From Aequitasia blattaphilus (lineage in GTDB: Bacteria > Bacillota > Clostridia > Lachnospirales > Lachnospiraceae): a DNA stretch of 64,000 nt. Positions 1-64,000 of this stretch are shown here, piece by piece (the stretch's first letter is position 1; each line of letters starts with the position of its first letter). The DNA lies in the NCBI RefSeq assembly GCF_024721305.1, contig NZ_JAMXOD010000005.1, positions 62,001-126,000 on the forward strand. Reading direction: 5' to 3'. The translations under genes were made by a program, and so were the position numbers. The notes beneath the pieces are model-generated. The model did not search any database and was not told the origin of the DNA. It worked only from the letters and a program-made list of their open reading frames with translations.

Positions 1-1442
1 GCCATAAGCTGATTACTGCCCCGTTCTAAAGTAAGTACCACAATCATAATTCCATCTTCTGCCAAATGTTGACGATCCCGCAGAACAATATTTCCTACAT
101 CTCCTACACCTAGCCCATCTACCAGAATTTCTCCTGTTGGTACATGATCCACGACCTTTGCGCTTTCTTCACAAAGCTCTAAAACATCTCCTGATTGAAG
201 AATAAATGTATTCTCCTTTGGTATTCCAAGAGACTGTGCAATATTCAAATTCGCTCTTAAATGTCTGTATTCACCGTGTACCGGCACTGCATATTTGGGA
301 TGTACCAGAGAATAAATAAGCTTCAACTCTTCCTGACAAGCATGTCCTGATACATGAGCCTCTTGTACAATTACATTAGCACCCTTTTCATACAATTCAT
401 TTACTACCTTCGATACCGATTTCTCATTTCCTGGAATCGGAGAGGAGCTAAATATAACAGTATCTCCTGGCATTATTGTCACTTTTTTGTGAATATCCGC
501 TGCCATTCTGGAAAGAGCTGCCATAGACTCTCCCTGACTTCCGGTTGTAATAATAACAGTTTTTTCTGGGGGATAATTTTTAAGCTGGTCTACACTAATT
601 AATGTTTTGTCTGGAACATCCAGGTATCCCAGTTCTCCTGCAACATCAATAATGTTCACCATACTTCTTCCTTCAACTACTACTTTTCGATCGTACTTAA
701 TGGCCGAATTAATAATCTGCTGTACACGATCCACATTGGATGCAAAAGTCGCAACAATAATTCTCGAGTTTGCGTGTTCTGCAAACATATGATCAAAAGC
801 AATTCCTACTGTTTTCTCCGACTGAGTAAATCCCGGCCGCTCAGCATTTGTACTGTCTGATAAAAGAGCAAGAACACCTTTCTTTCCAATTTCAGCAAAT
901 CTTTGTAAATCAATAGAATCTCCAAAAACTGGAGTATAATCCACCTTAAAGTCTCCTGTATGAACAATGATTCCTGCTGGCGAATATATGGCCAAAGCCG
1001 ATGCATCCTGAATACTGTGATTCGTTTTAATAAACTCGATCCGAAACTTTCCGAGATTAATCGATTGTCCGTGACGCACGACCTTTCTTCTTGTACTGCG
1101 CAGCAGATTATGCTCTGTTAGCTTCTTTTCAATAATTCCCATCGTTAACTTCGTTGTATAAATCGGAATATTGATTTCTCTTAACACATACGCCAAGGCT
1201 CCGATATGATCCTCATGGCCATGGGTAATAATAAACCCTTTCACTTTTTCGATGTTATCTTTCAGATACGTAACATCTGGGATTACCAAATCAATTCCCA
1301 GCATTCCGTCTTCTGGAAATGACAAACCGCAATCCACCACAATAATACTGTCTTCATATTCAAAGGCAGTAATATTCATTCCGATTTTTTCCAATCCCCC
1401 GAGTGGAATAATTCGGACCTTTCCTTTGTATTCTTTTTTCAA
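1..1442 (-). CDS. rnj: Ribonuclease J (3' end outside window)
   Basis: This gene encodes an RNase J-type metallo-beta-lactamase/beta-CASP nuclease, a cytoplasmic enzyme that matures and degrades RNA by 5'-3' exonuclease and endonuclease activity. The zinc motif THGHEDHIGA lies near residue 75. The HTGDF motif and the beta-CASP segment with SDSTNAERPG follow, and HVSGHA and PVHGEYRHL are present towards the C-terminus. About 480 of the usual ~555 residues are inside the window and the C-terminal domain is cut off. The start is a TTG at 1442-1440, preceded by a GGAGGT ribosome-binding site at 1449-1454; no ATG fits. It is the last visible gene of the ireB-ruvX-DUF1292-fur run and is probably co-transcribed with it. 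Both paralogs J1 and J2 are possible. Confidence 0.95.
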   Translation of the reverse strand, partial: MKKEYKGKVRIIPLGGLEKIGMNITAFEYEDSIIVVDCGLSFPEDGMLGIDLVIPDVTYLKDNIEKVKGFIITHGHEDHIGALAYVLREINIPIYTTKLTMGIIEKKLTEHNLLRSTRRKVVRHGQSINLGKFRIEFIKTNHSIQDASALAIYSPAGIIVHTGDFKVDYTPVFGDSIDLQRFAEIGKKGVLALLSDSTNAERPGFTQSEKTVGIAFDHMFAEHANSRIIVATFASNVDRVQQIINSAIKYDRKVVVEGRSMVNIIDVAGELGYLDVPDKTLISVDQLKNYPPEKTVIITTGSQGESMAALSRMAADIHKKVTIMPGDTVIFSSSPIPGNEKSVSKVVNELYEKGANVIVQEAHVSGHACQEELKLIYSLVHPKYAVPVHGEYRHLRANLNIAQSLGIPKENTFILQSGDVLELCEESAKVVDHVPTGEILVDGLGVGDVGNIVLRDRQHLAEDGIMIVVLTLERGSNQLM

Positions 1443-1460
1443 TTTAATACCTCCATTTTC

Positions 1461-1910
1461 TTATTTTGAACGGCACTCTTTACATACACCGTAAAATTTT
1501 AATTCATGATCCAGAACGTGAAATCCTGTCTCCTCTTCAATGAAATCCTCTAACGAATCCAGTCGATCATCCTTAAAAGGTGTTACCTTCCCACACTCCT
1601 TACATATGAGGTGATGGTGATGATGTACGCCTTCTTCTAAACTGGTCTGGGCAATTTCATATCTTGTATATCCGTCATCAAGACTAATTCGGTCTACCAG
1701 CTTCATTTCATACAATAGTTGAACAGTACGATAAATCGTTGCCAGTCCAATATCCGGATAATCTTCTCTTACCAATTCATAAATATCCTCAGCCGATAAA
1801 TGCTTATCTTTCTGACTAGCCAACACTTCCAAGACAATTAATCTCTGTTGTGTTATCTTTAAACCTTTTTCTTTCAGTAATGTTTTAAATGTTTCCTGAT
1901 TAATAGACAT
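1461..1910 (-). CDS. Fur-family metal-dependent transcriptional regulator
   Basis: This is a 149-residue Fur/PerR/Zur-family repressor. It has an N-terminal winged helix (KITQQRLIVLEVL, then GLATIYRTVQLL as recognition helix). The C-terminal dimerisation and metal domain has an HHHHH run, CKEC near residue 101, and a second CKEC at the extreme C-terminus; the two CxxC pairs form the usual structural zinc site. I chose the ATG at 1910 rather than an upstream in-frame Met at 1955, because homology begins at the Ile-Asn-Gln helix and the longer form overlaps the upstream gene. The sequence alone does not tell Fur (iron) from PerR (peroxide). A PerR-box-like sequence stands upstream of the superoxide reductase gene at 9.6 kb. 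Confidence 0.93.
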   Translation of the reverse strand: MSINQETFKTLLKEKGLKITQQRLIVLEVLASQKDKHLSAEDIYELVREDYPDIGLATIYRTVQLLYEMKLVDRISLDDGYTRYEIAQTSLEEGVHHHHHLICKECGKVTPFKDDRLDSLEDFIEEETGFHVLDHELKFYGVCKECRSK

Positions 1911-1917
1911 AGATTCC

Positions 1918-2178
1918 CTACCTTTCAATCGACACATCTTCCAAGAGTTCTTCAAACACCTTCAGTACTGCGTTTAACTCTTCTTCGTCTTCAACTTCTT
2001 CATAAAGTGCTTCTAACTCTTCTTCTTTTGATGAATCCTTAAGAATTAGACAGACACCCTCTCCGTCTTCCGAATCTGCAACAAGTAAGTATGTCACCTC
2101 ATTAATCTTCGTTTGCTCTAAAACATAAAATTCTTCACTTTCCAATGTATCCGGGATTACAAATTCAATTTTTTCCAC
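1918..2178 (-). CDS. DUF1292 family protein
   Basis: This is an 86-residue acidic protein of the DUF1292 (YrzB-like) family, whose function is unknown. The start is a GTG at 2178, preceded by GGGAG. The first half looks like a small beta domain and the C-terminal third is rich in Glu and Asp. It sits between ruvX and fur in an order that is conserved in many Clostridia and Bacilli, and this conserved context supports the call. Spacing to ruvX is 15 nt and to the fur start only 7 nt, so all five genes are probably one transcript. Confidence 0.88.
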   Translation of the reverse strand: MEKIEFVIPDTLESEEFYVLEQTKINEVTYLLVADSEDGEGVCLILKDSSKEEELEALYEEVEDEEELNAVLKVFEELLEDVSIER

Positions 2179-2193
2179 GCAAAAAACTCCCTT

Positions 2194-2619
2194 CTATGCT
2201 TTTGGTAAAGAGTCTAAATATCCTTGCAATATAAAAACAGCCGCAATCTGATCTACATACTTTTTGCGGTTCTCTCTTCTAACTTTACTCTCCATCAGAG
2301 TCCGATTCGCTTCCTTTGTGGTAAGACGCTCATCCCACATCACGACCTCAAGGCCGGTCCGCCTGGTTAGCATCTCCCCAAACTCCATAGATTTTATCGC
2401 CCGATCACCAATATCATTATTCATATGCTTCGGCAATCCAAGTACAATTTTTTCCACACCATATTCTTCAATAAGAGCTTCAATCCTTGCACAGGTTTTC
2501 CTTAGCTTATTTTCATCTTTTCTTGAAATGGTTTCTACTGCCTGGGCAGTAATGCCTAAAGGATCCGATAAGGCCACTCCGACTGTTTTTGTTCCGTAAT
2601 CCAGTCCAAGAATCCTCAT
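2194..2619 (-). CDS. ruvX: RuvX/YqgF Holliday-junction resolvase-like nuclease
   Basis: This is a 141-residue YqgF-family RNase H-fold protein. The family is implicated in Holliday junction processing and in 16S rRNA maturation. It starts with [19 protein letters not shown], whose first Asp is a catalytic carboxylate. VLGLPKHMN, the [10 protein letters not shown] motif and a C-terminal [13 protein letters not shown] motif follow; these supply the other acidic residues. Length is normal for the family. The ATG at 2619 directly abuts the TAG stop of ireB, which suggests translational coupling. Confidence 0.95.
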
Positions 2620-2886
2620 CTATTTATTCCATCCATTGGACTTGATATAGGTTTTCAGCATTTCTTCTACCAAGTCATCTCTTTCCACCTTCATAATCAA
2701 GCTTCTCGCTCCATTATGGCTGGTAATATAAGTTGGATCTCCAGACATAATATATCCCACAATCTGGTTTACCGGGTTGTAGCCTTTTTCGCTTAAAGCC
2801 TGGTATACCTGATCCAGAATTTCATATGCTTGTATTTTGGAGTCACTTCCAACTTGAAAAAATTGTGTGTTACTAATATCTTTCAT
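2620..2886 (-). CDS. ireB: IreB family regulatory phosphoprotein (UPF0297)
   Basis: This is an 88-residue member of the IreB/UPF0297 family. In Enterococcus faecalis, IreB is a substrate of the Ser/Thr kinase IreK and modulates cephalosporin resistance. The N-terminal Thr-Gln-Phe segment and the [20 protein letters not shown] core are typical, and the length is standard. It is the first gene of the run that continues through ruvX, DUF1292, fur and RNase J. The role as a kinase substrate in this organism is inferred; the kinase gene is not in this window. Confidence 0.93.
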
Positions 2887-2943
2887 TGATTCACGTCCTT
2901 TATTTATACTTCTATCCTATTCTACTCTAAATTTCCCAAAAAT

Positions 2944-4230
2944 TCAATGTGAAATTTGTGAATAACTAACAATGGGTACATTTTTCATTACGTTCCTTTG
3001 ATTATCTTCATTTCTAATTTGAATTTTTACATATTCTTTCGTATATCCCACTTGATAAGAGCCTTTTTTTGTCTCCACAACCTCTTCAATCAAAATTTCT
3101 TTTGTCTTCCCGATTAACTCGTCTTCAAACTCTCTTTGCCTCAATCGATTCAACTCCAACAAAATTTCACTTCTTCTTGCTTTTTCCTGATCCGAAACCT
3201 GGTTCTCCATATTTGCCGCTTTCGTCCCTTGTCTTTTGGAATATTTAAATATATGAGTCTCGTAGAAATGTATTCTCTCAACAAATTCCCTGGATGCTTC
3301 AAACTCCTCTTTGGTCTCTCCCGGAAAACCAACAATAATATCCGTGGTTAACGCCGGATGTTCAAAATACTGTCGAATCAGACTGCACGAAGCCTCATAT
3401 TCCTCTGTTGTGTATTTTCGATTCATACGTTTTAATGTTTCATTGCAGCCACTTTGTAAAGATAAGTGAAAATGCGGACAGAACTTATCCATTTCAGATA
3501 ATTCCCTAACAAACTCTTCTGTGATTATTCTTGGTTCCAAGGAACCCAATCGGATTCTATACAAGCCTTCTATCTGATTGATGCTCTTAATAAGAGCCAG
3601 CAAATCCGTATCCAGATCAATGCCATAAGAGCTCAAATGAATACCCGTTAAAACAACTTCCTTATAACCTTGGTTTACCAGTCTCTCTACTTCTAAGACA
3701 ACATTTTCCATGCTTCGGCTTCTCACTCTTCCCCTGGCATAAGGGATAATACAGTAACTGCAGAATTGATTACAACCATCCTGCACCTTTATATACGCCC
3801 TTGTGTGGTCTGAGGCGGTATTCAATTCCAGCTCTTCATACTCATTCGTATGATTAATATCAATCACTTCTTCTAGAATTACTTCCTTACTTTGGTCATA
3901 TTCTTCCAGAATGGAAATCAAATCTTTTTTTCTGTTATTTCCAATCGCAATATCAATAACAGGATCTCTTTCCCCTTCACTGGTTTCCACATAGCACCCG
4001 CAAGCCACCACAATCGCCGCCGGATTCAGCTTCCTTGCCTTGTGAAGCATCTGTCTCGATTTACGATCCGCAATGTTTGTCACACTGCAGGTATTAATAA
4101 TATAAATATCTGCTCCCGGTTTAAAAGGAACCATCTCATATCCATTTTCTTTTAATAACTCAGTCATTGCCTGAGTTTCATAAGCATTCACCTTGCACCC
4201 AAGATTATGCATTGCAACTTTTCTTGACAT
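2944..4230 (-). CDS. mtaB: tRNA ms2t6A methylthiotransferase MtaB
   Basis: This is a 428-residue radical-SAM methylthiotransferase that adds a methylthio group to t6A37 of tRNA. It has an N-terminal UPF0004 domain (NLGCKVNAYETQAM with the first cluster Cys, then TCSVTN and GCYVE). The radical-SAM motif CNQFCSYCIIPYARG lies near residue 155. A C-terminal TRAM-like segment begins near residue 370. The NLGCKVN and GRVRSR signatures distinguish MtaB from MiaB and RimO. The ATG at 4230 has a GAGGAG ribosome-binding site. It reads away from the small HPr-like gene, with about 77 bp between the two starts. Confidence 0.93.
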   Translation of the reverse strand: MSRKVAMHNLGCKVNAYETQAMTELLKENGYEMVPFKPGADIYIINTCSVTNIADRKSRQMLHKARKLNPAAIVVACGCYVETSEGERDPVIDIAIGNNRKKDLISILEEYDQSKEVILEEVIDINHTNEYEELELNTASDHTRAYIKVQDGCNQFCSYCIIPYARGRVRSRSMENVVLEVERLVNQGYKEVVLTGIHLSSYGIDLDTDLLALIKSINQIEGLYRIRLGSLEPRIITEEFVRELSEMDKFCPHFHLSLQSGCNETLKRMNRKYTTEEYEASCSLIRQYFEHPALTTDIIVGFPGETKEEFEASREFVERIHFYETHIFKYSKRQGTKAANMENQVSDQEKARRSEILLELNRLRQREFEDELIGKTKEILIEEVVETKKGSYQVGYTKEYVKIQIRNEDNQRNVMKNVPIVSYSQISH

Positions 4231-4246
4231 AAATCTCCTCTTTATC

Positions 4247-4275
4247 TTGACATTTTCCTTTTATCCTCTTAAGAT
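4247..4275 (+). promoter_or_regulatory. Sigma-A-type promoter for the HPr-like gene
   Basis: A TTGACA box (4247-4252) and TAAGAT (4270-4275) are separated by 17 bp. They lie 32 bp upstream of an ATG that has an AAAGGAGG ribosome-binding site. This is a sequence match only. Confidence 0.6.
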
Positions 4276-4307
4276 TATAGTAAATAAAACTAAAGGAGGA
4301 TTTACCG

Positions 4308-4541
4308 ATGAAAACAGTACAGATTTCTTTAAACTCTATTGATAAGGTTAAATCATTTGTAAATGATATTACAAAGTTTGACTATGACTTTGATTTAGTT
4401 TCTGGCAGATACGTAATTGATGCAAAATCGATTATGGGTATCTTCAGTTTAGATTTATCAAAACCAATCAACTTAAACATTCATGCAGATGATGATGCAG
4501 AAAATGTTTTAAAAGTATTAAGTCCATACATTATTGATTAG
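4308..4541 (+). CDS. HPr-like protein lacking the phosphorylatable histidine
   Basis: This is a 77-residue protein with the HPr fold signature. The segment YVIDAKSIMGIFSL near residues 35-48 matches the regulatory-serine region of PTS HPr, with Ser41 in the Ser46 position. The N-terminal active-site loop that normally reads GLHARPA is replaced by SIDKVKS, so the catalytic His is missing (Asp12 falls there) and PTS phosphotransfer is not expected. Like Bacillus Crh it could act only through the serine, but no kinase gene is visible here. It is a single-gene unit with its own promoter and terminator, between divergent mtaB and convergent thiI. Confidence 0.8.
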   Translation: MKTVQISLNSIDKVKSFVNDITKFDYDFDLVSGRYVIDAKSIMGIFSLDLSKPINLNIHADDDAENVLKVLSPYIID

Positions 4542-4543
4542 TT

Positions 4544-4575
4544 AAAAGGGAAGTGCTCAGCACTTCCCTTTTTTT
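4544..4575. terminator. Bidirectional rho-independent terminator
   Basis: A 14-bp stem (AAAAGGGAAGTGCT paired with AGCACTTCCCTTTT) carries a T-run on the plus strand and an A-run that becomes T on the minus strand. It separates the convergent HPr-like and thiI genes and overlaps the last bases of thiI. Confidence 0.9.
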
Positions 4576-5761
4576 AAAATGCCCGTACTGTGATTTTCTC
4601 GGTACTTTCAATTGCTTCTTTCATAAGCTCTTCTATTTTGTCTTGCAGATTTTCTTCTGATTTCTTTATTCTCTTAACACTTGGTTTTGTAACAGGATGT
4701 TTCGCCACAAAAATAGTACAGCAATCCTCAAAAGGTAAAATTGAAGTCTCATAAGTGTCAATTTTCTCTGCGATATCAACAATTTCCTGTTTATCAAATC
4801 CAATAACCGGTCGATAAACCGGCAATGTACATACTTCATTCGTCGCAGCTAAAGACTGCATAGTCTGACTTGCCACCTGACCAATACTTTCTCCCGTAAT
4901 AAGCCCCAGGCATCCTGACTCTAAGGCAAAATGTTCTGCAATCTTCATCATATATCTTCGCATAATAATTGTCAGCTCATCATGAGGACATTTATCATAA
5001 ATATAAAGCTGAATATCTGTAAAGTTCACAACATTAAGCTCAATAGGTCCTGAGTATCTTGCAACAATTTTGGCAAGATCCACTACCTTTTGCTTTGCTC
5101 TTTCACTGGTATACGGTGGTGCATGAAAATAAGTAGCATGGAGCTTTACACCTCGTTTGGAAATCATATATCCTGCCACAGGGCTGTCAATTCCTCCCGA
5201 AAGAAGAAGCATTGCTCCGCCATTGGTACCCACAGGCATTCCCCCAGGTCCCGGTATAATTTGGGAATAAATATAAATTTCATTTCGTACTTCTACATTC
5301 ACCAATACTTCTGGCTTATGCACATCTACGGAAGACCCTTTCAAATTTTCAAGAACTGCCTCCCCTAAATCGCAATTAATCTCCATGGAATTTTTCGGAT
5401 AAGATTTCTTCGCTCTTCTTGCCTCTATTTTAAAGGTAAAGTCCTTCTCTCCATACATTTCCTTCATGTAAGCAACGACTTCTTCTTTTAAACGATCAAA
5501 GCCTTCATCTTCCAGGCGTACCACGGGGCAGATTCCTACGAGACCGAAAACACGCTTTAAATGCTCGACTACATCCTCATAATCATATTCACTTAAACAA
5601 TCCACGTATATTCTCGCCTGTGATTTGTAAACATTGAATTTACCCTCTACTCCCTTTAAAGAATACTTGATCTGCCGCACCAAAGCATCCTCGAATAAAT
5701 ATCTGTTTTTTCCCTTGATTCCAATTTCTCCATATTTTAATAAAAACGTTTGAAATGTCAT
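4574..5761 (-). CDS. thiI: tRNA 4-thiouridine synthetase / thiamine sulfur transferase ThiI
   Basis: This is a 395-residue ThiI, which adenylates and thiolates U8 of tRNA and, in some species, ThiS for thiamine synthesis. A THUMP domain occupies roughly residues 60-170. The PP-loop ATPase motif LLSGGIDSPVAGYM follows near residue 185. The C-terminal rhodanese domain of the enterobacterial enzyme is absent, as is usual in Firmicutes. The start at 5761 has an AGGAGAA ribosome-binding site and lies one base after the cysteine desulfurase stop. A longer reading frame with 24 extra residues is rejected because it would overlap the upstream gene. The adjacent desulfurase is the likely sulfur donor. 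Confidence 0.94.
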   Translation of the reverse strand: MTFQTFLLKYGEIGIKGKNRYLFEDALVRQIKYSLKGVEGKFNVYKSQARIYVDCLSEYDYEDVVEHLKRVFGLVGICPVVRLEDEGFDRLKEEVVAYMKEMYGEKDFTFKIEARRAKKSYPKNSMEINCDLGEAVLENLKGSSVDVHKPEVLVNVEVRNEIYIYSQIIPGPGGMPVGTNGGAMLLLSGGIDSPVAGYMISKRGVKLHATYFHAPPYTSERAKQKVVDLAKIVARYSGPIELNVVNFTDIQLYIYDKCPHDELTIIMRRYMMKIAEHFALESGCLGLITGESIGQVASQTMQSLAATNEVCTLPVYRPVIGFDKQEIVDIAEKIDTYETSILPFEDCCTIFVAKHPVTKPSVKRIKKSEENLQDKIEELMKEAIESTEKITVRAF

Positions 5762-5762
5762 T

Positions 5763-6920
5763 TTATCTTCTCCTGTATTTCCTAAACATTGGAACAATAT
5801 TATATAGTGTCTCCAGAGCACAGTCAATCTCACTCTTTGTATTAAATCTCGAAAAACTAAAGCGGACAGTGGTATCTAAATACTCCTTGGGAGCCTGTAT
5901 CCCTTTTAAAACCCCGCTGATACTTGGATGATTCGACGCACATGCCGACCCTGATGACACATAGATGTGCTTCTCCTCTAAAGCATGTAAAAGCACTTCG
6001 CTTTTTATTCCTTCCACTCCTACACTTACAATATGGGGCGCCCGCATCTTCGCAAGCTCTCCATGTATTGTTACACCTTCTATTTTACGAACTTCTTCGA
6101 CAAAGTAATCTCGCAGTTCTCTTAAATACGCCTCTTTTTCATCGTGATTATCATAACTGATTTTTGCCGCCTCAGCAAGTCCTGCAATCCCCGGTACATT
6201 CTCAGTTCCAGAACGCATTCCTTTTTGCTGTCCACCTCCAAAAACAAGTGGCATCATCTTCGTCTTTTCTTTTATGTATAGGAGTCCCACTCCCTTTGGT
6301 CCATGAAATTTGTGACCACTAATGGAATACAAATCCACTCCGGTTTTCCCAGGATAAAAAACTTCTTTCCCAAACCCTTGAATTCCATCAACATGAAACA
6401 AAATCTGTGGATTGAAATTTTTTACAACCTTTACGAGCTCTTCAATCGGCTGCCTCGTACCAATCTCATTATTCACCTGCATAATCGATACTAAAATCGT
6501 ATCCTCTCTTAATGCATCTTTTAGCGTCTGGATTTCCACTTCTCCCTGCTCATTAACTGGAAGATAAGTCGTTTCAAAGCCTTCCTCTTCTAAGAAGCCA
6601 GTAACATTATAGACTGCTGGATGTTCAATCACTGTGGTAATAATGTGTTTACCTCGGCGTTTCCCTCCTCTTGCACCACCTATAAGAGCCCAGTTATTAC
6701 TTTCGGTTCCTCCTGATGTGAAAAAAATCTCTTTTTCCTTCACCTTTAAAAGTTTTGCTAATATATCCTTCGCTTCTTTTACATACTTTTCACCTTGCAT
6801 ACCTTTTAGATGCAGAGAAGAAGGATTTCCATAATCACAAATCATGATTTCCTTCATCTTATCCGCAACTTCTTCATATACCATGGTTGTTGCTGCATTA
6901 TCAAAATAGATTTCCTTCAT
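5763..6920 (-). CDS. Cysteine desulfurase (NifS/IscS type)
   Basis: This is a 385-residue PLP enzyme that takes sulfur from cysteine. It begins EIYFDNAATTMVYEEV. The PLP lysine lies in SGHKFHGPKGVG near residue 205. The persulfide-forming cysteine lies in SSGSACASNHPS near residue 325. The position directly upstream of thiI, with one base between them, suggests that it supplies sulfur for tRNA 4-thiouridine rather than acting as the general Fe-S desulfurase. That division of labour is known for Bacillus NifZ/ThiI and is an inference here. Its ATG abuts the stop of rsmE. Confidence 0.93.
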   Translation of the reverse strand: MKEIYFDNAATTMVYEEVADKMKEIMICDYGNPSSLHLKGMQGEKYVKEAKDILAKLLKVKEKEIFFTSGGTESNNWALIGGARGGKRRGKHIITTVIEHPAVYNVTGFLEEEGFETTYLPVNEQGEVEIQTLKDALREDTILVSIMQVNNEIGTRQPIEELVKVVKNFNPQILFHVDGIQGFGKEVFYPGKTGVDLYSISGHKFHGPKGVGLLYIKEKTKMMPLVFGGGQQKGMRSGTENVPGIAGLAEAAKISYDNHDEKEAYLRELRDYFVEEVRKIEGVTIHGELAKMRAPHIVSVGVEGIKSEVLLHALEEKHIYVSSGSACASNHPSISGVLKGIQAPKEYLDTTVRFSFSRFNTKSEIDCALETLYNIVPMFRKYRRR

Positions 6921-7661
6921 CTACGCCTCTCCTTCCAGGGAAAACATTAAAACAGACAATACCATAAGCCCTGCCGTTTCCGTTCTTAAAATTCTTTTTC
7001 CAAGAGTAATGACTTCTCCATGAATTTCTTTCAACATCTCGATTTCTTCTTCCTCAAATCCACCCTCTGGACCAATAAAAATTCCGATCTTTTGCCCACG
7101 GACAAGGGACCGAAACACTTCCTTTGTTTCCTCTATATCAGTTGCCTCCTCATAAGGCACTAGATTTCGATCCAATGCTTGGGCGTAGTTTATCCCCTCC
7201 TTGAAACTCATAGGTTCCAAGACTTCTGGTATATACCCTCTTTTTGATTGCTTTGCAGCTCCCTTTGCAATTTCCTGCCACCTGTTCTGCTTTTTCTTCG
7301 CCTTTTTTTCATCCAGTCGTACAACCGCTCTTCTCGTTTTTAAGGGAATTATTTTCGCTACCCCTAACTCCACTGCCTTTTGTACAATCAAATCCATTTT
7401 ATCGCCTTTAGGGAGCCCCTGAAACAAAACAAACTCAGCTCCTGCCTCTGTGTCAATTTCCTTCTTCTCTAAAATCACACATGAAACTCTTTCCTTTTCA
7501 ATCTCCTTAATCTGACACAAATAAAAAAACGTTTCATCACTAACGCTTAGCTCTTCTCCTTCTCTCATACGAAGTACATGAGCGATATGCTTTACATCTG
7601 GCATAAAAATATTAATTTCTTTTCCCTCAACCTGGGAAGGTTTTACAAAAAAATGATTCAT
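6921..7661 (-). CDS. rsmE: 16S rRNA m3U1498 methyltransferase RsmE
   Basis: This is a 246-residue SPOUT-class methyltransferase for U1498 of 16S rRNA. The N-terminal PUA-like part (HIAHVLRMREGEELSV) is followed by QGLPKGDKMDLIVQKAVELG. The C-terminal knotted SAM site has GIFIGPEGGFEEEEIE and LGKRILRTETAGL. Length is typical. It lies between prmA and the cysteine desulfurase with almost no intergenic space, so the cluster is probably one transcript. Confidence 0.95.
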   Translation of the reverse strand: MNHFFVKPSQVEGKEINIFMPDVKHIAHVLRMREGEELSVSDETFFYLCQIKEIEKERVSCVILEKKEIDTEAGAEFVLFQGLPKGDKMDLIVQKAVELGVAKIIPLKTRRAVVRLDEKKAKKKQNRWQEIAKGAAKQSKRGYIPEVLEPMSFKEGINYAQALDRNLVPYEEATDIEETKEVFRSLVRGQKIGIFIGPEGGFEEEEIEMLKEIHGEVITLGKRILRTETAGLMVLSVLMFSLEGEA

Positions 7662-7667
7662 TTCTCT

Positions 7668-8624
7668 TTACTTCTTTCTTCCTACTATGGATGCCCATTC
7701 ACCCATCTCGTTGATTTCCAGGATTTCAAATCCCACTTCTTCTATCTTCTTTTTTATCAACGGAATCTTTTCTATTAGAATCCCACTGGTAATATAGATT
7801 CCACCCCTTTTCAATGTTGAAACAATCACTGGTGTTAAGGGAAGTAAAACCTCAGTAATAATATTGGCTGTCACCAAATCAAATCCTTCATTTCTAACCC
7901 TTTCATTCAGGATTTCTTCCTCTATGATATCTCCTAAAAGTACTTCGTAACAATCACTGGTGATGTGATTTCTTTCCATATTTACAGGTGTAGCCTCAAT
8001 TGCCTTCTCATCTAAATCTGTCATTGTCACATGGGCCGCACCATACTTCAAAGCTACAATCCCTAAAATCCCGCTTCCACAACCTACGTCCAATATTTTC
8101 ATAGACTCTTTCACATACTTTTGAATTCCTTTGATTGCAAGGGTTGTTGTTTCATGCTTTCCTGTCCCGAATGCAGTTCCCGGATCTATCTCAACCACAT
8201 GGCCAATCCCTGCTTCCTCCTTTTTCCCCGTCTCCCAGGAAGGTGTGATGAGCAGATCCTCTATCCGAAACTGATGAAAAAATTCTTTCCAATTATTAAT
8301 CCAGTCCTCTTCCTTCGTATAGGAGGTTTCGATTTTTCCCTCTCCAATATCAGCAAAATCTTTGAGTCGGTTCAGCTCTTGATACACATTTTCAATCAGT
8401 TCTTCTCCTTCATTTCCTTCCTCCACATAAAAGGAGAGAAAGGCCGTTCCATCATCCGTCTTTCCCTCTGGCAGAATATCTATGTACATTGCTTTTTTAT
8501 CTTCTTCTGACAATGGAATATTGTCTTCTACTTCTATTCCTGTAATTCCCATTTCATACAAAACACCGCTTATTAAATCTTCTGCGGTAGTCTTTGTTTT
8601 GATACGCACTTTCTTCCACTCCAT
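7668..8624 (-). CDS. prmA: Ribosomal protein L11 methyltransferase PrmA
   Basis: This is a 318-residue SAM-dependent methyltransferase of ribosomal protein L11. It has an N-terminal substrate-recognition domain (MEWKKVRIKTKTTAEDLISG). The catalytic domain begins with DPGTAFGTGKHETT near residue 145, has the SAM motif ILDVGCGSGILGI near 180, and has a late motif VTANIITEVLL. The PrmA-RsmE pairing is common in Firmicutes. It is separated from rsmE by 6 nt and from mntP by 3 nt. Confidence 0.95.
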   Translation of the reverse strand: MEWKKVRIKTKTTAEDLISGVLYEMGITGIEVEDNIPLSEEDKKAMYIDILPEGKTDDGTAFLSFYVEEGNEGEELIENVYQELNRLKDFADIGEGKIETSYTKEEDWINNWKEFFHQFRIEDLLITPSWETGKKEEAGIGHVVEIDPGTAFGTGKHETTTLAIKGIQKYVKESMKILDVGCGSGILGIVALKYGAAHVTMTDLDEKAIEATPVNMERNHITSDCYEVLLGDIIEEEILNERVRNEGFDLVTANIITEVLLPLTPVIVSTLKRGGIYITSGILIEKIPLIKKKIEEVGFEILEINEMGEWASIVGRKK

Positions 8625-8627
8625 ACT

Positions 8628-9203
8628 CTAAACTCCTCCAAGATGCTCAATCAGTATTCGAAATCCCATAAGTATAAGGATGATGCCCCCAGCCAATTCG
8701 GCCTTACTCTTGAAGCGACTCCCAAATATATTGCCTATTCTAACACCGGCAAAGGAAATTGTAAATGTTGTAACTCCAATCAATAAAACTGCTGGCAGGA
8801 TACGAACATGAAGAAAGGCAAATGTGATACCAACGGCTAAAGCATCAATACTGGTTGCCACAGCCAAAGGAATCATTGCCTTTGGTGAAAAAGCCTTGTC
8901 TTGATTTGGATATATCGGACAACTCTCCTCCTTGTTTCGAGACTCTCTTATCATATTTAACCCTATTATTCCTAATAATACAAAGGCAATCCAGTGATCG
9001 ATTGCGCTGATATAATCCTTAAAACGCTCTCCTAAAAAAAAGCCAATCAAAGGCATAGCTGCCTGAAAAATCCCAAAGTAAATGCCTGCAACTGTCGAAT
9101 ATCTCCACTTATACTTCTCCAGCGCAAGCCCCTTACAGACAGACACAGCAAATGCATCCATTGATAAGCCAATCCCGATTAAAAAAACTGCAAACAAACT
9201 CAT
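8628..9203 (-). CDS. mntP: Manganese efflux pump MntP
   Basis: This is a 191-residue membrane protein of the MntP (DUF204) family with about six transmembrane segments in two inverted halves. Each half carries an acidic motif: GLSMDAFAVSVCKG near residue 15 and ATSIDALAVGITFAF near 115. I chose the ATG at 9203, which overlaps the preceding stop as ATGA and has a GGAAGAG site. A GTG at 9218 would add five residues but its ribosome-binding site is too close. No yybP-type manganese riboswitch is visible, because the gene lies inside a multigene run. Confidence 0.92.
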   Translation of the reverse strand: MSLFAVFLIGIGLSMDAFAVSVCKGLALEKYKWRYSTVAGIYFGIFQAAMPLIGFFLGERFKDYISAIDHWIAFVLLGIIGLNMIRESRNKEESCPIYPNQDKAFSPKAMIPLAVATSIDALAVGITFAFLHVRILPAVLLIGVTTFTISFAGVRIGNIFGSRFKSKAELAGGIILILMGFRILIEHLGGV

Positions 9204-9547
9204 CTTAACTCTTCCCACTCCTTTTCCTTAAAACCAATGTAAATCTTATTCCCATTAATAAGAAGGGGACGTTTTACCAGCATCCCGTCTGTTGCCAGAA
9301 GTTCATACTGTTCTTCCTCTGTCATTTCTTTTAGTTTGTCTTTTAATCCAAGTGCTTTATAAACCTGACCACTTGTGTTGAAAAACCTCTTAAGAGGCAA
9401 TCCACTTAACTCATGCCACTTCTTTAGTTCTTCCACACTTGGGTTGTTTTCCTTGATTTCTCTATTCTTATAATGAATTCCATTCTCTTGCAACCACTTC
9501 TTAGCTTTATTGCATGTGGTACATTTTGAATAACAAAGTAAAAGCAT
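9200..9547 (-). CDS. ArsC/Spx-family thioredoxin-fold protein
   Basis: This is a 115-residue ArsC-like protein with an N-terminal CTTC motif at residues 9-12 (Cys-x-x-Cys, as in Spx). Later motifs are LKRFFNTSG and LVKRPLLI, which are typical of the Spx/MgsR/YffB group. Members act as RNA-polymerase-binding stress regulators (Spx) or as reductases, and the sequence alone does not decide which. An ATG at 9547 has a GGAGGAG site. The stop overlaps the start of mntP, so the two are likely co-translated. Confidence 0.85.
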   Translation of the reverse strand: MLLLCYSKCTTCNKAKKWLQENGIHYKNREIKENNPSVEELKKWHELSGLPLKRFFNTSGQVYKALGLKDKLKEMTEEEQYELLATDGMLVKRPLLINGNKIYIGFKEKEWEELR

Positions 9548-9622
9548 TGTATCTCCTCCATTCTCGATTCTAAAATAATAATATCATATTTATAAAGTTT
9601 TTCCAAAATTCTTTTCGAAATG

Positions 9623-9637
9623 TAGAAATAATTATCA
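9623..9637 (+). promoter_or_regulatory. PerR-box-like sequence before the superoxide reductase gene
   Basis: TAGAAATAATTATCA matches 10 of the 14 defined positions of the Bacillus PerR consensus (two TTATAAT-type half sites). It lies just upstream of a TATAGT box at 9641-9646, which would allow repression. This is a candidate from pattern matching only. Confidence 0.35.
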
Positions 9638-9683
9638 GTTTATAGTATGGTGGACACAAGATAGAAAATAAAAGGAGGTAGTC

Positions 9684-10052
9684 ATGATGAGAAACTTTTA
9701 TAAAGAACAATCCACAGGTAATATCCTGACAGAGTTTTCTGTATTTAGCTCTTCAGGGGAAGAAGTAACCGCATCAAAACTTACTGCAAATACAACAGAT
9801 GCTGCACAAGAAAAACACGTTCCTGTTGTCACAATAAAGGATAATCAAGTAGATGTGGTTATCGGAAGTGTCGAACATCCAATGCTGGAAGAACACTATA
9901 TTACCGGAATCTATATCGAAACCAAAGCAGGTGGGCAATTCAAGAGCTTGAAACCAGGCGATGCTCCAAAAGCAAGCTTTATTTTAAGTGATGATGATTC
10001 TTTTGTGGCTGCTTATGAATACTGTAATCTCCATGGCTTATGGAAAGCCTAA
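9684..10052 (+). CDS. Superoxide reductase (desulfoferrodoxin family, no centre I)
   Basis: This is a 122-residue superoxide reductase that reduces superoxide to peroxide at a mononuclear iron. The centre II ligands are present: EKHVPV (Glu43, His45), VEHPMLEEHY (His65, His71) and YCNLHGLW (Cys114, His117). The N-terminus has no cysteines, so the rubredoxin-like centre I of classical desulfoferrodoxin is missing, and it resembles one-iron forms. The start has a GGAGG site with two adjacent ATG codons. Rubredoxin follows 27 nt downstream and is the probable electron donor. Confidence 0.9.
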   Translation: MMRNFYKEQSTGNILTEFSVFSSSGEEVTASKLTANTTDAAQEKHVPVVTIKDNQVDVVIGSVEHPMLEEHYITGIYIETKAGGQFKSLKPGDAPKASFILSDDDSFVAAYEYCNLHGLWKA

Positions 10053-10079
10053 CTTACGAACGAAAGAGAGGATAAAATT

Positions 10080-10244
10080 ATGAAAAAATATGTGTGTGAT
10101 GTATGTGGCTATATTTATGATCCCGCTGTGGGAGATACCGATAATGGAGTCGCTGCCGGAACTGCTTTCGAGGATTTACCAGAAGACTGGGTCTGTCCAT
10201 TATGCGGTGTAGGCAAAGATGAATTTTCACCATCAGAGGATTAA
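10080..10244 (+). CDS. Rubredoxin
   Basis: This is a 54-residue rubredoxin, a small one-iron electron carrier. The two knuckles are [10 protein letters not shown] (Cys6, Cys9) and [11 protein letters not shown] (Cys39, Cys42). Between them, the conserved segment with [11 protein letters not shown] is present. Length is exactly that of the family. An AGAGAGG site precedes the ATG. It is translated directly after the superoxide reductase and ends at a strong terminator, so the two genes form an oxygen-defence operon. Confidence 0.96.
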
Positions 10245-10246
10245 AG

Positions 10247-10275
10247 AAACGGAGGCTGCCGGCCTCCGTTTTTCT
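10247..10275 (+). terminator. Terminator after rubredoxin
   Basis: A 10-bp stem (AAACGGAGGC / GCCTCCGTTT) with a 5-nt loop is followed by T residues. It also closes the convergent GGDEF gene. Confidence 0.9.
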
Positions 10276-11447
10276 TATCCTTCAAATACAACTTGATTTC
10301 TGCCTTGCTCCTTCGCTTTATACAAGGCACCGTCTGCCGTCTTAATCAGCTCGTCTATATCAATGACTTCCCCCTTATAAACAGCAGCAACACCAATACT
10401 GATTGTAATAGGTCCCCCATCTTGATCTTCTTCTGTTCGTTTTCCCATCATATTTCTTGCTTCTATATTTTCTCTGCATTTTTCCGCTATATCTGTAATA
10501 TTCTCCACATCTTCCGTTTCGTAATAACCCAAAAACTCCTCGCCACCGTATCTGCAAATCTCACCGCCATACTCTTCTAATGTAGCTTTCAGAGTTTGAG
10601 CCACCTTCATCAGACAGGCATCTCCTTCCAAGTGACCATTTCGATCATTGTATCGCTTAAAAAAATCCACATCACACATAAGTATAACAAATGCATTGCT
10701 TTCTACTTCCTTTTTATCCTTTCCTTGATCTAGAATATTGTAAAATCCTCTTCTGTTCCAGACCCCGGTAAGAGAATCAGTGCGAGCCGTATCCTGAAGC
10801 TTTTCATTGCTTTCACGGAGCTTTACTCCATACATGAAATTATTCAAATACATTTGATGAATAATAACCGACATATAACAGCAAAGAGCGGTAATAATTA
10901 GTACATTCGCCCACACATCTGTATTCATAACAAATTCCGTGAATCGTTCCTTTCCATCTAAAGACATCGCAATTGCCGCCACAAAGGAAACTAAAATCAC
11001 CATAATACTTTCAAATGGCGAAGTGACCATAAAAAAAGCCGTTATAATAATTGCAATAATATAGGAGTTGTATCCATTATCACTATGAAGATTAAAATAG
11101 AGAAAAATCATCTGAATAATCACATACAAATACAAAAGTGAATAGGGAACCGAATTCACTATGAGACGATTTTGAATCACTTTTTTCTGAATCAAAATAC
11201 TAAGTATTAAGTAAATAATTCCTACACATAATAAGACCATAGACAAAACAATATACTTTACAACCGACTCCGAATAGCTTTCTGAATCCGGTTTAATCGC
11301 ATTTAATATATTCAGTAAAATCTGAAGACCTATAATATAAATTGAAAATCCTAAAGTACGTTTTAAATTGGTTCCTAGCTTTGTCTCATGATACTCTTTT
11401 GCATATTCCTTCGGTACAGTACCAAATATATAATTCCATGCCGTCAA
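10275..11447 (-). CDS. Membrane-bound diguanylate cyclase (GGDEF domain)
   Basis: This 390-residue protein has about five or six transmembrane segments in residues 30-200 and a C-terminal GGDEF domain from about 225. Motifs DSLTGVWNRRGF and RYGGEEFLGYY keep the active-site signature (GGEEF), so c-di-GMP synthesis is likely. The inhibitory RxxD site that normally lies nine residues before the motif is replaced by Glu-Tyr-Gly-Gly, so no I-site feedback is expected. The start is a TTG at 11447 with a weak AGAGGG site; no ATG fits. The stop lies at the rubredoxin terminator. The signal sensed by the membrane part is not evident. Confidence 0.88.
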   Translation of the reverse strand: MTAWNYIFGTVPKEYAKEYHETKLGTNLKRTLGFSIYIIGLQILLNILNAIKPDSESYSESVVKYIVLSMVLLCVGIIYLILSILIQKKVIQNRLIVNSVPYSLLYLYVIIQMIFLYFNLHSDNGYNSYIIAIIITAFFMVTSPFESIMVILVSFVAAIAMSLDGKERFTEFVMNTDVWANVLIITALCCYMSVIIHQMYLNNFMYGVKLRESNEKLQDTARTDSLTGVWNRRGFYNILDQGKDKKEVESNAFVILMCDVDFFKRYNDRNGHLEGDACLMKVAQTLKATLEEYGGEICRYGGEEFLGYYETEDVENITDIAEKCRENIEARNMMGKRTEEDQDGGPITISIGVAAVYKGEVIDIDELIKTADGALYKAKEQGRNQVVFEG

Positions 11448-11513
11448 TGTTTTGCCCTCTCGTTTCTATAATTACATCCTACACCCACACCACATTTTAC
11501 CATGGATAGAATA

Positions 11514-11534
11514 AGGGCCGCAATAAACGGCCCT
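11514..11534 (-). terminator. Terminator after the glycosylase gene
   Basis: A 7-bp stem (AGGGCCG / CGGCCCT) with a 7-nt loop lies 17 bases after the glycosylase stop, with a T-rich tail on the minus strand. Confidence 0.75.
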
Positions 11535-11550
11535 CATTGTTTATGATTAT

Positions 11551-12357
11551 TTAATGATTTTCTCTCATAAAGTCATAGTAAAAAATATACTGTTGTATAA
11601 CCCCTCTATAACCTTTATATATTTCATACGGAAATTGGTTGCCATACTCTCTCTCCAGCACTTGATTGATATGAGTATCCACTGGAAAGGCATCGAAATG
11701 ATGCAGTCCAAACAGACAGACACAATCTGCTACCTTTTCTCCAACACCAGTTAGCTTTTGAAGCTCTTTTTTTGCCTCCTGGTAATCCATTCTCTTTATC
11801 TCCTCCAAGGACACCTCTTGTCTTATAATAAGCTGAGTTGTCTTCACAATATACTTACTACGATAACCCAAGCCTAACCCTCTTAGCTCTTCCTCTGTTA
11901 CATTCTTTAATTCCTCCGGCTCCGGAAAAGCATAAATTCCTTCTTGAATTTCTTTACCATACGTCTTACAAAGCAAATCAATACACTTACGAATTCGTTT
12001 GATATTATTCTGCGTGGAAATAATAAAACTAATAATCATTTCCCATAGGTCTTGCTTTAGAATCCGAATCCCCTTCCCAAAAGAGGCTGCTCTTTGTAAA
12101 TAGCGATCCTCTTTGCTCACATTCCGAAAAAAAACGGAGTAATCTTCTTTTAAGTCAAAATAGTCTTCCCATACATTTTGAAATTCTTCTTTCGTACAAA
12201 AAAGCACTACTTCTCCTTGCGTTTCTTCCATCTCTAGACATTTTCCTTTAACCACTACACGGTATTTATCCTCGCCTATTGGATGCATTCGAAAGCATTG
12301 TCCCGAATTCCATATGTCTTTTATCGAAAAAAATTCATTCTTTATTTTTATCATCAC
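11551..12357 (-). CDS. ogg: 8-oxoguanine DNA glycosylase (OGG1-like, HhH-GPD)
   Basis: This 268-residue base-excision repair enzyme removes 8-oxoguanine. An N-terminal OGG_N-like domain (WNSGQCFRMHPIG) precedes the HhH-GPD core. The helix IISFIISTQNNIKRIRKCI lies near residue 110. The hairpin LTGVGEKVADCVCLFG contains the catalytic Lys, and DAFPVDTHI contains the catalytic Asp. No Fe-S cluster cysteines follow, which fits OGG rather than Nth or MutY. A pair of ATG codons starts the gene after a GAGGTG site. It is transcribed away from the alcohol dehydrogenase gene. Confidence 0.92.
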   Translation of the reverse strand: MMIKIKNEFFSIKDIWNSGQCFRMHPIGEDKYRVVVKGKCLEMEETQGEVVLFCTKEEFQNVWEDYFDLKEDYSVFFRNVSKEDRYLQRAASFGKGIRILKQDLWEMIISFIISTQNNIKRIRKCIDLLCKTYGKEIQEGIYAFPEPEELKNVTEEELRGLGLGYRSKYIVKTTQLIIRQEVSLEEIKRMDYQEAKKELQKLTGVGEKVADCVCLFGLHHFDAFPVDTHINQVLEREYGNQFPYEIYKGYRGVIQQYIFYYDFMRENH

Positions 12358-12411
12358 TGCACCTCTGTGACTATTATAATCATTTTTTATCCATATGCAA
12401 ATAGGTTAGAC

Positions 12412-12439
12412 TTGACTTTTCTCCTAATGGGCATATAGT
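12412..12439 (+). promoter_or_regulatory. Sigma-A-type promoter for the alcohol dehydrogenase gene
   Basis: TTGACT (12412-12417) and TATAGT (12434-12439) are 16 bp apart and 32 bp before the ATG, which has a GAAAGGAG site. Confidence 0.6.
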
Positions 12440-12471
12440 TAGAGGTATAGAAAAGAAAGGAGCTTATAGCT

Positions 12472-13647
12472 ATGGATAATTTTACTTTTTATAGTCCCAC
12501 TTATTTTGTTTTTGGAAAAGATAAAGAAGGGGATGCCGGAAAATACGTAAAACGTTTTGGAGGATCAAAAGTTTTACTTCACTACGGCGGAGGAAGTGTG
12601 GTACGTTCCGGTCTTTTAGATCGTGTAAAAAATTCTTTGGATGCATCCAAAATTGAATATATTGAACTCGGTGGAGTAAAACCAAATCCCGTCAGCTCTT
12701 TGGTCTACAAAGGAATTGAACTTTGCCGAAGCGAGGACGTGGATTTTGTTCTGGCAATTGGCGGCGGCAGTACCATTGATTCCGCAAAGGCCATTGCTGC
12801 CGGTACAGTATACGATGGAGATTTCTGGGATTACTATATGGGCAAACCCATAAAAGAAGCATTGCCAATTGGAACCATTCTTACAATTGCCGCTGCTGGA
12901 AGTGAGGGTTCACCTGACTCTGTCATCACAAATGAAGAAGGTATGTTTAAGCGTGGTGCCAGCGGAAATGCTCTGCGCCCTAAATTTTCCATTTTAAATC
13001 CTGCTCTTACAATGACGCTTCCACCTTATCAAAGTGCAGCAGGAATCTCGGATATTATCACTCACCTCTGCGAGCGCTATTTTACGAACACAAAGGACGT
13101 AGAGGTTACGGATCGTATGATCGAAGCACTTCTCCTTGCTATGATTAAGGAAGGTCCTAAGGTAATTCGCAATCCAGAGGATTACGAAGCCCGTGCAAAC
13201 ATTATGTGGGCTGGTATGGTTGCTCATAATAATACCGTCGGCGTTGGAAGAACACAAGACTGGGCAAGTCATGATATCGAACACGAATTGTCGGCTCAAT
13301 ATGACGTAACCCACGGAGCTGGTCTTGCCGTAGTATTACCTGCAGTAATGACCTACAACCTAAAACATGATGTAAATCGTATGGCAAGATTTGCTGTTAA
13401 TGTATTTGGTGTACAAATGGATTTCAATCATCCAGAAGAAACTGCCTTAGAAGGAATCAAACAGCTTCGCTATTTCTTTAAAGAAATTGGAATGCCCTCT
13501 TCTCTTGGAGAACTGGGTGGAAAAGTTGAAGATATCGATGAAATGGCTCAAAGAGCCTGCTACGGAAATGGCCGGGAAGGACAGATTGGAGGGTACGTAT
13601 CTCTCTCCAAAAAAGACGTGGTTAACATCTATAATTTAACAGTATAA
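12472..13647 (+). CDS. Iron-containing alcohol dehydrogenase (butanol dehydrogenase type)
   Basis: This is a 391-residue group III iron alcohol dehydrogenase, closest in pattern to NAD(P)H-dependent butanol dehydrogenases (BDH/YqdH). The nucleotide-binding motif AIGGGSTIDSAKAIA lies near residue 95. Metal ligands are in SDIITHLCERYF near residue 197 and in SHDIEHELSAQYDVTHG near 265-280. It is a single-gene unit with its own promoter and terminator, and probably reduces a fermentation aldehyde. Substrate chain length cannot be read from sequence. Confidence 0.93.
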   Translation: MDNFTFYSPTYFVFGKDKEGDAGKYVKRFGGSKVLLHYGGGSVVRSGLLDRVKNSLDASKIEYIELGGVKPNPVSSLVYKGIELCRSEDVDFVLAIGGGSTIDSAKAIAAGTVYDGDFWDYYMGKPIKEALPIGTILTIAAAGSEGSPDSVITNEEGMFKRGASGNALRPKFSILNPALTMTLPPYQSAAGISDIITHLCERYFTNTKDVEVTDRMIEALLLAMIKEGPKVIRNPEDYEARANIMWAGMVAHNNTVGVGRTQDWASHDIEHELSAQYDVTHGAGLAVVLPAVMTYNLKHDVNRMARFAVNVFGVQMDFNHPEETALEGIKQLRYFFKEIGMPSSLGELGGKVEDIDEMAQRACYGNGREGQIGGYVSLSKKDVVNIYNLTV

Positions 13648-13654
13648 TTGGTTT

Positions 13655-13712
13655 GCAAAAGGGACACCCTCAATCTCCGAGCCGTTGGAGTCAATTGAGG
13701 GTGTCCTTTTGC
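13655..13712 (+). terminator. Long terminator hairpin after the alcohol dehydrogenase
   Basis: Arms starting GCAAAAGGGACACCCTCAAT and ending ATTGAGGGTGTCCTTTTGC enclose a short inner stem (CTCC/GGAG). It also lies before the end of the convergent Dabb gene. Confidence 0.9.
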
Positions 13713-13749
13713 TAAATTATTTATATTCTATAATTTTGTGTTTCGGGTT

Positions 13750-14052
13750 TTATGCTTCGTAATCCAGACAGCTTCTGTTGTGTACAAAGGGGCGTACATA
13801 GGTTTCTGCAACTTTAACATGGTCTGGATTTTTAGCGTACGCTTTTATGGCTTCTGGTGATTCATGGGTTGTCACCAAGCCCATATCATGGGTACTGGAG
13901 GGCAACGGTGTCTCTACGTAATGAGCATCAATCAGCCCTGGTACTACGCCTACTAATCCCTCAAGATTTTTCTTCATTTCCTCTTTTCTCATGGCCTTAT
14001 CTTCTTCTTTTACTTCCGGCTTAAAACTCCACATTACTACGTGCTTTACCAT
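13750..14052 (-). CDS. Dabb (stress-responsive alpha/beta-barrel) domain protein
   Basis: This 100-residue protein belongs to the Dabb family (PF07876). The diagnostic N-terminus MVKHVVMWSFKPEV contains the conserved His and Trp-Phe. The middle carries GLVGVVPGLIDAHYVET, and the C-terminus has the typical HVKVAETYVRPFV. These dimeric ferredoxin-fold proteins are widespread and mostly of unknown function. It sits 1 nt after dtd and is probably co-transcribed with dtd, the acetyltransferase gene and the EamA gene. Confidence 0.88.
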   Translation of the reverse strand: MVKHVVMWSFKPEVKEEDKAMRKEEMKKNLEGLVGVVPGLIDAHYVETPLPSSTHDMGLVTTHESPEAIKAYAKNPDHVKVAETYVRPFVHNRSCLDYEA

Positions 14053-14053
14053 T

Positions 14054-14500
14054 TTATAACTCCTTTGAATCTAATATTATAGTAAACGGTCCATCGTTTA
14101 CCAGCTCCACTTTCATATCCGCACCAAACTCTCCACGTTCCACAGTTTTTACGCTTTCTTTACATTTTGCAATAATATACTCGTATAACTCTGCAGCCAT
14201 ATCCGGCGCTCCAGCCTCAATGAAGCTTGGACGGTTCCCCTTTTTCATATTTGCATATAGCGTAAACTGAGAAATCAAAAGCAGGCTTCCCCCCACTTGA
14301 TCTATGGATAAATTCGTCTTACCCTGCTCATCCTCAAAAATACGAAGACCGATCAGCTTTCGAATCATTTTATCTGCTATTTCTGTCGTATCTTCATTAC
14401 TTACGCCAATCAAAACCATTAGCCCTTTTCCAATTTCGCCTCTTACACTTCCACCTATTGTTACACTGCTTTTCGTTACTCTTTGTATTACAAACTTCAT
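14054..14500 (-). CDS. dtd: D-aminoacyl-tRNA deacylase Dtd
   Basis: This 148-residue deacylase frees tRNA from mischarged D-amino acids. It has the N-terminal [14 protein letters not shown], the active-site segment [20 protein letters not shown] and the C-terminal NDGPFTIIL in place of the usual NxGPVT. Length is normal. It lies in a minus-strand run with the acetyltransferase gene 8 nt upstream and the Dabb gene 1 nt downstream. Confidence 0.95.
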
Positions 14501-14508
14501 GATTTTCC

Positions 14509-14946
14509 TTACTCCTTTACCATCTGTAAATAAGGTAATCCCTCATAACCAAGAGATTCATACAACTTCTTTGCCCTTACATTATCTGGCTCAATCTCCA
14601 GACGCACCCTTGAAACCGTCTCTTCCACATTATTTTCCACATATTTAAAGAACTCTGTTCCTAATCCTTGTCCTCTAAACTCCGGTAAAATAAACAGCTC
14701 CTCTAGCCAAACAACCTTTCCCCCCGCCTCCTGAGAGAAGGAAAATGCCATTAAACCATAACCTGCTGTTTGCCCTTCCTTTTCCAGAAAAAAGCAGCGA
14801 ACGTATTCCTTTGAGCGCATAATCTCTCTCCACGTTGCTTCTATATACTCCACTGGAATCGAATGTAAAACCGCTTCAGAAGAATAAAATTTTTGAGCCA
14901 TCTCCAAATACAACTCTTTATCTTTTGCTTCAACTTCTCTAACCAT
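14509..14946 (-). CDS. GNAT family N-acetyltransferase
   Basis: This is a 145-residue acetyltransferase with the GNAT fold. Motif A ([20 protein letters not shown]) near residue 90 binds acetyl-CoA, and motif B ([16 protein letters not shown]) follows near 125. The substrate is unknown. The ATG overlaps the end of the EamA gene by 8 nt, which suggests translational coupling. Confidence 0.88.
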
Positions 14947-15859
14947 TATCTGTCGCCTCTCTTTCTTCTACCTTTTCCACTTTTCGTTCTGGGAACTGTG
15001 CCAGTAAAATCGCTCCAAACATAAAAATACAACCCAAACCTTCCCGAATTGTCAATGTTTCCTTTAGTACGAGCCAACCTGCCAAAACCGAGAAGCAGGC
15101 TTCCATACTTAAGATTAAAGATGCAATTGCCGGGTTCATATTTTTCTGTCCAATAATCTGTAATGTATAGGCTACTCCACAGGATAATACCCCTGCATAG
15201 AGAAGTGAACCCATACTCAATCCCATATTCAACAGCTTTGGTGTCTCAAAAAGAAACATAAATGGAAGAGATAATACCCCTGCAACAAAAAACTGAATAC
15301 AAGACATCTTCACTCCCTCCACCTTTGGAGAAAAGTAATCGATCACCATAATATGCAAGGAAAAGACCAAGGCACATACCAGAGTAAGAATATCCCCTTT
15401 ATTTATCGTTAGTGCTTCATTAATACATAAGAAATATAACCCGCAAAGGGCAAGGGCAACGCCCAGCCATACCTTAATCCCTACTGCTTTTTTCAGAAAG
15501 ATTCCCAAGACAGGAACCATAACGATATAGAAGGCCGTAATAAAGCCTGATTTTCCTGCTGTGGTATATTGAATCCCAATTTGCTGTAAGCTGCTGGCTA
15601 AAAAAAGCAACACCCCGCAGGCAATTCCACCTATATATAAGTCCTTCTTTTTATACTTCTCCTTCTCTACCCCGGAACCATTCCCCGTCAGTCGATTAAT
15701 CAACCATATACAAGGGATCAGTACAACGCCCCCAATCAGGCACCGTACACCATTAAAGGTGAAAGGCTCCAGATACTCCATTCCCATACTCTGCGCCACA
15801 AAGGATGTCCCCCATATAAAAGACACCAGTGCCAATATCATTCCATTTTTAACTTTCAT
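14939..15859 (-). CDS. EamA-family (DMT) transporter
   Basis: This 306-residue membrane protein has ten predicted transmembrane helices in two EamA halves (MILALVSFIWGTSFVAQSMG at the start, then a second half from about residue 155). The family exports metabolites or amino acids, and the substrate here is unknown. It is the first gene of the run EamA, GNAT, dtd and Dabb. The loop after helix 2 is long and charged, which is common in the family. Confidence 0.88.
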   Translation of the reverse strand: MKVKNGMILALVSFIWGTSFVAQSMGMEYLEPFTFNGVRCLIGGVVLIPCIWLINRLTGNGSGVEKEKYKKKDLYIGGIACGVLLFLASSLQQIGIQYTTAGKSGFITAFYIVMVPVLGIFLKKAVGIKVWLGVALALCGLYFLCINEALTINKGDILTLVCALVFSLHIMVIDYFSPKVEGVKMSCIQFFVAGVLSLPFMFLFETPKLLNMGLSMGSLLYAGVLSCGVAYTLQIIGQKNMNPAIASLILSMEACFSVLAGWLVLKETLTIREGLGCIFMFGAILLAQFPERKVEKVEEREATDNG

Positions 15860-15900
15860 TTCTTATCCCTTTCTCCAGCACACCTTAATTCGAACATAAA

Positions 15901-15929
15901 ACTGCACCAACCATTATGGCTGGTGCAGT
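15901..15929 (-). terminator. Terminator after the 701-residue surface protein
   Basis: A 9-bp stem (ACTGCACCA / TGGTGCAGT) with an 11-nt loop lies 16 bases after the stop at 15945; a TTTTA tail follows on the minus strand. Confidence 0.8.
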
Positions 15930-15944
15930 CTTAAAAGTCAACTC

Positions 15945-18050
15945 CTATTCTGGAGTTCCATTTTGTTTCTTTTTGTAAAGCAATAGGATTGCTGCAAGAA
16001 TAATTAGTATGACTGCTCCTATTCCAATTACTAATGGTAAATTGGATACGATGGAAGCTACCTGGCCTTTGTCTTTATCCTTATCTTCATAATCCGCTGA
16101 CGCGCCTAAAGGAACTTCTCCTTCATCTAAATCCTCAACATCTTGTACGTTTTCAGCAAGTGGTACTGCCTCTTCGTCTAATAATGTTGTTTCACCACCA
16201 CTTGGATTCACCACCAAAGTCGTAGGTGGTGTTGCTACCGGTGTTGCAGCGACGGCATCCGTTGTTGTTGTTCCACCATCAATGGCCGTTGTTCCTCCGT
16301 CTACTTCTACTACTTCTCCTGGAAGTACAACCGTATTTTCAACATCATACGTCTCTGTTGTAACAACATCTTCATAATTAATTACTTCTGTAACCTCTGT
16401 ACGGGTAGTATCTAAATTATCCATATCCTTTTCATCTCTGTAGAATACTGAATATGTTCTATGAGGCATATAGAATTTATGGATTCTACTTGGCACCTCA
16501 CCTTTTAACATTACGTAATTCGTTTCATCACCTTTTACATTAAGTTTTTCGGGACTATCTATTGTCACATCTCCCTCATTTGCTTTTACTGTGATGGTAC
16601 GTGTTTCCAGAACTTCAAAACCTCTTACATTAACGTATTGTACTTTTATATCATACTTTGTCACAGCATCAGCACCTGCTTCATGATAAGGTATGTACGT
16701 CACACGATCCGCATTTGGATTAAACTTATGGGTATAAATGCTCTCTGCTGTTTCATCAATTGCATATTGAACACCCTCTGCACTCGTCACTAATGTCTTA
16801 TCATCTGTTCTAAAGGTGTGTTCTCCGTCAACAGGTATTAAGAAGGACTCTGTATACACGATTTTCTGCGTTGCAACATCAATACCTTGTATGACCCATG
16901 TGTACGGAGTGTCTTTGCCCTCTTCCACATACCGTACCTTATAGCTGTCTACGCCACCTGGCTGATGTGTAATTACCTTGTCCGCAACATCATAAAGTCT
17001 AAAGTATGAAACGGTACCATCTGCATAATTTTTAACACTGAGCGTCTCATTCTTAACAGTATATATATACGGCACTCCACTCTTATCGTTATAGGTAAAT
17101 GTATCTACACCTAATACAACATTTTTTTCTTTACCATTCTCGTCTACTACTACTGACTGAACAGTAACTACATAATCCTTATCTACATCTGTCTTTACTA
17201 ATTCATACGTATAATCATATACCGCCTCATAATCGTTATATTTTACTGTATGAACTCCCTTTTGTGTATCATCTACCAGCTTATATGTTCTTCCGGTCGT
17301 AGGATGTGTGATTGTTTCTTCAACCGTATAATCTACAGAACTGTTGTAGGAAACCTTTAAGCTGTCATCCTCCATGATTACGTGACCATTTTCATTCAAG
17401 CAGCGAATACGGATTTTTCGATCTTCTTTGTCAGCCTTTTTATATTTAAAAAACATCTCAAAGGTTTCATAGGAAGCAGTTTTATCAACAGCATCATCTA
17501 GTATCCATTCAATATCATTGCCATTGCCATCCTCGGTAAAAATAATAGTTGGTGGTACAACCTTGAAATTTGAATTACGATCCACATGCCCTCTCTGAAT
17601 CAAACTTGTCGTTTTGTATTTTCCATCAGCACCTGTTTCTTCTGTAATAAATTCCAATTTATTACCATCTTGATCCGTTGCATAAACTTCGTACTCATGG
17701 GTATCCTTAGTTGTAAATTGTTCAAGCACCGTACCTGTTCCATCTTCTGAATCATACACATACATTGTGTATTTCTTCGCATTGTCCTCGACCATAAAGG
17801 CATGTTCTTCACCTGGTTTTAACACCTCTGTAGACAATACAGGCACAGCCTTTTCTTTTAAAACACAACTTACTGGTGTTCCTTGGTTATTCACGACCCT
17901 GAATACTTGGTTATTCTTACCACCCTCATATTGAATATCCCATGTAATCATTTTTCCATCTGCGGCTTTTGCCACATATTTAGTCGGAGCAACGGAAAGA
18001 CCAATTATCATTAAAATTGCTATTAATAGCGATAAAATTCTTCTTTTCAT
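15945..18050 (-). CDS. Membrane-anchored repeat surface protein (MucBP-like modules)
   Basis: This 701-residue protein has a signal peptide (MKRRILSLLIAILMIIGLSV, cleavage near AKA). A run of beta-rich modules covers about residues 35-570. A Thr/Pro-rich stalk covers about 570-660 and contains two acidic VPLA/VPLG patches. A single C-terminal transmembrane helix ends in a KKKQN tail. Some modules resemble MucBP folds (for example THPTTGRTYKLVDDTQKG). No LPxTG-like motif precedes the helix, so it appears membrane-anchored rather than sortase-linked. It starts 90 nt after the giant adhesin gene and is probably expressed with it. Function and ligand are unknown. Confidence 0.75.
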   Translation of the reverse strand: MKRRILSLLIAILMIIGLSVAPTKYVAKAADGKMITWDIQYEGGKNNQVFRVVNNQGTPVSCVLKEKAVPVLSTEVLKPGEEHAFMVEDNAKKYTMYVYDSEDGTGTVLEQFTTKDTHEYEVYATDQDGNKLEFITEETGADGKYKTTSLIQRGHVDRNSNFKVVPPTIIFTEDGNGNDIEWILDDAVDKTASYETFEMFFKYKKADKEDRKIRIRCLNENGHVIMEDDSLKVSYNSSVDYTVEETITHPTTGRTYKLVDDTQKGVHTVKYNDYEAVYDYTYELVKTDVDKDYVVTVQSVVVDENGKEKNVVLGVDTFTYNDKSGVPYIYTVKNETLSVKNYADGTVSYFRLYDVADKVITHQPGGVDSYKVRYVEEGKDTPYTWVIQGIDVATQKIVYTESFLIPVDGEHTFRTDDKTLVTSAEGVQYAIDETAESIYTHKFNPNADRVTYIPYHEAGADAVTKYDIKVQYVNVRGFEVLETRTITVKANEGDVTIDSPEKLNVKGDETNYVMLKGEVPSRIHKFYMPHRTYSVFYRDEKDMDNLDTTRTEVTEVINYEDVVTTETYDVENTVVLPGEVVEVDGGTTAIDGGTTTTDAVAATPVATPPTTLVVNPSGGETTLLDEEAVPLAENVQDVEDLDEGEVPLGASADYEDKDKDKGQVASIVSNLPLVIGIGAVILIILAAILLLYKKKQNGTPE

Positions 18051-18094
18051 AATATTTCCTCCTCTACGATTTATTTGTTGTTTTAAAGTTTACC

Positions 18095-18116
18095 CAGAGG
18101 TCGTTTTCGACCTCTG
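18095..18116 (-). promoter_or_regulatory. Intercistronic hairpin without a T-run
   Basis: A perfect 9-bp stem (CAGAGGTCG / CGACCTCTG) with a TTTT/AAAA loop lies between the two surface-protein genes. On the transcribed strand it is followed by GGTAAACTTT, not a T-tract, so it is more likely a processing or partial-attenuation element than a full terminator. Confidence 0.5.
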
Positions 18117-18140
18117 AGTGTTAATCATATTTAGAGGATT

Positions 18141-21100
18141 CTAACTGTTGTCTTTGCTCTTTCTTTTTTTTCTTTGTTTCGTTACTCCTCCTACTCCAAC
18201 AATGATTGCCATTGATGTAGCTAACGTAAGTACCCACAGTAATATGTTGGAATTATCACCGGTTTTAACTACACTTCTTGATGCGGCATTTGTCCTCGTT
18301 GTTACATGTGTTGTCTTTTCACCTTGTTCATATTTTGTAACTTCGTTTGGTATGCTCTTTTTCACTTCATTATATTCCGTTACTGTCTTCTCTTCTGGAA
18401 TAACAGTATTCTTAGGAGCGTAAGCACCTGCATCAATGTCTTCAACCTTATCATCTTCTTCTAGATAGAAGAGCTTACTGTAGAATACATGTGTATCGCT
18501 TGTTCTCTTTGATGCATCTGAATCCACTTTATCTCCACCGTCAGTAAATACATTGTTGTATCGTGTTGCTGTATAACCTTCTGGATAAGTAAATTTGATT
18601 CTATAATTATCTGCATCTAATCCTAAGAACTCATATTTTCCGTCTGCACCTGTCTTCATTGAAGTTACTTCTTCCCAGTTGCCATCATCAAGCATTGAGT
18701 CTGCTGCACTCGAATCTTCTGCTGCTGTCATTGCCATCTTGCTTGCACCCATGCGATATCTTTCTAGTGTTGCAATCACATTCGGTAGCTTAACTTCGCT
18801 TTCTTCACGTTTACCGTTGAAATCTGCGTCAAACCAAGCAACTCCTCTAATCTCAGAAATCGGGTAAAAGATTCCTGCATCCCATGTCATATCTGTCTGT
18901 CCATAATCAAGTGTGAATGCTCTTGTAACGTATCCGCCCTTATTTCCATCAATTACATTTGCAGAATACTCCGTATTCATATCTGAATCTGTCTCAGCTG
19001 TTACTGCTTCTCCAGCTTCATTTGTTTGAGCATTTAGCTTTGTTACTCTTGTACGCTCTTCAAATTCAAATACTACTCTGAACTCTCTTACGTATTCTGA
19101 GCTGCTTTCAACATCGGTAAATTCATAGTGTCCATCTGCATCAGTAGTTGTTCTTGCTTTGGTCTTCCATTCGCCCCACTTGTCAGCGTCTAGCTTCTCT
19201 CTGTATTGAAGCACTACCGGTATGTCTTGAACTCCTGTTTCAGCATCATCTTGGTATCCATCTTTATTTACATCATTCCATACATAGTCACCAACAGTGC
19301 TTATCTTTCTTGCACCCACGCACCATGTAGTCGATGTCATACCCTTTGGAAGATTGATACGTTTGATACGAGCTTCATTATCCTTACTTCCTTGAATAGC
19401 GTCTGAATCAATGTTGGAATCTTTTGCACCAGGCTGAATTGCACCAGCAAATTCTGCTCCATCATCACTATCTTTGTTTGGTGATACAAGCTTATACTCA
19501 TCTGGTATTTCGAAAAGTACTGTATAGTCTTTACTGTCTTTATCCATCTGTAGTTTGTCAAAGAAGTAGTATCCTTTTTCATCTACTGTAGTTTCCGCTA
19601 CTTTTGCACCAATCTTATCACCATCTAATTCGTATAGTGTTACCTTTGTACCTAATAATGGTACGTATCTTGCATCATCTTTTTGAAGATCATCATAATC
19701 CATATCATCAAATGCATATCCGCCTAAAGCACTGTATTCTACAAGTCCTGCATCAATCGATAAATCTTCTGTTACTCCCTTTAATCTCTCTGGAGTAAGA
19801 TCAATCACATGAGATCTCATTATCTGATCACTACTTGTTTTTATCTCTGCATCTGAATCCTTTTCATCATCTTCACCAACATTCGGTGTTGTAAAGATAT
19901 ATTTGCTTACATCCTCTGTATTTGCTACAGGATCTCTATAGAATTCACTAACATCAAATTCAACTACGTATTGTCCTCTGCACAGCTTATTAAATTTGTA
20001 TGCACCATTACCTGTCGTTGTTGTTGAATCAATCGCCTTCTTACTTACCTCGCCTTTTTCATCAACTGTGTAAAGATTTACTCTTACACCATTCAGTCCT
20101 GGCTCTCCAGCATCTTGCAGTCCGTTTGCATTATTGTCAATCCATACGTAATCTCCAATAGCATATGCTTCTGTATAACCTGCATCTATATCTTTTCTTG
20201 TTTCTCCAACCACCTTTTTGTCTACGTCTTCGTAGTATAGTTGTATTTCAGGTGAAACTCCTCCGAAAGTTATGTCTGAATCGTCTGTCTTCTGATGATT
20301 ATTTGCATAAGCATCTGCAGCCTCACCATTTTTATTACCGATCTGTCTGTGTGTAGCGGTCAAACTTTCATCCACTTTACTCACTTCAATGTGATAGGTA
20401 ATATAGCGGTTTCCAATGTAATCTTCTGGATTCGTACTGTAGAACTTATCGCTTGATGTTACCTTAAGCTTACTTACTTCCAGATTTTCAAACAAATATC
20501 TACCATCTGCACCTGTAATGTATGGCATAGAGTTTTGGTTCAGTCCATTGGTTACCTTTGTAACTGTTTTTATAGTTTCTTTGCCGTTTGGAGATTTGTA
20601 GTACTCAGTTTTATATAGGTCAACTTGAGCATTTTCTATTTTCTTATCTATGCCCTCCTCATTAAGACCATTGCCATCTACATCTTCCCATACAACTCCT
20701 GTAATTGCACCATTACCTAAGTCAATCATAGCGGTTACTGGATCCGGTTCACTTCTATTATCTGCACCAATTTCCTTGTCTGCATCGCCTTCAACTTTTC
20801 TAAAGGATGCTCCAGCAACTGAGTTGCGTAACTGCTTTCCAAGATAGTCCTCTATCTCACTTGCCTTAATGTCTGGTATTTGAACACCGATATAGACAGC
20901 GTAGGAATCACCTTGATTAAACGTTGCATCTTCATTAAATACGATATCAAATCCAACTGCACTTGCATCTCCAAGTGAACTTAGGTCATTTGTGTAATCC
21001 GCAAATCCGTTTGTCGTCCAAGAATCTTCCGTCTTCATCAGCATTGTTGTTTTTGGTTTGGCAGCTGCATCGTAACCATATACTTTTTGGCTTGCGACCT

Positions 21101-24100
21101 TTACTCCCTTTGTTGTGAACTCAGGAAGAATTACATCAACAATTTCAACCTTTTTATTGCCAATGTTGGTTCCTCTTTCTGCGTCAGTTAGAACCATTGT
21201 ATCACCCTTCACTGGTAATGTATCCAGTAAGCGTACATTTGTCATCTTCGTATTCGAGTTATTGTATGCAACTAATTTGTAGTAAATAGTGTCTCCAGGA
21301 CTTACTGTTAAATTATAGTTCTGTCCCTTATCTAACTCTTCCTGTGATTTCCCGATGTATTTTGCATACTTAACATTACTACTATTCTTAAGTCCTGCTG
21401 CTACTGCTCTGTTTAAGTGCTCAACTGCTCCTGTATTAATTGCTGAATGAATCATATCATTTGCAAGCAAGTCACGTCCTTCAGATGATGTAAAACTTGT
21501 TCCGTGCGGATTTCTTCCACTTGGAACTAAAGTATGATTGCTTCCCAGATATCCTACCAGTATTAAAGAATCATTCACTGCCTTCTCATCATTAGAAATT
21601 TTTCCTGTGAAAGTGATTTCCATGTAGTCTCCTGGATTCATTTTAACTGTATCATTAAACTGAAGAATATATTGCTTTGTACTACTTCCTGTCTTTTCTT
21701 GGTACGTTAGGTTTTCGATATTATAAATCGCTTTAATATCTTCTCCCTTGTACTGACTTTGTTCGGTAACTGTATAAACACTATTTTCGCTCGGTTCGCT
21801 GAGTATATTTCCGTCTTTATCACGAATTACCACCTTTATATTGCTGCTGTTCGAGTCTTTCATTAGTACAGTATCTAAAGGCATTCTGAACGCTACAACA
21901 GGTTGGTCTAACGTGGTTGGGCTATCCTTGTCCACCTTTACATCAATCTTGTAATTAATCGAATCGCCTGCCGTGAATTCTTTATCTGCACTAACTATAC
22001 TGGTGTAAATTTCGGCTAATGCACGCTTACTATCCGGCTCTTTAAACTCAATATATGGTTGACCAGAAGTAGCCGCTTTAACGATACCCGCTTTTCCATC
22101 AACTTTGTCTTTTAGATAAACAGGTCCAGCTTCACTTACTGCATTATAGATCATTTCACGATAGTTAACCTTTGCTGTATTTTCAATGCGAAGAATTGGA
22201 TTTTTACTACTTAATTCATCCTTGCTCCATTTTGAACGATTCATGAAGGTAACATTCATTGTGTATCCATCTGTCTTAAAGCCTTCTTTTGTATTGCCAT
22301 ACACAATCTTGATTGCCCGCGCATTGTCACCGATGGTTACTGTTGACACATCTTCTAAAGATACATTTGTCGCTTTTGCAATCCAGTCAAACTCAGCTCC
22401 TGTCTTGGTTTTTGCGTAGTATACAGTTGCTGTTGCAGCAGATCCGTCTTGATTTTCCGCTTTTGCTAATGTTACGGAATTAATCACAAAGTCCTTAATC
22501 TTTCCATCTGAATCTTCTGTGAACTCAACTTTATTACCACCCTTTATCTTCTGCTCATCATAGAATGTAATTCCATCATCAATTACCGTGAACTCTTTAA
22601 GCTCGTAATCATTGTCTCCTATTGCATAATCATTAATTACGAAATCTACTGTCAGGTCATCACCTTTATCATTCAGTAGGTTATCTTGATCTGTCAGTGA
22701 TATTTGACCATCTTCAACTACATACTTGTTGATTGCTGGTTTTGAATCATAACCACCATACCTTGTGTTCTTCACGGTAGTTGTATTGATGTTTTTATCT
22801 TTGATGGTTTTCTCATCTTGGCAAGGTTTTAATTCCACAACAAGATTCTTGCCTAATGCATCCTGAATGAATCCTTCGTGTAATTTGTATCCTGCTTTTG
22901 TTTCTGTTTCTTTGATAACGTAAGACCCTTCATCCAAAAGTTCTGAGAAAATTCCATCTTTGCTCTCGCTATAGTTGTCTTTATCGATTACAACCTTTCC
23001 TGATGCTTTTGCCGCTGGCTTACCATCAACAATCTTATAAATCTCAAATACAATTTGTTCGTCTCCAGCTAGTGGAATAATCGCATCATTAGCATCTGTC
23101 TTAATAATTCTTAGCTTACCTTTTATCGATGGATTGTAAACCTCTTGTGTTCTGTCCAAGTATGCTGTTATATCCTCTGAAGTCGTCAACTCGCTTAGAA
23201 GAACTACTTTATCATCCTTCATTCCTACACTTAGGTCGATACCAGCTTCTGCTTCCTGATTCATCTTATACTTGCTATCCTCAGGTAAACTTGTTTCTGT
23301 CAACTTATATGCACCATGAGATAGAAGTTCGTACTTAATCATTCCATCATTATCAGTTTTTCCGTCACCCTTTGTATCGGTAATAGAATCTTGTCCCTTT
23401 TTAAAGGTGAATCCAACATTTGGAAGTTCTACTTTGTTTAGCTTTTCTCCGTCGTGGTCATAATAACCATATTTTGTTACGGTTAAAGAGCCTAGTGGAT
23501 CATTGTAGTATACCTTTGAGATGTTCGTTCCATCTTCAATAGCATCTTTTGTAACGGTAAATGTCATTGCTTCTTCAGATTCTTTAGTTGCTTCGAAAAG
23601 AACTGTATCCCCTGATGCAGCTTTACCATATATGGTTAAATCTCCCTTTTTAGCTTTGATGTCAGCTAAAACATCTTCAAGTCCTGCCTTTTCAGCATCG
23701 GTCATATCGTTGCTGAGTTTTACCAACTTGTAATCTCCTTCATATAGGAGGAAATCAGAATTGAATCCGCTTGCACCAACCTGGAACCATCCACTTGACA
23801 CTTTACTTCCTAAGTCCTTAAAGTTCTTATCGTTATATGGTACATAGTTACCATTAGCATCTTTCTTTAGGATTGCATAACAGGAGCTTGTAAGATTTGT
23901 AAGTGTTTCTCCTGCTGCATCTCTTGCTGCATTTCCATCCTTTGTAATAACGGATAATCTTACGGTTCCACTCTTGTTTTCAACTGATGCTGTACTTTCT
24001 TCACCGTCTCCAACAATCTTACCATCTACTACCTTTACTTTGGTATAATACGTCGTTACTGTCTTATCATTTTCTGCTTGGAAATAGAAATATGGTGCGT

Positions 24101-27100
24101 TGCTTGGGTTAAAGTTTTTACTATATTCTGCTGGCACGGCTGTTTCTTTAACTGCATACCATTTTCCACCTTTTAATGCTTTATCATCAAAAGCATTAAA
24201 CTTAACAACGCCATCTTGACCAGTTTTGTTTGAAACAGATTTCGTTGTAATTACTTCGCCATCATCTCCAACTTCGTATAGAGTAAAAGTAACATCTTGT
24301 AATCCGCTTTCATCACCTTCTAAATCCCCTACCTTCTTAAGTTGAATTGTTGGAATAACAACGTTTTCTATTTCTTTCTCAATTGCAACAATCTTTCCAC
24401 TTTCTTGAATCGCTTCGGCAGTAACCTTAACCTCAAATTCTCGGTCTTGCATTACGTATCCTTTTGGTGCTTCAATTTCTTTAATATAGAAAGTACGCTC
24501 TGTATTATCACTACTCTCGAGGTTCAACAATACATCAAATGTAAGCTCACCATTTTTAGTAACTCCTTCTGCAATAGCTTTTCTACCATTCTCTGTAGCA
24601 GGTTCATCATAAAGCTCAAATTTTGCGCCGTCTAATAATATCTGGTCTACATTATCCTTCTTGCTGCTCTTCTTAATCACCTTAATTTGGAAGTTTTTCC
24701 AGTTTTTCATTGGATTCGAAGTTGAATAATCCTTTACCTCACCTTTTTCAACAACAAATGGACCAAAAACTTCTCCAGCAGAATATTCATTGTCTATTCC
24801 AGGAGCCTTTGTCTCTTTAAGGTAGTAATTTCCTTCTGGTAATAAACCGGATACAACAATTCCTCCGTTTTTAGAAGTATAGGTAATTGCTTTATTATCT
24901 ACCTTATACTCTTTAAACGTATCGTTATCCATTGTACCAAGAGTAAATGTTGCTCCATCCAAAACCCTATCCTCTGTATAAGCATCGATCTTTAAGGCTT
25001 TGAATCTTCCGTAAGTTGAAACATTATCAAATGTAAGTGTATTCTCCGTAGTCTGACCATATTCTAACGTCTTATTTTGTACAACGGTATTCGCTTCTGG
25101 ATTTACGAATCCAAGCTTCTTACTTTCTGCACCCACACTATACTCAGATACGTAATAAGTTCCCTTTTCTAACTTAATTGATATTTTTCCTGTACTATTT
25201 ACTTGAATTCCATCGTCAACTACTGCTCCTCTACTGCTGACAAACTCTACCTTTGAATAGTCTATTTCGTTTGTATAACCTGCATCTGTATAGATTTTAA
25301 ATACGACATCCTTTAATGGATGATTCGTAATCAAATTCCCGTTTTCCCCAATATACGTACCATATTTCTGAATATTTAATACTGCTTTTTCTGAGTTGGT
25401 ATAAGTAATTGGTGATGCTTTTGCATCTGACACAGTGTCAAAGTTTTGATATTTACCTTGAGCATCAATACCAACAATCTGTCCATTTTCAAGAGTAAAT
25501 ACTCTTTCCAAAACATTTGTTGTTCCATTTCCCTCAAAGTAGTAGCCAGCTGGAACCGTTTCAACGAGCTTGTAAATGTAATCTGTTGATAATTCACCGC
25601 TTAGGATTGTCTCGTTTACACCTACTGAATAAGTCTTATATTCGCTTCCCCATTTACTATCATCTGGTTTAGCCGTTCCTTCTGGTTTTGCCTGACGGTA
25701 TAATTTGAAGCTAAACTTCTTTGTTGTACTGATGCCATTTACTGCTTTCTTCAGTGCAAATTCACCCATCTTAGGAGGATTTACATAAGTAACTTCATCT
25801 CCTTCTTGAGGATAAACTGTGATGGTACCTTCCTTAGGTTCACCTACATTTACAACTGCCCAGTTCTTGTCTTCTGTTGTTGTATCACCCACACGTACAT
25901 CACCAGAACTTACATCAACCAATTCATTTCCGTTTCTTCCCTCACTCTTCGAATCATACTCACCTGCTTCTGCTTCACGTACGATATATTGTGTGTTTTT
26001 CTCCAACAGCACTGAAGAGTAGACACCTTCATCTTCTGTATATCCGGATGCAACAAGAGTAAATTTGTCTGAAGTTAAATCTGCATTTGTAATTCTATCA
26101 GCAAGTTTTGCTACTGCGTCTGTATCTAATACCTTGTAAACGTAGTATTTAACACCATCAACTGGCACTTCCTTGCTTATGTCCCCACCATCTTCTGCAA
26201 CACCTGGCAGGTTCGTTATCTTTTTCACCTGGAGTCTGACTTCGTTTTCGCCTTCTCCGCCGCCTGTTCCACCTTTCGCTTGATTAACTACTTGAACATC
26301 ATTTCTTCCTTCTGCAATCGTTATAGGTCCTGTCCATTCGTTAATAATCTCATAGTTGTCAGGAGCTTTGATTTCCTTCAGGTAATAAATCTCTCCAACC
26401 TTTAATGGCAAAGTATATCCGATACCACACGTACCATTATTCACTAACTTCCCATCTTTATCTCTGCTATAAGAGGTTTCAATTATACTTCCATCTCCCG
26501 TTGCTGAAGGGGATGCACTTGTGTCCTTCTTCAGATAAATCGTCTCTCCATCAGCATCTGTTATCGTTGTATCGTATCCATCGGATTCCTTAACCTTTTT
26601 ATACACTTCAAATTGAGCAGCCTTACTGGTAATAAGGTTAAATTGAGAATCTACTTTTTCTACATATATAATTCCTTTTTCAGGTTCATTAACAACTTGT
26701 TTTTCTGTGGTTTTTCCCGATTCAATCGTAATTAGAATTGGATCCTCAAGAACCTTAAAGTCATCATGTCCCTTGGTCTCTACTAGGTAATAGTTTCCTG
26801 GTTTGATATTGTCTAAAGAATCTTTTCCATCTTCGCCTGTTATAAACGTATCAACTAACACCAAGGTATCATCTGAATCCCGATACCTTGTCTTGAACTC
26901 AGCTGCTGATAACTCACCTGCTTCATAAAGACTAAATTCTACATCCTTCAAATCGAAATCAACGAACTGATCTGCAAGTCCCTTATATCGGCCCACCTTA
27001 TGAACAATCAGCTTTCCTCGTTTATTGTTTTTAATGCTATTGTCACCAACATAATTCGATAATGTTTTCCCAATATTGCTATCGTCAATTACAAATTCAT

Positions 27101-30100
27101 CATAAGTAACTGTTTCTTTTCCATTCGCATCAAATGTAGATGTACCTCTTGAGTCACCATTTACGTGATCCTTTGGTACCGTCTCAACAAATCGATATCT
27201 ACCCTTTTCTAAAAGTGCATTGAATTCAATAGTACCATTCCCATTTGTTGTTCCTTCTTCAACTGCTTCAAATTTATCTGTTTCTGTGTTGTACTTTTCC
27301 AGAACAAATTTTACACCAACTAATTTTGTATTACTTGGCATACTTACTTTTCTAAGCTTTACCTTACTCTTTATTGCCTTATTATACGCACTAATTTCAA
27401 TCTTTTTACCACTTGTAGCTACGAATGGATAGTATCCATCTTTAGGAGCGATTTCTGTCTCTCCACCTTCGCTCTTTAGCTTTATTGACTCTAATTCATA
27501 TAATTTAGCCAACTCAGGGGTTAACGTTTCTTTAATGTAGTAAGTCTTGTCTGGATCAAGATTGCCAAAGGTAATCTTACCATTACTTGTATTTCCAGTT
27601 AAACTTTTACTGTTAATGTCCTTAGCAAGCTTATACTCACCATCCTCTTTAACATAAAGTGCAAATGTTACAGCTTTATTTGTCAATAGAGCATATTCGG
27701 CTTCATCAAAATTGTGATATTTGCTAATCTCCACTGAAGATACCGGTTTATTATAGACCTTCAACACATTAGTATCACCATCAAACTCCCAGTTTCCATC
27801 AGGATCGTTTTTATCTGTACCGATCTCAAAGGTAATCTCTTCTTTATATCCTACGTATCCAGTAGGCGCTTTTGTTTCTTTTACTGTGTAACTTTCACCA
27901 TTGACTACATTTTCTCTAACAAACGTTCCCTTACTTGTCTTTTTTAAGGAATCACTTGCTGTTCCTTTTTTCAGTGTAAAAGTCGCTGTATCAATCAATG
28001 TGTCGGTTCCCATTTTATACTTTAAAACCGTTAAGTTGTGAAGCTTCTTATTATAGAAGGTAATCTCTCTTGTTGTATCTACCGTTAGATTCTCCACCTT
28101 TATGGTATCACTTGCTAGTTCATAGCCTTGTGGTGGTGTCATCTCTCTTACAACATAGTCTTTACCTGCTTCTAATAAGCCTGTTTCAACTACACCATTT
28201 TCATCTGTAACCAACAAACTCGCATTGAGAGGTTTGCTAAACTGTGTATCTGTTGAAAGATATACATTATATCCTGCTCCCCCTAAAGGCGTTGTTTTGT
28301 CTGCATCATCTTTCTTAATAATCTTGATTTTAGCAGCATTACTTTCATTTTTAACCGATACTTCTATCTCACTATCTTGATTGTTTACTGTGAATGATTT
28401 AAATCCATCTATTGTTTTAAATAGACCTTTTGCATCCCCAACAGTTTCTTTATAGTAGTATGTTCCTTCTTCAAGATAAACAATATCACTAATCGCCCTG
28501 CCGCTTACATCTTCTTTACTAATAACAGCAGAATCAATTTTCGTGAAATTATCTTCGTCTTTAAGGTCTGGATTTGCCTTATTCGCCTTATAGATTTCAA
28601 AGGTAACACCATTGAAATGTGTCAACCCATTTACAGCTTCTTTGAAGTGTTCACCACTCTTTACAAAGCGAACGCGCTGCAATGTTGTATTTTTCATTTC
28701 AAAATTATTTGTTTTTCCGTTTTCAACAACAACCTTCTTTAAGCCATTTCCTTCGATTTTGTAACCAACCGGCGCTTGTTCTTCAAGAATAACGTAAGTT
28801 CCTTCTTTAATCGCTCCACTTGGTTTATACTTCTTTGCTGTAGCGTCGAAGGTTAAATCTATGGTTTTCCATCCATTTTTTGTTGCCAAAGCTTTAAATT
28901 CCTCAACAGAAATTTTTCCAAGCTCAGCGTCCGTCAATTCCTCTGTCTGTGCAGATGTCAAAATGCCATATAGCTTAAATACACCCTTTGTACCTGAAGT
29001 AGATTGAATAACTTGACCCTTATTGTCTTTCTTCACGAACTCAACATATCCCTTTTTCGATACGTTGGTGTATACATTTCCACTCCAGCCACCTGCGGTA
29101 CCACTTGGTCTGTTTATTTTTCCGCCTTTAACTACGTAATCCTCAAGAATCAATTTTGCTTTGTCGTAATCAATCGAACCTTTTTTTGTTCCAGCATCAA
29201 TCTTTTCATAGTCTGCTAGCTTTCCAGTTGGATTTAAGCTCACTTCATATATATCATATGTACCTGGAACCACATCCCAGAAAATAACATTACCATTTTC
29301 ATCTGATGTTGCAACTGCTTCATTGTCTTCATTTTTTATTGCAAAGACTACACCTTTCAACGCTACAGCTTCTCCACCGCTTGCCCCGATGCCCTTCTTT
29401 ACAAATTCAACACCTGATGTATTTTCTACTGTATTAATAACGTCTAAACCTTTTTCATCCTCTGAAACAGTTACAGAATATCCACCATCCTTCACAAGTA
29501 CTACAGGATCTCCTGGAGCAGGAACTTTAAATTGAATTTTCTCACTCGGTGGCTGCTTCAAAGATGAATTGTCTGCAATAATTTCTTCTAATTGATATGT
29601 GTTACCAACAATAAGTCCACTTATCGTTATGCTTCCGTCAGCACCCACCTCTAAATCACCATAAGGCTGTCCATCTGCTTTTCTGGCTGCTATACCATTT
29701 TCGTTTGTAAGCTTGAACTTTACAGCACCCGTTCGATATTTGTCTTTGTTCACCGTATTCAAAGGAAGCTTAGCATCCTCTCCAAACTGGATGAACTTAT
29801 TTATCTCCACATCATTCCTTTGATATTTGTCCTTATTTCCTCCAAGAACAACTGCTGCTGCGGAACTATTGCCGCCTGCAACATCTCCTACTAATGTATA
29901 GGAAAGTGTAGCATTATTATTCACCGTATGATATACCGGATCTTCTGAGCCATCCACTACATAAGCATCAGCTTTGTATTCCACTGTGTACTTATATACA
30001 GTGTTCTTCATTTCGCCTGCTTTTATATAGTTATCATCTGTTGCATAGGTTTCAAATGTAAAAAACTTAATTCCTGTAATGATATTATTTGCATCTTTTA

Positions 30101-31211
30101 CAATTTCATACTCACTAGGATCTAATGCTCTGAAGCCTGCACCTGAACTGATTTGGATATTCTTAATGTTAATTACCTCTCCATCAGTTTTATAATCTGT
30201 TATCTGATCTTCTATCACATAACTTGTAATGCTTCTTCTGCCCGGAGCATTATCTGTTTCTCCAAAATTACCCTTAACTGCTAATTCGTATTGAGCTGTA
30301 AAACTGTCTGTGCCAAGTTGTCCATTTGCTTCTTTTACTAATTCGTTTTTGTCATCAACAATATTTTTGTCAATCGTCCACGCATCATTCGCACTTAGTG
30401 TTACCGTCGGATACAACTCTGGTTCGTAGTGATGTTCAGTACCAATAAGTTCGTAATGCAAACTTGGTGTCACATGATATGGATTATACAAATCACCATC
30501 TACAACTGTTCCACTTGGTGTAATGAAATTGTCTGTATCAAATATAACTCTTATACTTGCTGCATATCCTGTGTTTTGTGCTTTCAGATAGATACGAAGT
30601 GTATTACTGTTAATAAACTCTTCCCACTCTATTCCTTCACCTGTTGCATAGGCTGGTACATCCACTGTTCCTATATTACGTGGTCTTACAGTTCCAAAAT
30701 CAATATCAATGTATGGATTGTCAACTACAACGGATCCACCTGTGGAAACGTAATTATATTGCATTTCGTAAGTAAAGCTTTTACCGGTTTCAGTTTCAAT
30801 ACTATCTTGACCTTCTCCGTATGCAACGCCTTCTCGCATTTCAATAACTTTTGCTGCGAATGCACTGGCACCACCATCTACACTTTCTGGTTCCTCCGGA
30901 TCATCCTCTCCTTCTAGTCCCATCATAAATGTTGAAGTCTCTGGTTCCGCTGGCTCCGTTAGTTCTGTTGGCTCAGTAGGTTCCGTTGACTCTGGCTCTG
31001 ATATTACTTCGGGTTCTGTACCTCCTCCCTCTGTTAATTCATCACCTGTCTCATTATTTCCTGTAATCTCCGGATTTACAACTTCTGGATTGTTTCCGGA
31101 TTCTTCCACGATTTCCGTTTCCTCAGCCATTACCTGAAACAGATAATTGTTCGAGCTGGAGAAAAGAACCGCTGCGAGGAATAACGCAAGTAATCTTTTT
31201 CCCTTCTTCAT
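18141..31211 (-). CDS. Giant SpaA/SdrD-B-repeat cell-wall adhesin (4356 residues)
   Basis: This uninterrupted 13-kb gene encodes a wall-anchored protein. A signal peptide (cut near VMA, residue 29) is followed by a Pro/Glu/Thr-rich segment. An adhesin-like domain covers about residues 120-465. About 19 SpaA/Cna-B-type modules of ~120 residues cover about 466-2815. In these a Lys near each module start and a late Glu in YxxKETxAPxGY-like motifs suggest self-formed isopeptide bonds. Larger adhesin/DUF11-like domains span about 2816-3495. Five SdrD-B modules with the GDYVWxDxNxNGxQD calcium motif start near 3498, 3682, 3824, 3972 and 4118. The end has SVVKTGDNSN, a transmembrane helix and a basic tail, which is a TGD-type sortase signal. 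No sortase gene is in the window. A BTAD regulator gene lies divergently upstream. Confidence 0.92.
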   Translation of the reverse strand: MKKGKRLLALFLAAVLFSSSNNYLFQVMAEETEIVEESGNNPEVVNPEITGNNETGDELTEGGGTEPEVISEPESTEPTEPTELTEPAEPETSTFMMGLEGEDDPEEPESVDGGASAFAAKVIEMREGVAYGEGQDSIETETGKSFTYEMQYNYVSTGGSVVVDNPYIDIDFGTVRPRNIGTVDVPAYATGEGIEWEEFINSNTLRIYLKAQNTGYAASIRVIFDTDNFITPSGTVVDGDLYNPYHVTPSLHYELIGTEHHYEPELYPTVTLSANDAWTIDKNIVDDKNELVKEANGQLGTDSFTAQYELAVKGNFGETDNAPGRRSITSYVIEDQITDYKTDGEVINIKNIQISSGAGFRALDPSEYEIVKDANNIITGIKFFTFETYATDDNYIKAGEMKNTVYKYTVEYKADAYVVDGSEDPVYHTVNNNATLSYTLVGDVAGGNSSAAAVVLGGNKDKYQRNDVEINKFIQFGEDAKLPLNTVNKDKYRTGAVKFKLTNENGIAARKADGQPYGDLEVGADGSITISGLIVGNTYQLEEIIADNSSLKQPPSEKIQFKVPAPGDPVVLVKDGGYSVTVSEDEKGLDVINTVENTSGVEFVKKGIGASGGEAVALKGVVFAIKNEDNEAVATSDENGNVIFWDVVPGTYDIYEVSLNPTGKLADYEKIDAGTKKGSIDYDKAKLILEDYVVKGGKINRPSGTAGGWSGNVYTNVSKKGYVEFVKKDNKGQVIQSTSGTKGVFKLYGILTSAQTEELTDAELGKISVEEFKALATKNGWKTIDLTFDATAKKYKPSGAIKEGTYVILEEQAPVGYKIEGNGLKKVVVENGKTNNFEMKNTTLQRVRFVKSGEHFKEAVNGLTHFNGVTFEIYKANKANPDLKDEDNFTKIDSAVISKEDVSGRAISDIVYLEEGTYYYKETVGDAKGLFKTIDGFKSFTVNNQDSEIEVSVKNESNAAKIKIIKKDDADKTTPLGGAGYNVYLSTDTQFSKPLNASLLVTDENGVVETGLLEAGKDYVVREMTPPQGYELASDTIKVENLTVDTTREITFYNKKLHNLTVLKYKMGTDTLIDTATFTLKKGTASDSLKKTSKGTFVRENVVNGESYTVKETKAPTGYVGYKEEITFEIGTDKNDPDGNWEFDGDTNVLKVYNKPVSSVEISKYHNFDEAEYALLTNKAVTFALYVKEDGEYKLAKDINSKSLTGNTSNGKITFGNLDPDKTYYIKETLTPELAKLYELESIKLKSEGGETEIAPKDGYYPFVATSGKKIEISAYNKAIKSKVKLRKVSMPSNTKLVGVKFVLEKYNTETDKFEAVEEGTTNGNGTIEFNALLEKGRYRFVETVPKDHVNGDSRGTSTFDANGKETVTYDEFVIDDSNIGKTLSNYVGDNSIKNNKRGKLIVHKVGRYKGLADQFVDFDLKDVEFSLYEAGELSAAEFKTRYRDSDDTLVLVDTFITGEDGKDSLDNIKPGNYYLVETKGHDDFKVLEDPILITIESGKTTEKQVVNEPEKGIIYVEKVDSQFNLITSKAAQFEVYKKVKESDGYDTTITDADGETIYLKKDTSASPSATGDGSIIETSYSRDKDGKLVNNGTCGIGYTLPLKVGEIYYLKEIKAPDNYEIINEWTGPITIAEGRNDVQVVNQAKGGTGGGEGENEVRLQVKKITNLPGVAEDGGDISKEVPVDGVKYYVYKVLDTDAVAKLADRITNADLTSDKFTLVASGYTEDEGVYSSVLLEKNTQYIVREAEAGEYDSKSEGRNGNELVDVSSGDVRVGDTTTEDKNWAVVNVGEPKEGTITVYPQEGDEVTYVNPPKMGEFALKKAVNGISTTKKFSFKLYRQAKPEGTAKPDDSKWGSEYKTYSVGVNETILSGELSTDYIYKLVETVPAGYYFEGNGTTNVLERVFTLENGQIVGIDAQGKYQNFDTVSDAKASPITYTNSEKAVLNIQKYGTYIGENGNLITNHPLKDVVFKIYTDAGYTNEIDYSKVEFVSSRGAVVDDGIQVNSTGKISIKLEKGTYYVSEYSVGAESKKLGFVNPEANTVVQNKTLEYGQTTENTLTFDNVSTYGRFKALKIDAYTEDRVLDGATFTLGTMDNDTFKEYKVDNKAITYTSKNGGIVVSGLLPEGNYYLKETKAPGIDNEYSAGEVFGPFVVEKGEVKDYSTSNPMKNWKNFQIKVIKKSSKKDNVDQILLDGAKFELYDEPATENGRKAIAEGVTKNGELTFDVLLNLESSDNTERTFYIKEIEAPKGYVMQDREFEVKVTAEAIQESGKIVAIEKEIENVVIPTIQLKKVGDLEGDESGLQDVTFTLYEVGDDGEVITTKSVSNKTGQDGVVKFNAFDDKALKGGKWYAVKETAVPAEYSKNFNPSNAPYFYFQAENDKTVTTYYTKVKVVDGKIVGDGEESTASVENKSGTVRLSVITKDGNAARDAAGETLTNLTSSCYAILKKDANGNYVPYNDKNFKDLGSKVSSGWFQVGASGFNSDFLLYEGDYKLVKLSNDMTDAEKAGLEDVLADIKAKKGDLTIYGKAASGDTVLFEATKESEEAMTFTVTKDAIEDGTNISKVYYNDPLGSLTVTKYGYYDHDGEKLNKVELPNVGFTFKKGQDSITDTKGDGKTDNDGMIKYELLSHGAYKLTETSLPEDSKYKMNQEAEAGIDLSVGMKDDKVVLLSELTTSEDITAYLDRTQEVYNPSIKGKLRIIKTDANDAIIPLAGDEQIVFEIYKIVDGKPAAKASGKVVIDKDNYSESKDGIFSELLDEGSYVIKETETKAGYKLHEGFIQDALGKNLVVELKPCQDEKTIKDKNINTTTVKNTRYGGYDSKPAINKYVVEDGQISLTDQDNLLNDKGDDLTVDFVINDYAIGDNDYELKEFTVIDDGITFYDEQKIKGGNKVEFTEDSDGKIKDFVINSVTLAKAENQDGSAATATVYYAKTKTGAEFDWIAKATNVSLEDVSTVTIGDNARAIKIVYGNTKEGFKTDGYTMNVTFMNRSKWSKDELSSKNPILRIENTAKVNYREMIYNAVSEAGPVYLKDKVDGKAGIVKAATSGQPYIEFKEPDSKRALAEIYTSIVSADKEFTAGDSINYKIDVKVDKDSPTTLDQPVVAFRMPLDTVLMKDSNSSNIKVVIRDKDGNILSEPSENSVYTVTEQSQYKGEDIKAIYNIENLTYQEKTGSSTKQYILQFNDTVKMNPGDYMEITFTGKISNDEKAVNDSLILVGYLGSNHTLVPSGRNPHGTSFTSSEGRDLLANDMIHSAINTGAVEHLNRAVAAGLKNSSNVKYAKYIGKSQEELDKGQNYNLTVSPGDTIYYKLVAYNNSNTKMTNVRLLDTLPVKGDTMVLTDAERGTNIGNKKVEIVDVILPEFTTKGVKVASQKVYGYDAAAKPKTTMLMKTEDSWTTNGFADYTNDLSSLGDASAVGFDIVFNEDATFNQGDSYAVYIGVQIPDIKASEIEDYLGKQLRNSVAGASFRKVEGDADKEIGADNRSEPDPVTAMIDLGNGAITGVVWEDVDGNGLNEEGIDKKIENAQVDLYKTEYYKSPNGKETIKTVTKVTNGLNQNSMPYITGADGRYLFENLEVSKLKVTSSDKFYSTNPEDYIGNRYITYHIEVSKVDESLTATHRQIGNKNGEAADAYANNHQKTDDSDITFGGVSPEIQLYYEDVDKKVVGETRKDIDAGYTEAYAIGDYVWIDNNANGLQDAGEPGLNGVRVNLYTVDEKGEVSKKAIDSTTTTGNGAYKFNKLCRGQYVVEFDVSEFYRDPVANTEDVSKYIFTTPNVGEDDEKDSDAEIKTSSDQIMRSHVIDLTPERLKGVTEDLSIDAGLVEYSALGGYAFDDMDYDDLQKDDARYVPLLGTKVTLYELDGDKIGAKVAETTVDEKGYYFFDKLQMDKDSKDYTVLFEIPDEYKLVSPNKDSDDGAEFAGAIQPGAKDSNIDSDAIQGSKDNEARIKRINLPKGMTSTTWCVGARKISTVGDYVWNDVNKDGYQDDAETGVQDIPVVLQYREKLDADKWGEWKTKARTTTDADGHYEFTDVESSSEYVREFRVVFEFEERTRVTKLNAQTNEAGEAVTAETDSDMNTEYSANVIDGNKGGYVTRAFTLDYGQTDMTWDAGIFYPISEIRGVAWFDADFNGKREESEVKLPNVIATLERYRMGASKMAMTAAEDSSAADSMLDDGNWEEVTSMKTGADGKYEFLGLDADNYRIKFTYPEGYTATRYNNVFTDGGDKVDSDASKRTSDTHVFYSKLFYLEEDDKVEDIDAGAYAPKNTVIPEEKTVTEYNEVKKSIPNEVTKYEQGEKTTHVTTRTNAASRSVVKTGDNSNILLWVLTLATSMAIIVGVGGVTKQRKKRKSKDNS

Positions 31212-31520
31212 GAATCTACCTCCTTATAATAGTCTCTATAAAATGAATTGTTAGGTCGGCTACTTTGCTAAATAATAAACGCACTGCTACCTATATCTAT
31301 ATTACATAATATAATTATATGACCGAACCGTTACATAGTCGTTACACGCCATTAAACTTTTGATGATTCGCGACTTTTTTTTGCCTTTCTACTGCTTTTT
31401 TTCTTTTTTCTTTATAAAACTACATATATTTTGTAAGTGAAGATATTTGATTAAAATGACTGAATGGTATATATTTATGTATATACTTTTATTTTTAGAA
31501 TCATTAGGAGGAATCTAAAT
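31212..31520. promoter_or_regulatory. Divergent control region between giant adhesin and BTAD regulator
   Basis: These 309 bp hold no gene. The side next to the adhesin has a GGAGG site before its ATG, and a -10 element preceded by two heptamer repeats (annotated separately). The side next to the regulator is a long A/T-rich stretch with pyrimidine runs and several possible -10 boxes, ending in an AGGAGGAA site before the ATG at 31521. Confidence 0.7.
31314..31346 (-). promoter_or_regulatory. SARP-type operator/promoter of the giant adhesin gene
   Basis: Read on the minus strand, two copies of TGTAACG (31346-31340 and 31335-31329) have an 11-bp period and lie 9 bp before a perfect TATAAT (31319-31314). 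No good -35 box is needed in this arrangement. Streptomyces SARP regulators bind heptamer direct repeats of 11-bp period about 8 bp before the -10 box, and the divergent gene encodes a SARP/BTAD-type protein. Binding is an inference. Confidence 0.65.
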
Positions 31521-32720
31521 ATGAAAAACAATAGTACTAAATATCTAAAAATCTCTATGTTTGGAGAATTCAGCATAAAAAACGAACACCACTCACTGAC
31601 AGCTTCAAAACAAAGTGGATTAACAAGCTTTTTGTTACTTGGTTATCTGTTTTCCAATAAAGGAAATGATATTACAAGCGATATGTTGATTGATGTCCTT
31701 TGGCCTGAGGGTGAAAGCAACAATCCACAAGGTGCCCTTCGCACACTTCTCCATCGTACAAAGAAGCTGTTACAGCCCTTCTTTCCAGGAGAAGATGTGG
31801 AATTATTGACAAAAAATAATAATATCTACACCTGGAATCCCGATATCCGTCTTTATATAGATATTTTTGAATTTGAAAAAAGTGCTCACAGAGCCTTTCG
31901 TGAGCCGGATCAAACAAAACAATTTGAACTTTTAGAAAAGGCAAACGCGCTCTATAAGGGAGACTTTCTTCCTATGTTTTCTCACCATTCTTGGGTTATG
32001 TTCCGTAATAATTACTATGGCAACCTCTTTATTAAAACGGTAAACCTGATATGCTATCACCTTTCTCAGGAGAAGGAATACGAAAAGACTTTAGAGCTTT
32101 GTAACAAAGCTTTAGACTACTCTCCTTCCACCGATGAAACGCTGCATAAACAGAAGATTTTTACCCTTTTAAATCTCGGTAGAGCACAGACCGCATTAGA
32201 ATATTATTACTCTCTTTTAGCACTGTTTAATAATAGTTATGGTCTTGACATAACCGAGTCTATGGCGGATGTATACGAGGCAATCTTAAGCAGTATGCCC
32301 AACCAATTTCAAACCCTCTCTTCTCTTGATGAAACCCTTCGAAGCAGAAAGGTTGTTTCCGGAAGTTTTTACTGCAATTTTGATATTTTTCAAAATATAT
32401 ATCAGATCAATCTTCGTTCTGCGAGACGTACGAGAAGCCGTTATTATTTAGTACTTTTAACCCTTAATGAGTCTGATGAACGTTCTATCATTACAGAAGA
32501 TTTAAAAGAAGAAATGGATATCCTGCATACAATTATGCAGAAAAAATTAAGAAGCAATGATGTGTATACAAAATCTAGCATTTGCCAATACTCACTCATT
32601 ATCAATTCACCAAACGAGGGAGGCGCCGAGGTAATACGCCATCGTATCGAGGACAGCTATTTGAAAAAAAGAAAGCATCCTAATATCGAGCTACACGTTG
32701 ATTTTAAAGAAATTGTTTAG
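31521..32720 (+). CDS. SARP/BTAD-family transcriptional regulator
   Basis: This 399-residue protein has an N-terminal OmpR-like winged helix (residues ~8-100, with LIDVLWPEGESNNPQGALRT). A bacterial transcriptional activation domain of TPR type follows (~105-250, with DIFEFEKSAHRA and LEKANALYKGDFLP). The C-terminal ~130 residues resemble a degenerate cyclase (GGDEF) fold without GGDEF residues. The ATG at 31521 has a perfect AGGAGGAA site; 19 upstream in-frame codons are not used. It is divergent from the giant adhesin gene and is the obvious candidate activator of that gene. A terminator follows. Confidence 0.85.
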   Translation: MKNNSTKYLKISMFGEFSIKNEHHSLTASKQSGLTSFLLLGYLFSNKGNDITSDMLIDVLWPEGESNNPQGALRTLLHRTKKLLQPFFPGEDVELLTKNNNIYTWNPDIRLYIDIFEFEKSAHRAFREPDQTKQFELLEKANALYKGDFLPMFSHHSWVMFRNNYYGNLFIKTVNLICYHLSQEKEYEKTLELCNKALDYSPSTDETLHKQKIFTLLNLGRAQTALEYYYSLLALFNNSYGLDITESMADVYEAILSSMPNQFQTLSSLDETLRSRKVVSGSFYCNFDIFQNIYQINLRSARRTRSRYYLVLLTLNESDERSIITEDLKEEMDILHTIMQKKLRSNDVYTKSSICQYSLIINSPNEGGAEVIRHRIEDSYLKKRKHPNIELHVDFKEIV

Positions 32721-32754
32721 CGTTCCTTTCCAGAACCACTCATGCGCGCACATC

Positions 32755-32785
32755 AAAAAGGAAGGTGCATTGCACCTTCCTTTTT
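32755..32785 (+). terminator. Terminator after the BTAD regulator
   Basis: A long inverted repeat (AAAAAGGAAGGTGCA / TGCACCTTCCTTTTT) with a T-run serves both this gene and the convergent GGDEF-EAL gene. Confidence 0.9.
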
Positions 32786-32806
32786 AAATTCTATCAATTC
32801 GCTATT

Positions 32807-35026
32807 TTAGCCTCGCATATTTACAATATCTAACAACTCTTTTTCATTAATTACTTTGTAAAGATAGAAGCCTTGAAGTTTATCTTCGCTTCCTTCCATA
32901 CAGAATTCGTACTGCTCTTTTGTCTCAATTCCATTCACACAGATTTCCTTATCCATTGAATGACATAGCTTAATAATTAATTCCAAGAACTCTCTGGATA
33001 TCGGATTGGATAAATCTTGAATCAAATTCCTGGATGTAGTAATTTGATCAATTGGAAGCTCCTTCAATTGGAGGAAGGATGCGTTTCCACCTCCAAAACC
33101 ATCCATCGTTACTTTTATTCCGATTTCTCTTAAGCCTTTACATACTAAATGCATTCTGTGAGGTATACGCAGCGCAATACTTTCGGATATTGAAACAATT
33201 ACATTGGCCGGATTCACCTTTGTTTCTTTCAGAATTTCTTCAAATCGAGTCAAAACATCTCGTTGTTGTATTTGTTTCTCTGAGAAATTCAAGCACATTT
33301 TGAACTCAGGATATCCTGACTCGTTAATCCTTTTAAGCAAATTCAGTGCCGTTCTCGTAACGTGGTCTCCTATCGGAACAATAAGTCCCAGGTATTCTGC
33401 TAAAGCCAAAAATTCTTTTGGCAAAAGTACCTTCTCCTGATCTCGATCTCGAATTCGAAGCAATGCTTCTACTCCCTCAATCTTTTGATTTTTATGATTT
33501 ACTATAGGCTGGTAGTGAATCTCAATACCTGAGAATCCATTCTTCATTGCTCGTCTTAAGACCTCTTCGGTATCGGATCTCATCTTTGTAGAATCAGACA
33601 TAGCCTCTTCATAAATCTTATACTGATTTTTTCCTCTTCTCTTCGCCTCATACATAGCTACATCAGCGCGCTTTAAAATTGTTTTACTACTTACGTTTTC
33701 CCCTGGATAAGTTGCAACTCCTACGCTCAGTGTACAATAAAATTCTTTATTCATAGCCGTCCAGGGTTCCGTTGCTCTTTTGTGTATTTTCTTAAGAATT
33801 TCCTCTATATCAACCTCTACATCATAGTCTAAAATGATAACAAACTCGTCTCCACCATAACGGAAAACCTCATGGGGAGATTCGAATATTTCCTGCAGCC
33901 AGCTCGCAAAGGTTTGAAGCATTGCATCACCATACTCATGCCCATAGCAATCGTTGATCACCTTGAAATCATCCATATCAAGGAAAAGTAAATATCCTGT
34001 TTTATTCTCCCTGATTGCCCCCTCCATAGCCAAGCTCAAACGCTCATCACAGTAATATCTGTTTGACAATTTTGTAAGATAATCTGTAAATGCCATGCGT
34101 TCTACTGCTTTTCTACTCTCATTCAATTCTTCGTCTGTATGCTGTCTTGCGATTACGGTTGAAATAAGATTGCTGATATTGTTTAAAAATCTTACGGTAT
34201 CCTCATCCCATGTACGTTCAATCACACAGTCATCAAAACACACAAAACCATAGTGTTCCCCATTTAAATAAACCGCAAATATTGCAGATGCAATTAACCC
34301 CTCTGCTTCAAACTCTTCTTTACAGTTTTCCGGTATATTTCCAAAATCTACCAGTAAAGATCCTGTTGTTTGCAATGCAACATAGATTTCCGGCATACCT
34401 GTTTCATAAGTCACATTGTAATCCAAGTCCATAACCGAGCTGATGCCACTATTCGTCCATTCATAGACCACCTTACAGGTTATATGCTCCTCATCATCTT
34501 TAAACAGCAGTGCTCTGCTTGTATCCAAATACTCTCCCGTTCGATCCAGAATAATCTGAAGGGCATGATCCAAGTCAGAATTATGAAGAGTGAGCAATAT
34601 ATCATTTAAAACAACTTGTTGTCTATAATGATTATTTAAAAGCTTTTCATCAAGGGTATCATACAGTCCACTTGTAATAGCGGTGTCGTAAGTGACTACA
34701 TTTCCTTTTTCATCCCGATTCACTGTGTTGTATTCAACAACTGATATGCATTCTCCATTTTTCTTAATGAGACGATAGTAAAGTTTAAACTCATTGACAT
34801 TTGCAGTCTCATAATCACTAATCGTTTTACTCAGCACCACTTTATCATCTGGATGTACCAGATCAAACCACTTTACTTTACCTGTCAAAAAATCTTCTCT
34901 ATCATATCCGTAAATCGACACGTTATTTGTAACATATAATGTCTTCCAGTTATCTTTTTCATGACTTAGGCGAAATACAACTGCCGGAATATGTTCCAGC
35001 ATTTCTTTTACGTCTACTTTGCTCAT
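32807..35026 (-). CDS. PAS-GAF-GGDEF-EAL protein with degenerate EAL domain
   Basis: This 739-residue soluble protein has a PAS domain (~1-125), a GAF domain (~140-300), a GGDEF domain (~310-470) and an EAL domain (~490-739). The cyclase signature RYGGDEF (near residue 391) is intact. In the EAL domain the EAL motif (near 520), LNFSEKQ and SES are kept. The DDFG motif reads DGFG (near 641), the catalytic Lys of the KID motif is Thr, its Asp is Ser, and the general-base Glu of the EGVE motif is Asn (near 697). It probably makes c-di-GMP but does not hydrolyse it. Input signals are unknown. Confidence 0.88.
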   Translation of the reverse strand: MSKVDVKEMLEHIPAVVFRLSHEKDNWKTLYVTNNVSIYGYDREDFLTGKVKWFDLVHPDDKVVLSKTISDYETANVNEFKLYYRLIKKNGECISVVEYNTVNRDEKGNVVTYDTAITSGLYDTLDEKLLNNHYRQQVVLNDILLTLHNSDLDHALQIILDRTGEYLDTSRALLFKDDEEHITCKVVYEWTNSGISSVMDLDYNVTYETGMPEIYVALQTTGSLLVDFGNIPENCKEEFEAEGLIASAIFAVYLNGEHYGFVCFDDCVIERTWDEDTVRFLNNISNLISTVIARQHTDEELNESRKAVERMAFTDYLTKLSNRYYCDERLSLAMEGAIRENKTGYLLFLDMDDFKVINDCYGHEYGDAMLQTFASWLQEIFESPHEVFRYGGDEFVIILDYDVEVDIEEILKKIHKRATEPWTAMNKEFYCTLSVGVATYPGENVSSKTILKRADVAMYEAKRRGKNQYKIYEEAMSDSTKMRSDTEEVLRRAMKNGFSGIEIHYQPIVNHKNQKIEGVEALLRIRDRDQEKVLLPKEFLALAEYLGLIVPIGDHVTRTALNLLKRINESGYPEFKMCLNFSEKQIQQRDVLTRFEEILKETKVNPANVIVSISESIALRIPHRMHLVCKGLREIGIKVTMDGFGGGNASFLQLKELPIDQITTSRNLIQDLSNPISREFLELIIKLCHSMDKEICVNGIETKEQYEFCMEGSEDKLQGFYLYKVINEKELLDIVNMRG

Positions 35027-35083
35027 TTCATTCTGCTCCTCTTATGCGTTTTAAACTATTATATCTCATTTTTACCACTAAAA

Positions 35084-35115
35084 AAAGAGTTTAAGGCCAA
35101 AACCACAAACTCTTT
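35084..35115 (-). terminator. Terminator after the acetate transporter
   Basis: A 9-bp stem (AAAGAGTTT / AAACTCTTT) carries a T-run on the minus strand, just after the stop at 35126. Confidence 0.8.
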
Positions 35116-35125
35116 CTTTTATCTT

Positions 35126-35731
35126 CTAACCCCTTTGAATAATTGCTTTGCCTACCGGCAGCACTACTTTGTTGTAATGAGCATTTAAAACAGCTGCTCC
35201 TGATCCATAAAAAGAAAAAAGCGCAATTAACAACTCAGAATATGCTGCTAGTGTATGGGAAAATTCTGGTAAGATTTCAAAAGAACTCATACTAAGTCCT
35301 AAAAACAAAAAGTCAATTAACACAAAGATTGAAAACAACACCTTATGTGTTCCTGCCGCTCCGTAAGTCATGAATAGAGTGAAAATCAAATAACCTACGT
35401 ATAAAAATCCCATTTGCTTCATATCAATTGCGTCCTTCATTTCTTTTCCAAACACACCGTACTTTATCAGCCAGTCTGACGCAACAACCAACCAAAAGAA
35501 ACCGTATGCTCCAAATGCGGTGCTTCCAAAGGTATTGTTTAGCTTTGAATCGCTAAAAGATGCATATAGCTGTGCTAAACCTCCCAGAAAAATTGCTACG
35601 GGTAAAACATAAGACACCTCCGATGTAATCCCCAACTTCTGACTTGATGCAACTAAAGTCACCATCGCCAGGCCAAAAAGTCCTATTGCGGACGGATCGG
35701 CCACCTTAACCTCTACTACTTGTTTTTCCAT
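35126..35731 (-). CDS. satP: Acetate/succinate transporter (GPR1/FUN34/YaaH family)
   Basis: This 201-residue membrane protein has six predicted transmembrane helices. The family motif at the start (KVADPSAIGLFGLAMVTL) corresponds to the NPAPLGLxGFG motif. FGSTAFGAYGFFWL lies in the middle. Members carry acetate, succinate or protons. It is a single gene on the minus strand between the XRE regulator gene and the PAS-GGDEF-EAL gene. Substrate preference is an inference from the family. Confidence 0.88.
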   Translation of the reverse strand: MEKQVVEVKVADPSAIGLFGLAMVTLVASSQKLGITSEVSYVLPVAIFLGGLAQLYASFSDSKLNNTFGSTAFGAYGFFWLVVASDWLIKYGVFGKEMKDAIDMKQMGFLYVGYLIFTLFMTYGAAGTHKVLFSIFVLIDFLFLGLSMSSFEILPEFSHTLAAYSELLIALFSFYGSGAAVLNAHYNKVVLPVGKAIIQRG

Positions 35732-35800
35732 TCCCTTAACTCCTTTTTTTGTATTCTTCGAAATACTCTATCATATGGTTGCAAGTAGCGCAAGGTGTTG

Positions 35801-36385
35801 TTAGACGATTTGGTAAAAAAGTCCTTTTGTGGTACTATAGTATACTAATTTCCCATGACTAATCCTTGGAATTCGGACCTGTAGTCCCCATTCTGGATAT
35901 TGCTTCTTTAACAATAAAGTATCACCATTTAAAAGTGCAACAAATGGAATATAATTTTCCTTTGTCATCTCATGATTCGAAGTAATATAGTAATCATTTT
36001 CAATCAGTTCCACTGTCAATTTTTCTTCTTCAGCTGCTTTTTTTGGTTCCAGCTCTGAAATCTTTTTCCCACAACAAGAGATGTTTGCTTCTCCTGTGGA
36101 TGTAAGTAAATTCCCACAGGAAGGGCACACATAAAATTTTATGTTTTTCATATTGCCTCCTACGAATTGTCCGGCTTCCATGTCCCCCGACAGAAGAGTT
36201 TCCATGTCAATGCCAAGTATATTTGCCAGTTCCGGAAGTAAGGATACATCTGGACATCCCAGCCCTCGTTCCCATTTGGATACCGTTTTATCACTAATAT
36301 TCATAGAATCCGCTATATTCTTTTGTGTCAGTCCTTTTTCTTTTCGAATTCTGAAAATCAATTGACCTGTTTTATCGCAATCCAT
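35801..36385 (-). CDS. XRE regulator fused to a desulfoferrodoxin-like domain
   Basis: This 194-residue protein has an N-terminal XRE helix-turn-helix (residues ~6-65, QKNIADSMNISDKTVSKWER). It then has CPSC at 87-90 and CC at 104-105, the spacing of the centre I iron site of desulfoferrodoxin. A superoxide-reductase-like fold follows (~120-190). In that fold HEMTKENYI (His138, Asn144) replaces the two-His motif, and YYSTTKGLF (Ser184, Lys187) replaces CxxHG, so the reactive iron site is lost. Members of this HTH family that I recall keep those ligands. A role as a redox or metal sensor is an inference. Target genes are unknown. Confidence 0.75.
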   Translation of the reverse strand: MDCDKTGQLIFRIRKEKGLTQKNIADSMNISDKTVSKWERGLGCPDVSLLPELANILGIDMETLLSGDMEAGQFVGGNMKNIKFYVCPSCGNLLTSTGEANISCCGKKISELEPKKAAEEEKLTVELIENDYYITSNHEMTKENYIPFVALLNGDTLLLKKQYPEWGLQVRIPRISHGKLVYYSTTKGLFYQIV

Positions 36386-36508
36386 ATCTTCACCTCCAAA
36401 GTAAAGTTTAGCACAACCTAAGCAGAAAACAATCTACGTATCGTAGAGTTCGTCGTCAAATAAAATATTTTTAAATCAAATCGTCTCTGCATAATATCCC
36501 CTTAACTC

Positions 36509-37936
36509 TTATCTTGCTAACATCTTTATTTTTCTGATTTTACCTTTGATTGGTTTTGTCTGCAATGTCGCGAAAACATGTTTCCCTTTATCATTTAAAA
36601 TCTCTACATTTGTCTTACTCTCCCGCACATCAATAATTCCGATGTCGGTAACCTCTATCCCTTCAATACTGCAAATTGCACCCACAATATCTCCGGCTCT
36701 CATTTTAGACTTTCTTCCTCCTCCAATCGTCAGACGAAGAATTCCCTGATTTAGTTTTGCTCCTTTTTCTTCTTTTATCTTGTCTTTTTTTCCCACAGAA
36801 CTCCAAAATTCTTTTTCTTTTCCTTCATCTGGATTTGGAATCTCTTTAATGGGCACTTTCTCACCTCTATAGCTTTCAATCATTTCCAGCATATGTATAT
36901 CTGTATCACAAATAAAACTAATAGCCTTTCCACTTTTTCCATTTCGACCTGTTCTCCCAATCCGATGGACATAGGTTTCGCGTCCTGTTGGAAAATCATA
37001 ATTAATAACGTGGGACATCTCCTCTAAATCAATACCTCGTGCTGCAACGTCTGTTGCAACTAAGTAGCGAAAGACCCCACGTTTAAAGGCTGCCATTGTT
37101 TTTAAACGCTCCCTTTGCTCCATCTCTCCGTGAATCATTCCACAAAATATCTTTTTCCGTTTCATTTTCTGAAACAATACATTTACCATTTCTCTTGTAC
37201 CGCAGAAAATAATACAACTTTTTGGGTTTTCTTCTATCAATACCTTTATAAATACTTCAAACTTCTCATCCTGTGTCACATAATATCCTATTTCATCTAT
37301 CTGAGAAGCCTTTTCCTCTTTCATTTCAACAACAGTAGTTTCTCTTACATAGTCATCTACCAATTCCTGTATTTTGGGCTGCAGCGTTGCAGAAAACAAA
37401 GAAATTTGACATCCCTTTGGGATGCGGGATAAAATTTCTTTGACCTCTTCGACAAACCCCATATCCAGCATCAAATCCGCCTCATCAATTACCAAGTACT
37501 TTACCTTGTTCAAATGCAGGCTCTCTCTTCTGATATGATCCATCACTCTTCCAGGCGTACCTACTACTATATGAGTTTTCTGTCGTAAGGTCTGTATCTG
37601 TTTATCAATGGGAAATCCACCAAATACATCTGCCACCTTCAAACGCTTCCTGCGTCCCAGTAAAAACACCTCTTGTTGTACTTGAACTGTCAGTTCCCGC
37701 GTAGGCTCCAGGATTAGTGCCTGGGGTGCATTTTCATCCCATATAATTCTTTCACAAATGGGTATGGCAAATGCAGCCGTTTTCCCACTTCCTGTTTGTG
37801 CCTTACCTACTACATTTTTCCCTTCCAGCAGAATAGGTATCACTGCATTTTGTATTGGGGTAGGTGTTTTATAGCCAAACAAACGAAGTGCTTCCAACAC
37901 TTCGTTTGATAATTTATACTGTTCAAATTTTATCAT
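36509..37936 (-). CDS. dbpA: DEAD-box RNA helicase, DbpA/YxiN type
   Basis: This is a 475-residue ATP-dependent RNA helicase. The Q motif (GYKTPTPIQ), AQTGSGKT, PTRELTVQVQ, the DEAD box in LVIDEADLML, SAT and HRIGRTGRNGK are all present. The C-terminal RNA-binding domain (~395-475, ending in a KGKIRKIKML basic tail) is the DbpA type, which binds a hairpin of 23S rRNA in characterised relatives. A role in large-subunit ribosome assembly is therefore likely. It stands as a single gene, 34 nt after the MATE gene start side. Confidence 0.9.
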   Translation of the reverse strand: MIKFEQYKLSNEVLEALRLFGYKTPTPIQNAVIPILLEGKNVVGKAQTGSGKTAAFAIPICERIIWDENAPQALILEPTRELTVQVQQEVFLLGRRKRLKVADVFGGFPIDKQIQTLRQKTHIVVGTPGRVMDHIRRESLHLNKVKYLVIDEADLMLDMGFVEEVKEILSRIPKGCQISLFSATLQPKIQELVDDYVRETTVVEMKEEKASQIDEIGYYVTQDEKFEVFIKVLIEENPKSCIIFCGTREMVNVLFQKMKRKKIFCGMIHGEMEQRERLKTMAAFKRGVFRYLVATDVAARGIDLEEMSHVINYDFPTGRETYVHRIGRTGRNGKSGKAISFICDTDIHMLEMIESYRGEKVPIKEIPNPDEGKEKEFWSSVGKKDKIKEEKGAKLNQGILRLTIGGGRKSKMRAGDIVGAICSIEGIEVTDIGIIDVRESKTNVEILNDKGKHVFATLQTKPIKGKIRKIKMLAR

Positions 37937-37970
37937 ATTAAATTGTGTTACTCCTCTTCTTCTCTTACTA

Positions 37971-39347
37971 CTATACTACTGACTTTAAAGAAGAATTGCA
38001 AGTAATGGTATTTAATTTTTTATGAAGAGAGACCGCCATAAGAGCTGCGACGATTACCGACAGTACGTCTGCTATTGCCTGTGCATATAGAACACCATTT
38101 AACCCCCATATTTGAGGAAGGATAAGAATAATCGGAACAAAACAGATTCCTTGTCTGCAAGCTCCAAGGAAAAAACCTTCTTTTCCTTTTCCAAGAGCAA
38201 GAAATAATGATGAATATACTGTGTAAAAACCAAAAAGCATAAAGGTAAGGCTGCTTATTTTTAAAGATTTTACTCCAATACGAATCATTTCCTCATTTCC
38301 TGTAGTAAACTGTGAGACAATTGGATTTGCTGCTAAAATAAATAGAGCGCCCAGCACTACGCAAAAGACAGTTGACCATATGACAGATGTGCGAATCGCC
38401 AGTTTTAAGCGTTCCATTTTTTTTGCTCCATAGCTATAACCAGCAATTGGCTGGAATCCTTTAATAAAGCCAAATACTGTCAGACTTCCCATAGACAGAA
38501 GCCGGGTTACTACCCCCATCCCTGCAATTACCCCATCACTATACTTTCCTGCCTCATTGTTAATTAAGGAAATGGATAAGCTTGTCAAAAGTTGAAATAC
38601 AAGGGTTGGAATACCTATTTTGAAAATCTCTGACATATTTTCTTTCGAAAACTCACAGTCTTTAAATTTAAATTGAAATAGGCTTTTCTTTCCAAATATA
38701 TAGATTAGGTATACAAGGGTAGACACCATCTGTGAAATTGCAGTTGCCATAGCTGCCCCAGCAATTCCTAAATCGAATGTATAAATAAACACTGGATCCA
38801 ATACCATATTGAGTAAAGCTCCTGTTAGCAGTGCACACATAGTGGTTTTTGCTGCCCCTTCGCTTGTCACAATGCTATTCATCGTAACATTGAAAACATT
38901 AAAAATACAAGAAATAATATAAATCCCTCCATAGATTACTGCATAAGGCAAAATGCTCTCCGTGGCTCCCAAAGATTTCAAAATGGGATGTAAAAAAATA
39001 ACAGAAAGAACAATTACAATGCCCCCTACCAAAAGACTTCCATATAAAGCGGTGCTTACAACTTTATTTGCCTTCTCCTTGTTTCCTTGTCCAAGCAGTC
39101 TGGAAATGTAAGAAGCTGCACCATTTCCAAATAGCAATCCTAGCCCAACAATAACCTGTCCCAGAGGATATACAACCGTTATCGCTCCCATCTGGCTTTC
39201 TCCTAGACCACCTACAAAATATGCGTCAACAAGATTATACAATGCATTCATTAACATTCCAATCATTGTCGGAATTCCCATGGCCAAAAGCGCCTTTGGA
39301 ATAGGTGCACTTCCCAATAATTCAATTTTTTTGTTCTTACCTTTCAT
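37971..39347 (-). CDS. MATE family efflux transporter
   Basis: This 458-residue membrane protein has about 12 transmembrane helices in two MATE halves. The first has AMGIPTMIGMLMNALYNLVD and VIVGLGLLFGNGAASYISR. The second has FGFIKGFQPIAGYSYGA. Members export drugs or cationic compounds in exchange for Na+ or H+. The start has a GGAGGAAA site. It is divergent from a truncated PadR-like gene, which in an intact state may have been its repressor. Substrate is unknown. Confidence 0.9.
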   Translation of the reverse strand: MKGKNKKIELLGSAPIPKALLAMGIPTMIGMLMNALYNLVDAYFVGGLGESQMGAITVVYPLGQVIVGLGLLFGNGAASYISRLLGQGNKEKANKVVSTALYGSLLVGGIVIVLSVIFLHPILKSLGATESILPYAVIYGGIYIISCIFNVFNVTMNSIVTSEGAAKTTMCALLTGALLNMVLDPVFIYTFDLGIAGAAMATAISQMVSTLVYLIYIFGKKSLFQFKFKDCEFSKENMSEIFKIGIPTLVFQLLTSLSISLINNEAGKYSDGVIAGMGVVTRLLSMGSLTVFGFIKGFQPIAGYSYGAKKMERLKLAIRTSVIWSTVFCVVLGALFILAANPIVSQFTTGNEEMIRIGVKSLKISSLTFMLFGFYTVYSSLFLALGKGKEGFFLGACRQGICFVPIILILPQIWGLNGVLYAQAIADVLSVIVAALMAVSLHKKLNTITCNSSLKSVV

Positions 39348-39415
39348 TGTATCTTTTCCTCCTTTAATTGTTTGTAATATATACTACTATACTTTATAGC
39401 ACTTGCAATGCATGG

Positions 39416-39838
39416 GTGAAAATAAGCACACCTTCTATCTATAAGAAAGTGATTCAATTAGAGAAAAAAGGCTATATCACCAGTTGTCTTAAACGAGACG
39501 GAAAAATGCCGGAAAAGGCAGTGTACTCCCTGACCCCTTCCGGCAAAAAAGAATTTGAAAAATTAATGCTTGAAATTTCCTGTAAACCCATCAATATATT
39601 TTTGGATTTTAATGCAGTTATTGTAAACCTGGACAGTATGCCAGAGAAAAACCAACAAGAATATTTGAATAACATTGAAAGTAATATAAAACTTCTAAAA
39701 ATGTATCTGGAGGATAACCTTAATAGGAAGGAAAGCGCTCCTGATGTTCCTGCAATCGGCAAATCTGTCTTGCAACAACAATATGTATTAGCGCAGACAA
39801 TCGAAAAATGGATCAAGTCCTTAACCGATACTAATTAA
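39416..39838 (+). pseudogene. PadR-family regulator lacking its N-terminus
   Basis: The reading frame preserves the second half of a PadR winged helix (STPSIYKKVIQLEKKGYI) and the entire alpha-helical PadR C-terminal domain (IFLDFNAVIVNLDSM to IEKWIKSL). The first ~40 residues, with helices 1-2 of the DNA-binding domain, are missing. Homology begins at about 39413, and upstream codons run straight into the MATE promoter region without a good ribosome-binding site. A GTG at 39416 is the best start but would give a protein without a complete DNA-binding domain. It overlaps the end of the convergent yeiH-like gene by 8 nt. Confidence 0.7.
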
Positions 39839-40817
39839 GATGTAAAGCCATCTGTATTGCAATACTAACCAAGGCAATTGCCACCCAACATACAAATCCT
39901 AACAAAATAGGCTTCTTGCCAGTTTTCAGCAGCTTTACAACATCTGTATTAATTCCAATTGCTGCCATTGCCAAAATAATACAGAACTTACTCATGGTCT
40001 TTAGAACGTGTACAATCGTTCCATCCAAATGAAATACCGTTGTGATTACCGAAGCTAGGAGAAAGAAAAGTATAAACATTGGGAAAACATTTCCCATTTT
40101 CTTTTTTTCTTTACTCTTTTTCGCCTCTACAATTGCCAACACAAAGGTAATCGGAATAATCGCTAATGTTCTTGTCAGCTTTACCACTGTAGCGATTGCC
40201 AGGGTGTTGCTTCCATGCATTCCATCCCAAGCACTGGCAGCCGCTGTAACAGATGATGTATCATTTACCGCTGTTCCTGCAAATAAACCAAATCCTTCAT
40301 TGGAAAGACCCATGATATCTCCAAGTGTTGGAAAAATAAGGGCTGCAATTACATTGAACAGAAAAATAACGGAAATGGCTTGCGCAATTTCTTCTTCATC
40401 TGCCTTAATTACTGGCGCAGTAGCTGCAATCGCAGAACCACCACAAATAGAAGAACCTACCCCTACTAATATTCCTGTCTTTGCCGGAATTTTTAATGCC
40501 TTTGACAAAATATAGGACACAATAAGGGATACAGAAATCGTCGAAATAATTACTGGCATTGACTGAGCTCCCACCTCTAATATATTTCTCAAATTGAGTC
40601 CAAATCCCAATAAAATAACTGCAAGCTGTAATACCTTTTTCGAAACAAACTTAATTCCTTTTTCATAACTTGATTGATCCTTTATCAATCTTCCAATACA
40701 CATTCCCAATAAAATCGCAAATACCGGACCGCCTATTACTGGAAAAAAATTTCCAAGAATATATGCCGGAACTGCAATCCCCAAACATACCAAACATCCT
40801 TTTAACACTGTCTTCAC
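39831..40817 (-). CDS. YeiH family putative sulfate exporter
   Basis: This 328-residue membrane protein has about ten transmembrane helices and belongs to PF03601 (YeiH). Characteristic segments are [19 protein letters not shown] near residue 120, [17 protein letters not shown] near 180 and [13 protein letters not shown] near 215. The family is annotated as sulfate exporters, but direct evidence is limited. It is a single gene with a convergent PadR remnant at its 3' end. Confidence 0.85.
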
Positions 40818-40917
40818 CTCTTCATTTTATTTTATGCTTCAATATAGGATAGCACATATAAATTGGATTTCCAGTGTTGCCTGTGATTATCTTGTTCTTT
40901 TTATAGTACATTACCAC

Positions 40918-41155
40918 CTACACAAATGGCAAAGACACAACAATGGCTGCCAATGTGCTTAATAAAGTCCCCAACAAATAGTATTCTGAAAATTCCGGAT
41001 CCTTCGTTATTTTATCATACCAGGCAATTGACTTTGCTGTAAGAACCAGTCCAATTGCAGCATATTGCCCTGCTGAAATTAAAATTACCATATTGAAGAT
41101 AAAAATCTCCGATAATATGACCACATACTAGAACGAGCAAATATTCCTTATACAT
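40918..41155 (-). pseudogene. DUF3307 membrane protein with internal deletion
   Basis: An ATG at 41155 (overlapping the end of the SatD gene by 8 nt) opens a frame reading MYKEYLLVLVCGHIIGDFYL, the expected N-terminus of DUF3307 proteins. Near 41080-41097 the match jumps to another frame that reads IGLVLTAKSIAWYDKI and EYYLLGTLLSTLAAI, the expected C-terminus. Only about 80 codons remain of a family of ~240, so most of the gene is deleted and the ends are out of frame. DUF3307 genes commonly follow SatD genes, which supports the identification. Confidence 0.7.
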
Positions 41156-41738
41156 AGACTCTCCTTATTTCGCTTAATGCTTTCTCTGCCGTGTTCATTG
41201 CATCTTTATAGGTATAATAATTTGCATTCGCCAATCCTTTTTGCACAGAAGATTGCTGTATTCCCAACTTTTTAGCAACATTCACTTGACTGGATGAACA
41301 TTGCAGCATCATCCATACAATTTCTCTCTGTCTTTCTGTCCATGAAGTTTTTAAAGCTGTTACAAGAGAAAAAATTGTATTAATCAACTCCGTAGAACTT
41401 TGCTCTTTACCATCTGCTGCCAATCGAATATTCGCTTTTCCGCTTTGATTCATCTTTTCACCCTTTTTCAAATATTCTATCGCTCTTCTCGCTTGATAAT
41501 ACCCCGGGCCATCCGCTCCAATTGCTATATCGGGATTCACACGTGTCGTAATATCGCCTACTCCTATACCAAATCGTACAGAGGTTGGATATAATTCATT
41601 TTCTATTTCTGTAATTATTTTAATTACATTTGCTCCTTTATTTAGAAGGCCTTGAAACTCATCCCCTAAAGTAATCGTAAACTTCGATGCAATATCCCCC
41701 GAATATCTCTGGTTGATTTTTTCTAAAACCAAATTCAT
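41148..41738 (-). pseudogene. SatD-family protein, probably N-terminally truncated
   Basis: This 196-codon frame covers most of a SatD-family protein (FTITLGDEFQGLL near residue 21, VRFGIGVGDITT, YYQARRAIEYLKKG). It ends with a helix-turn-helix-like segment (VNVAKKLGIQQSSVQKGL). Family members usually begin with ~20 extra residues of the form MYIALIADIxxS. Here a TAG stop lies directly before the ATG and there is no ribosome-binding site. The adjacent DUF3307 partner is also broken. A short functional protein is possible but a decayed gene is more likely. Confidence 0.6.
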
Positions 41739-41755
41739 CTATAGGGCTATATTTC

Positions 41756-43132
41756 TTAATATGGATATTCGATTCCTTTTGTTGGCATATTTCCATCTGA
41801 CACACCGTATAAGGTAAGTGTATAGGAATTGCCACCAACCACATTCAATATCTGACTAGATGTTTTATAGTTGCCCTCTGGTCCATAAGAAATGTCGTTT
41901 CCGTACCAGTGATCACCCCATCCTTGAATCATCCTATAGTTCCCTGCAGGTATATAAATGGTTAATTCTTCCCCAGAACGGATAAAGGCCTTTAGCACAG
42001 AAGCACCACCCTCATTTTGAAAATCGATATGTTTATCTGATACATCAGGAGAACTCTTTACTAAAATGGACACTCCTGTATTGGCTCCAGATAATACAGA
42101 AGTAGCCGGACGCTCTTGCTCGTGGATTACAAATTCCTCGTTAATTTTGGCAAGAGTTTGCCCTACCATAGACTTCTTCTTATCCAATACCGCTTTTTGC
42201 AGCTCCTCCATCCCTTCTGTTATTTCAATCTTTAATTCTTTATCCAAAATCACTGTTAATTCTGCTGACTCTCTATCCTCATCTTTCTTGTTTGCTTGCT
42301 TTTCCTTTCTCCATTCTTTAAAATACTTCTCAAAATTTTCCTGATTATAGCTTGTAAATTCTTTTTCTGTAATAAACTTATAACCATTTCGGCCTTCTTT
42401 GGCATACTCATCATAAAAATTATCCAAGATTCCTTTATATACTTCTTCAGGATTATAATATGTTAGTTTTATGTGGAAAACATCATCATCTTTCTGGGTT
42501 ATCTCTTCGATATCTGTAGAAATGCGGTATTGCATTTCACTAAAGACTTCTTCTAGCTGTGAGCGAACCTCACTTTCTACATAAACCTTATGATATTCCT
42601 TATCCATCTTCATATAGCGGTCTGAAGCACTCCATATTTCCCTTCTTGCTGCATCTGCAAGCATTTCACCGTCCTTTTTCTCTACTGTAGCCACCCAGCC
42701 CTTCTTTCCCTTAGTAAGATGAAATCTAATTTTCTCTTCTTTCCATTTGATATTTTCATCCTTCAATACAATTTCTTTCAGCCCCTTATTTGTTATCTCC
42801 TTGTACTCCTTCTCAAAGCCAAAAGTAGTACCACTATATATATCCGAAGAAGAAAAATCACTTTCTAATTGCTCAAAAGGCACTTCTGATAAATCCGGCA
42901 CCTCCGCTACAATCGTATACACAGCCTTCTCTTTTTCTTTCTGGGTCTTTTCCTGCTTCTTGATCTGTCCCTTTATATCTTCACATTTGAAATAGCAAAA
43001 CACTTCATGATTCTCTACAAGTTGATTCAGCGCTTCTTCAATTGCCTTTGTCTGGGCTCCTGTCTTCGATACAGAGCATCCTGTCAGGAGCAAGATAAAT
43101 ACAAGGATTAGAACACTAATTATCTTCTTCAT
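41756..43132 (-). CDS. Lipoprotein of unknown function (DUF5105-like)
   Basis: This is a 458-residue exported lipoprotein. The signal peptide ends with lipobox LLTGC (Cys19). The middle (residues ~60-290) is charged and helical, with segments such as EVRSQLEEVFSEMQYRIST that recall the DUF5105/lipoprotein group. A separate C-terminal beta domain (~345-458) is rich in Gly and aromatic residues (MIQGWGDHWYGNDISYGPEG). No specific function can be assigned. Its start overlaps the end of the upstream lipoprotein gene by 17 nt, so the two are coupled. Confidence 0.75.
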   Translation of the reverse strand: MKKIISVLILVFILLLTGCSVSKTGAQTKAIEEALNQLVENHEVFCYFKCEDIKGQIKKQEKTQKEKEKAVYTIVAEVPDLSEVPFEQLESDFSSSDIYSGTTFGFEKEYKEITNKGLKEIVLKDENIKWKEEKIRFHLTKGKKGWVATVEKKDGEMLADAARREIWSASDRYMKMDKEYHKVYVESEVRSQLEEVFSEMQYRISTDIEEITQKDDDVFHIKLTYYNPEEVYKGILDNFYDEYAKEGRNGYKFITEKEFTSYNQENFEKYFKEWRKEKQANKKDEDRESAELTVILDKELKIEITEGMEELQKAVLDKKKSMVGQTLAKINEEFVIHEQERPATSVLSGANTGVSILVKSSPDVSDKHIDFQNEGGASVLKAFIRSGEELTIYIPAGNYRMIQGWGDHWYGNDISYGPEGNYKTSSQILNVVGGNSYTLTLYGVSDGNMPTKGIEYPY

Positions 43133-43706
43133 ACGTCGTTTCCTCCTCTGGCTGCTCTCCTAATTCATCGATTGCACCTGTATAAACTCCATTAGATACC
43201 AACTTCTCATCAATTGTGAATTCATAGTAAAGCGGCAGTTTATACTCCTTATTCATTCGAACATATCCTTCAAAATAGTTCGTACTGCCTCTCAAATCAA
43301 ATTCATGCCGGGAAACGTACTCCGTCTCTCCACTATCTTTAACAAAGAGCTTGACCTCTCCTTTTCTTTCCTCTGACAAAGAAAAACTCACCTTCAATTT
43401 CATGACATCTTCCTCTATGCCGTATGCGCTTTCATCTTCTGGATAGGTATCACTTCCCAACTGCATCACTATGTCTGACCCATCTTTCGCTATGCGAGGT
43501 GTCAAATCATTGCCTTTTCGGAATGTTTCTTCTTTTAGAACAAATCCATTTTCCTTATAAGCCTCTTTCTTATCTTTCATACCAAACTCTTCCACTGTCA
43601 TCTCACCCTTGGCATTGGAATAAATCCTTTTATTCTCTCTTCCACAGGCTGAAAAGAGCAGTGCTGACAGTGATAAAATCAATATTAGACTCAATCCTCT
43701 CCTCAT
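43116..43706 (-). CDS. Small lipoprotein of unknown function
   Basis: This 196-residue exported lipoprotein has a signal peptide with lipobox LLFSAC (Cys near residue 21). A beta-rich charged domain and a Glu-rich C-terminus follow. I chose the ATG at 43706, 9 nt after a GGAGG site; an ATG at 43712 lies only 3 nt from it. I do not recognise the domain. It is the first gene of a two-gene unit and overlaps the second lipoprotein gene, so the products may act together at the outer face of the membrane. Confidence 0.75.
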   Translation of the reverse strand: MRRGLSLILILSLSALLFSACGRENKRIYSNAKGEMTVEEFGMKDKKEAYKENGFVLKEETFRKGNDLTPRIAKDGSDIVMQLGSDTYPEDESAYGIEEDVMKLKVSFSLSEERKGEVKLFVKDSGETEYVSRHEFDLRGSTNYFEGYVRMNKEYKLPLYYEFTIDEKLVSNGVYTGAIDELGEQPEEETTYEEDN

Positions 43707-43744
43707 AGTCATTTCCCTCCTCACTAAATCCATTTCTTTCTCCT

Positions 43745-43775
43745 ATTTTACCATTGTCAAAGTAGCTCACGTGAG
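43745..43775 (-). promoter_or_regulatory. Promoter with palindromic operator candidate before the lipoprotein pair
   Basis: On the minus strand, an extended -10 (TGGTAAAAT, 43753-43745) is preceded by a perfect 10-bp palindrome CTCACGTGAG (43766-43775), which sits where the -35 box would be. This suggests regulation by a dimeric protein. Confidence 0.4.
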
Positions 43776-43793
43776 TTGTTAATAATTGTTAAT

Positions 43794-43829
43794 AAAAAAT
43801 GCATTGGTATGAAAACCAACGCATTTTTT
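43794..43829 (-). terminator. Terminator after uridine phosphorylase
   Basis: A stem AAAAAATGC-A-TTGGT / ACCAA-C-GCATTTTTT with one A-C mismatch lies just after the stop at 43834. Confidence 0.85.
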
Positions 43830-43833
43830 TCGT

Positions 43834-44604
43834 TTACTCTTTATCTTGCTTAATCAATGTGCGAATTGCCTCAACTGCTGCTACAATTGCCTTCTCTGTA
43901 TCGTGTACAACCGGATTTTCCAGCCCTTCCTTTTCTCTTTCCTGATTGGCTACCACAAGAAAAACCGACCCCATCCTTACTCTTAAATAACTTGCCACAA
44001 TAAACAATGCTGCCGATTCCATCTCCGATGCCTTACACCCTAATCTTAACCATGCATTCCACTTATTCATCAATTCGTAGTTTACCGGCATTTTATCTGG
44101 CTCATGCTGCCCATAGAATGAATCCTTGCACTGTACCACTCCTACATGGTTTGAAAAATCTAACTTTTTTGCCGCTCCCATCAGAGCATTCACCACTTGG
44201 ATGTCTGCAACAGCAGGGAACTCAATCGGAGCATATTCTCTGGAAGTCCCTTCCATACGGATTGCTCCGCTGGCAATAACAAGATCTCCGCTTTTCACTT
44301 CTAAGTCCATCCCCCCGCACGTACCCACGCGGATAAATGTATCTGCTCCGGCTTTCACCAATTCTTCCATTGCAATCGATGCCGAAGGTCCTCCAATGCC
44401 TGTAGATGTCACACTAACCTTTTCTCCCTCTAAATATCCTGTGTAAGTAACATACTCTCTTGAATCTGCCACTAATTGGGGATTTTCAAAATGTTTTGCT
44501 ATTTTCTCACACCTTTTAGGATCCCCAGGAAGAATCACATATTTCCCCACATCTCCCTTCCTTACTCCGATATGATATTGTAAACCTTCTTCTGCATATT
44601 TCAT
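43834..44604 (-). CDS. udp: Uridine phosphorylase (nucleoside phosphorylase family)
   Basis: This 256-residue enzyme cleaves uridine with phosphate to uracil and ribose-1-phosphate. The phosphate loop [14 protein letters not shown] lies near residue 25. [16 protein letters not shown] is near 70, [18 protein letters not shown] near 95 and the base-site [14 protein letters not shown] near 195. The long YGQHEP segment fits Udp rather than DeoD. It is the last gene of the deoB-deoC-udp nucleoside salvage unit. Confidence 0.9.
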
Positions 44605-44618
44605 AATCTAGCGTCCTC

Positions 44619-45290
44619 CTAATAATCCTTTGCACGATTTCCTTTGAGTAATGCAATTGCTGAACTTGTTCCTAGTCTTTCGCATCCTTCCTCTAAGAAC
44701 ATTTCCATATCCTCTACTGATCTTATTCCCCCTGCTGCCTTAATTTTCACCCTTGGACCAATGTGTTTTTTAAACAATTTAATATCTTCTATAGTAGCAC
44801 CACCGGTACCAAATCCTGTGCTTGTCTTAATGAAATCTGCACCTGCATTAGTTACCGCCTTACACAAAGCAATTTTTTCCTCCTCTGTCAAATAGCAAGT
44901 CTCAATAATTACCTTTAAAATCTTATTTCCCACTTCCTTTTTCAGTAAGAATATTTCTTCTTCGATTTTCGTAAAATCATGGTTTTTTGCATCGGATATA
45001 TTAATCACCATGTCGATTTCATTTACTCCATCTTCCAAAGCCTTTCTGACCTCGGCAATCTTTGATTGGGTTACACTATAACCTAGTGGAAACCCTACAA
45101 CAGTACAAATATTTACCCGGTTCTGATACTTCTCATGGATTCTTCGAATATAGCAAGCCGGAATACAGATGCTTGCTGTTTGATATTCCATAGATTCTTC
45201 ACAAATCTTTTGTATTTCCTCCCATGTGGCAGTTGCTTTTAATAAAGTATGGTCTACATGTGCTAAAATATCTTGTTCTCTCATTATCAA
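44619..45290 (-). CDS. deoC: Deoxyribose-phosphate aldolase DeoC
   Basis: This 223-residue class I aldolase splits deoxyribose-5-phosphate into glyceraldehyde-3-phosphate and acetaldehyde. The N-terminus HVDHTLLKATATWEEI is typical. The Schiff-base lysine lies in DFIKTSTGFGTGGAT near residue 150. A second active-site lysine lies in VKIKAAGGIRSVEDM near 180. Two possible ATG codons (45290, 45284) lie after an AAGGAGA site. The gene follows a remnant of a nucleoside permease and precedes udp by 14 nt. Confidence 0.95.
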   Translation of the reverse strand: MIMREQDILAHVDHTLLKATATWEEIQKICEESMEYQTASICIPACYIRRIHEKYQNRVNICTVVGFPLGYSVTQSKIAEVRKALEDGVNEIDMVINISDAKNHDFTKIEEEIFLLKKEVGNKILKVIIETCYLTEEEKIALCKAVTNAGADFIKTSTGFGTGGATIEDIKLFKKHIGPRVKIKAAGGIRSVEDMEMFLEEGCERLGTSSAIALLKGNRAKDY

Positions 45291-45301
45291 TCTCCTTTTC
45301 T

Positions 45302-45439
45302 TTATCTGCTTCCTTTATCATATGGAATCCCCTCGGCTCTAGGTGCTTGAGAATTCTTTGAGAAAAGCACTAATACAATTAATGTAGCTAAGTATGGTAT
45401 CATTTTATAGATATTATCTGATATTGGCAAATCTTTCTT
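45302..45439 (-). pseudogene. 3' remnant of a nucleoside ABC transporter permease (NupQ/BmpC-like)
   Basis: Between the deoB stop (45441) and deoC an open frame of 45 codons without a start reads IYKMIPYLATLIVLVLFS and APRAEGIPYDKGSR before a TAA at 45304-45302. This is the characteristic C-terminus of the second permease of BmpA-type nucleoside importers, which often lie in nucleoside salvage operons. The rest of the transporter is absent, so this is the scar of a deletion that ended directly behind deoB. It has no ribosome-binding site or start. Confidence 0.75.
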
Positions 45440-45440
45440 T

Positions 45441-46610
45441 TCATGACACTAAAGGAATAAAGCTCTCCCCATCTATATCACCTTCTAATTCAAACAAATC
45501 TAATACACTTGCACCAATATCCGCAAATGTGTCTCGCGTTCCAAGGGAAATTCCTTTTTTGATTTCTTCACCTGTAATTAATAGAGGAACACATTCTCTC
45601 GTATGATCCGTCCCTGGAAATCCCGGATCACACCCATGGTCTGCAGTAATCATTAAAACGTCATCCGGATTCATGTTATGAAGAAATTTATCCAGCCATG
45701 TATCAAATTCTGTTATTGCTTTTGCATATCCATCTACGTCATTTCTGTGTCCATATTTCATATCAAAATCTACCAGATTGATAAAGCAAAGTCCTGTAAA
45801 GTCTTCCTTTTGAATCTCTAAAGTTTTCATCATTCCATCACGATTATCTTTAATAGAAACCGAACTGCTAATGCCCTTCTTTGCAAAAATATCGGAGATT
45901 TTGCCCACACCTTTTGTTTCCAATCCATTTTCCATCAATACATCCAGCATAGTTAACTTTGGTGGTAAAAGTGAAAAATCATGGCGGTTTGATGTCCTTA
46001 CAAATGCTCCATCCTTCCCAACAAAAGGTCTTGCAATCACTCGACCAACTCCATGCTCTCCTTTTAATATCTCTCTTGCAATCTCACAGTCCTTATAAAG
46101 TTCTTCCAATGGAACAACCTCCTCATGAGCAGCAATCTGAAATACACTATCCGCCGATGTATAGACTATTAACGCTCCTGTCTCCATCTGTTCTTTTCCA
46201 TAATCCTTTAGGACTTCTGTCCCTGAATAAGGCAAATTACATATTGCTTTACGTCCTGTACGTCTCTCAAATTCATCCATAATGTCCTTCGGAAATCCAT
46301 TTGGATAAACGGGAAGCGGCTTCTTCGATACAATGCCTCCAATCTCCCAATGACCAATTGTAGTATCCTTTCCTCTGGAGGCTTCCGTCATTCTGCCGTA
46401 AGAACCTTTTATATTTTCTGCTTTTCCTTTTACCTGAACTCCATCAATTTTTAGGAGTCCAAGAGCATCCATACTGGGAACATGGAACTCTTTTGATGTA
46501 GAGATACTCTCTAAGGTGTTGCTTCCTTCATCTCCAAACTCTTTCGCATCCGGAGCATTTCCAATTCCAAAACTGTCCAATACAATTAAAAAAATTCTCT
46601 TCGTTTTCAT
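45441..46610 (-). CDS. deoB: Phosphopentomutase DeoB
   Basis: This 389-residue enzyme of the alkaline phosphatase superfamily interconverts (deoxy)ribose-1- and 5-phosphate. Metal-site motifs are ILDSFGIGNAPDA (in the form VLDSFGIGNAPDAKEFG) at the start, TSADSVFQIAAHEE near residue 155, MITADHGCDPGFPGTDHTRE near 320, and the catalytic Thr region RGKDTTIGHWE near 85. I prefer the ATG at 46610, seven bases after GGAAG. It is the first gene of the unit that also holds deoC and udp. Confidence 0.95.
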   Translation of the reverse strand: MKTKRIFLIVLDSFGIGNAPDAKEFGDEGSNTLESISTSKEFHVPSMDALGLLKIDGVQVKGKAENIKGSYGRMTEASRGKDTTIGHWEIGGIVSKKPLPVYPNGFPKDIMDEFERRTGRKAICNLPYSGTEVLKDYGKEQMETGALIVYTSADSVFQIAAHEEVVPLEELYKDCEIAREILKGEHGVGRVIARPFVGKDGAFVRTSNRHDFSLLPPKLTMLDVLMENGLETKGVGKISDIFAKKGISSSVSIKDNRDGMMKTLEIQKEDFTGLCFINLVDFDMKYGHRNDVDGYAKAITEFDTWLDKFLHNMNPDDVLMITADHGCDPGFPGTDHTRECVPLLITGEEIKKGISLGTRDTFADIGASVLDLFELEGDIDGESFIPLVS

Positions 46611-46808
46611 ATACATTACTTCCTTTTCGATTTGTCTTATGCATTTATACTATCTATTTTTCCATAATAAAAAAAGGACTTTTGTCCTTTTTTTGCTTCC
46701 CAAATTATTTTTGGTTGTTTTGACTGTTTTTTTGTCTTTTATTTGGTGAACTTGCCCTATACATATCCATCTTTCTTGTAATCATATTTTACTTTTAAAA
46801 CAATCATC

Positions 46809-46837
46809 TTGACAAATATACATACAACTCCTACTAT
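46809..46837 (+). promoter_or_regulatory. Sigma-A-type promoter of the FecB/FecCD-type operon
   Basis: TTGACA (46809-46814) and TACTAT (46832-46837) are 17 bp apart, 40 bp before the ATG that has an AAGGAGG site. No riboswitch structure was seen in the 260-bp region before the operon. Confidence 0.6.
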
Positions 46838-46877
46838 AAATATATCTATTCTATCTTTTGTATAAGGAGGTTTTGTC

Positions 46878-47888
46878 ATGAAAATCAAACAAGCACTCAG
46901 TATCTTCATAGTATTCACTATGCTTGCCCTTTCTGCCTGCAGCCATTCCGAAAAGGTATCAACTGGTGTAACCGTAACAGATCAGGCTGACCGGAAAGTT
47001 ATTATTGGGGAGAACGTGGAAGAAATCGTTAACTGCTATTATATCTCTACCTCTACCTGTATTGCCCTTGGATTAACCAATCGAATGACTGCTGTAGAGT
47101 CTAATGCAGACATCCGCCCCATCTATCGTCTGGCAGCTCCTGAGCTATTGGATTTACCTGCTGTAGGCTCACCAAAGGAATTTAATTTAGAAGCCTGTAT
47201 CGACCTGAATCCTGATTTAATTATTCTTCCCAAACGTTTGCAGGACAGTGCAGACACACTGACTGATTTGGGCATTCCGGTTATTCTAGTCAACCCAGAA
47301 AGCCATGAAGAGCTCATTGAAATGATTTCACTCATTGGAGATGCAACCAGTACACAAGATGCTGCAAATCATCTGGTGGAATATTACAACAAGGAATGGA
47401 AAGAGATTCAAGATCTCACAAAAAATCTGCAAACCACCCCCTCCGTTTACATGGGTGGAAACAGTTCTTATTTAACGACAGCCCCTAAGGATATGTACCA
47501 AAGTTCGATTATCGGTGATGCCGGCGGCGTAAATGTAGGTGATGCCATTGACGGCACTAGCTGGGCAGAGGTTTCCTATGAGCAAATTTTAGAAATGAAT
47601 CCTGAATTCTTCATTATTCCTTCCAACGCATCCTACCGTAAAGAGGATATCATGAATGATCCTCACCTTGCCAATATCTCAGCCATCACTTCGAAACGGG
47701 TTTATCAGATGCCTAATGATTTTGAATCCTGGGATTCTCCCATTCCCTCCGGTATACTAGGTGTAAAGTGGCTGCTGTCTGTTCTTCATGAGGAGCTTTA
47801 TTCCTTGGACGACTTGCGCCAGAATGCTGCTGATTTTTACAAGGAATTTTATAATCTCACCATTGATACTACATTAATAGCAAGGTAG
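46878..47888 (+). CDS. ABC importer substrate-binding lipoprotein (FecB/BtuF type)
   Basis: This 336-residue lipoprotein has a lipobox LALSAC (Cys21) and belongs to the periplasmic-binding-protein class PF01497. VTVTDQADRKVII begins the first lobe, DLNPDLIILPKRL closes it, and a long helix (near residue 160-180) joins the second lobe. The family binds ferric siderophores, haem, cobalamin or related chelates; the exact ligand cannot be read here. Permease and ATPase follow directly, with 6 nt before the permease. Confidence 0.88.
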   Translation: MKIKQALSIFIVFTMLALSACSHSEKVSTGVTVTDQADRKVIIGENVEEIVNCYYISTSTCIALGLTNRMTAVESNADIRPIYRLAAPELLDLPAVGSPKEFNLEACIDLNPDLIILPKRLQDSADTLTDLGIPVILVNPESHEELIEMISLIGDATSTQDAANHLVEYYNKEWKEIQDLTKNLQTTPSVYMGGNSSYLTTAPKDMYQSSIIGDAGGVNVGDAIDGTSWAEVSYEQILEMNPEFFIIPSNASYRKEDIMNDPHLANISAITSKRVYQMPNDFESWDSPIPSGILGVKWLLSVLHEELYSLDDLRQNAADFYKEFYNLTIDTTLIAR

Positions 47889-47894
47889 GTTTTT

Positions 47895-48893
47895 ATGAAA
47901 AAATCACAGTTAAACCTCCTTTTTACTCTAACCATTGTCCTGCTGATTCTGGTCTCCATCATTTCCCTTGGGATAGGCAAGTTTTCACTATCTCTTCCTG
48001 ACGTATGGACAATAATCACTGGGGGAGAAATTTCAGCAATCAAACGTAATGTCTTTTTCACATTGCGCTTACCCCGCATACTTATGGCACTTATTGCCGG
48101 GCTTGGATTTGGTATGTCCGGCTCTGTGTATCAAATCATTTTTAAAAATCCTCTGGCATCACCAGAAATAATCGGCGTAGCCAGTGGTGCTAATCTTGGC
48201 GCTGCGATGGCTATTGTCCTGGGAGGATACAATGTTTTACTGACGGCCGCCTCCTCCTTTAGCATGTCTCTGCTTGTAGTTCTGCTCGTTCTATTTCTCG
48301 TTAAAATAACTGGAAATGTGGCAACCTCAACCTATATTCTTTCTGGTATTGTATTAAAATCCATATCGGAATCTATTATTATGATTTTTAAATTTTTTGC
48401 TGATCCAGAACAGGAGCTGGCAGCAATTGAATTTTGGTCCATGGGCAGCTTCGGTTTTGTCACCCTGCAAAAACTGTTTGTTATACTTCCTGTCTTTTTA
48501 ATTGGATATACCGGTTTGATCCTGCTTAGGAGACAAATAATGCTGCTGGGGTTAAACGAAGATGAGGGACGTACATTAGGTCTTCGGCTAAAACCCGTCC
48601 GCTTCATGATATTGCTTTTTTCCACACTTATTGTAGCTACCACCATAAGTGTTACAGGACTTGTTCTATTTATTAGTTTGGTTGCACCTCATATTGCTCG
48701 TTTCACACTCAGACGTACGGGGTTCTCCACCTGTTTATACGCTTCTCTAATCGGTGCATTGATTCTAATAGCTGCAGACGGTTTTGCCCGTTCAATCTAT
48801 TCAACGGAGATTCCTATCAGTATACTAACCACCTTTGTCGGGGTACCTGTTCTGATCTATTTTATGTGTAAAAGAAAGCGGGGACGCATATGA
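47895..48893 (+). CDS. FecCD-family ABC transporter permease
   Basis: This 332-residue permease has about ten transmembrane helices of the BtuC/FecCD type. Typical motifs are FFTLRLPRILMALIAGLGFGMSG split around residue 60, NPLASPEIIGVASGAN near 85, and GLVLFISLVAPHIARF near 255, which is the coupling helix for the ATPase. The stop overlaps the ATPase start by 4 nt. It works with the flanking binding protein and ATPase. Confidence 0.92.
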   Translation: MKKSQLNLLFTLTIVLLILVSIISLGIGKFSLSLPDVWTIITGGEISAIKRNVFFTLRLPRILMALIAGLGFGMSGSVYQIIFKNPLASPEIIGVASGANLGAAMAIVLGGYNVLLTAASSFSMSLLVVLLVLFLVKITGNVATSTYILSGIVLKSISESIIMIFKFFADPEQELAAIEFWSMGSFGFVTLQKLFVILPVFLIGYTGLILLRRQIMLLGLNEDEGRTLGLRLKPVRFMILLFSTLIVATTISVTGLVLFISLVAPHIARFTLRRTGFSTCLYASLIGALILIAADGFARSIYSTEIPISILTTFVGVPVLIYFMCKRKRGRI

Positions 48894-49669
48894 GCAAGCA
48901 ACTTTCAATCAATAACCTTTCTTCTGGATATGGAAGAAAAAACATTTTAAAAAACGCAAATCTCGTTTTTGAGGCTGGAGAATTTTGTGCGTTATTAGGC
49001 CTTAATGCCTCTGGTAAAACAACTTTACTCAAAACAATCTGTGGTCTGCTAAAACCAGCTCAGGGCAGCTGCTTGTACGGTGATGAAGATTTCCTCGCAA
49101 GAAACGAGAAGGAACGGGCGAGAATAGTTTCTTATATACCACAGCGTCATAGTCCTATGTACGGGGTGAGTGTATTGGATGTTGTAATGATGGGTTTCAA
49201 TGCGTCTTTGGGGTTCTTTATGTCACCTTCACCAAGGGATAAAGAAAAAGCAGACCAGATGCTGAATCGCTTTGGTCTGCTTGCTTACCGAAATACTGAT
49301 TTTTCAAGTTTAAGTGAAGGACAAAAGCAAATGGTGATTTTAGCCAGAACCTTGCTCCAAAACACTCCCATTATGCTGCTGGACGAACCCGATAGCGCCT
49401 TAGATTTTAACAATCGTCATTCCATGTTAGAAAAGGTTCAAAGCCTAATTCGGGAAGAAAATAAAATCGGTCTGATTGCAATCCATGACCCGAACTTTGC
49501 CTTGGCCTATTGTGATCGGTTAATCCTTCTTCTAAATGGGCATATCACCTTTGACTTAAAAGTTGCAAACACCTCAATTGAAGAGCTGACTTCTTGTCTT
49601 GCTGCAATTTACGGTGACATATCAATTACCCAATGGAAAAACCAATATATTATGATGAGAAATTTATGA
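48890..49669 (+). CDS. ABC transporter ATPase (FecE/BtuD type)
   Basis: This 259-residue ATPase has Walker A GLNASGKTTLLK, Q-loop SYIPQRHSPMYG, signature SLSEGQKQMVILARTL and Walker B MLLDEPDSALD. The signature reads LSEGQ instead of LSGGQ, which is common in this subfamily. It completes the metal/cofactor importer. Its last 6 nt overlap the end of the convergent dehydrogenase remnant, and no terminator hairpin is obvious there. Confidence 0.92.
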   Translation: MSKQLSINNLSSGYGRKNILKNANLVFEAGEFCALLGLNASGKTTLLKTICGLLKPAQGSCLYGDEDFLARNEKERARIVSYIPQRHSPMYGVSVLDVVMMGFNASLGFFMSPSPRDKEKADQMLNRFGLLAYRNTDFSSLSEGQKQMVILARTLLQNTPIMLLDEPDSALDFNNRHSMLEKVQSLIREENKIGLIAIHDPNFALAYCDRLILLLNGHITFDLKVANTSIEELTSCLAAIYGDISITQWKNQYIMMRNL

Positions 49670-50317
49670 TATTTCGTACCTGCAATTATTCCCCTGTAAA
49701 ACTTCGATAGCATTTTCTGATGCCATATAGCTCATTTTGTTTCCAGCTTCCTTCGTTGCCGCTCCTGCGTGGGGCGTCAATATGCAGTTTGGCATTTTCA
49801 TCAGCATGCTTTCATAGGGTGGCTCCTCTAAGGTTGCATCTAATGCCGCTCCTCTTATTTCACCATCTTTTAGGGCTTTATACAGAGCATCCTCATCAAT
49901 GATTCCACCTCGTGCCGTATTAACCAGGACTGCATCTTCTTTCATCAGTTTAAATTCTTCTGTACTTATCATATTTGCGGTTTCAGGTGTAAGAGGCGAA
50001 TGAACGGAAATAAAATCCGCTTCTTGTAACAGGCTTTTCAAATCAACATAGATTCCACTACATTCTTCTTTAAAAGAATCATTCTCAAAGATATCATAGC
50101 CAATCACCTTCATATTGAAGCCGTTGCATCTTTTAGCCACTCCTTGTCCTATTCTTCCCGTTCCAATGATTCCCAGAGTTTTTCCCCACATCTCAACGCC
50201 CTTAGGTCTTTCCTGTGCCTTTCTTTTCATGGCATTATCCATTATGGTCACATTTCTGGCCGCATCCAGCATCAGAGCCACAGCCGTTTCTTTTGTCTGC
50301 TTCTTTTCGTTTTTCAT
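49664..50317 (-). pseudogene. D-isomer 2-hydroxyacid dehydrogenase lacking its N-terminal ~100 residues
   Basis: This 217-codon frame keeps the full NAD-binding domain (KTLGIIGTGRIGQGVAKR) and the catalytic Arg (VNTARGGIIDEDAL), Glu (ALDATLEEP) and His (LTPHAGAAT). It begins at the helix ETAVALMLDAARN, about 100 residues into a normal ~315-residue enzyme. The substrate-binding half before it is missing. A GGGAGGAATC site and an ATG at 50317 would still permit translation, and a promoter-like sequence lies just upstream. It follows phnX by 89 bp. A working enzyme is unlikely. Confidence 0.65.
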
Positions 50318-50345
50318 GATTCCTCCCAGAAATTTCATTCTAAAT

Positions 50346-50374
50346 AGTATACCATATGTAAGAATCTCAAACAA
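50346..50374 (-). promoter_or_regulatory. Promoter-like sequence before the dehydrogenase remnant
   Basis: On the minus strand, TTGTTT (50374-50369) and an extended TGG-TATACT (50351-50346) are 17 bp apart, 29 bp before the ATG at 50317. Confidence 0.45.
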
Positions 50375-50405
50375 ATGGAATCTCTGGCTGGGAGTATATC
50401 CTTTA

Positions 50406-51170
50406 TTAAATCAGCTCCGACAAATCATTTATGATGTAGTCTGCTCCTACCATCTCATAAATTGCATGAACCCTGTCTCTCTGGTGTTGTTTTTCTTCTT
50501 CCGTTAATGCTCTGAATTCACTTTCCTTCAGTCCCATAATAGAGCTTCCCTCTATTACTCCAACTGTTTTTACTCCAGCATTTTTTCCTTCCAGAATATC
50601 TGCCTTTGTATCTCCTACTTTGAGAACCTTCGTTTTGTCCAGAACTCCTAACTGCTTCATATTTTCATAAATCATATGAGGATTTGGACGCCCGATATTC
50701 CCTACACGGTTCGGGGTTGCATAAAAATCCGGGTCATATCCTTTACTTCTTGCTACAGGAACCACAATTTCCATCATCATATCCGTATATCCCGTTGTTG
50801 ACCCTACCTTGATTTTTCTTTCCCTTAAGAAATCCATCACTTCAAGAACGTGTGGCTTTACATCGGTATATTGGGGAAGAATTTCCAGTGTTTTGGCTTC
50901 CATTATATTATATACGTCATCTATGTCCTGTTCTTCCCAGCCTCTTCCATAGTACTGAAGCCAGGACTCGCTAATCCTTTCCATCTCAAACATCGTTTGG
51001 ATATGGTCTCTCTTTAACATTCCCATTGGCTCCCGCACTTCGTCCAATGTGGGTGAGATATGAAAAGCTTCAAAGGCTTCAATAATTGCTGCAACCGGGG
51101 CAAATGAACCGTAATCTATTGTCGTTCCCGCCCAATCAAATATTACTGCTTCTGTATCCTGAACAATCAT
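50406..51170 (-). CDS. phnX: Phosphonoacetaldehyde hydrolase PhnX
   Basis: This 254-residue HAD-family enzyme splits phosphonoacetaldehyde into acetaldehyde and phosphate. The nucleophile motif VIFDWAGTTIDYGS lies near residue 10. The Schiff-base lysine lies in MGMLKRDHI near 50. The C-terminal HAD motif VLKVGDTKADILEGKNAG lies near 180. I chose the ATG at 51170, one base after the phnW stop; a longer frame would overlap phnW by 41 bases. With PhnW it degrades 2-aminoethylphosphonate. Confidence 0.94.
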   Translation of the reverse strand: MIVQDTEAVIFDWAGTTIDYGSFAPVAAIIEAFEAFHISPTLDEVREPMGMLKRDHIQTMFEMERISESWLQYYGRGWEEQDIDDVYNIMEAKTLEILPQYTDVKPHVLEVMDFLRERKIKVGSTTGYTDMMMEIVVPVARSKGYDPDFYATPNRVGNIGRPNPHMIYENMKQLGVLDKTKVLKVGDTKADILEGKNAGVKTVGVIEGSSIMGLKESEFRALTEEEKQHQRDRVHAIYEMVGADYIINDLSELI

Positions 51171-51171
51171 C

Positions 51172-52281
51172 CTATGCACTCTCCCTTTCTTTCGTTTTGT
51201 CCATATACTCACTCATAATTCCAGTGAGCTTTATAATGTCCTCTTCGTAAATTTCACCTATGTTTCCAATACGAAATGTATCTGCTTTTGTGACTTTTCC
51301 AGGATAGATAGCGTATCCTCTTTCTTTGATAAAATCGTACATCTCCTGAAATGAGAATGCAGCATTTCTAGGATATATAAATGAAGTAATAATGGGACTT
51401 TGTCTCTCTTTACCAAGGTATGAAATAAAACCTATTTCTTCAAAATTCTTTACCAGAAGTCTTTGGTTTCTACGGTATCTTTCTTCCCTTGCCTTCACTC
51501 CACCTTCTTCTTCCAGTTCCTTTAATGCCTGGGCAAATGCCAATACGACATGAGTTGGCGAAGTAAATCTCCATTTACCATCACGGCTTTGAACCTTCCA
51601 CTGATCGTACAAATCCAAAGACAGGCTGCGAGCCTTTTCTTTTGCATCCATCAAAAGATTGGTTTTACAAATCACAAAGGAAAATCCCGGCACTCCCTGG
51701 ATACACTTATTCGCGCTGCTAATCAGGAAATCTATTTGAAGCTCCTTCACATCAATATCAATGCCTCCAAAGCTTGACATAGCATCCACAATAAAGGTGC
51801 ATCCTCTTCGCTTTGCAACTTTTGAAATGGATTGGATATCGTTTAAAATGCCAGAGGTTGTTTCACAGTGCACCATTGCAACATGGGTTATTGCGGTATC
51901 TGCTCTTAGTATTTCATTTATTTTATTGGGATCTATCATCTCATCATCATCAAAAAGGCAGATTGTATAAGAAATATTTCCATATATAACAATCTCTTCC
52001 ATTCTTTCGCCGTAAGCACCGTTCGCAATAATAAGCACTTTGTCTCCATGGCCAATTACACTTGTAAGTACAGACTCTACTCCAAAAGTACCACTTCCCT
52101 GCATTAACACTGATGTATATTCCGGTTCGCTAACGTGAGCCAGCTCCAGGAGCTTTTTCCGAATCTCTGTTGTAATTTCCTTATAGTCATCATCCCAAGT
52201 ACAATGATCGATAAGCATCGCTTCCTTAACACTGTCTGTTGTAGTTAATGGACCCGGGGTTAATAATTTATATTTGTTCAT
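51172..52281 (-). CDS. phnW: 2-aminoethylphosphonate--pyruvate transaminase PhnW
   Basis: This 369-residue class V PLP aminotransferase converts 2-aminoethylphosphonate and pyruvate to phosphonoacetaldehyde and alanine. The N-terminus LLTPGPLTTTDSVKEAML is diagnostic. The PLP lysine lies in ISSANKCIQGVPGFSFV near residue 190. VDAMSSFGGIDIDV is near 165. It lies between the binding-protein gene and phnX in one operon. Confidence 0.95.
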   Translation of the reverse strand: MNKYKLLTPGPLTTTDSVKEAMLIDHCTWDDDYKEITTEIRKKLLELAHVSEPEYTSVLMQGSGTFGVESVLTSVIGHGDKVLIIANGAYGERMEEIVIYGNISYTICLFDDDEMIDPNKINEILRADTAITHVAMVHCETTSGILNDIQSISKVAKRRGCTFIVDAMSSFGGIDIDVKELQIDFLISSANKCIQGVPGFSFVICKTNLLMDAKEKARSLSLDLYDQWKVQSRDGKWRFTSPTHVVLAFAQALKELEEEGGVKAREERYRRNQRLLVKNFEEIGFISYLGKERQSPIITSFIYPRNAAFSFQEMYDFIKERGYAIYPGKVTKADTFRIGNIGEIYEEDIIKLTGIMSEYMDKTKERESA

Positions 52282-52300
52282 CTCTATTTTCTCCTTCTCT

Positions 52301-53299
52301 CTATTTACATTCTTCCGAAAATGCCTGGTGCTCTTTCAACAGCTCTACTGTAAGCTGTTCTTTAAAAGTCTTTGGATTTCCAGATGTATTCTTCTCGTCT
52401 GCTGCTTCTCCTTCATATAACGGAATCGGGTATGTTTCTAAAAGCGCCGGTCTTCCTTTAGTGATAATACATTCTGCCATTTTCATAGCTTCTGGATTCG
52501 TATTTTCACCCTTATTTATGATTGCTACAGATTCTGTCAATGTGAAATTTCCTTCTGTAGGATCTACAAAATCTATCGGAATTCCCTCTGCCTTATCTGC
52601 CACTGCCTGATGACGCAAGCCAAATCCAATCACTACTTCACCTGTCCGAACCTTTTTAATCGGACCAGACCCTGATTCTTCAATATGTGCACCGGCATTT
52701 TCGTAGATTCCATGCAATACTTCCTTTGCATCTGCTTCACCATATTCATTGATGAGCGCCTGAATCATCAGCCATGCGGTAGAAGATCCTGTAATATCCG
52801 TTACAGAAATTAAATCCTTGTACTCTGGCTTCGCCAAATCCCGAATTGATTTTGGTACTGTAACCCCCTCGGATTCCAGCATTTCTGTGTTGTAAATAAT
52901 TGCACCTTCCTGAGCCGTAATTGGACTATAGTAAGATGGATATTCTTCCAAAGCTTTCGTATCAAAGTCTAAATCCTGAAACATACTCTTTTCTACCTGT
53001 GCACTTTCAATGTAAAAAGAGCTCATTGTGATAATATCTGCTTCAATGTTCGTTCCTTCCGCCATTAGCTTTCCACCTAACTCGCTGGTTCCAAATACTT
53101 GAATCAAATATTTTCCATCAAAGCCGTTTTCCTTTAATGCATTTTCCATTGCTTCCACTGCTTCATCATCTGCATTCGTGTAAAAGACCACTTCCTTTTC
53201 TCCACTTGCCGATACATCCTTCTTACATCCTGTCATTGCTCCAGCTAGTAATACAACTACAAGCATTACCACTACACTTCCACTAAATAACTTTTTCAT
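52301..53299 (-). CDS. 2-aminoethylphosphonate ABC transporter substrate-binding protein
   Basis: This 332-residue lipoprotein has a signal peptide and lipobox AMTGC (Cys25). It is a type II (iron/sulfate/AEP class) binding protein (EVVFYTNADDEAVEAM at the start of the mature fold, ITDITGSSTAWLM-like segment near 165). Position before phnW and phnX and behind an ATPase and a fused permease points to 2-aminoethylphosphonate as ligand, as with PhnS. Its start overlaps the permease end by 17 nt. Iron binding is the main alternative for the family. Confidence 0.85.
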   Translation of the reverse strand: MKKLFSGSVVVMLVVVLLAGAMTGCKKDVSASGEKEVVFYTNADDEAVEAMENALKENGFDGKYLIQVFGTSELGGKLMAEGTNIEADIITMSSFYIESAQVEKSMFQDLDFDTKALEEYPSYYSPITAQEGAIIYNTEMLESEGVTVPKSIRDLAKPEYKDLISVTDITGSSTAWLMIQALINEYGEADAKEVLHGIYENAGAHIEESGSGPIKKVRTGEVVIGFGLRHQAVADKAEGIPIDFVDPTEGNFTLTESVAIINKGENTNPEAMKMAECIITKGRPALLETYPIPLYEGEAADEKNTSGNPKTFKEQLTVELLKEHQAFSEECK

Positions 53300-54908
53300 A
53301 TTTTTTCACTCCTTTGAATATCACTTTTATTGTTAGATTTATAAGAAAAATAAGGAAAGACAGAACAAATATCTCACTAAATTTTGCAAAATGCTGCAAT
53401 TCCTTTATTTTTGTTGTCATTACCATCGTTCTTGCACCTGTTAGAAAAACAATTCCACTGATTGTAACCATCGAATTCACAAAATAGTAGTTTAATACTG
53501 AAAAAATTGTTTCTACAGTATTGGGAATAATAATTCGGTAGAGGCTCTGAAACCAGCTGTCTCCCATTATCTTTCCAGTTGCCTCAAACCCACTGTTTAA
53601 CTTTAAGAATGAGTTTTTCATCATCATATACGGTGTCGCAAAAAAATGAAGAGTATTACATATTATAATGATGGTAAAAGTAGTTTGAAGTCTTGTCCCT
53701 GTAAAAGTCAGCATATATGCAATACCGATTACCATACCCGGAATCGTATTCGTTACATTCCCAAGGATGTCTAAAAAGTTTTTCTTGCCCTTTCCCACTT
53801 TACTTCTTGTTGCCACAAGAGCGGCAAAAAAAGAAATTGTCGTTCCAAAAAGAGCAGTTGCCAAACTCACATAAAGAGAATTGCGTAAAACTCCTGTCAA
53901 AGCCGTATCCGCAAAAACATTCTTAAAGTGCTTAAGGGTAAATGTTAAATCATAAGGCCATCCTGAAATAAATGGAATCAGGAAAATCACCAGCAGTACC
54001 AACATTATTCCACTCACTATTAATGTAGTCATAATTCCCAGAATTCCATCCCTTATTGCACCCTTCGGTATTTCTGAGTTTTCAATACTGTTGTAACATA
54101 TATTTGTTTTTTCAAGCTGCCAGATAAGTAGAATACTGATTACCGAAGGCAGCAACATCATAATAGCAATAACTGCCCCTCTGCCGAAATCGGGAACACT
54201 TCCAAGCATCTGTTCATAGAGCAAGCCGGCAATTGTTTTTACTTTTCCTCCCACGGAAGCTGGAATTCCAAAATCAGTAAAGCTCAAGAAAAAGCACTGG
54301 ATAATTGCCGTTACAATAGTCCCCAGCAAAGGTCGAAACACTGCAACATAAAACGTCTTAATCCCCTTATCTCCCATGACTCTGGAAACCAGAACAAACT
54401 TCTTATCAATGTAAGCCATGGTATTTGTCAATAGCAAAAAGGCAATGGGAAAAGTATAAATAATATAGCCAATAATCAAACCATTGATTCCATAAATGTC
54501 AAAAAGCTGTCTACCTAAAAGCCGTGTATATACACCTTGTTTCCCAAAGGAATATATGATTGCAAATCCATAAGTAATAGTCGGTAAAAGCATTGGAAGT
54601 ACACACAGATTTTTGATGATTTTTTTGAAGCTGCCTGGCAAATTGCTAAAATGAAGACTATAGGCACAAACAAATGCAAGAATTGTAGTAAGCAGAGCAC
54701 TGACACCAGCAATGCCCACACTGTTTCCGGCAACCAACAGGAATTTTTTTCCTGCTAAAACCTCCTGATACAGCCCAATTCCAATTCCTCCCGCTGTTTC
54801 AAAAGACTTAAGCAAAAGCTTTCCCAAAGGATAAAACAGGAAAACACCTGCAGCAAAAGCCATAATCAGCCAAATCAAATTTGATTCCTTTTCCTTTAAT
54901 CCTTTCAT
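53283..54908 (-). CDS. Fused ABC permease for 2-aminoethylphosphonate
   Basis: This 541-residue protein carries two BPD-type permease domains in one chain (~50-250 and ~330-530), with about 12 transmembrane helices. Coupling motifs appear as ASRVMGDKGIKTFYVAVFRP-like (residues near 180) and TGKIMGDSWFQSLYRIIIPN (near 465). Fused permeases of this type occur in iron and AEP importers. It lies 1 nt after the ATPase stop and overlaps the binding-protein gene, which indicates one transporter. Confidence 0.88.
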   Translation of the reverse strand: MKGLKEKESNLIWLIMAFAAGVFLFYPLGKLLLKSFETAGGIGIGLYQEVLAGKKFLLVAGNSVGIAGVSALLTTILAFVCAYSLHFSNLPGSFKKIIKNLCVLPMLLPTITYGFAIIYSFGKQGVYTRLLGRQLFDIYGINGLIIGYIIYTFPIAFLLLTNTMAYIDKKFVLVSRVMGDKGIKTFYVAVFRPLLGTIVTAIIQCFFLSFTDFGIPASVGGKVKTIAGLLYEQMLGSVPDFGRGAVIAIMMLLPSVISILLIWQLEKTNICYNSIENSEIPKGAIRDGILGIMTTLIVSGIMLVLLVIFLIPFISGWPYDLTFTLKHFKNVFADTALTGVLRNSLYVSLATALFGTTISFFAALVATRSKVGKGKKNFLDILGNVTNTIPGMVIGIAYMLTFTGTRLQTTFTIIIICNTLHFFATPYMMMKNSFLKLNSGFEATGKIMGDSWFQSLYRIIIPNTVETIFSVLNYYFVNSMVTISGIVFLTGARTMVMTTKIKELQHFAKFSEIFVLSFLIFLINLTIKVIFKGVKKYEKVI

Positions 54909-54909
54909 C

Positions 54910-55674
54910 TTAACCTACCTGCAGAAGTGGAGTATTTGTGAATAGCTGACCGATATTCTGGCGCTTTATCTCCAATTGTCTTAATATAAACTGATTTACA
55001 AAATCACACTGTGGTGTATGAATCAGCTCTTCTGGTGTAGCATATGCTGCCACCTTTCCCTCATTAATAATCAGCACCCTGTCAGCCAATGTCAACGCTT
55101 CTTCCGGATCGTGAGTAACGATAATGGTTGTCAACTTAAATTCACGGGCAATCTGTTTGATTCTTTCTTTGATAGACTCCTTAATCACACCATCAAGAGC
55201 ACTGAGCGGTTCGTCCAGCAATAAGACCTGAGGCTTCATCACAAGAGTTCTTGCAAATGCAACACGCTGTTTTTGTCCTCCTGAAAGTTCTGTAATTCTC
55301 TTATCTAAATGTTCCTCCAGTTCCAATAATTTTATTAAATCATTCACCTCATCAACACTACAAAGGCCTGTATTGTTCTTTAAACCGTAGACAATATTCT
55401 TATACGCATTTAAGTGAGGAAATAACCCATAGTCTTGAAAGACTATATTAAATCCTCTTTTTTCCATTGGAACATCTGTAACATCCTCTCCCCGTAGAAG
55501 AATTCTACCTTCATCCGCTTGAATTAATCCGAGAATAATATTTAAAATTGTGGTTTTTCCGCTTCCAGAAGGTCCTAAAATAGTAACAATTTCACCTTCC
55601 CTGAAGTCAAGACTTATCTCATCCAAAATGGTTTTCTTATCAAATCCTTTTTTTATTTTCTCCAGTTTTAACAT
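54910..55674 (-). CDS. ABC ATPase for 2-aminoethylphosphonate
   Basis: This 254-residue ATPase has Walker A GPSGSGKTTILN, signature ELSGGQKQRVAFARTL, Walker B LLLDEPLSALD and the switch His in TIIVTHDPEEALTLADR. It has the PotA/FbpC type core but lacks the long C-terminal regulatory domain. It is the first gene of the AEP operon and has a strong AAGGAGGAAAG site and its own promoter. Confidence 0.9.
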   Translation of the reverse strand: MLKLEKIKKGFDKKTILDEISLDFREGEIVTILGPSGSGKTTILNIILGLIQADEGRILLRGEDVTDVPMEKRGFNIVFQDYGLFPHLNAYKNIVYGLKNNTGLCSVDEVNDLIKLLELEEHLDKRITELSGGQKQRVAFARTLVMKPQVLLLDEPLSALDGVIKESIKERIKQIAREFKLTTIIVTHDPEEALTLADRVLIINEGKVAAYATPEELIHTPQCDFVNQFILRQLEIKRQNIGQLFTNTPLLQVG

Positions 55675-55700
55675 TTTCTTTCCTCCTTCTTTCCTTGTTT

Positions 55701-55729
55701 ATCATATGTTTTAATGCCTTATACTTCAA
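55701..55729 (-). promoter_or_regulatory. Promoter of the 2-aminoethylphosphonate operon
   Basis: On the minus strand, TTGAAG (55729-55724) and TATGAT (55706-55701) are 17 bp apart, 26 bp before the ATPase ATG. Confidence 0.55.
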
Positions 55730-55831
55730 CAAAATCTAGGTAAGGCTTACGTTAAATGTATGAAAAAAACACTATGAAAACAAAGAAGTTCCTCTGCTGT
55801 TTAGTATGCCAATTTAAAACCTGGCAGAATA

Positions 55832-55840
55832 TGTTATACT
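55832..55840 (+). promoter_or_regulatory. Extended -10 element of the tautomerase gene
   Basis: TGT-TATACT forms an extended -10 (TGnTATAAT type), 33 bp before the GTG start. No clear -35 box is present. Confidence 0.45.
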
Positions 55841-55873
55841 AAAATAACAAAAAACGAAAAGGGGGAATGAAAG

Positions 55874-56269
55874 GTGCCACTCATAAAAATTGATGTTGTA
55901 AAAGGAAAAAGCTCAGAAGAATTACAGGCTATTGCCGATGTCATTCATGAAAGTGTTGTAAAGGCTTTTCACGTGCCTCAAAGAGACCGCTATCAAATCA
56001 TTACACAACATGAAAACAATGAAATGATTTTATTGGATACCGGTTTGGGGTTTGAGAGGGAAGAGGGTAAGCAAATTGCAATTACTGTTTTCAGTCGCAA
56101 AAGAGCTCAGGAGGACAAGATTAACTTCTATCATCTTCTTCAACAGGGGTTTGAAGAAAAACTGGGGATTAACAGTAAGAATTTACTGATTGCCATCCTT
56201 GAGAACGGGGATCCAGACTGGTCCTTTGGGTTTGGAAATGCTCAATTTATAACTGGTGAGCTCAGTTAG
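55874..56269 (+). CDS. Tautomerase-superfamily protein
   Basis: This 131-residue protein belongs to the 4-oxalocrotonate tautomerase/MIF superfamily, long form (MSAD-like). The GTG start at 55874 places Pro directly after Met (MPLIKIDVVKG), which gives the catalytic N-terminal proline; this and a GGGGGAATG site decide the start. VPQRDRYQIITQHE near residue 35 and SRKRAQEDKINFYHLL near 75 are typical of the larger subfamily. The substrate is unknown. A terminator within a duplicated 52-bp sequence follows. Confidence 0.88.
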   Translation: MPLIKIDVVKGKSSEELQAIADVIHESVVKAFHVPQRDRYQIITQHENNEMILLDTGLGFEREEGKQIAITVFSRKRAQEDKINFYHLLQQGFEEKLGINSKNLLIAILENGDPDWSFGFGNAQFITGELS

Positions 56270-56275
56270 ATAAAG

Positions 56276-56327
56276 AAGAACTAAACTAGAAACCTTAAAG
56301 GCTTGCAGTTTAGTTCTTCTTTTTATA
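56276..56327. repeat. 52-bp direct repeat, copy 1 (contains a terminator)
   Basis: This sequence is identical over 52 bp to 57587-57638. It holds a 12-bp stem (AAGAACTAAACT / AGTTTAGTTCTT) followed by CTTTTTATA. Copy 1 ends the tautomerase transcript. The two copies bound the HTH/kinase module. Confidence 0.95.
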
Positions 56328-56450
56328 TTCCATAGGATTGAAGATCTGTAATTCCTGTGTTCCAGGAAACGAACTATTTTCTAAGTAATTTCGGTATATT
56401 TCCACAGTATTTGCATTGTCCGATTTTCATAAATTAATATTGTCATATTG

Positions 56451-57080
56451 TTATATAAATGAATTGATTTTTTCAAATGAATGCTCAAGGATTTTTTCTT
56501 TTCGAAGTCTCAACATTGTTTTGAAAAATTTTTTTTGTAAATCATTAATAAATGGAGTTTCATCGATTATTTTATTGATTCTATTCATATTTATACGTGG
56601 CAATATTTTGCCCAACGCCTTATTACAATCATGGTTTGTAAGAGATGAGATGAAATCAAAATATCTAATTTTCTTTCCATCAACTATTATTGCAGACGTG
56701 GGTATTTCATAAATCCTATACTCTTGCTCTTCTATATTATCAAGAACACTTTCCATGATTTTATCATCTGCCTGAGGATATAGACAGCTCCCACAATCAT
56801 AAACTGGCGCCAGCTCCATCTCATCTGTTTGTGTATTGTACAAAAACCCCCAATTTCCATTGTGACGATCCCAGTTTCCAATAAATGCGTCTACAATAAA
56901 CATTTCCCAGAATCTTTTTGTGATTTCAGCTTGATCTACCGCAGTCTGTTCTTCAAATGTATCAAGAATGTCTGACAGTTCTGTTCCATACCCATTTTTT
57001 ATTGAATCAATCATTTGGTTTTTAAGAGAAGCAAAATCCTGTAATACAATACCTGGTGATGTAAAATCTATTAATCTCAT
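56451..57080 (-). pseudogene. CtkA/HipA-like kinase with N-lobe deleted
   Basis: This 209-codon frame matches the C-lobe of CtkA-type HipA-like Ser/Thr kinases. The catalytic loop DAFIGNWDRHNGNWGF lies near residue 75, and the metal motif PVYDCGSCLYPQ near 100. YFDFISSL, DCNKALGKILPRI and INKIIDETPFI follow. The frame begins MRLIDFTS, which fits the family N-terminus. It then jumps within a few residues to LQDFASLKNQMID, which lies ~100 residues later in Helicobacter pylori CtkA as I remember it. The Gly-rich loop and ATP-binding lysine are therefore missing, and kinase activity is unlikely. The ATG overlaps the stop of the HTH gene (ATGA). Confidence 0.7.
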
Positions 57081-57517
57081 TCTATGTCTTCCTCTCTTTT
57101 CATTCTTAAGTACTTCTCTCGAAGATACCACGCCTGCTTCCCACTAATCAAATCATTTACCTCTGCATTATTTATATCTGTTTGTAAATTACAAAAATCT
57201 CCATCCCAATGCAGATAATCCTCCCCATTATCAATCTTGTTCCATGCTACGTTCATTGCATCTATAGACTCTCGTAAGAAATCTGGAAGACCGCACTCCA
57301 AATACTCACAATGATTTGTATTTTCTTCTAGTTGCATTAATTCTTCCATAGAACACTCCAGTGCCTTTGCCAATTGATATACTGTTTTCGCACTACATCT
57401 TTCAATGCTACTTCTACCTGCGAAAATATCCGTCACCGTTGTTTTAGGAATACCACTAATTTTTGATAATTGATATTTTGACATCTGCTTTTTGTTGAGT
57501 AAAGTATCTAATTTCAT
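57077..57517 (-). CDS. XRE-family antitoxin-like regulator of the CtkA/HipA-like module
   Basis: This 146-residue protein has an N-terminal XRE helix-turn-helix (residues ~12-65, SKYQLSKISGIPKTTVTDIF). The acidic C-terminal domain (~70-146) is rich in Trp, Asp and Tyr. Position directly before a HipA-like kinase with a 4-nt overlap suggests a HipB-like role: repression of the module and possibly neutralisation of the kinase. It has a near-perfect promoter with an internal inverted repeat. It remains intact while the kinase is truncated. Confidence 0.78.
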   Translation of the reverse strand: MKLDTLLNKKQMSKYQLSKISGIPKTTVTDIFAGRSSIERCSAKTVYQLAKALECSMEELMQLEENTNHCEYLECGLPDFLRESIDAMNVAWNKIDNGEDYLHWDGDFCNLQTDINNAEVNDLISGKQAWYLREKYLRMKREEDIE

Positions 57518-57545
57518 TCTATTATTCTCCCGTCACTTTTCTTTT

Positions 57546-57574
57546 ATTATATCGGTATGCCGAACTATTGTCAA
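57546..57574 (-). promoter_or_regulatory. Consensus promoter with operator candidate for the HTH/kinase module
   Basis: On the minus strand, TTGACA (57574-57569) and TATAAT (57551-57546) are exactly 17 bp apart. The inverted repeat TCGG-n4-CCGA (57563-57552) lies between them and may be the site of autorepression by the HTH protein. Confidence 0.7.
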
Positions 57575-57586
57575 ACTCCGCAAAAA

Positions 57587-57638
57587 AAGAACTAAACTAG
57601 AAACCTTAAAGGCTTGCAGTTTAGTTCTTCTTTTTATA
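57587..57638. repeat. 52-bp direct repeat, copy 2 (contains a terminator)
   Basis: This is identical to 56276-56327 and lies 1311 bp from it. On the minus strand its 12-bp stem is followed by a run of seven T, so copy 2 ends the pckA transcript. Confidence 0.95.
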
Positions 57639-57655
57639 ATCTCTAAATTAAAATC

Positions 57656-59260
57656 TTATAATTGAGGACCTGCAGAAACTAATGCTTTTCCTGCTTCATT
57701 TCCTTCATATTTAGCAAAGTTCTTCACGAAACGTTGTGCAAGATCTGTTGCTTTTTCTTCCCACTCAGATGCATTTGCATATGTATCGCGAGGATCTAAA
57801 ATGTTTGTATCAACACCTGGAAGCTCTGTAGGAATCTCTACATTAAACATTGGCAATTGCTTTGTAGGTGCATCTGCAATTGAACCGTCAAGAATCGCAT
57901 CAATGATACCACGAGTATCTTTAATAGAGATACGTTTTCCTGATCCATTCCATCCTGTGTTTACAAGATAAGCCTTTGCTCCACTCTTTTCCATCTTCTT
58001 AACAAGCTCTTCTGCATATTTTGTAGGATGCAGCTCTAAGAAAGCCTGTCCAAAGCAAGCAGAAAAAGTTGGTGTAGGCTCTGTAATTCCACGCTCTGTA
58101 CCAGCAAGCTTTGCTGTAAATCCTGATAGGAAGTAGTATTGTGTCTGCTCTGGTGTCAAAATAGATACCGGAGGAAGCACGCCAAATGCATCTGCTGATA
58201 AGAAGATAACATCTTTCGCTGCTGGACCTGCTGAAACAGGACGTACAATCTTTTCGATATGATCGATAGGGTAAGATACACGAGTATTCTCTGTAACGCT
58301 TCCATCTTTGAAATCAATTTTTCCGTTTGCATCAAGTGTAACATTTTCTAAAAGAGCGTCGCGCTTGATTGCATTGTAAATGTCTGGCTCAGAATCTTTA
58401 TCAAGATCAATAACTTTTGCGTAGCATCCGCCTTCAAAGTTAAATACTCCTTCATCATCCCATCCATGCTCATCATCTCCAATAAGAAGACGCTTAGGAT
58501 CTGTAGATAATGTTGTTTTTCCTGTTCCTGAAAGACCAAAGAAGATTGCTGTATTTTCACCATTCATATCTGTATTTGCTGAGCAGTGCATAGAAGCAAT
58601 TCCTTTCAGTGGAAGGTAGTAGTTCATCATTGAGAACATACCTTTTTTCATTTCTCCACCATACCAGCTATTTACAATAACTTGCTCACGGCTTGTGAGG
58701 TTAAACATAACTGCTGTCTCAGAATTTAAGCCTAATTCTTTGAAGTTTTCTACCTTTGTTTTAGAAGCATTGTATACAACGAAGTCTGGCTCGAAGTTTT
58801 CAAGTTCTTCTGCTGATGGCTTAATAAACATGTTGGTAACAAAATGTGCCTGCCATGCAACTTCCATTACAAAACGAATGGACATACGTGTGTCTTTGTT
58901 TGCTCCACAGAATAAGTCAACAACGAAAAGTCTTTTGCCTGAAAGTTGTTCTTGTGCAAGCTTCTTAACGGTGTCCCATGCTTCCTGAGATGCTGGCTTA
59001 TTATCGTTTTTATATTCATCAGAAGTCCACCAGATTGTGTCTTTTGAAGTCTCATCCATAACGATATACTTATCCTTAGGTGAACGTCCGGTATAAATCC
59101 CGGTCATAACATTAACTGCACCAAGCTCACTTACCTGACCTTTTTCAAACCCCTCTAAACTTGGTTTTGTTTCTTCTTCAAATAACATATCAAAAGAAGG
59201 ATTGTGAACGATTTCAGTAACTCCACTTATGCCATATTGGCTTAAATCGATTTTTGCCAT
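57656..59260 (-). CDS. pckA: Phosphoenolpyruvate carboxykinase (ATP)
   Basis: This 534-residue enzyme interconverts oxaloacetate plus ATP and PEP plus CO2 plus [12 protein letters not shown] lies near residue 60. The kinase-1a P-loop [15 protein letters not shown] lies near 242-256. The metal motif [20 protein letters not shown] follows near 262-281, and [11 protein letters not shown] near 430. Length is normal. It is a single gene with a clear promoter upstream and the repeat-borne terminator downstream. In anaerobes the enzyme often works in the PEP-to-oxaloacetate direction; this is an inference. Confidence 0.97.
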
Positions 59261-59298
59261 TTCTTGTACCTCACTTTCATTTTATCGAAATTTGTTCC

Positions 59299-59327
59299 AT
59301 TATCTCACTTTGTGAATATAAAGTCAA
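59299..59327 (-). promoter_or_regulatory. Promoter of pckA
   Basis: On the minus strand, TTGACT (59327-59322) and GATAAT (59304-59299) are 17 bp apart, 38 bp before the ATG. Confidence 0.65.
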
Positions 59328-59523
59328 TATATTATCATAGAAGAAACTCGATTTTCTTGAAACAATATTTTATGTTCATTTTGAATAATTTCTTTGTTGA
59401 ACTTGCATAATTCATATCAAACCCATGGATTTTCTACGTTTTTCACGTCCATAATGAAAGAGCTGCGGATTGATAATTCGATTTTACTATCAAATAAAAC
59501 CGTTCTTTTTTGATAATAATTTC

Positions 59524-62500
59524 CTATTGTCTCTTCTTCCGGACACGTAATATTGTGAGGAAGGAAAGGAAGAAAATCAGCGTCCATAACCATGTATGAT
59601 TCCCATCACCCGTCGGTGCTGTGGACTGAGTAGAAGCCTCTTTATTTTCTGCTGAATTTCCTGTTGAATTTACCACCTTATCTGGTTCATCTATTGTTTC
59701 CTCTGTTGGTTCAGTGGGACTCTCCAAGTCCCCTGGCTCTGGTTCTGGTTCTGGTTTTGGATCTGGTTTTGGAGCTGGATCAGGCTCATCATTCTTCACT
59801 TTTTCGTATTGTGCCGTAACAGTAATAGATTCCGTAATGTTTCGATATTCTCTATCCCATCCGCTAAAGATGTAGCCACTTCGAGTTGGATCCTCAGGAG
59901 CGGTTGCATTCCACCCTTTAGGTACATACTCTGTTTTCAGGATATCTCCATTCCAATTTACAAATTGAACCGTTAGAATTTCCGGATTCTTTGTCCACAT
60001 CCCTGTGAATACAACATCCCCATCTCCCATTACAAAAGCTCCATCTTCCACCTTTACATTTGTCGTACGCCAACCACTAAAGGTATATCCTGAATACAGC
60101 AAATCCTTTTCCACTGGAACTGATTCTCCAAAGGAGATTTTTACTGTACTTGGCACTTGTGGTGCCCCATTTGGTGAATCTCCTATGATTTCATAACGAA
60201 CCTCATGCTGATTCCCAGCATAATATAGCTTTAAAATAAGACCATCATTTGCTTCAATTCTTCCTGATACCTTATTGTCTGCTGCCGTTTCATCATAAGT
60301 ATATCCAACATACCCTGTCTTTGGCACTGCCGTTGCAACGGTTCCACTCAATCCTTTAAGTTTCTCTATTTCATAAGGTTCCTTCGAATCTCCCAGATAA
60401 TGTTCTATCGAATAATGATTCACACCCATCTGCTGTTCCAATATCCAACTTCCTGTAAAGGTAACATCCCTATTTGGCATAGCAAAGCTGCCATCTTCAT
60501 TTATTTTACAATCCGTCGTATGCCATCCACTGAAAATGAATCCAGCGACTGATGGCACATCTTCCACTTGTTCCAAAGAACCAATGCTAATTCCATTCTT
60601 CTCCCCCGGCAGGATGGCTCCTGGTACCAAAGAAGTGAATTCATACTGGATTTTATGCTTTTCCTCGGTATAAAAGAGCTTTAAAACAAGGTTTTCGCCT
60701 GAAGATAAGGTTCCTGACTCCACTGTATTAGCATCACTTGGATTATAGCAATAACCCTTATAACAGCTCTTTGGTTTTCCTTCTACGAACTCTCCCTCTG
60801 CTCCGTTTAAAATTTCTGTTTCATAGGCTTCACTACTGCCCTCCAGATAATGCTCGACGGTGTAGCTGATTCCATCTGCCTCTCCATCATTACATTGAAC
60901 CCAAGCTCCCAAAAAAGTAACATTCGTATCGGGCATTTCAAAGGCTTGACCTTCTATTCTACAATCGGAGCTTCTCCATACCTTAAAGATATATCCTTGG
61001 CAACGCAAACCATCGGCAAGGAACTGTGTTGATCCATAAGGGGCAAGCTTTTCAGAGGGTAATTCAGTTACTCCTGCTGGTGTATCTCCAACAATCGTAT
61101 ATTGAATTTGATGCATATTGATTCCGTAATATAGCTTTAAGGTTACCAGCTCACCGCTGTTTAATGTACCGCTTTTCACCTCGTTGTCTGCCTCAGGCTG
61201 ATAGGTATATCCTACATATCCTTCCTTTGGCTCTGCAGTGACCCTGCTTCCAAAATCACCCTTTAAGTTTTCTGTCTCCGTAAGGCTTGCCTGGCCTCCT
61301 TCATTCACAAGGTAATGTTCCACCTTGTAATCAACTACACTGGAATGTGAGTCCGGCATCCAGCTTCCTGTAAATGTCACATCTTTGTTTGGCATAGCAA
61401 AGGTTCCATCTGCATTCACCTTGCAATCCGTCGTATGCCATCCACTGAAGGTGTATCCTGGAAAAGTTGGCTCCTCTGCCATTCCTTCCATTGTGCCATA
61501 AGGAATATTCGTTTTTTCTGGTAAGGAACCAATTGCCCCATTTGGTATGGTTCCTTCTACAATATAGTGAATCCTATACTTGTCCACACCATAGTATAGC
61601 TTAAGGGTTAAAGGCTCGCTCGGGGAAACAATTCCGGTCTTCTTCTCACCTTGTGCCCCTTCTTGATAGTGATATCCTTGATAACAGGTCTTTGGCAGAG
61701 CTGTTACAGTCTCACCTATGACACCTTTTAAAATCTCGGTCTCGTATGGTTTTTCTTGCCCTTCCAAATAGTGTTCTACTTTATAACCTGACTCAACTGC
61801 TACATCCTCTGCAAACATCGCAACATAAGTCTTACTCACATATACACCAGCTTCTTTTTGAGGGACAAAGCTCTCCTCTTTACTAATGGCCGAATTGCTC
61901 TCATACCAACCAATAAAGTGATATCCATTTGATGCTTTTGCTTTTGATCCCAATGGTTTTCCTGTAGCTGGTGCCACTTCATCTAAGCTACGGCTTATTG
62001 TTCCGCCAGGTGCTGCTATGTAGTGTATCATCACATGGCTATTTTCTACAAATCTTGCCACATAGTTTCCTGATGCGTTGAGACCATGTTCATTTCTTTC
62101 TGGAATAAAATGTGCTTCCATGCTCAAAGCTGTTGCAAACTCCTTATCCCCTTCCAAATACCATCCGGCAAACTGATATCCGGCCTCAACTGTTGCAATT
62201 GACCCTTTCCAGCTGCCTGTATTGGGATATACGCTTTCTGTTTTACGAGAAACCTTCCCGCCACTTGTTGCCTGATAGGTTGCCACTACTTTTTCATTTT
62301 CAGCAAAGACTGCCACATACGTTTGTGTCTGATAGACACCCTCTTCCTTTGTTGGCGTAAACCCACACTCTGTTGAAATTGGTGTTTCCTTTCCGTAGTC
62401 TGCATTAATCTTAAACCAGCCAACTAAATGATAGCCTGGATTTGCAGTCGCAATGGAACCGCTTGCTTCTCCCGATGCCGGTGCTAAGCTTTGTCCAGTT

Positions 62501-64000
62501 TCACTTACAACCCCTCCGGGATTTTCATCCTTGCTGTTCAAATTATGGGTTGTATAACTGATTTCTATATTCGAACTCTCCTTAAACAAGGCAACGTAGC
62601 TTCCTCCTACATTTAATCCATCCGAATCCTTCCCTGGTGAAAATGTTCTTTCTTCACTCAGAAGATCTTCAAAGGCAGTGTCATCTGCGCTGTACCAGCC
62701 AACAAACTCATACCCTGGATTTTTCTGTGCCACAACACTTGGCTCTCCTGAGGCTGGCCCTACGCTTTCCACTGTCTTACTTACCGTTCCGCCTCTATCC
62801 CCTGGTGATTGCTTTGTGGTACCATCAGAAGCAACGCTATTTGCTCCATAGTTGATTGTTACATTCTCCTTTTCCACATACTGAGCTTGCAGGGTAATAT
62901 TGGTTTCATCAATACCTTCATAAAGTGCTAAAGTGCTATATTTCGTATCTGCTGTTATAATAGCACCATCCTCTATGATCTCTTCATCGATCTTCCAAAG
63001 CTTCCAATTTGAAAATGTATAGCCAGGCTTTTGCAGCTCTCCCGAAGTCATGTCCGGCAACAATTCACTCTCTGTCCACTTTACAATTTTTTCCGAAATC
63101 TCATTTGGCTCTCCGCCATTTACATCATAGAAAACCTTATACGTCTTCTCAATCCATTGTGCTTGTAGTGTAATGTAGGCTGCTCCGCTGCGTGCCAGCA
63201 CCCGATAGGTATCATCGTTTGAGACAAGTCCTGTTTGATTTCCATTTTCTGAAACAACCCAACCAGCCAATTCATATCCAACCCGCTTAATACTTGGTGG
63301 AATCAGCTTTTTATCATCAAATCCTACTTTACGTGATTCATAGTTATGGTTATCCGCCGGGGGTGAAATTCCATTCAAATCATAATTCACAATGAAAGAA
63401 GCATCTTCCCACTGGGCGTACAGCATCACTGTTCTCTCTGCATCTTGATTCCCTGAAAGTGTTTTGTATTGTGAGGATGCTAAAACGTAATTTCCTTTCC
63501 CCTCCTTGTCTGTGGTCCAGCCTAATAAATTCTTTCCTGGCTGGGTGGCTATATGAGGAACAAATCCGGAATCGGTCCATGCCACATTACTGATAACATC
63601 TATTTGAGGTGAATCCTCATAATTCCAGTTATAAGCCAGCTGAAAATTCTTAATTTCCTTATACATTGCTTTTAAAACAATGTAATTCCGATACGGAACC
63701 TCATCTGTTCCTAAACCATACACCAGCTCCGAAAAGGTTTCTTCACCCGTTACTGTTACGTTCGTATTGGTGCCATATCCATTGTCGGCTACTACCCACC
63801 GGTCAAACTCATAGCCTGTTGGTGAAGTAGGTCGTTCATCTGCTGGAACCATCCCATCTATATCATTCAATGTTACATTTGCTATTGTCCCTGTTCCACC
63901 ATTTAATTCATAGCGTACCGTATAAACGTTATTTTCTGACCATTGAGCATACAAGGTGATAGAATCCTTATCTTCTCCGCCTGTGAGAACACCGTAAATA
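59524..64000 (-). CDS. InlB-repeat/MucBP-like wall-anchored surface protein (5' end outside window)
   Basis: About 1490 C-terminal residues of a large surface protein are visible, and the frame is open to the window edge. The order is: InlB B-repeat modules (with YxLNGG and GYxFxxW) at 64000-62880; four ~90-residue modules ending in YVAxFxE (62870-61790); four tandem ~150-residue units that start YxVEHYL (61785-59970); a further repeat; a Pro/Glu-rich wall segment; and TAPTGDGNHTW plus a transmembrane helix and RVRKKRQ. This is a TGD-type sortase signal. Length and signal peptide cannot be judged. Ligand is unknown. Confidence 0.9.
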   Translation of the reverse strand, partial: IYGVLTGGEDKDSITLYAQWSENNVYTVRYELNGGTGTIANVTLNDIDGMVPADERPTSPTGYEFDRWVVADNGYGTNTNVTVTGEETFSELVYGLGTDEVPYRNYIVLKAMYKEIKNFQLAYNWNYEDSPQIDVISNVAWTDSGFVPHIATQPGKNLLGWTTDKEGKGNYVLASSQYKTLSGNQDAERTVMLYAQWEDASFIVNYDLNGISPPADNHNYESRKVGFDDKKLIPPSIKRVGYELAGWVVSENGNQTGLVSNDDTYRVLARSGAAYITLQAQWIEKTYKVFYDVNGGEPNEISEKIVKWTESELLPDMTSGELQKPGYTFSNWKLWKIDEEIIEDGAIITADTKYSTLALYEGIDETNITLQAQYVEKENVTINYGANSVASDGTTKQSPGDRGGTVSKTVESVGPASGEPSVVAQKNPGYEFVGWYSADDTAFEDLLSEERTFSPGKDSDGLNVGGSYVALFKESSNIEISYTTHNLNSKDENPGGVVSETGQSLAPASGEASGSIATANPGYHLVGWFKINADYGKETPISTECGFTPTKEEGVYQTQTYVAVFAENEKVVATYQATSGGKVSRKTESVYPNTGSWKGSIATVEAGYQFAGWYLEGDKEFATALSMEAHFIPERNEHGLNASGNYVARFVENSHVMIHYIAAPGGTISRSLDEVAPATGKPLGSKAKASNGYHFIGWYESNSAISKEESFVPQKEAGVYVSKTYVAMFAEDVAVESGYKVEHYLEGQEKPYETEILKGVIGETVTALPKTCYQGYHYQEGAQGEKKTGIVSPSEPLTLKLYYGVDKYRIHYIVEGTIPNGAIGSLPEKTNIPYGTMEGMAEEPTFPGYTFSGWHTTDCKVNADGTFAMPNKDVTFTGSWMPDSHSSVVDYKVEHYLVNEGGQASLTETENLKGDFGSRVTAEPKEGYVGYTYQPEADNEVKSGTLNSGELVTLKLYYGINMHQIQYTIVGDTPAGVTELPSEKLAPYGSTQFLADGLRCQGYIFKVWRSSDCRIEGQAFEMPDTNVTFLGAWVQCNDGEADGISYTVEHYLEGSSEAYETEILNGAEGEFVEGKPKSCYKGYCYNPSDANTVESGTLSSGENLVLKLFYTEEKHKIQYEFTSLVPGAILPGEKNGISIGSLEQVEDVPSVAGFIFSGWHTTDCKINEDGSFAMPNRDVTFTGSWILEQQMGVNHYSIEHYLGDSKEPYEIEKLKGLSGTVATAVPKTGYVGYTYDETAADNKVSGRIEANDGLILKLYYAGNQHEVRYEIIGDSPNGAPQVPSTVKISFGESVPVEKDLLYSGYTFSGWRTTNVKVEDGAFVMGDGDVVFTGMWTKNPEILTVQFVNWNGDILKTEYVPKGWNATAPEDPTRSGYIFSGWDREYRNITESITVTAQYEKVKNDEPDPAPKPDPKPEPEPEPGDLESPTEPTEETIDEPDKVVNSTGNSAENKEASTQSTAPTGDGNHTWLWTLIFFLSFLTILRVRKKRQ
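59970..61785 (-). repeat. Four tandem ~450-bp repeats within the surface-protein gene
   Basis: Units begin near 61785, 61336, 60864 and 60420 (minus strand), each encoding a YxVEHYL start, a GYxGYxY core, a LKLYY segment and a GWHTTDCK-like end. Units are diverged copies, with short identical DNA blocks such as CAATCCGTCGTATGCCATCC at two positions. Confidence 0.8.

Follow-up and report, generated by a model that had tools for sequence, protein, structure and literature searches.

AfsR and the Streptomyces SARPs join an OmpR-like domain to a BTAD and act at an operator (the afs box) of two direct repeats with an 11-bp period, which overlaps the -35 place and lies close to the -10 box. In AfsR, T88 and R92 make base-specific contacts, the box is centred at -29.5 and activation proceeds by sigma adaptation (PMC10936776; this and the other PMC papers are cited from excerpts). 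The I-site of GGDEF domains, in turn, has been described as an RxxD motif (R359 and D362 in PleD) together with R390 and with R313 of a neighbour (PMC7288161). Here we report on a window (the whole stretch of DNA that was analysed, 64,000 nucleotides) in which two heptamer repeats stand between a giant adhesin gene and a divergent gene for a SARP-type regulator. We consider these repeats to be the operator of that regulator, which would switch on the adhesin by sigma adaptation (probability about 0.83). The operator assignment is strong, on the computed basis of the layout, its conservation, the spacing, the association with the regulator family and the agreement of the recognition helix with an operator base; activation we infer from homology and layout.

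The promoter of the giant adhesin gene

The features of the locus are as follows.

18141..31211, minus strand: giant adhesin gene, 4356 aa
31219..31225, minus strand: AAGGAGG, ribosome binding site for the adhesin, read directly
31314..31319, minus strand: -10 box TATAAT, 9 bp past repeat 2
31329..31335, minus strand: direct repeat 2, the downstream TGTAACG heptamer, at an 11-bp period from repeat 1 (from the sequence and spacing specificity)
31340..31346, minus strand: upstream heptamer TGTAACG, direct repeat 1 (from the sequence; conserved in relatives)
31521..32720, plus strand: SARP-GGDEF regulator P0001, 399 aa, divergent from the adhesin
31521..31859, plus strand: N-terminal winged helix of the regulator (OmpR-like DNA-binding domain)
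31860..32288, plus strand: BTAD of the regulator, residues 114-256 (PF03704, E 1.1e-11)
32370..32717, plus strand: degenerate GGDEF domain of the regulator, residues 284-399, active-site motif lost
32807..35026, minus strand: PAS-GAF-GGDEF-EAL protein (c-di-GMP turnover), convergent neighbour of the regulator

Read directly from the window, the minus strand from 31346 to 31314 is TGTAACG-ACTA-TGTAACG-GTTCGGTCA-TATAAT, where ACTA is the gap between the heptamers and GTTCGGTCA the 9 bp separating repeat 2 from TATAAT. This confirms the original prediction on its sequence claims: two TGTAACG heptamers with an exact 11-bp period (31346-31329), 9 bp to a perfect TATAAT (31319-31314), and a site facing a 13-kb adhesin gene (ATG at 31211, product of 4,356 aa). 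Its coordinates were also correct, the regulator start at 31521 having GGAGGAATCTAAATATG, versus a start at 31464 in a mechanical list of open reading frames. Of the SARP-like layout that it proposed, the 11-bp period held, while the distance to the -10 box is 9 bp versus the 8 bp or so stated for SARPs, a value that depends on the repeat end chosen.

No -35 hexamer was found at the adhesin promoter, where the heptamer repeats fill its place, and the promoter is absent from the output of a sigma-70 scan of 30800-32000, its perfect -10 box notwithstanding. If transcription starts 7 nt past the -10 box, the leader is about 95 nt long and the box is centred at about -28.5. In silico, the site has the form of a SARP-domain operator, direct repeats with an 11-bp (or 22-bp) period over the -35 place. 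Single TGTAACG heptamers occur 8 times in the window (shuffle mean 3.65, with 3 of 100 shuffles reaching 8), and the exact pair with an 11-bp period has one copy in the whole 3.2-Mb genome. With up to two mismatches the same genome holds 13 matches versus 16 for the reversed pattern, so that the perfect copy alone stands out; the looser core TGTRAC-N5-TGTRAC has two copies there. A riboswitch reading of the leader was dropped, as Rfam gave no match anywhere in the window at gathering scores.

The neighbours scanned are the adhesin and housekeeping genes. Pfam places SpaA within the first 2000 aa of the adhesin and SdrD_B within its last 1200 aa; a leader and a VKTGD...membrane-anchor-like tail were assigned by eye, and we take the VKTGD tail to be a sortase signal. 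The gene adjoining the adhesin (15945-18050, minus strand) encodes a 701-aa protein that had no Pfam match.

A SARP domain joined to a degenerate GGDEF domain

By sequence and model, the regulator combines a SARP domain with a degenerate GGDEF domain that retains a c-di-GMP I-site. The combination is new, and control by c-di-GMP is predicted from the residues kept. An OmpR-like winged helix stands at the N-terminus (recognition helix at residues 69-87; T75 codon at 31743-31745) with the BTAD behind it, which Pfam detects alone in P0001 (45.7 bits, cut-off 22.1). In the narrow sense, a SARP controls an antibiotic cluster of an actinomycete; this protein does not fit that description, so it is filed here by domain architecture and not by the name-giving role. 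In an AlphaFold2 model (pLDDT 85.6, pTM 0.61), residues of about 7-261 match AfsR and EmbR, and residues of about 284-399 match GGDEF domains, PleD among them. A profile search ranked designed TPR proteins top, matching the TPR-like part of the BTAD, and below them AfsR (4e-14), EmbR (2.6e-9) and a diguanylate cyclase (9e-6); searched alone, the C-terminal part found diguanylate cyclases at 1.6e-5.

In the alignment SICQY replaces the GGDEF active-site motif of P0001, and a GG[DE][EF] string occurs anywhere in the frame in 1 of 58 rows (the window's protein being counted twice, and 4 of 62 rows being too short). By contrast with this loss, R344, D347 and R375 (codons 32550-32552, 32559-32561 and 32643-32645) are invariant in 30 rows and kept in 58/58, 58/58 and 57/58. 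The domain combines a GGDEF fold and a lost active site with equivalents of the PleD I-site residues R359, D362 and R390 at the same offsets (+3 and +31).

The convergent PAS-GAF-GGDEF-EAL protein carries RYGGDEF and EALLR motifs. Relatives of this GGDEF-EAL protein are encoded near some regulators (in the window, G205, G070 and G135). The idea that a c-di-GMP gene is kept next to the regulator was nevertheless rejected: such genes are common, and the arrangement of the window is not kept in G001, its nearest named relative, where this gene is not beside the regulator. A second GGDEF-motif protein with an intact-looking RYGGEEF is encoded about 20 kb from the site (10275-11447, minus strand). 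In Candidatus Dorea intestinavium the close regulator is split into two overlapping frames (L016, L019, L182; G002 C6, 6332-7518), either by assembly error or by a natural break.

Conservation, targets and residue-base match of the proposed operator

The relatives comprised 398 genomes of the window's family, Lachnospiraceae, 98 of which have a P0001 match at 1e-20. The collection scan used seven closer rows (alignment A2), alignment A1 being too divergent for it; the loci read exclude L192 (142 bp upstream only) and repeats of earlier genomes (L181, L182, L185, L187, L188, L191). Conservation of the heptamers between paired BTAD and adhesin genes had been put forward as a check, and all 14 of the back-to-back close pairs seen carry the repeat pair, 12 of them strictly (G000, G001, G002, G017, G341, G374, G096, G311, L184, L186, L189, L190, L193 and L201; some adhesins are represented by their N-terminal part only). 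The two exceptions, G002 (second heptamer CGTAACG) and G311 (TGTGATT), are one base off the strict pattern, and G001, of the window's genus, has a weak -10 box (TAAGGT). G069 keeps the heptamers with no -10 box after them, and no adhesin-like frame was seen within 13.5 kb upstream. In G251 and at the Faecalicatena-type loci, the regulator has no divergent adhesin beside it and no site. At the Faecalicatena-type regulators (L027-L030, L195-L198, L203) an ileS-like gene, so named by eye, lies upstream on the opposite strand with no operator; its long leader has the look of what we take to be a T-box.

Across the 398 genomes, TGTRAC-N5-TGTRAC-N10-TAnnnT gave 94 sites in 47 genomes, against 8 for the reversed control, and the free -10 positions were T in 76, A in 72 and A in 54 of these sites. 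With both gaps free (TGTGAC-N2..9-TGTGAC-N5..15-TATAnT) there were 57 matches (reversed control 13), 35 of them at N5/N10, one of 88 possible spacings; the remainder were 7 at N6/N6, 4 at N5/N11 and 11 singles. An earlier free-gap run, on 36 genomes picked for having sites, had placed 35 of 37 at the same spacing. Six of the seven N6/N6 matches are identical copies of TGTGACAATCCCTGTGACGATAGCTATATT on contigs C4, C11, C19, C23 and C25 of G298, perhaps a repeated, mobile, promoter-like element of another spacing. TGTGAC pairs with an 11-bp period and an extra base before the -10 box, found in G012 (2 sites), G396 and G157, may represent a form of the operator with altered spacing.

Sites and regulators go together. 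Taking E <= 1e-40 by profile A1 as a strong match, 33 genomes with a strong regulator have a site and 66 do not, as opposed to 14 with and 285 without among the others (odds ratio 10.2, p 2.3e-12), and 18 of the 94 sites lie less than 200 bp from a regulator frame. The strict site is nonetheless missing in 66 of the 99 strong-regulator genomes, which counts against the operator-regulator explanation, as do the 9-bp gap and G039, a 96% complete genome that has five TGTGACC operators (L148-L151) and a best regulator match no stronger than 1.6e-25.

For the 94 sites, the likeliest first open reading frame downstream was taken as the target and its class assigned by us. Adhesin-like surface proteins account for 33, TasA/camelysin-like proteins with a SipW-type leader for 21, a family that we call WQG for 12, and a SipW-like signal peptidase and the regulator itself for one each; 68 sites are thereby classified, and 26 fit no class or have no target. 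A TATAxT box is present at 54 of the 68 classified sites and at 6 of the 26 others, consistent with most of the latter being chance occurrences. Pfam backs part of this classification, with SpaA in 15 of 32 scanned stretches of surface-protein targets, VWA in 9 and SdrD_B in 6, giant proteins being scanned by their last 1,200 aa alone. It also found Peptidase_M73 (camelysin) in 7 of 22 scanned targets, and PilJ_C and Peptidase_S26 in one each; the remaining targets labelled TasA or SipW are named, presumably correctly, from their leader sequence.

The WQG family has WQG...F.S motifs (L061:5861-6703 and 11 other loci; alignment A5) and follows 12 of the 94 operators, its genes being sometimes divergent from a regulator. 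None of the 12 proteins had a Pfam match, and a model of middling quality (pLDDT 69.8) shows tandem beta-beta-beta-alpha units with no match in the PDB at E 0.001. In G039, three of the five operators precede surface proteins, two with VKTGD and one with VRTGD tails.

Regulators that have a site no more than 15 kb away also differ in keeping with their operators. Thr75 pairs with TGTAAC in 8/8 and Asn75 with TGTGAC in 17/17; a single Ser75 protein has a mixed site, and the other four rows are one Ile75 and one Val75 with TGTGAC and two fragments. G001 and G102 each hold both regulator types, each with its matching site. Normalised mutual information over positions 8-399 (27 rows, after two fragment rows and the mixed-site row were dropped) ranks residue 75 first and 78 second, whereas raw mutual information gives columns 37 and 38 as full a split of the site types as column 75. 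On a tree of 35 rows, residue 75 and heptamer base 4 each change three times, and the two traits agree in two supported independent pairs (three overall), a number too small for a sign test to give significance. Residue 75 tracks heptamer base 4, across just three evolutionary switches. T75 and R79 align with T88 and R92 of AfsR; when the heptamer T is set on T-38 of AfsR, the T88 contact falls one pair beside the covarying pair, so the registers of AfsR and of the window are not identical.

Taken together, the genome-scale sites, their spacing, the pair conservation, the co-occurrence and the residue-75 match support the earlier proposal that the divergent BTAD/OmpR-type protein activates the adhesin through the site.

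Alternative explanations and relation to known systems

That the repeats arose by chance beside an AT-rich, -10-like stretch is scarcely credible. Single heptamers are fairly common in the window, but 94 sites face 8 in the control, one spacing of 88 prevails and 14/14 pairs are conserved; chance was rejected on the excess over the reversed control and the spacing specificity. It is improbable that the SARP neighbour is incidental and that the site is read by a different protein of the winged-helix class, for example a response regulator of the PhoB/OmpR type. Direct repeats of about 11 bp are used by OmpR-type response regulators too, the N-terminal profile of the regulator picks up their DNA-binding domains, and G039 has its five sites with no strong SARP-GGDEF match; yet the co-occurrence, the residue-75/base-4 match and the sites close to regulator frames all count against another reader. 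More improbable still is an off-switch in which the bound regulator represses the adhesin by blocking the -35 region. The repeats do overlap the -35 place, but the scan found no -35 hexamer to block, the -10 box keeps a constant, short spacing to the repeats, the domain is of the activator type, and activation by AfsR proceeds from almost the same place (PMC10936776).

A weightier alternative, a real possibility though short of probable, keeps the operator and activation and takes the GGDEF-like domain to be a dimerisation or structural module or a binder of another nucleotide. GTP binding and other activities occur among degenerate GGDEF domains, and the RxxD and later Arg are conserved across GGDEF members generally (PMC7288161); here, however, the three I-site residues are kept in nearly all rows while the active-site string is lost, and in PelD of B. 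cereus a degenerate GGDEF whose I-site is intact serves as a c-di-GMP receptor (PMC7112168).

If the site is indeed the operator of the SARP-type regulator, two regulator molecules would sit side by side, one per heptamer, where a -35 element would otherwise stand, and would position sigma region 4 and RNA polymerase on a promoter with a good -10 box alone; by sigma adaptation as described for AfsR, the giant adhesin would be switched on. Less certainly, the degenerate GGDEF domain may sense c-di-GMP through its kept I-site and so set the activity of the SARP part. As regulator and operator accompany adhesins, TasA/camelysin-like proteins and a SipW-like peptidase, the system looks like a surface or biofilm-matrix switch. 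We would put at a shade under even odds the broader proposal that SARP-GGDEF proteins are one-component, c-di-GMP-controlled activators of adhesins and TasA/camelysin-like fibres in Lachnospiraceae, with a TGTRAC direct-repeat operator, sigma adaptation and a simple residue-75 recognition code; gut Clostridia would then have a path to attachment in which c-di-GMP acts on transcription.

To our knowledge, how gut Clostridia decide on the display of adhesins and matrix fibres is poorly known. The analysis yields a regulator family, a 33-bp operator that can be searched for in any genome, a list of targets and a predicted signal, c-di-GMP. If true, it would extend SARP logic beyond the control of actinomycete antibiotics, and would introduce a new, c-di-GMP-linked class of transcription factors. 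No description of a SARP-GGDEF system appeared in titles or abstracts among the open-access PMC matches listed; PMC11747023, with which terms are shared, proved irrelevant.

Compared with AfsR and the SARPs, the present system has a Bacillota host, surface-protein targets, the heptamer TGTRACN and a 9-bp gap, and its C-terminus is GGDEF-like instead of NOD-TPR as in AfsR. EmbR of Mycobacterium tuberculosis ends in an FHA domain (PMC10936776), whereas the regulator of the window ends in a degenerate GGDEF. The SARP-LAL proteins such as PimR share a SARP domain with a guanylate cyclase-related C-terminal half, and heptamers with 4-bp gaps, but they are large SARPs whose LAL-type half binds ATP/GTP and which control antibiotic clusters (PMC10972967). 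PelD-type receptors likewise share a degenerate GGDEF with an RxxD I-site and a link to the biofilm matrix (PMC7112168); PelD, however, acts post-translationally on polysaccharide production, whereas here the GGDEF-like domain is fused to a putative transcription activator.
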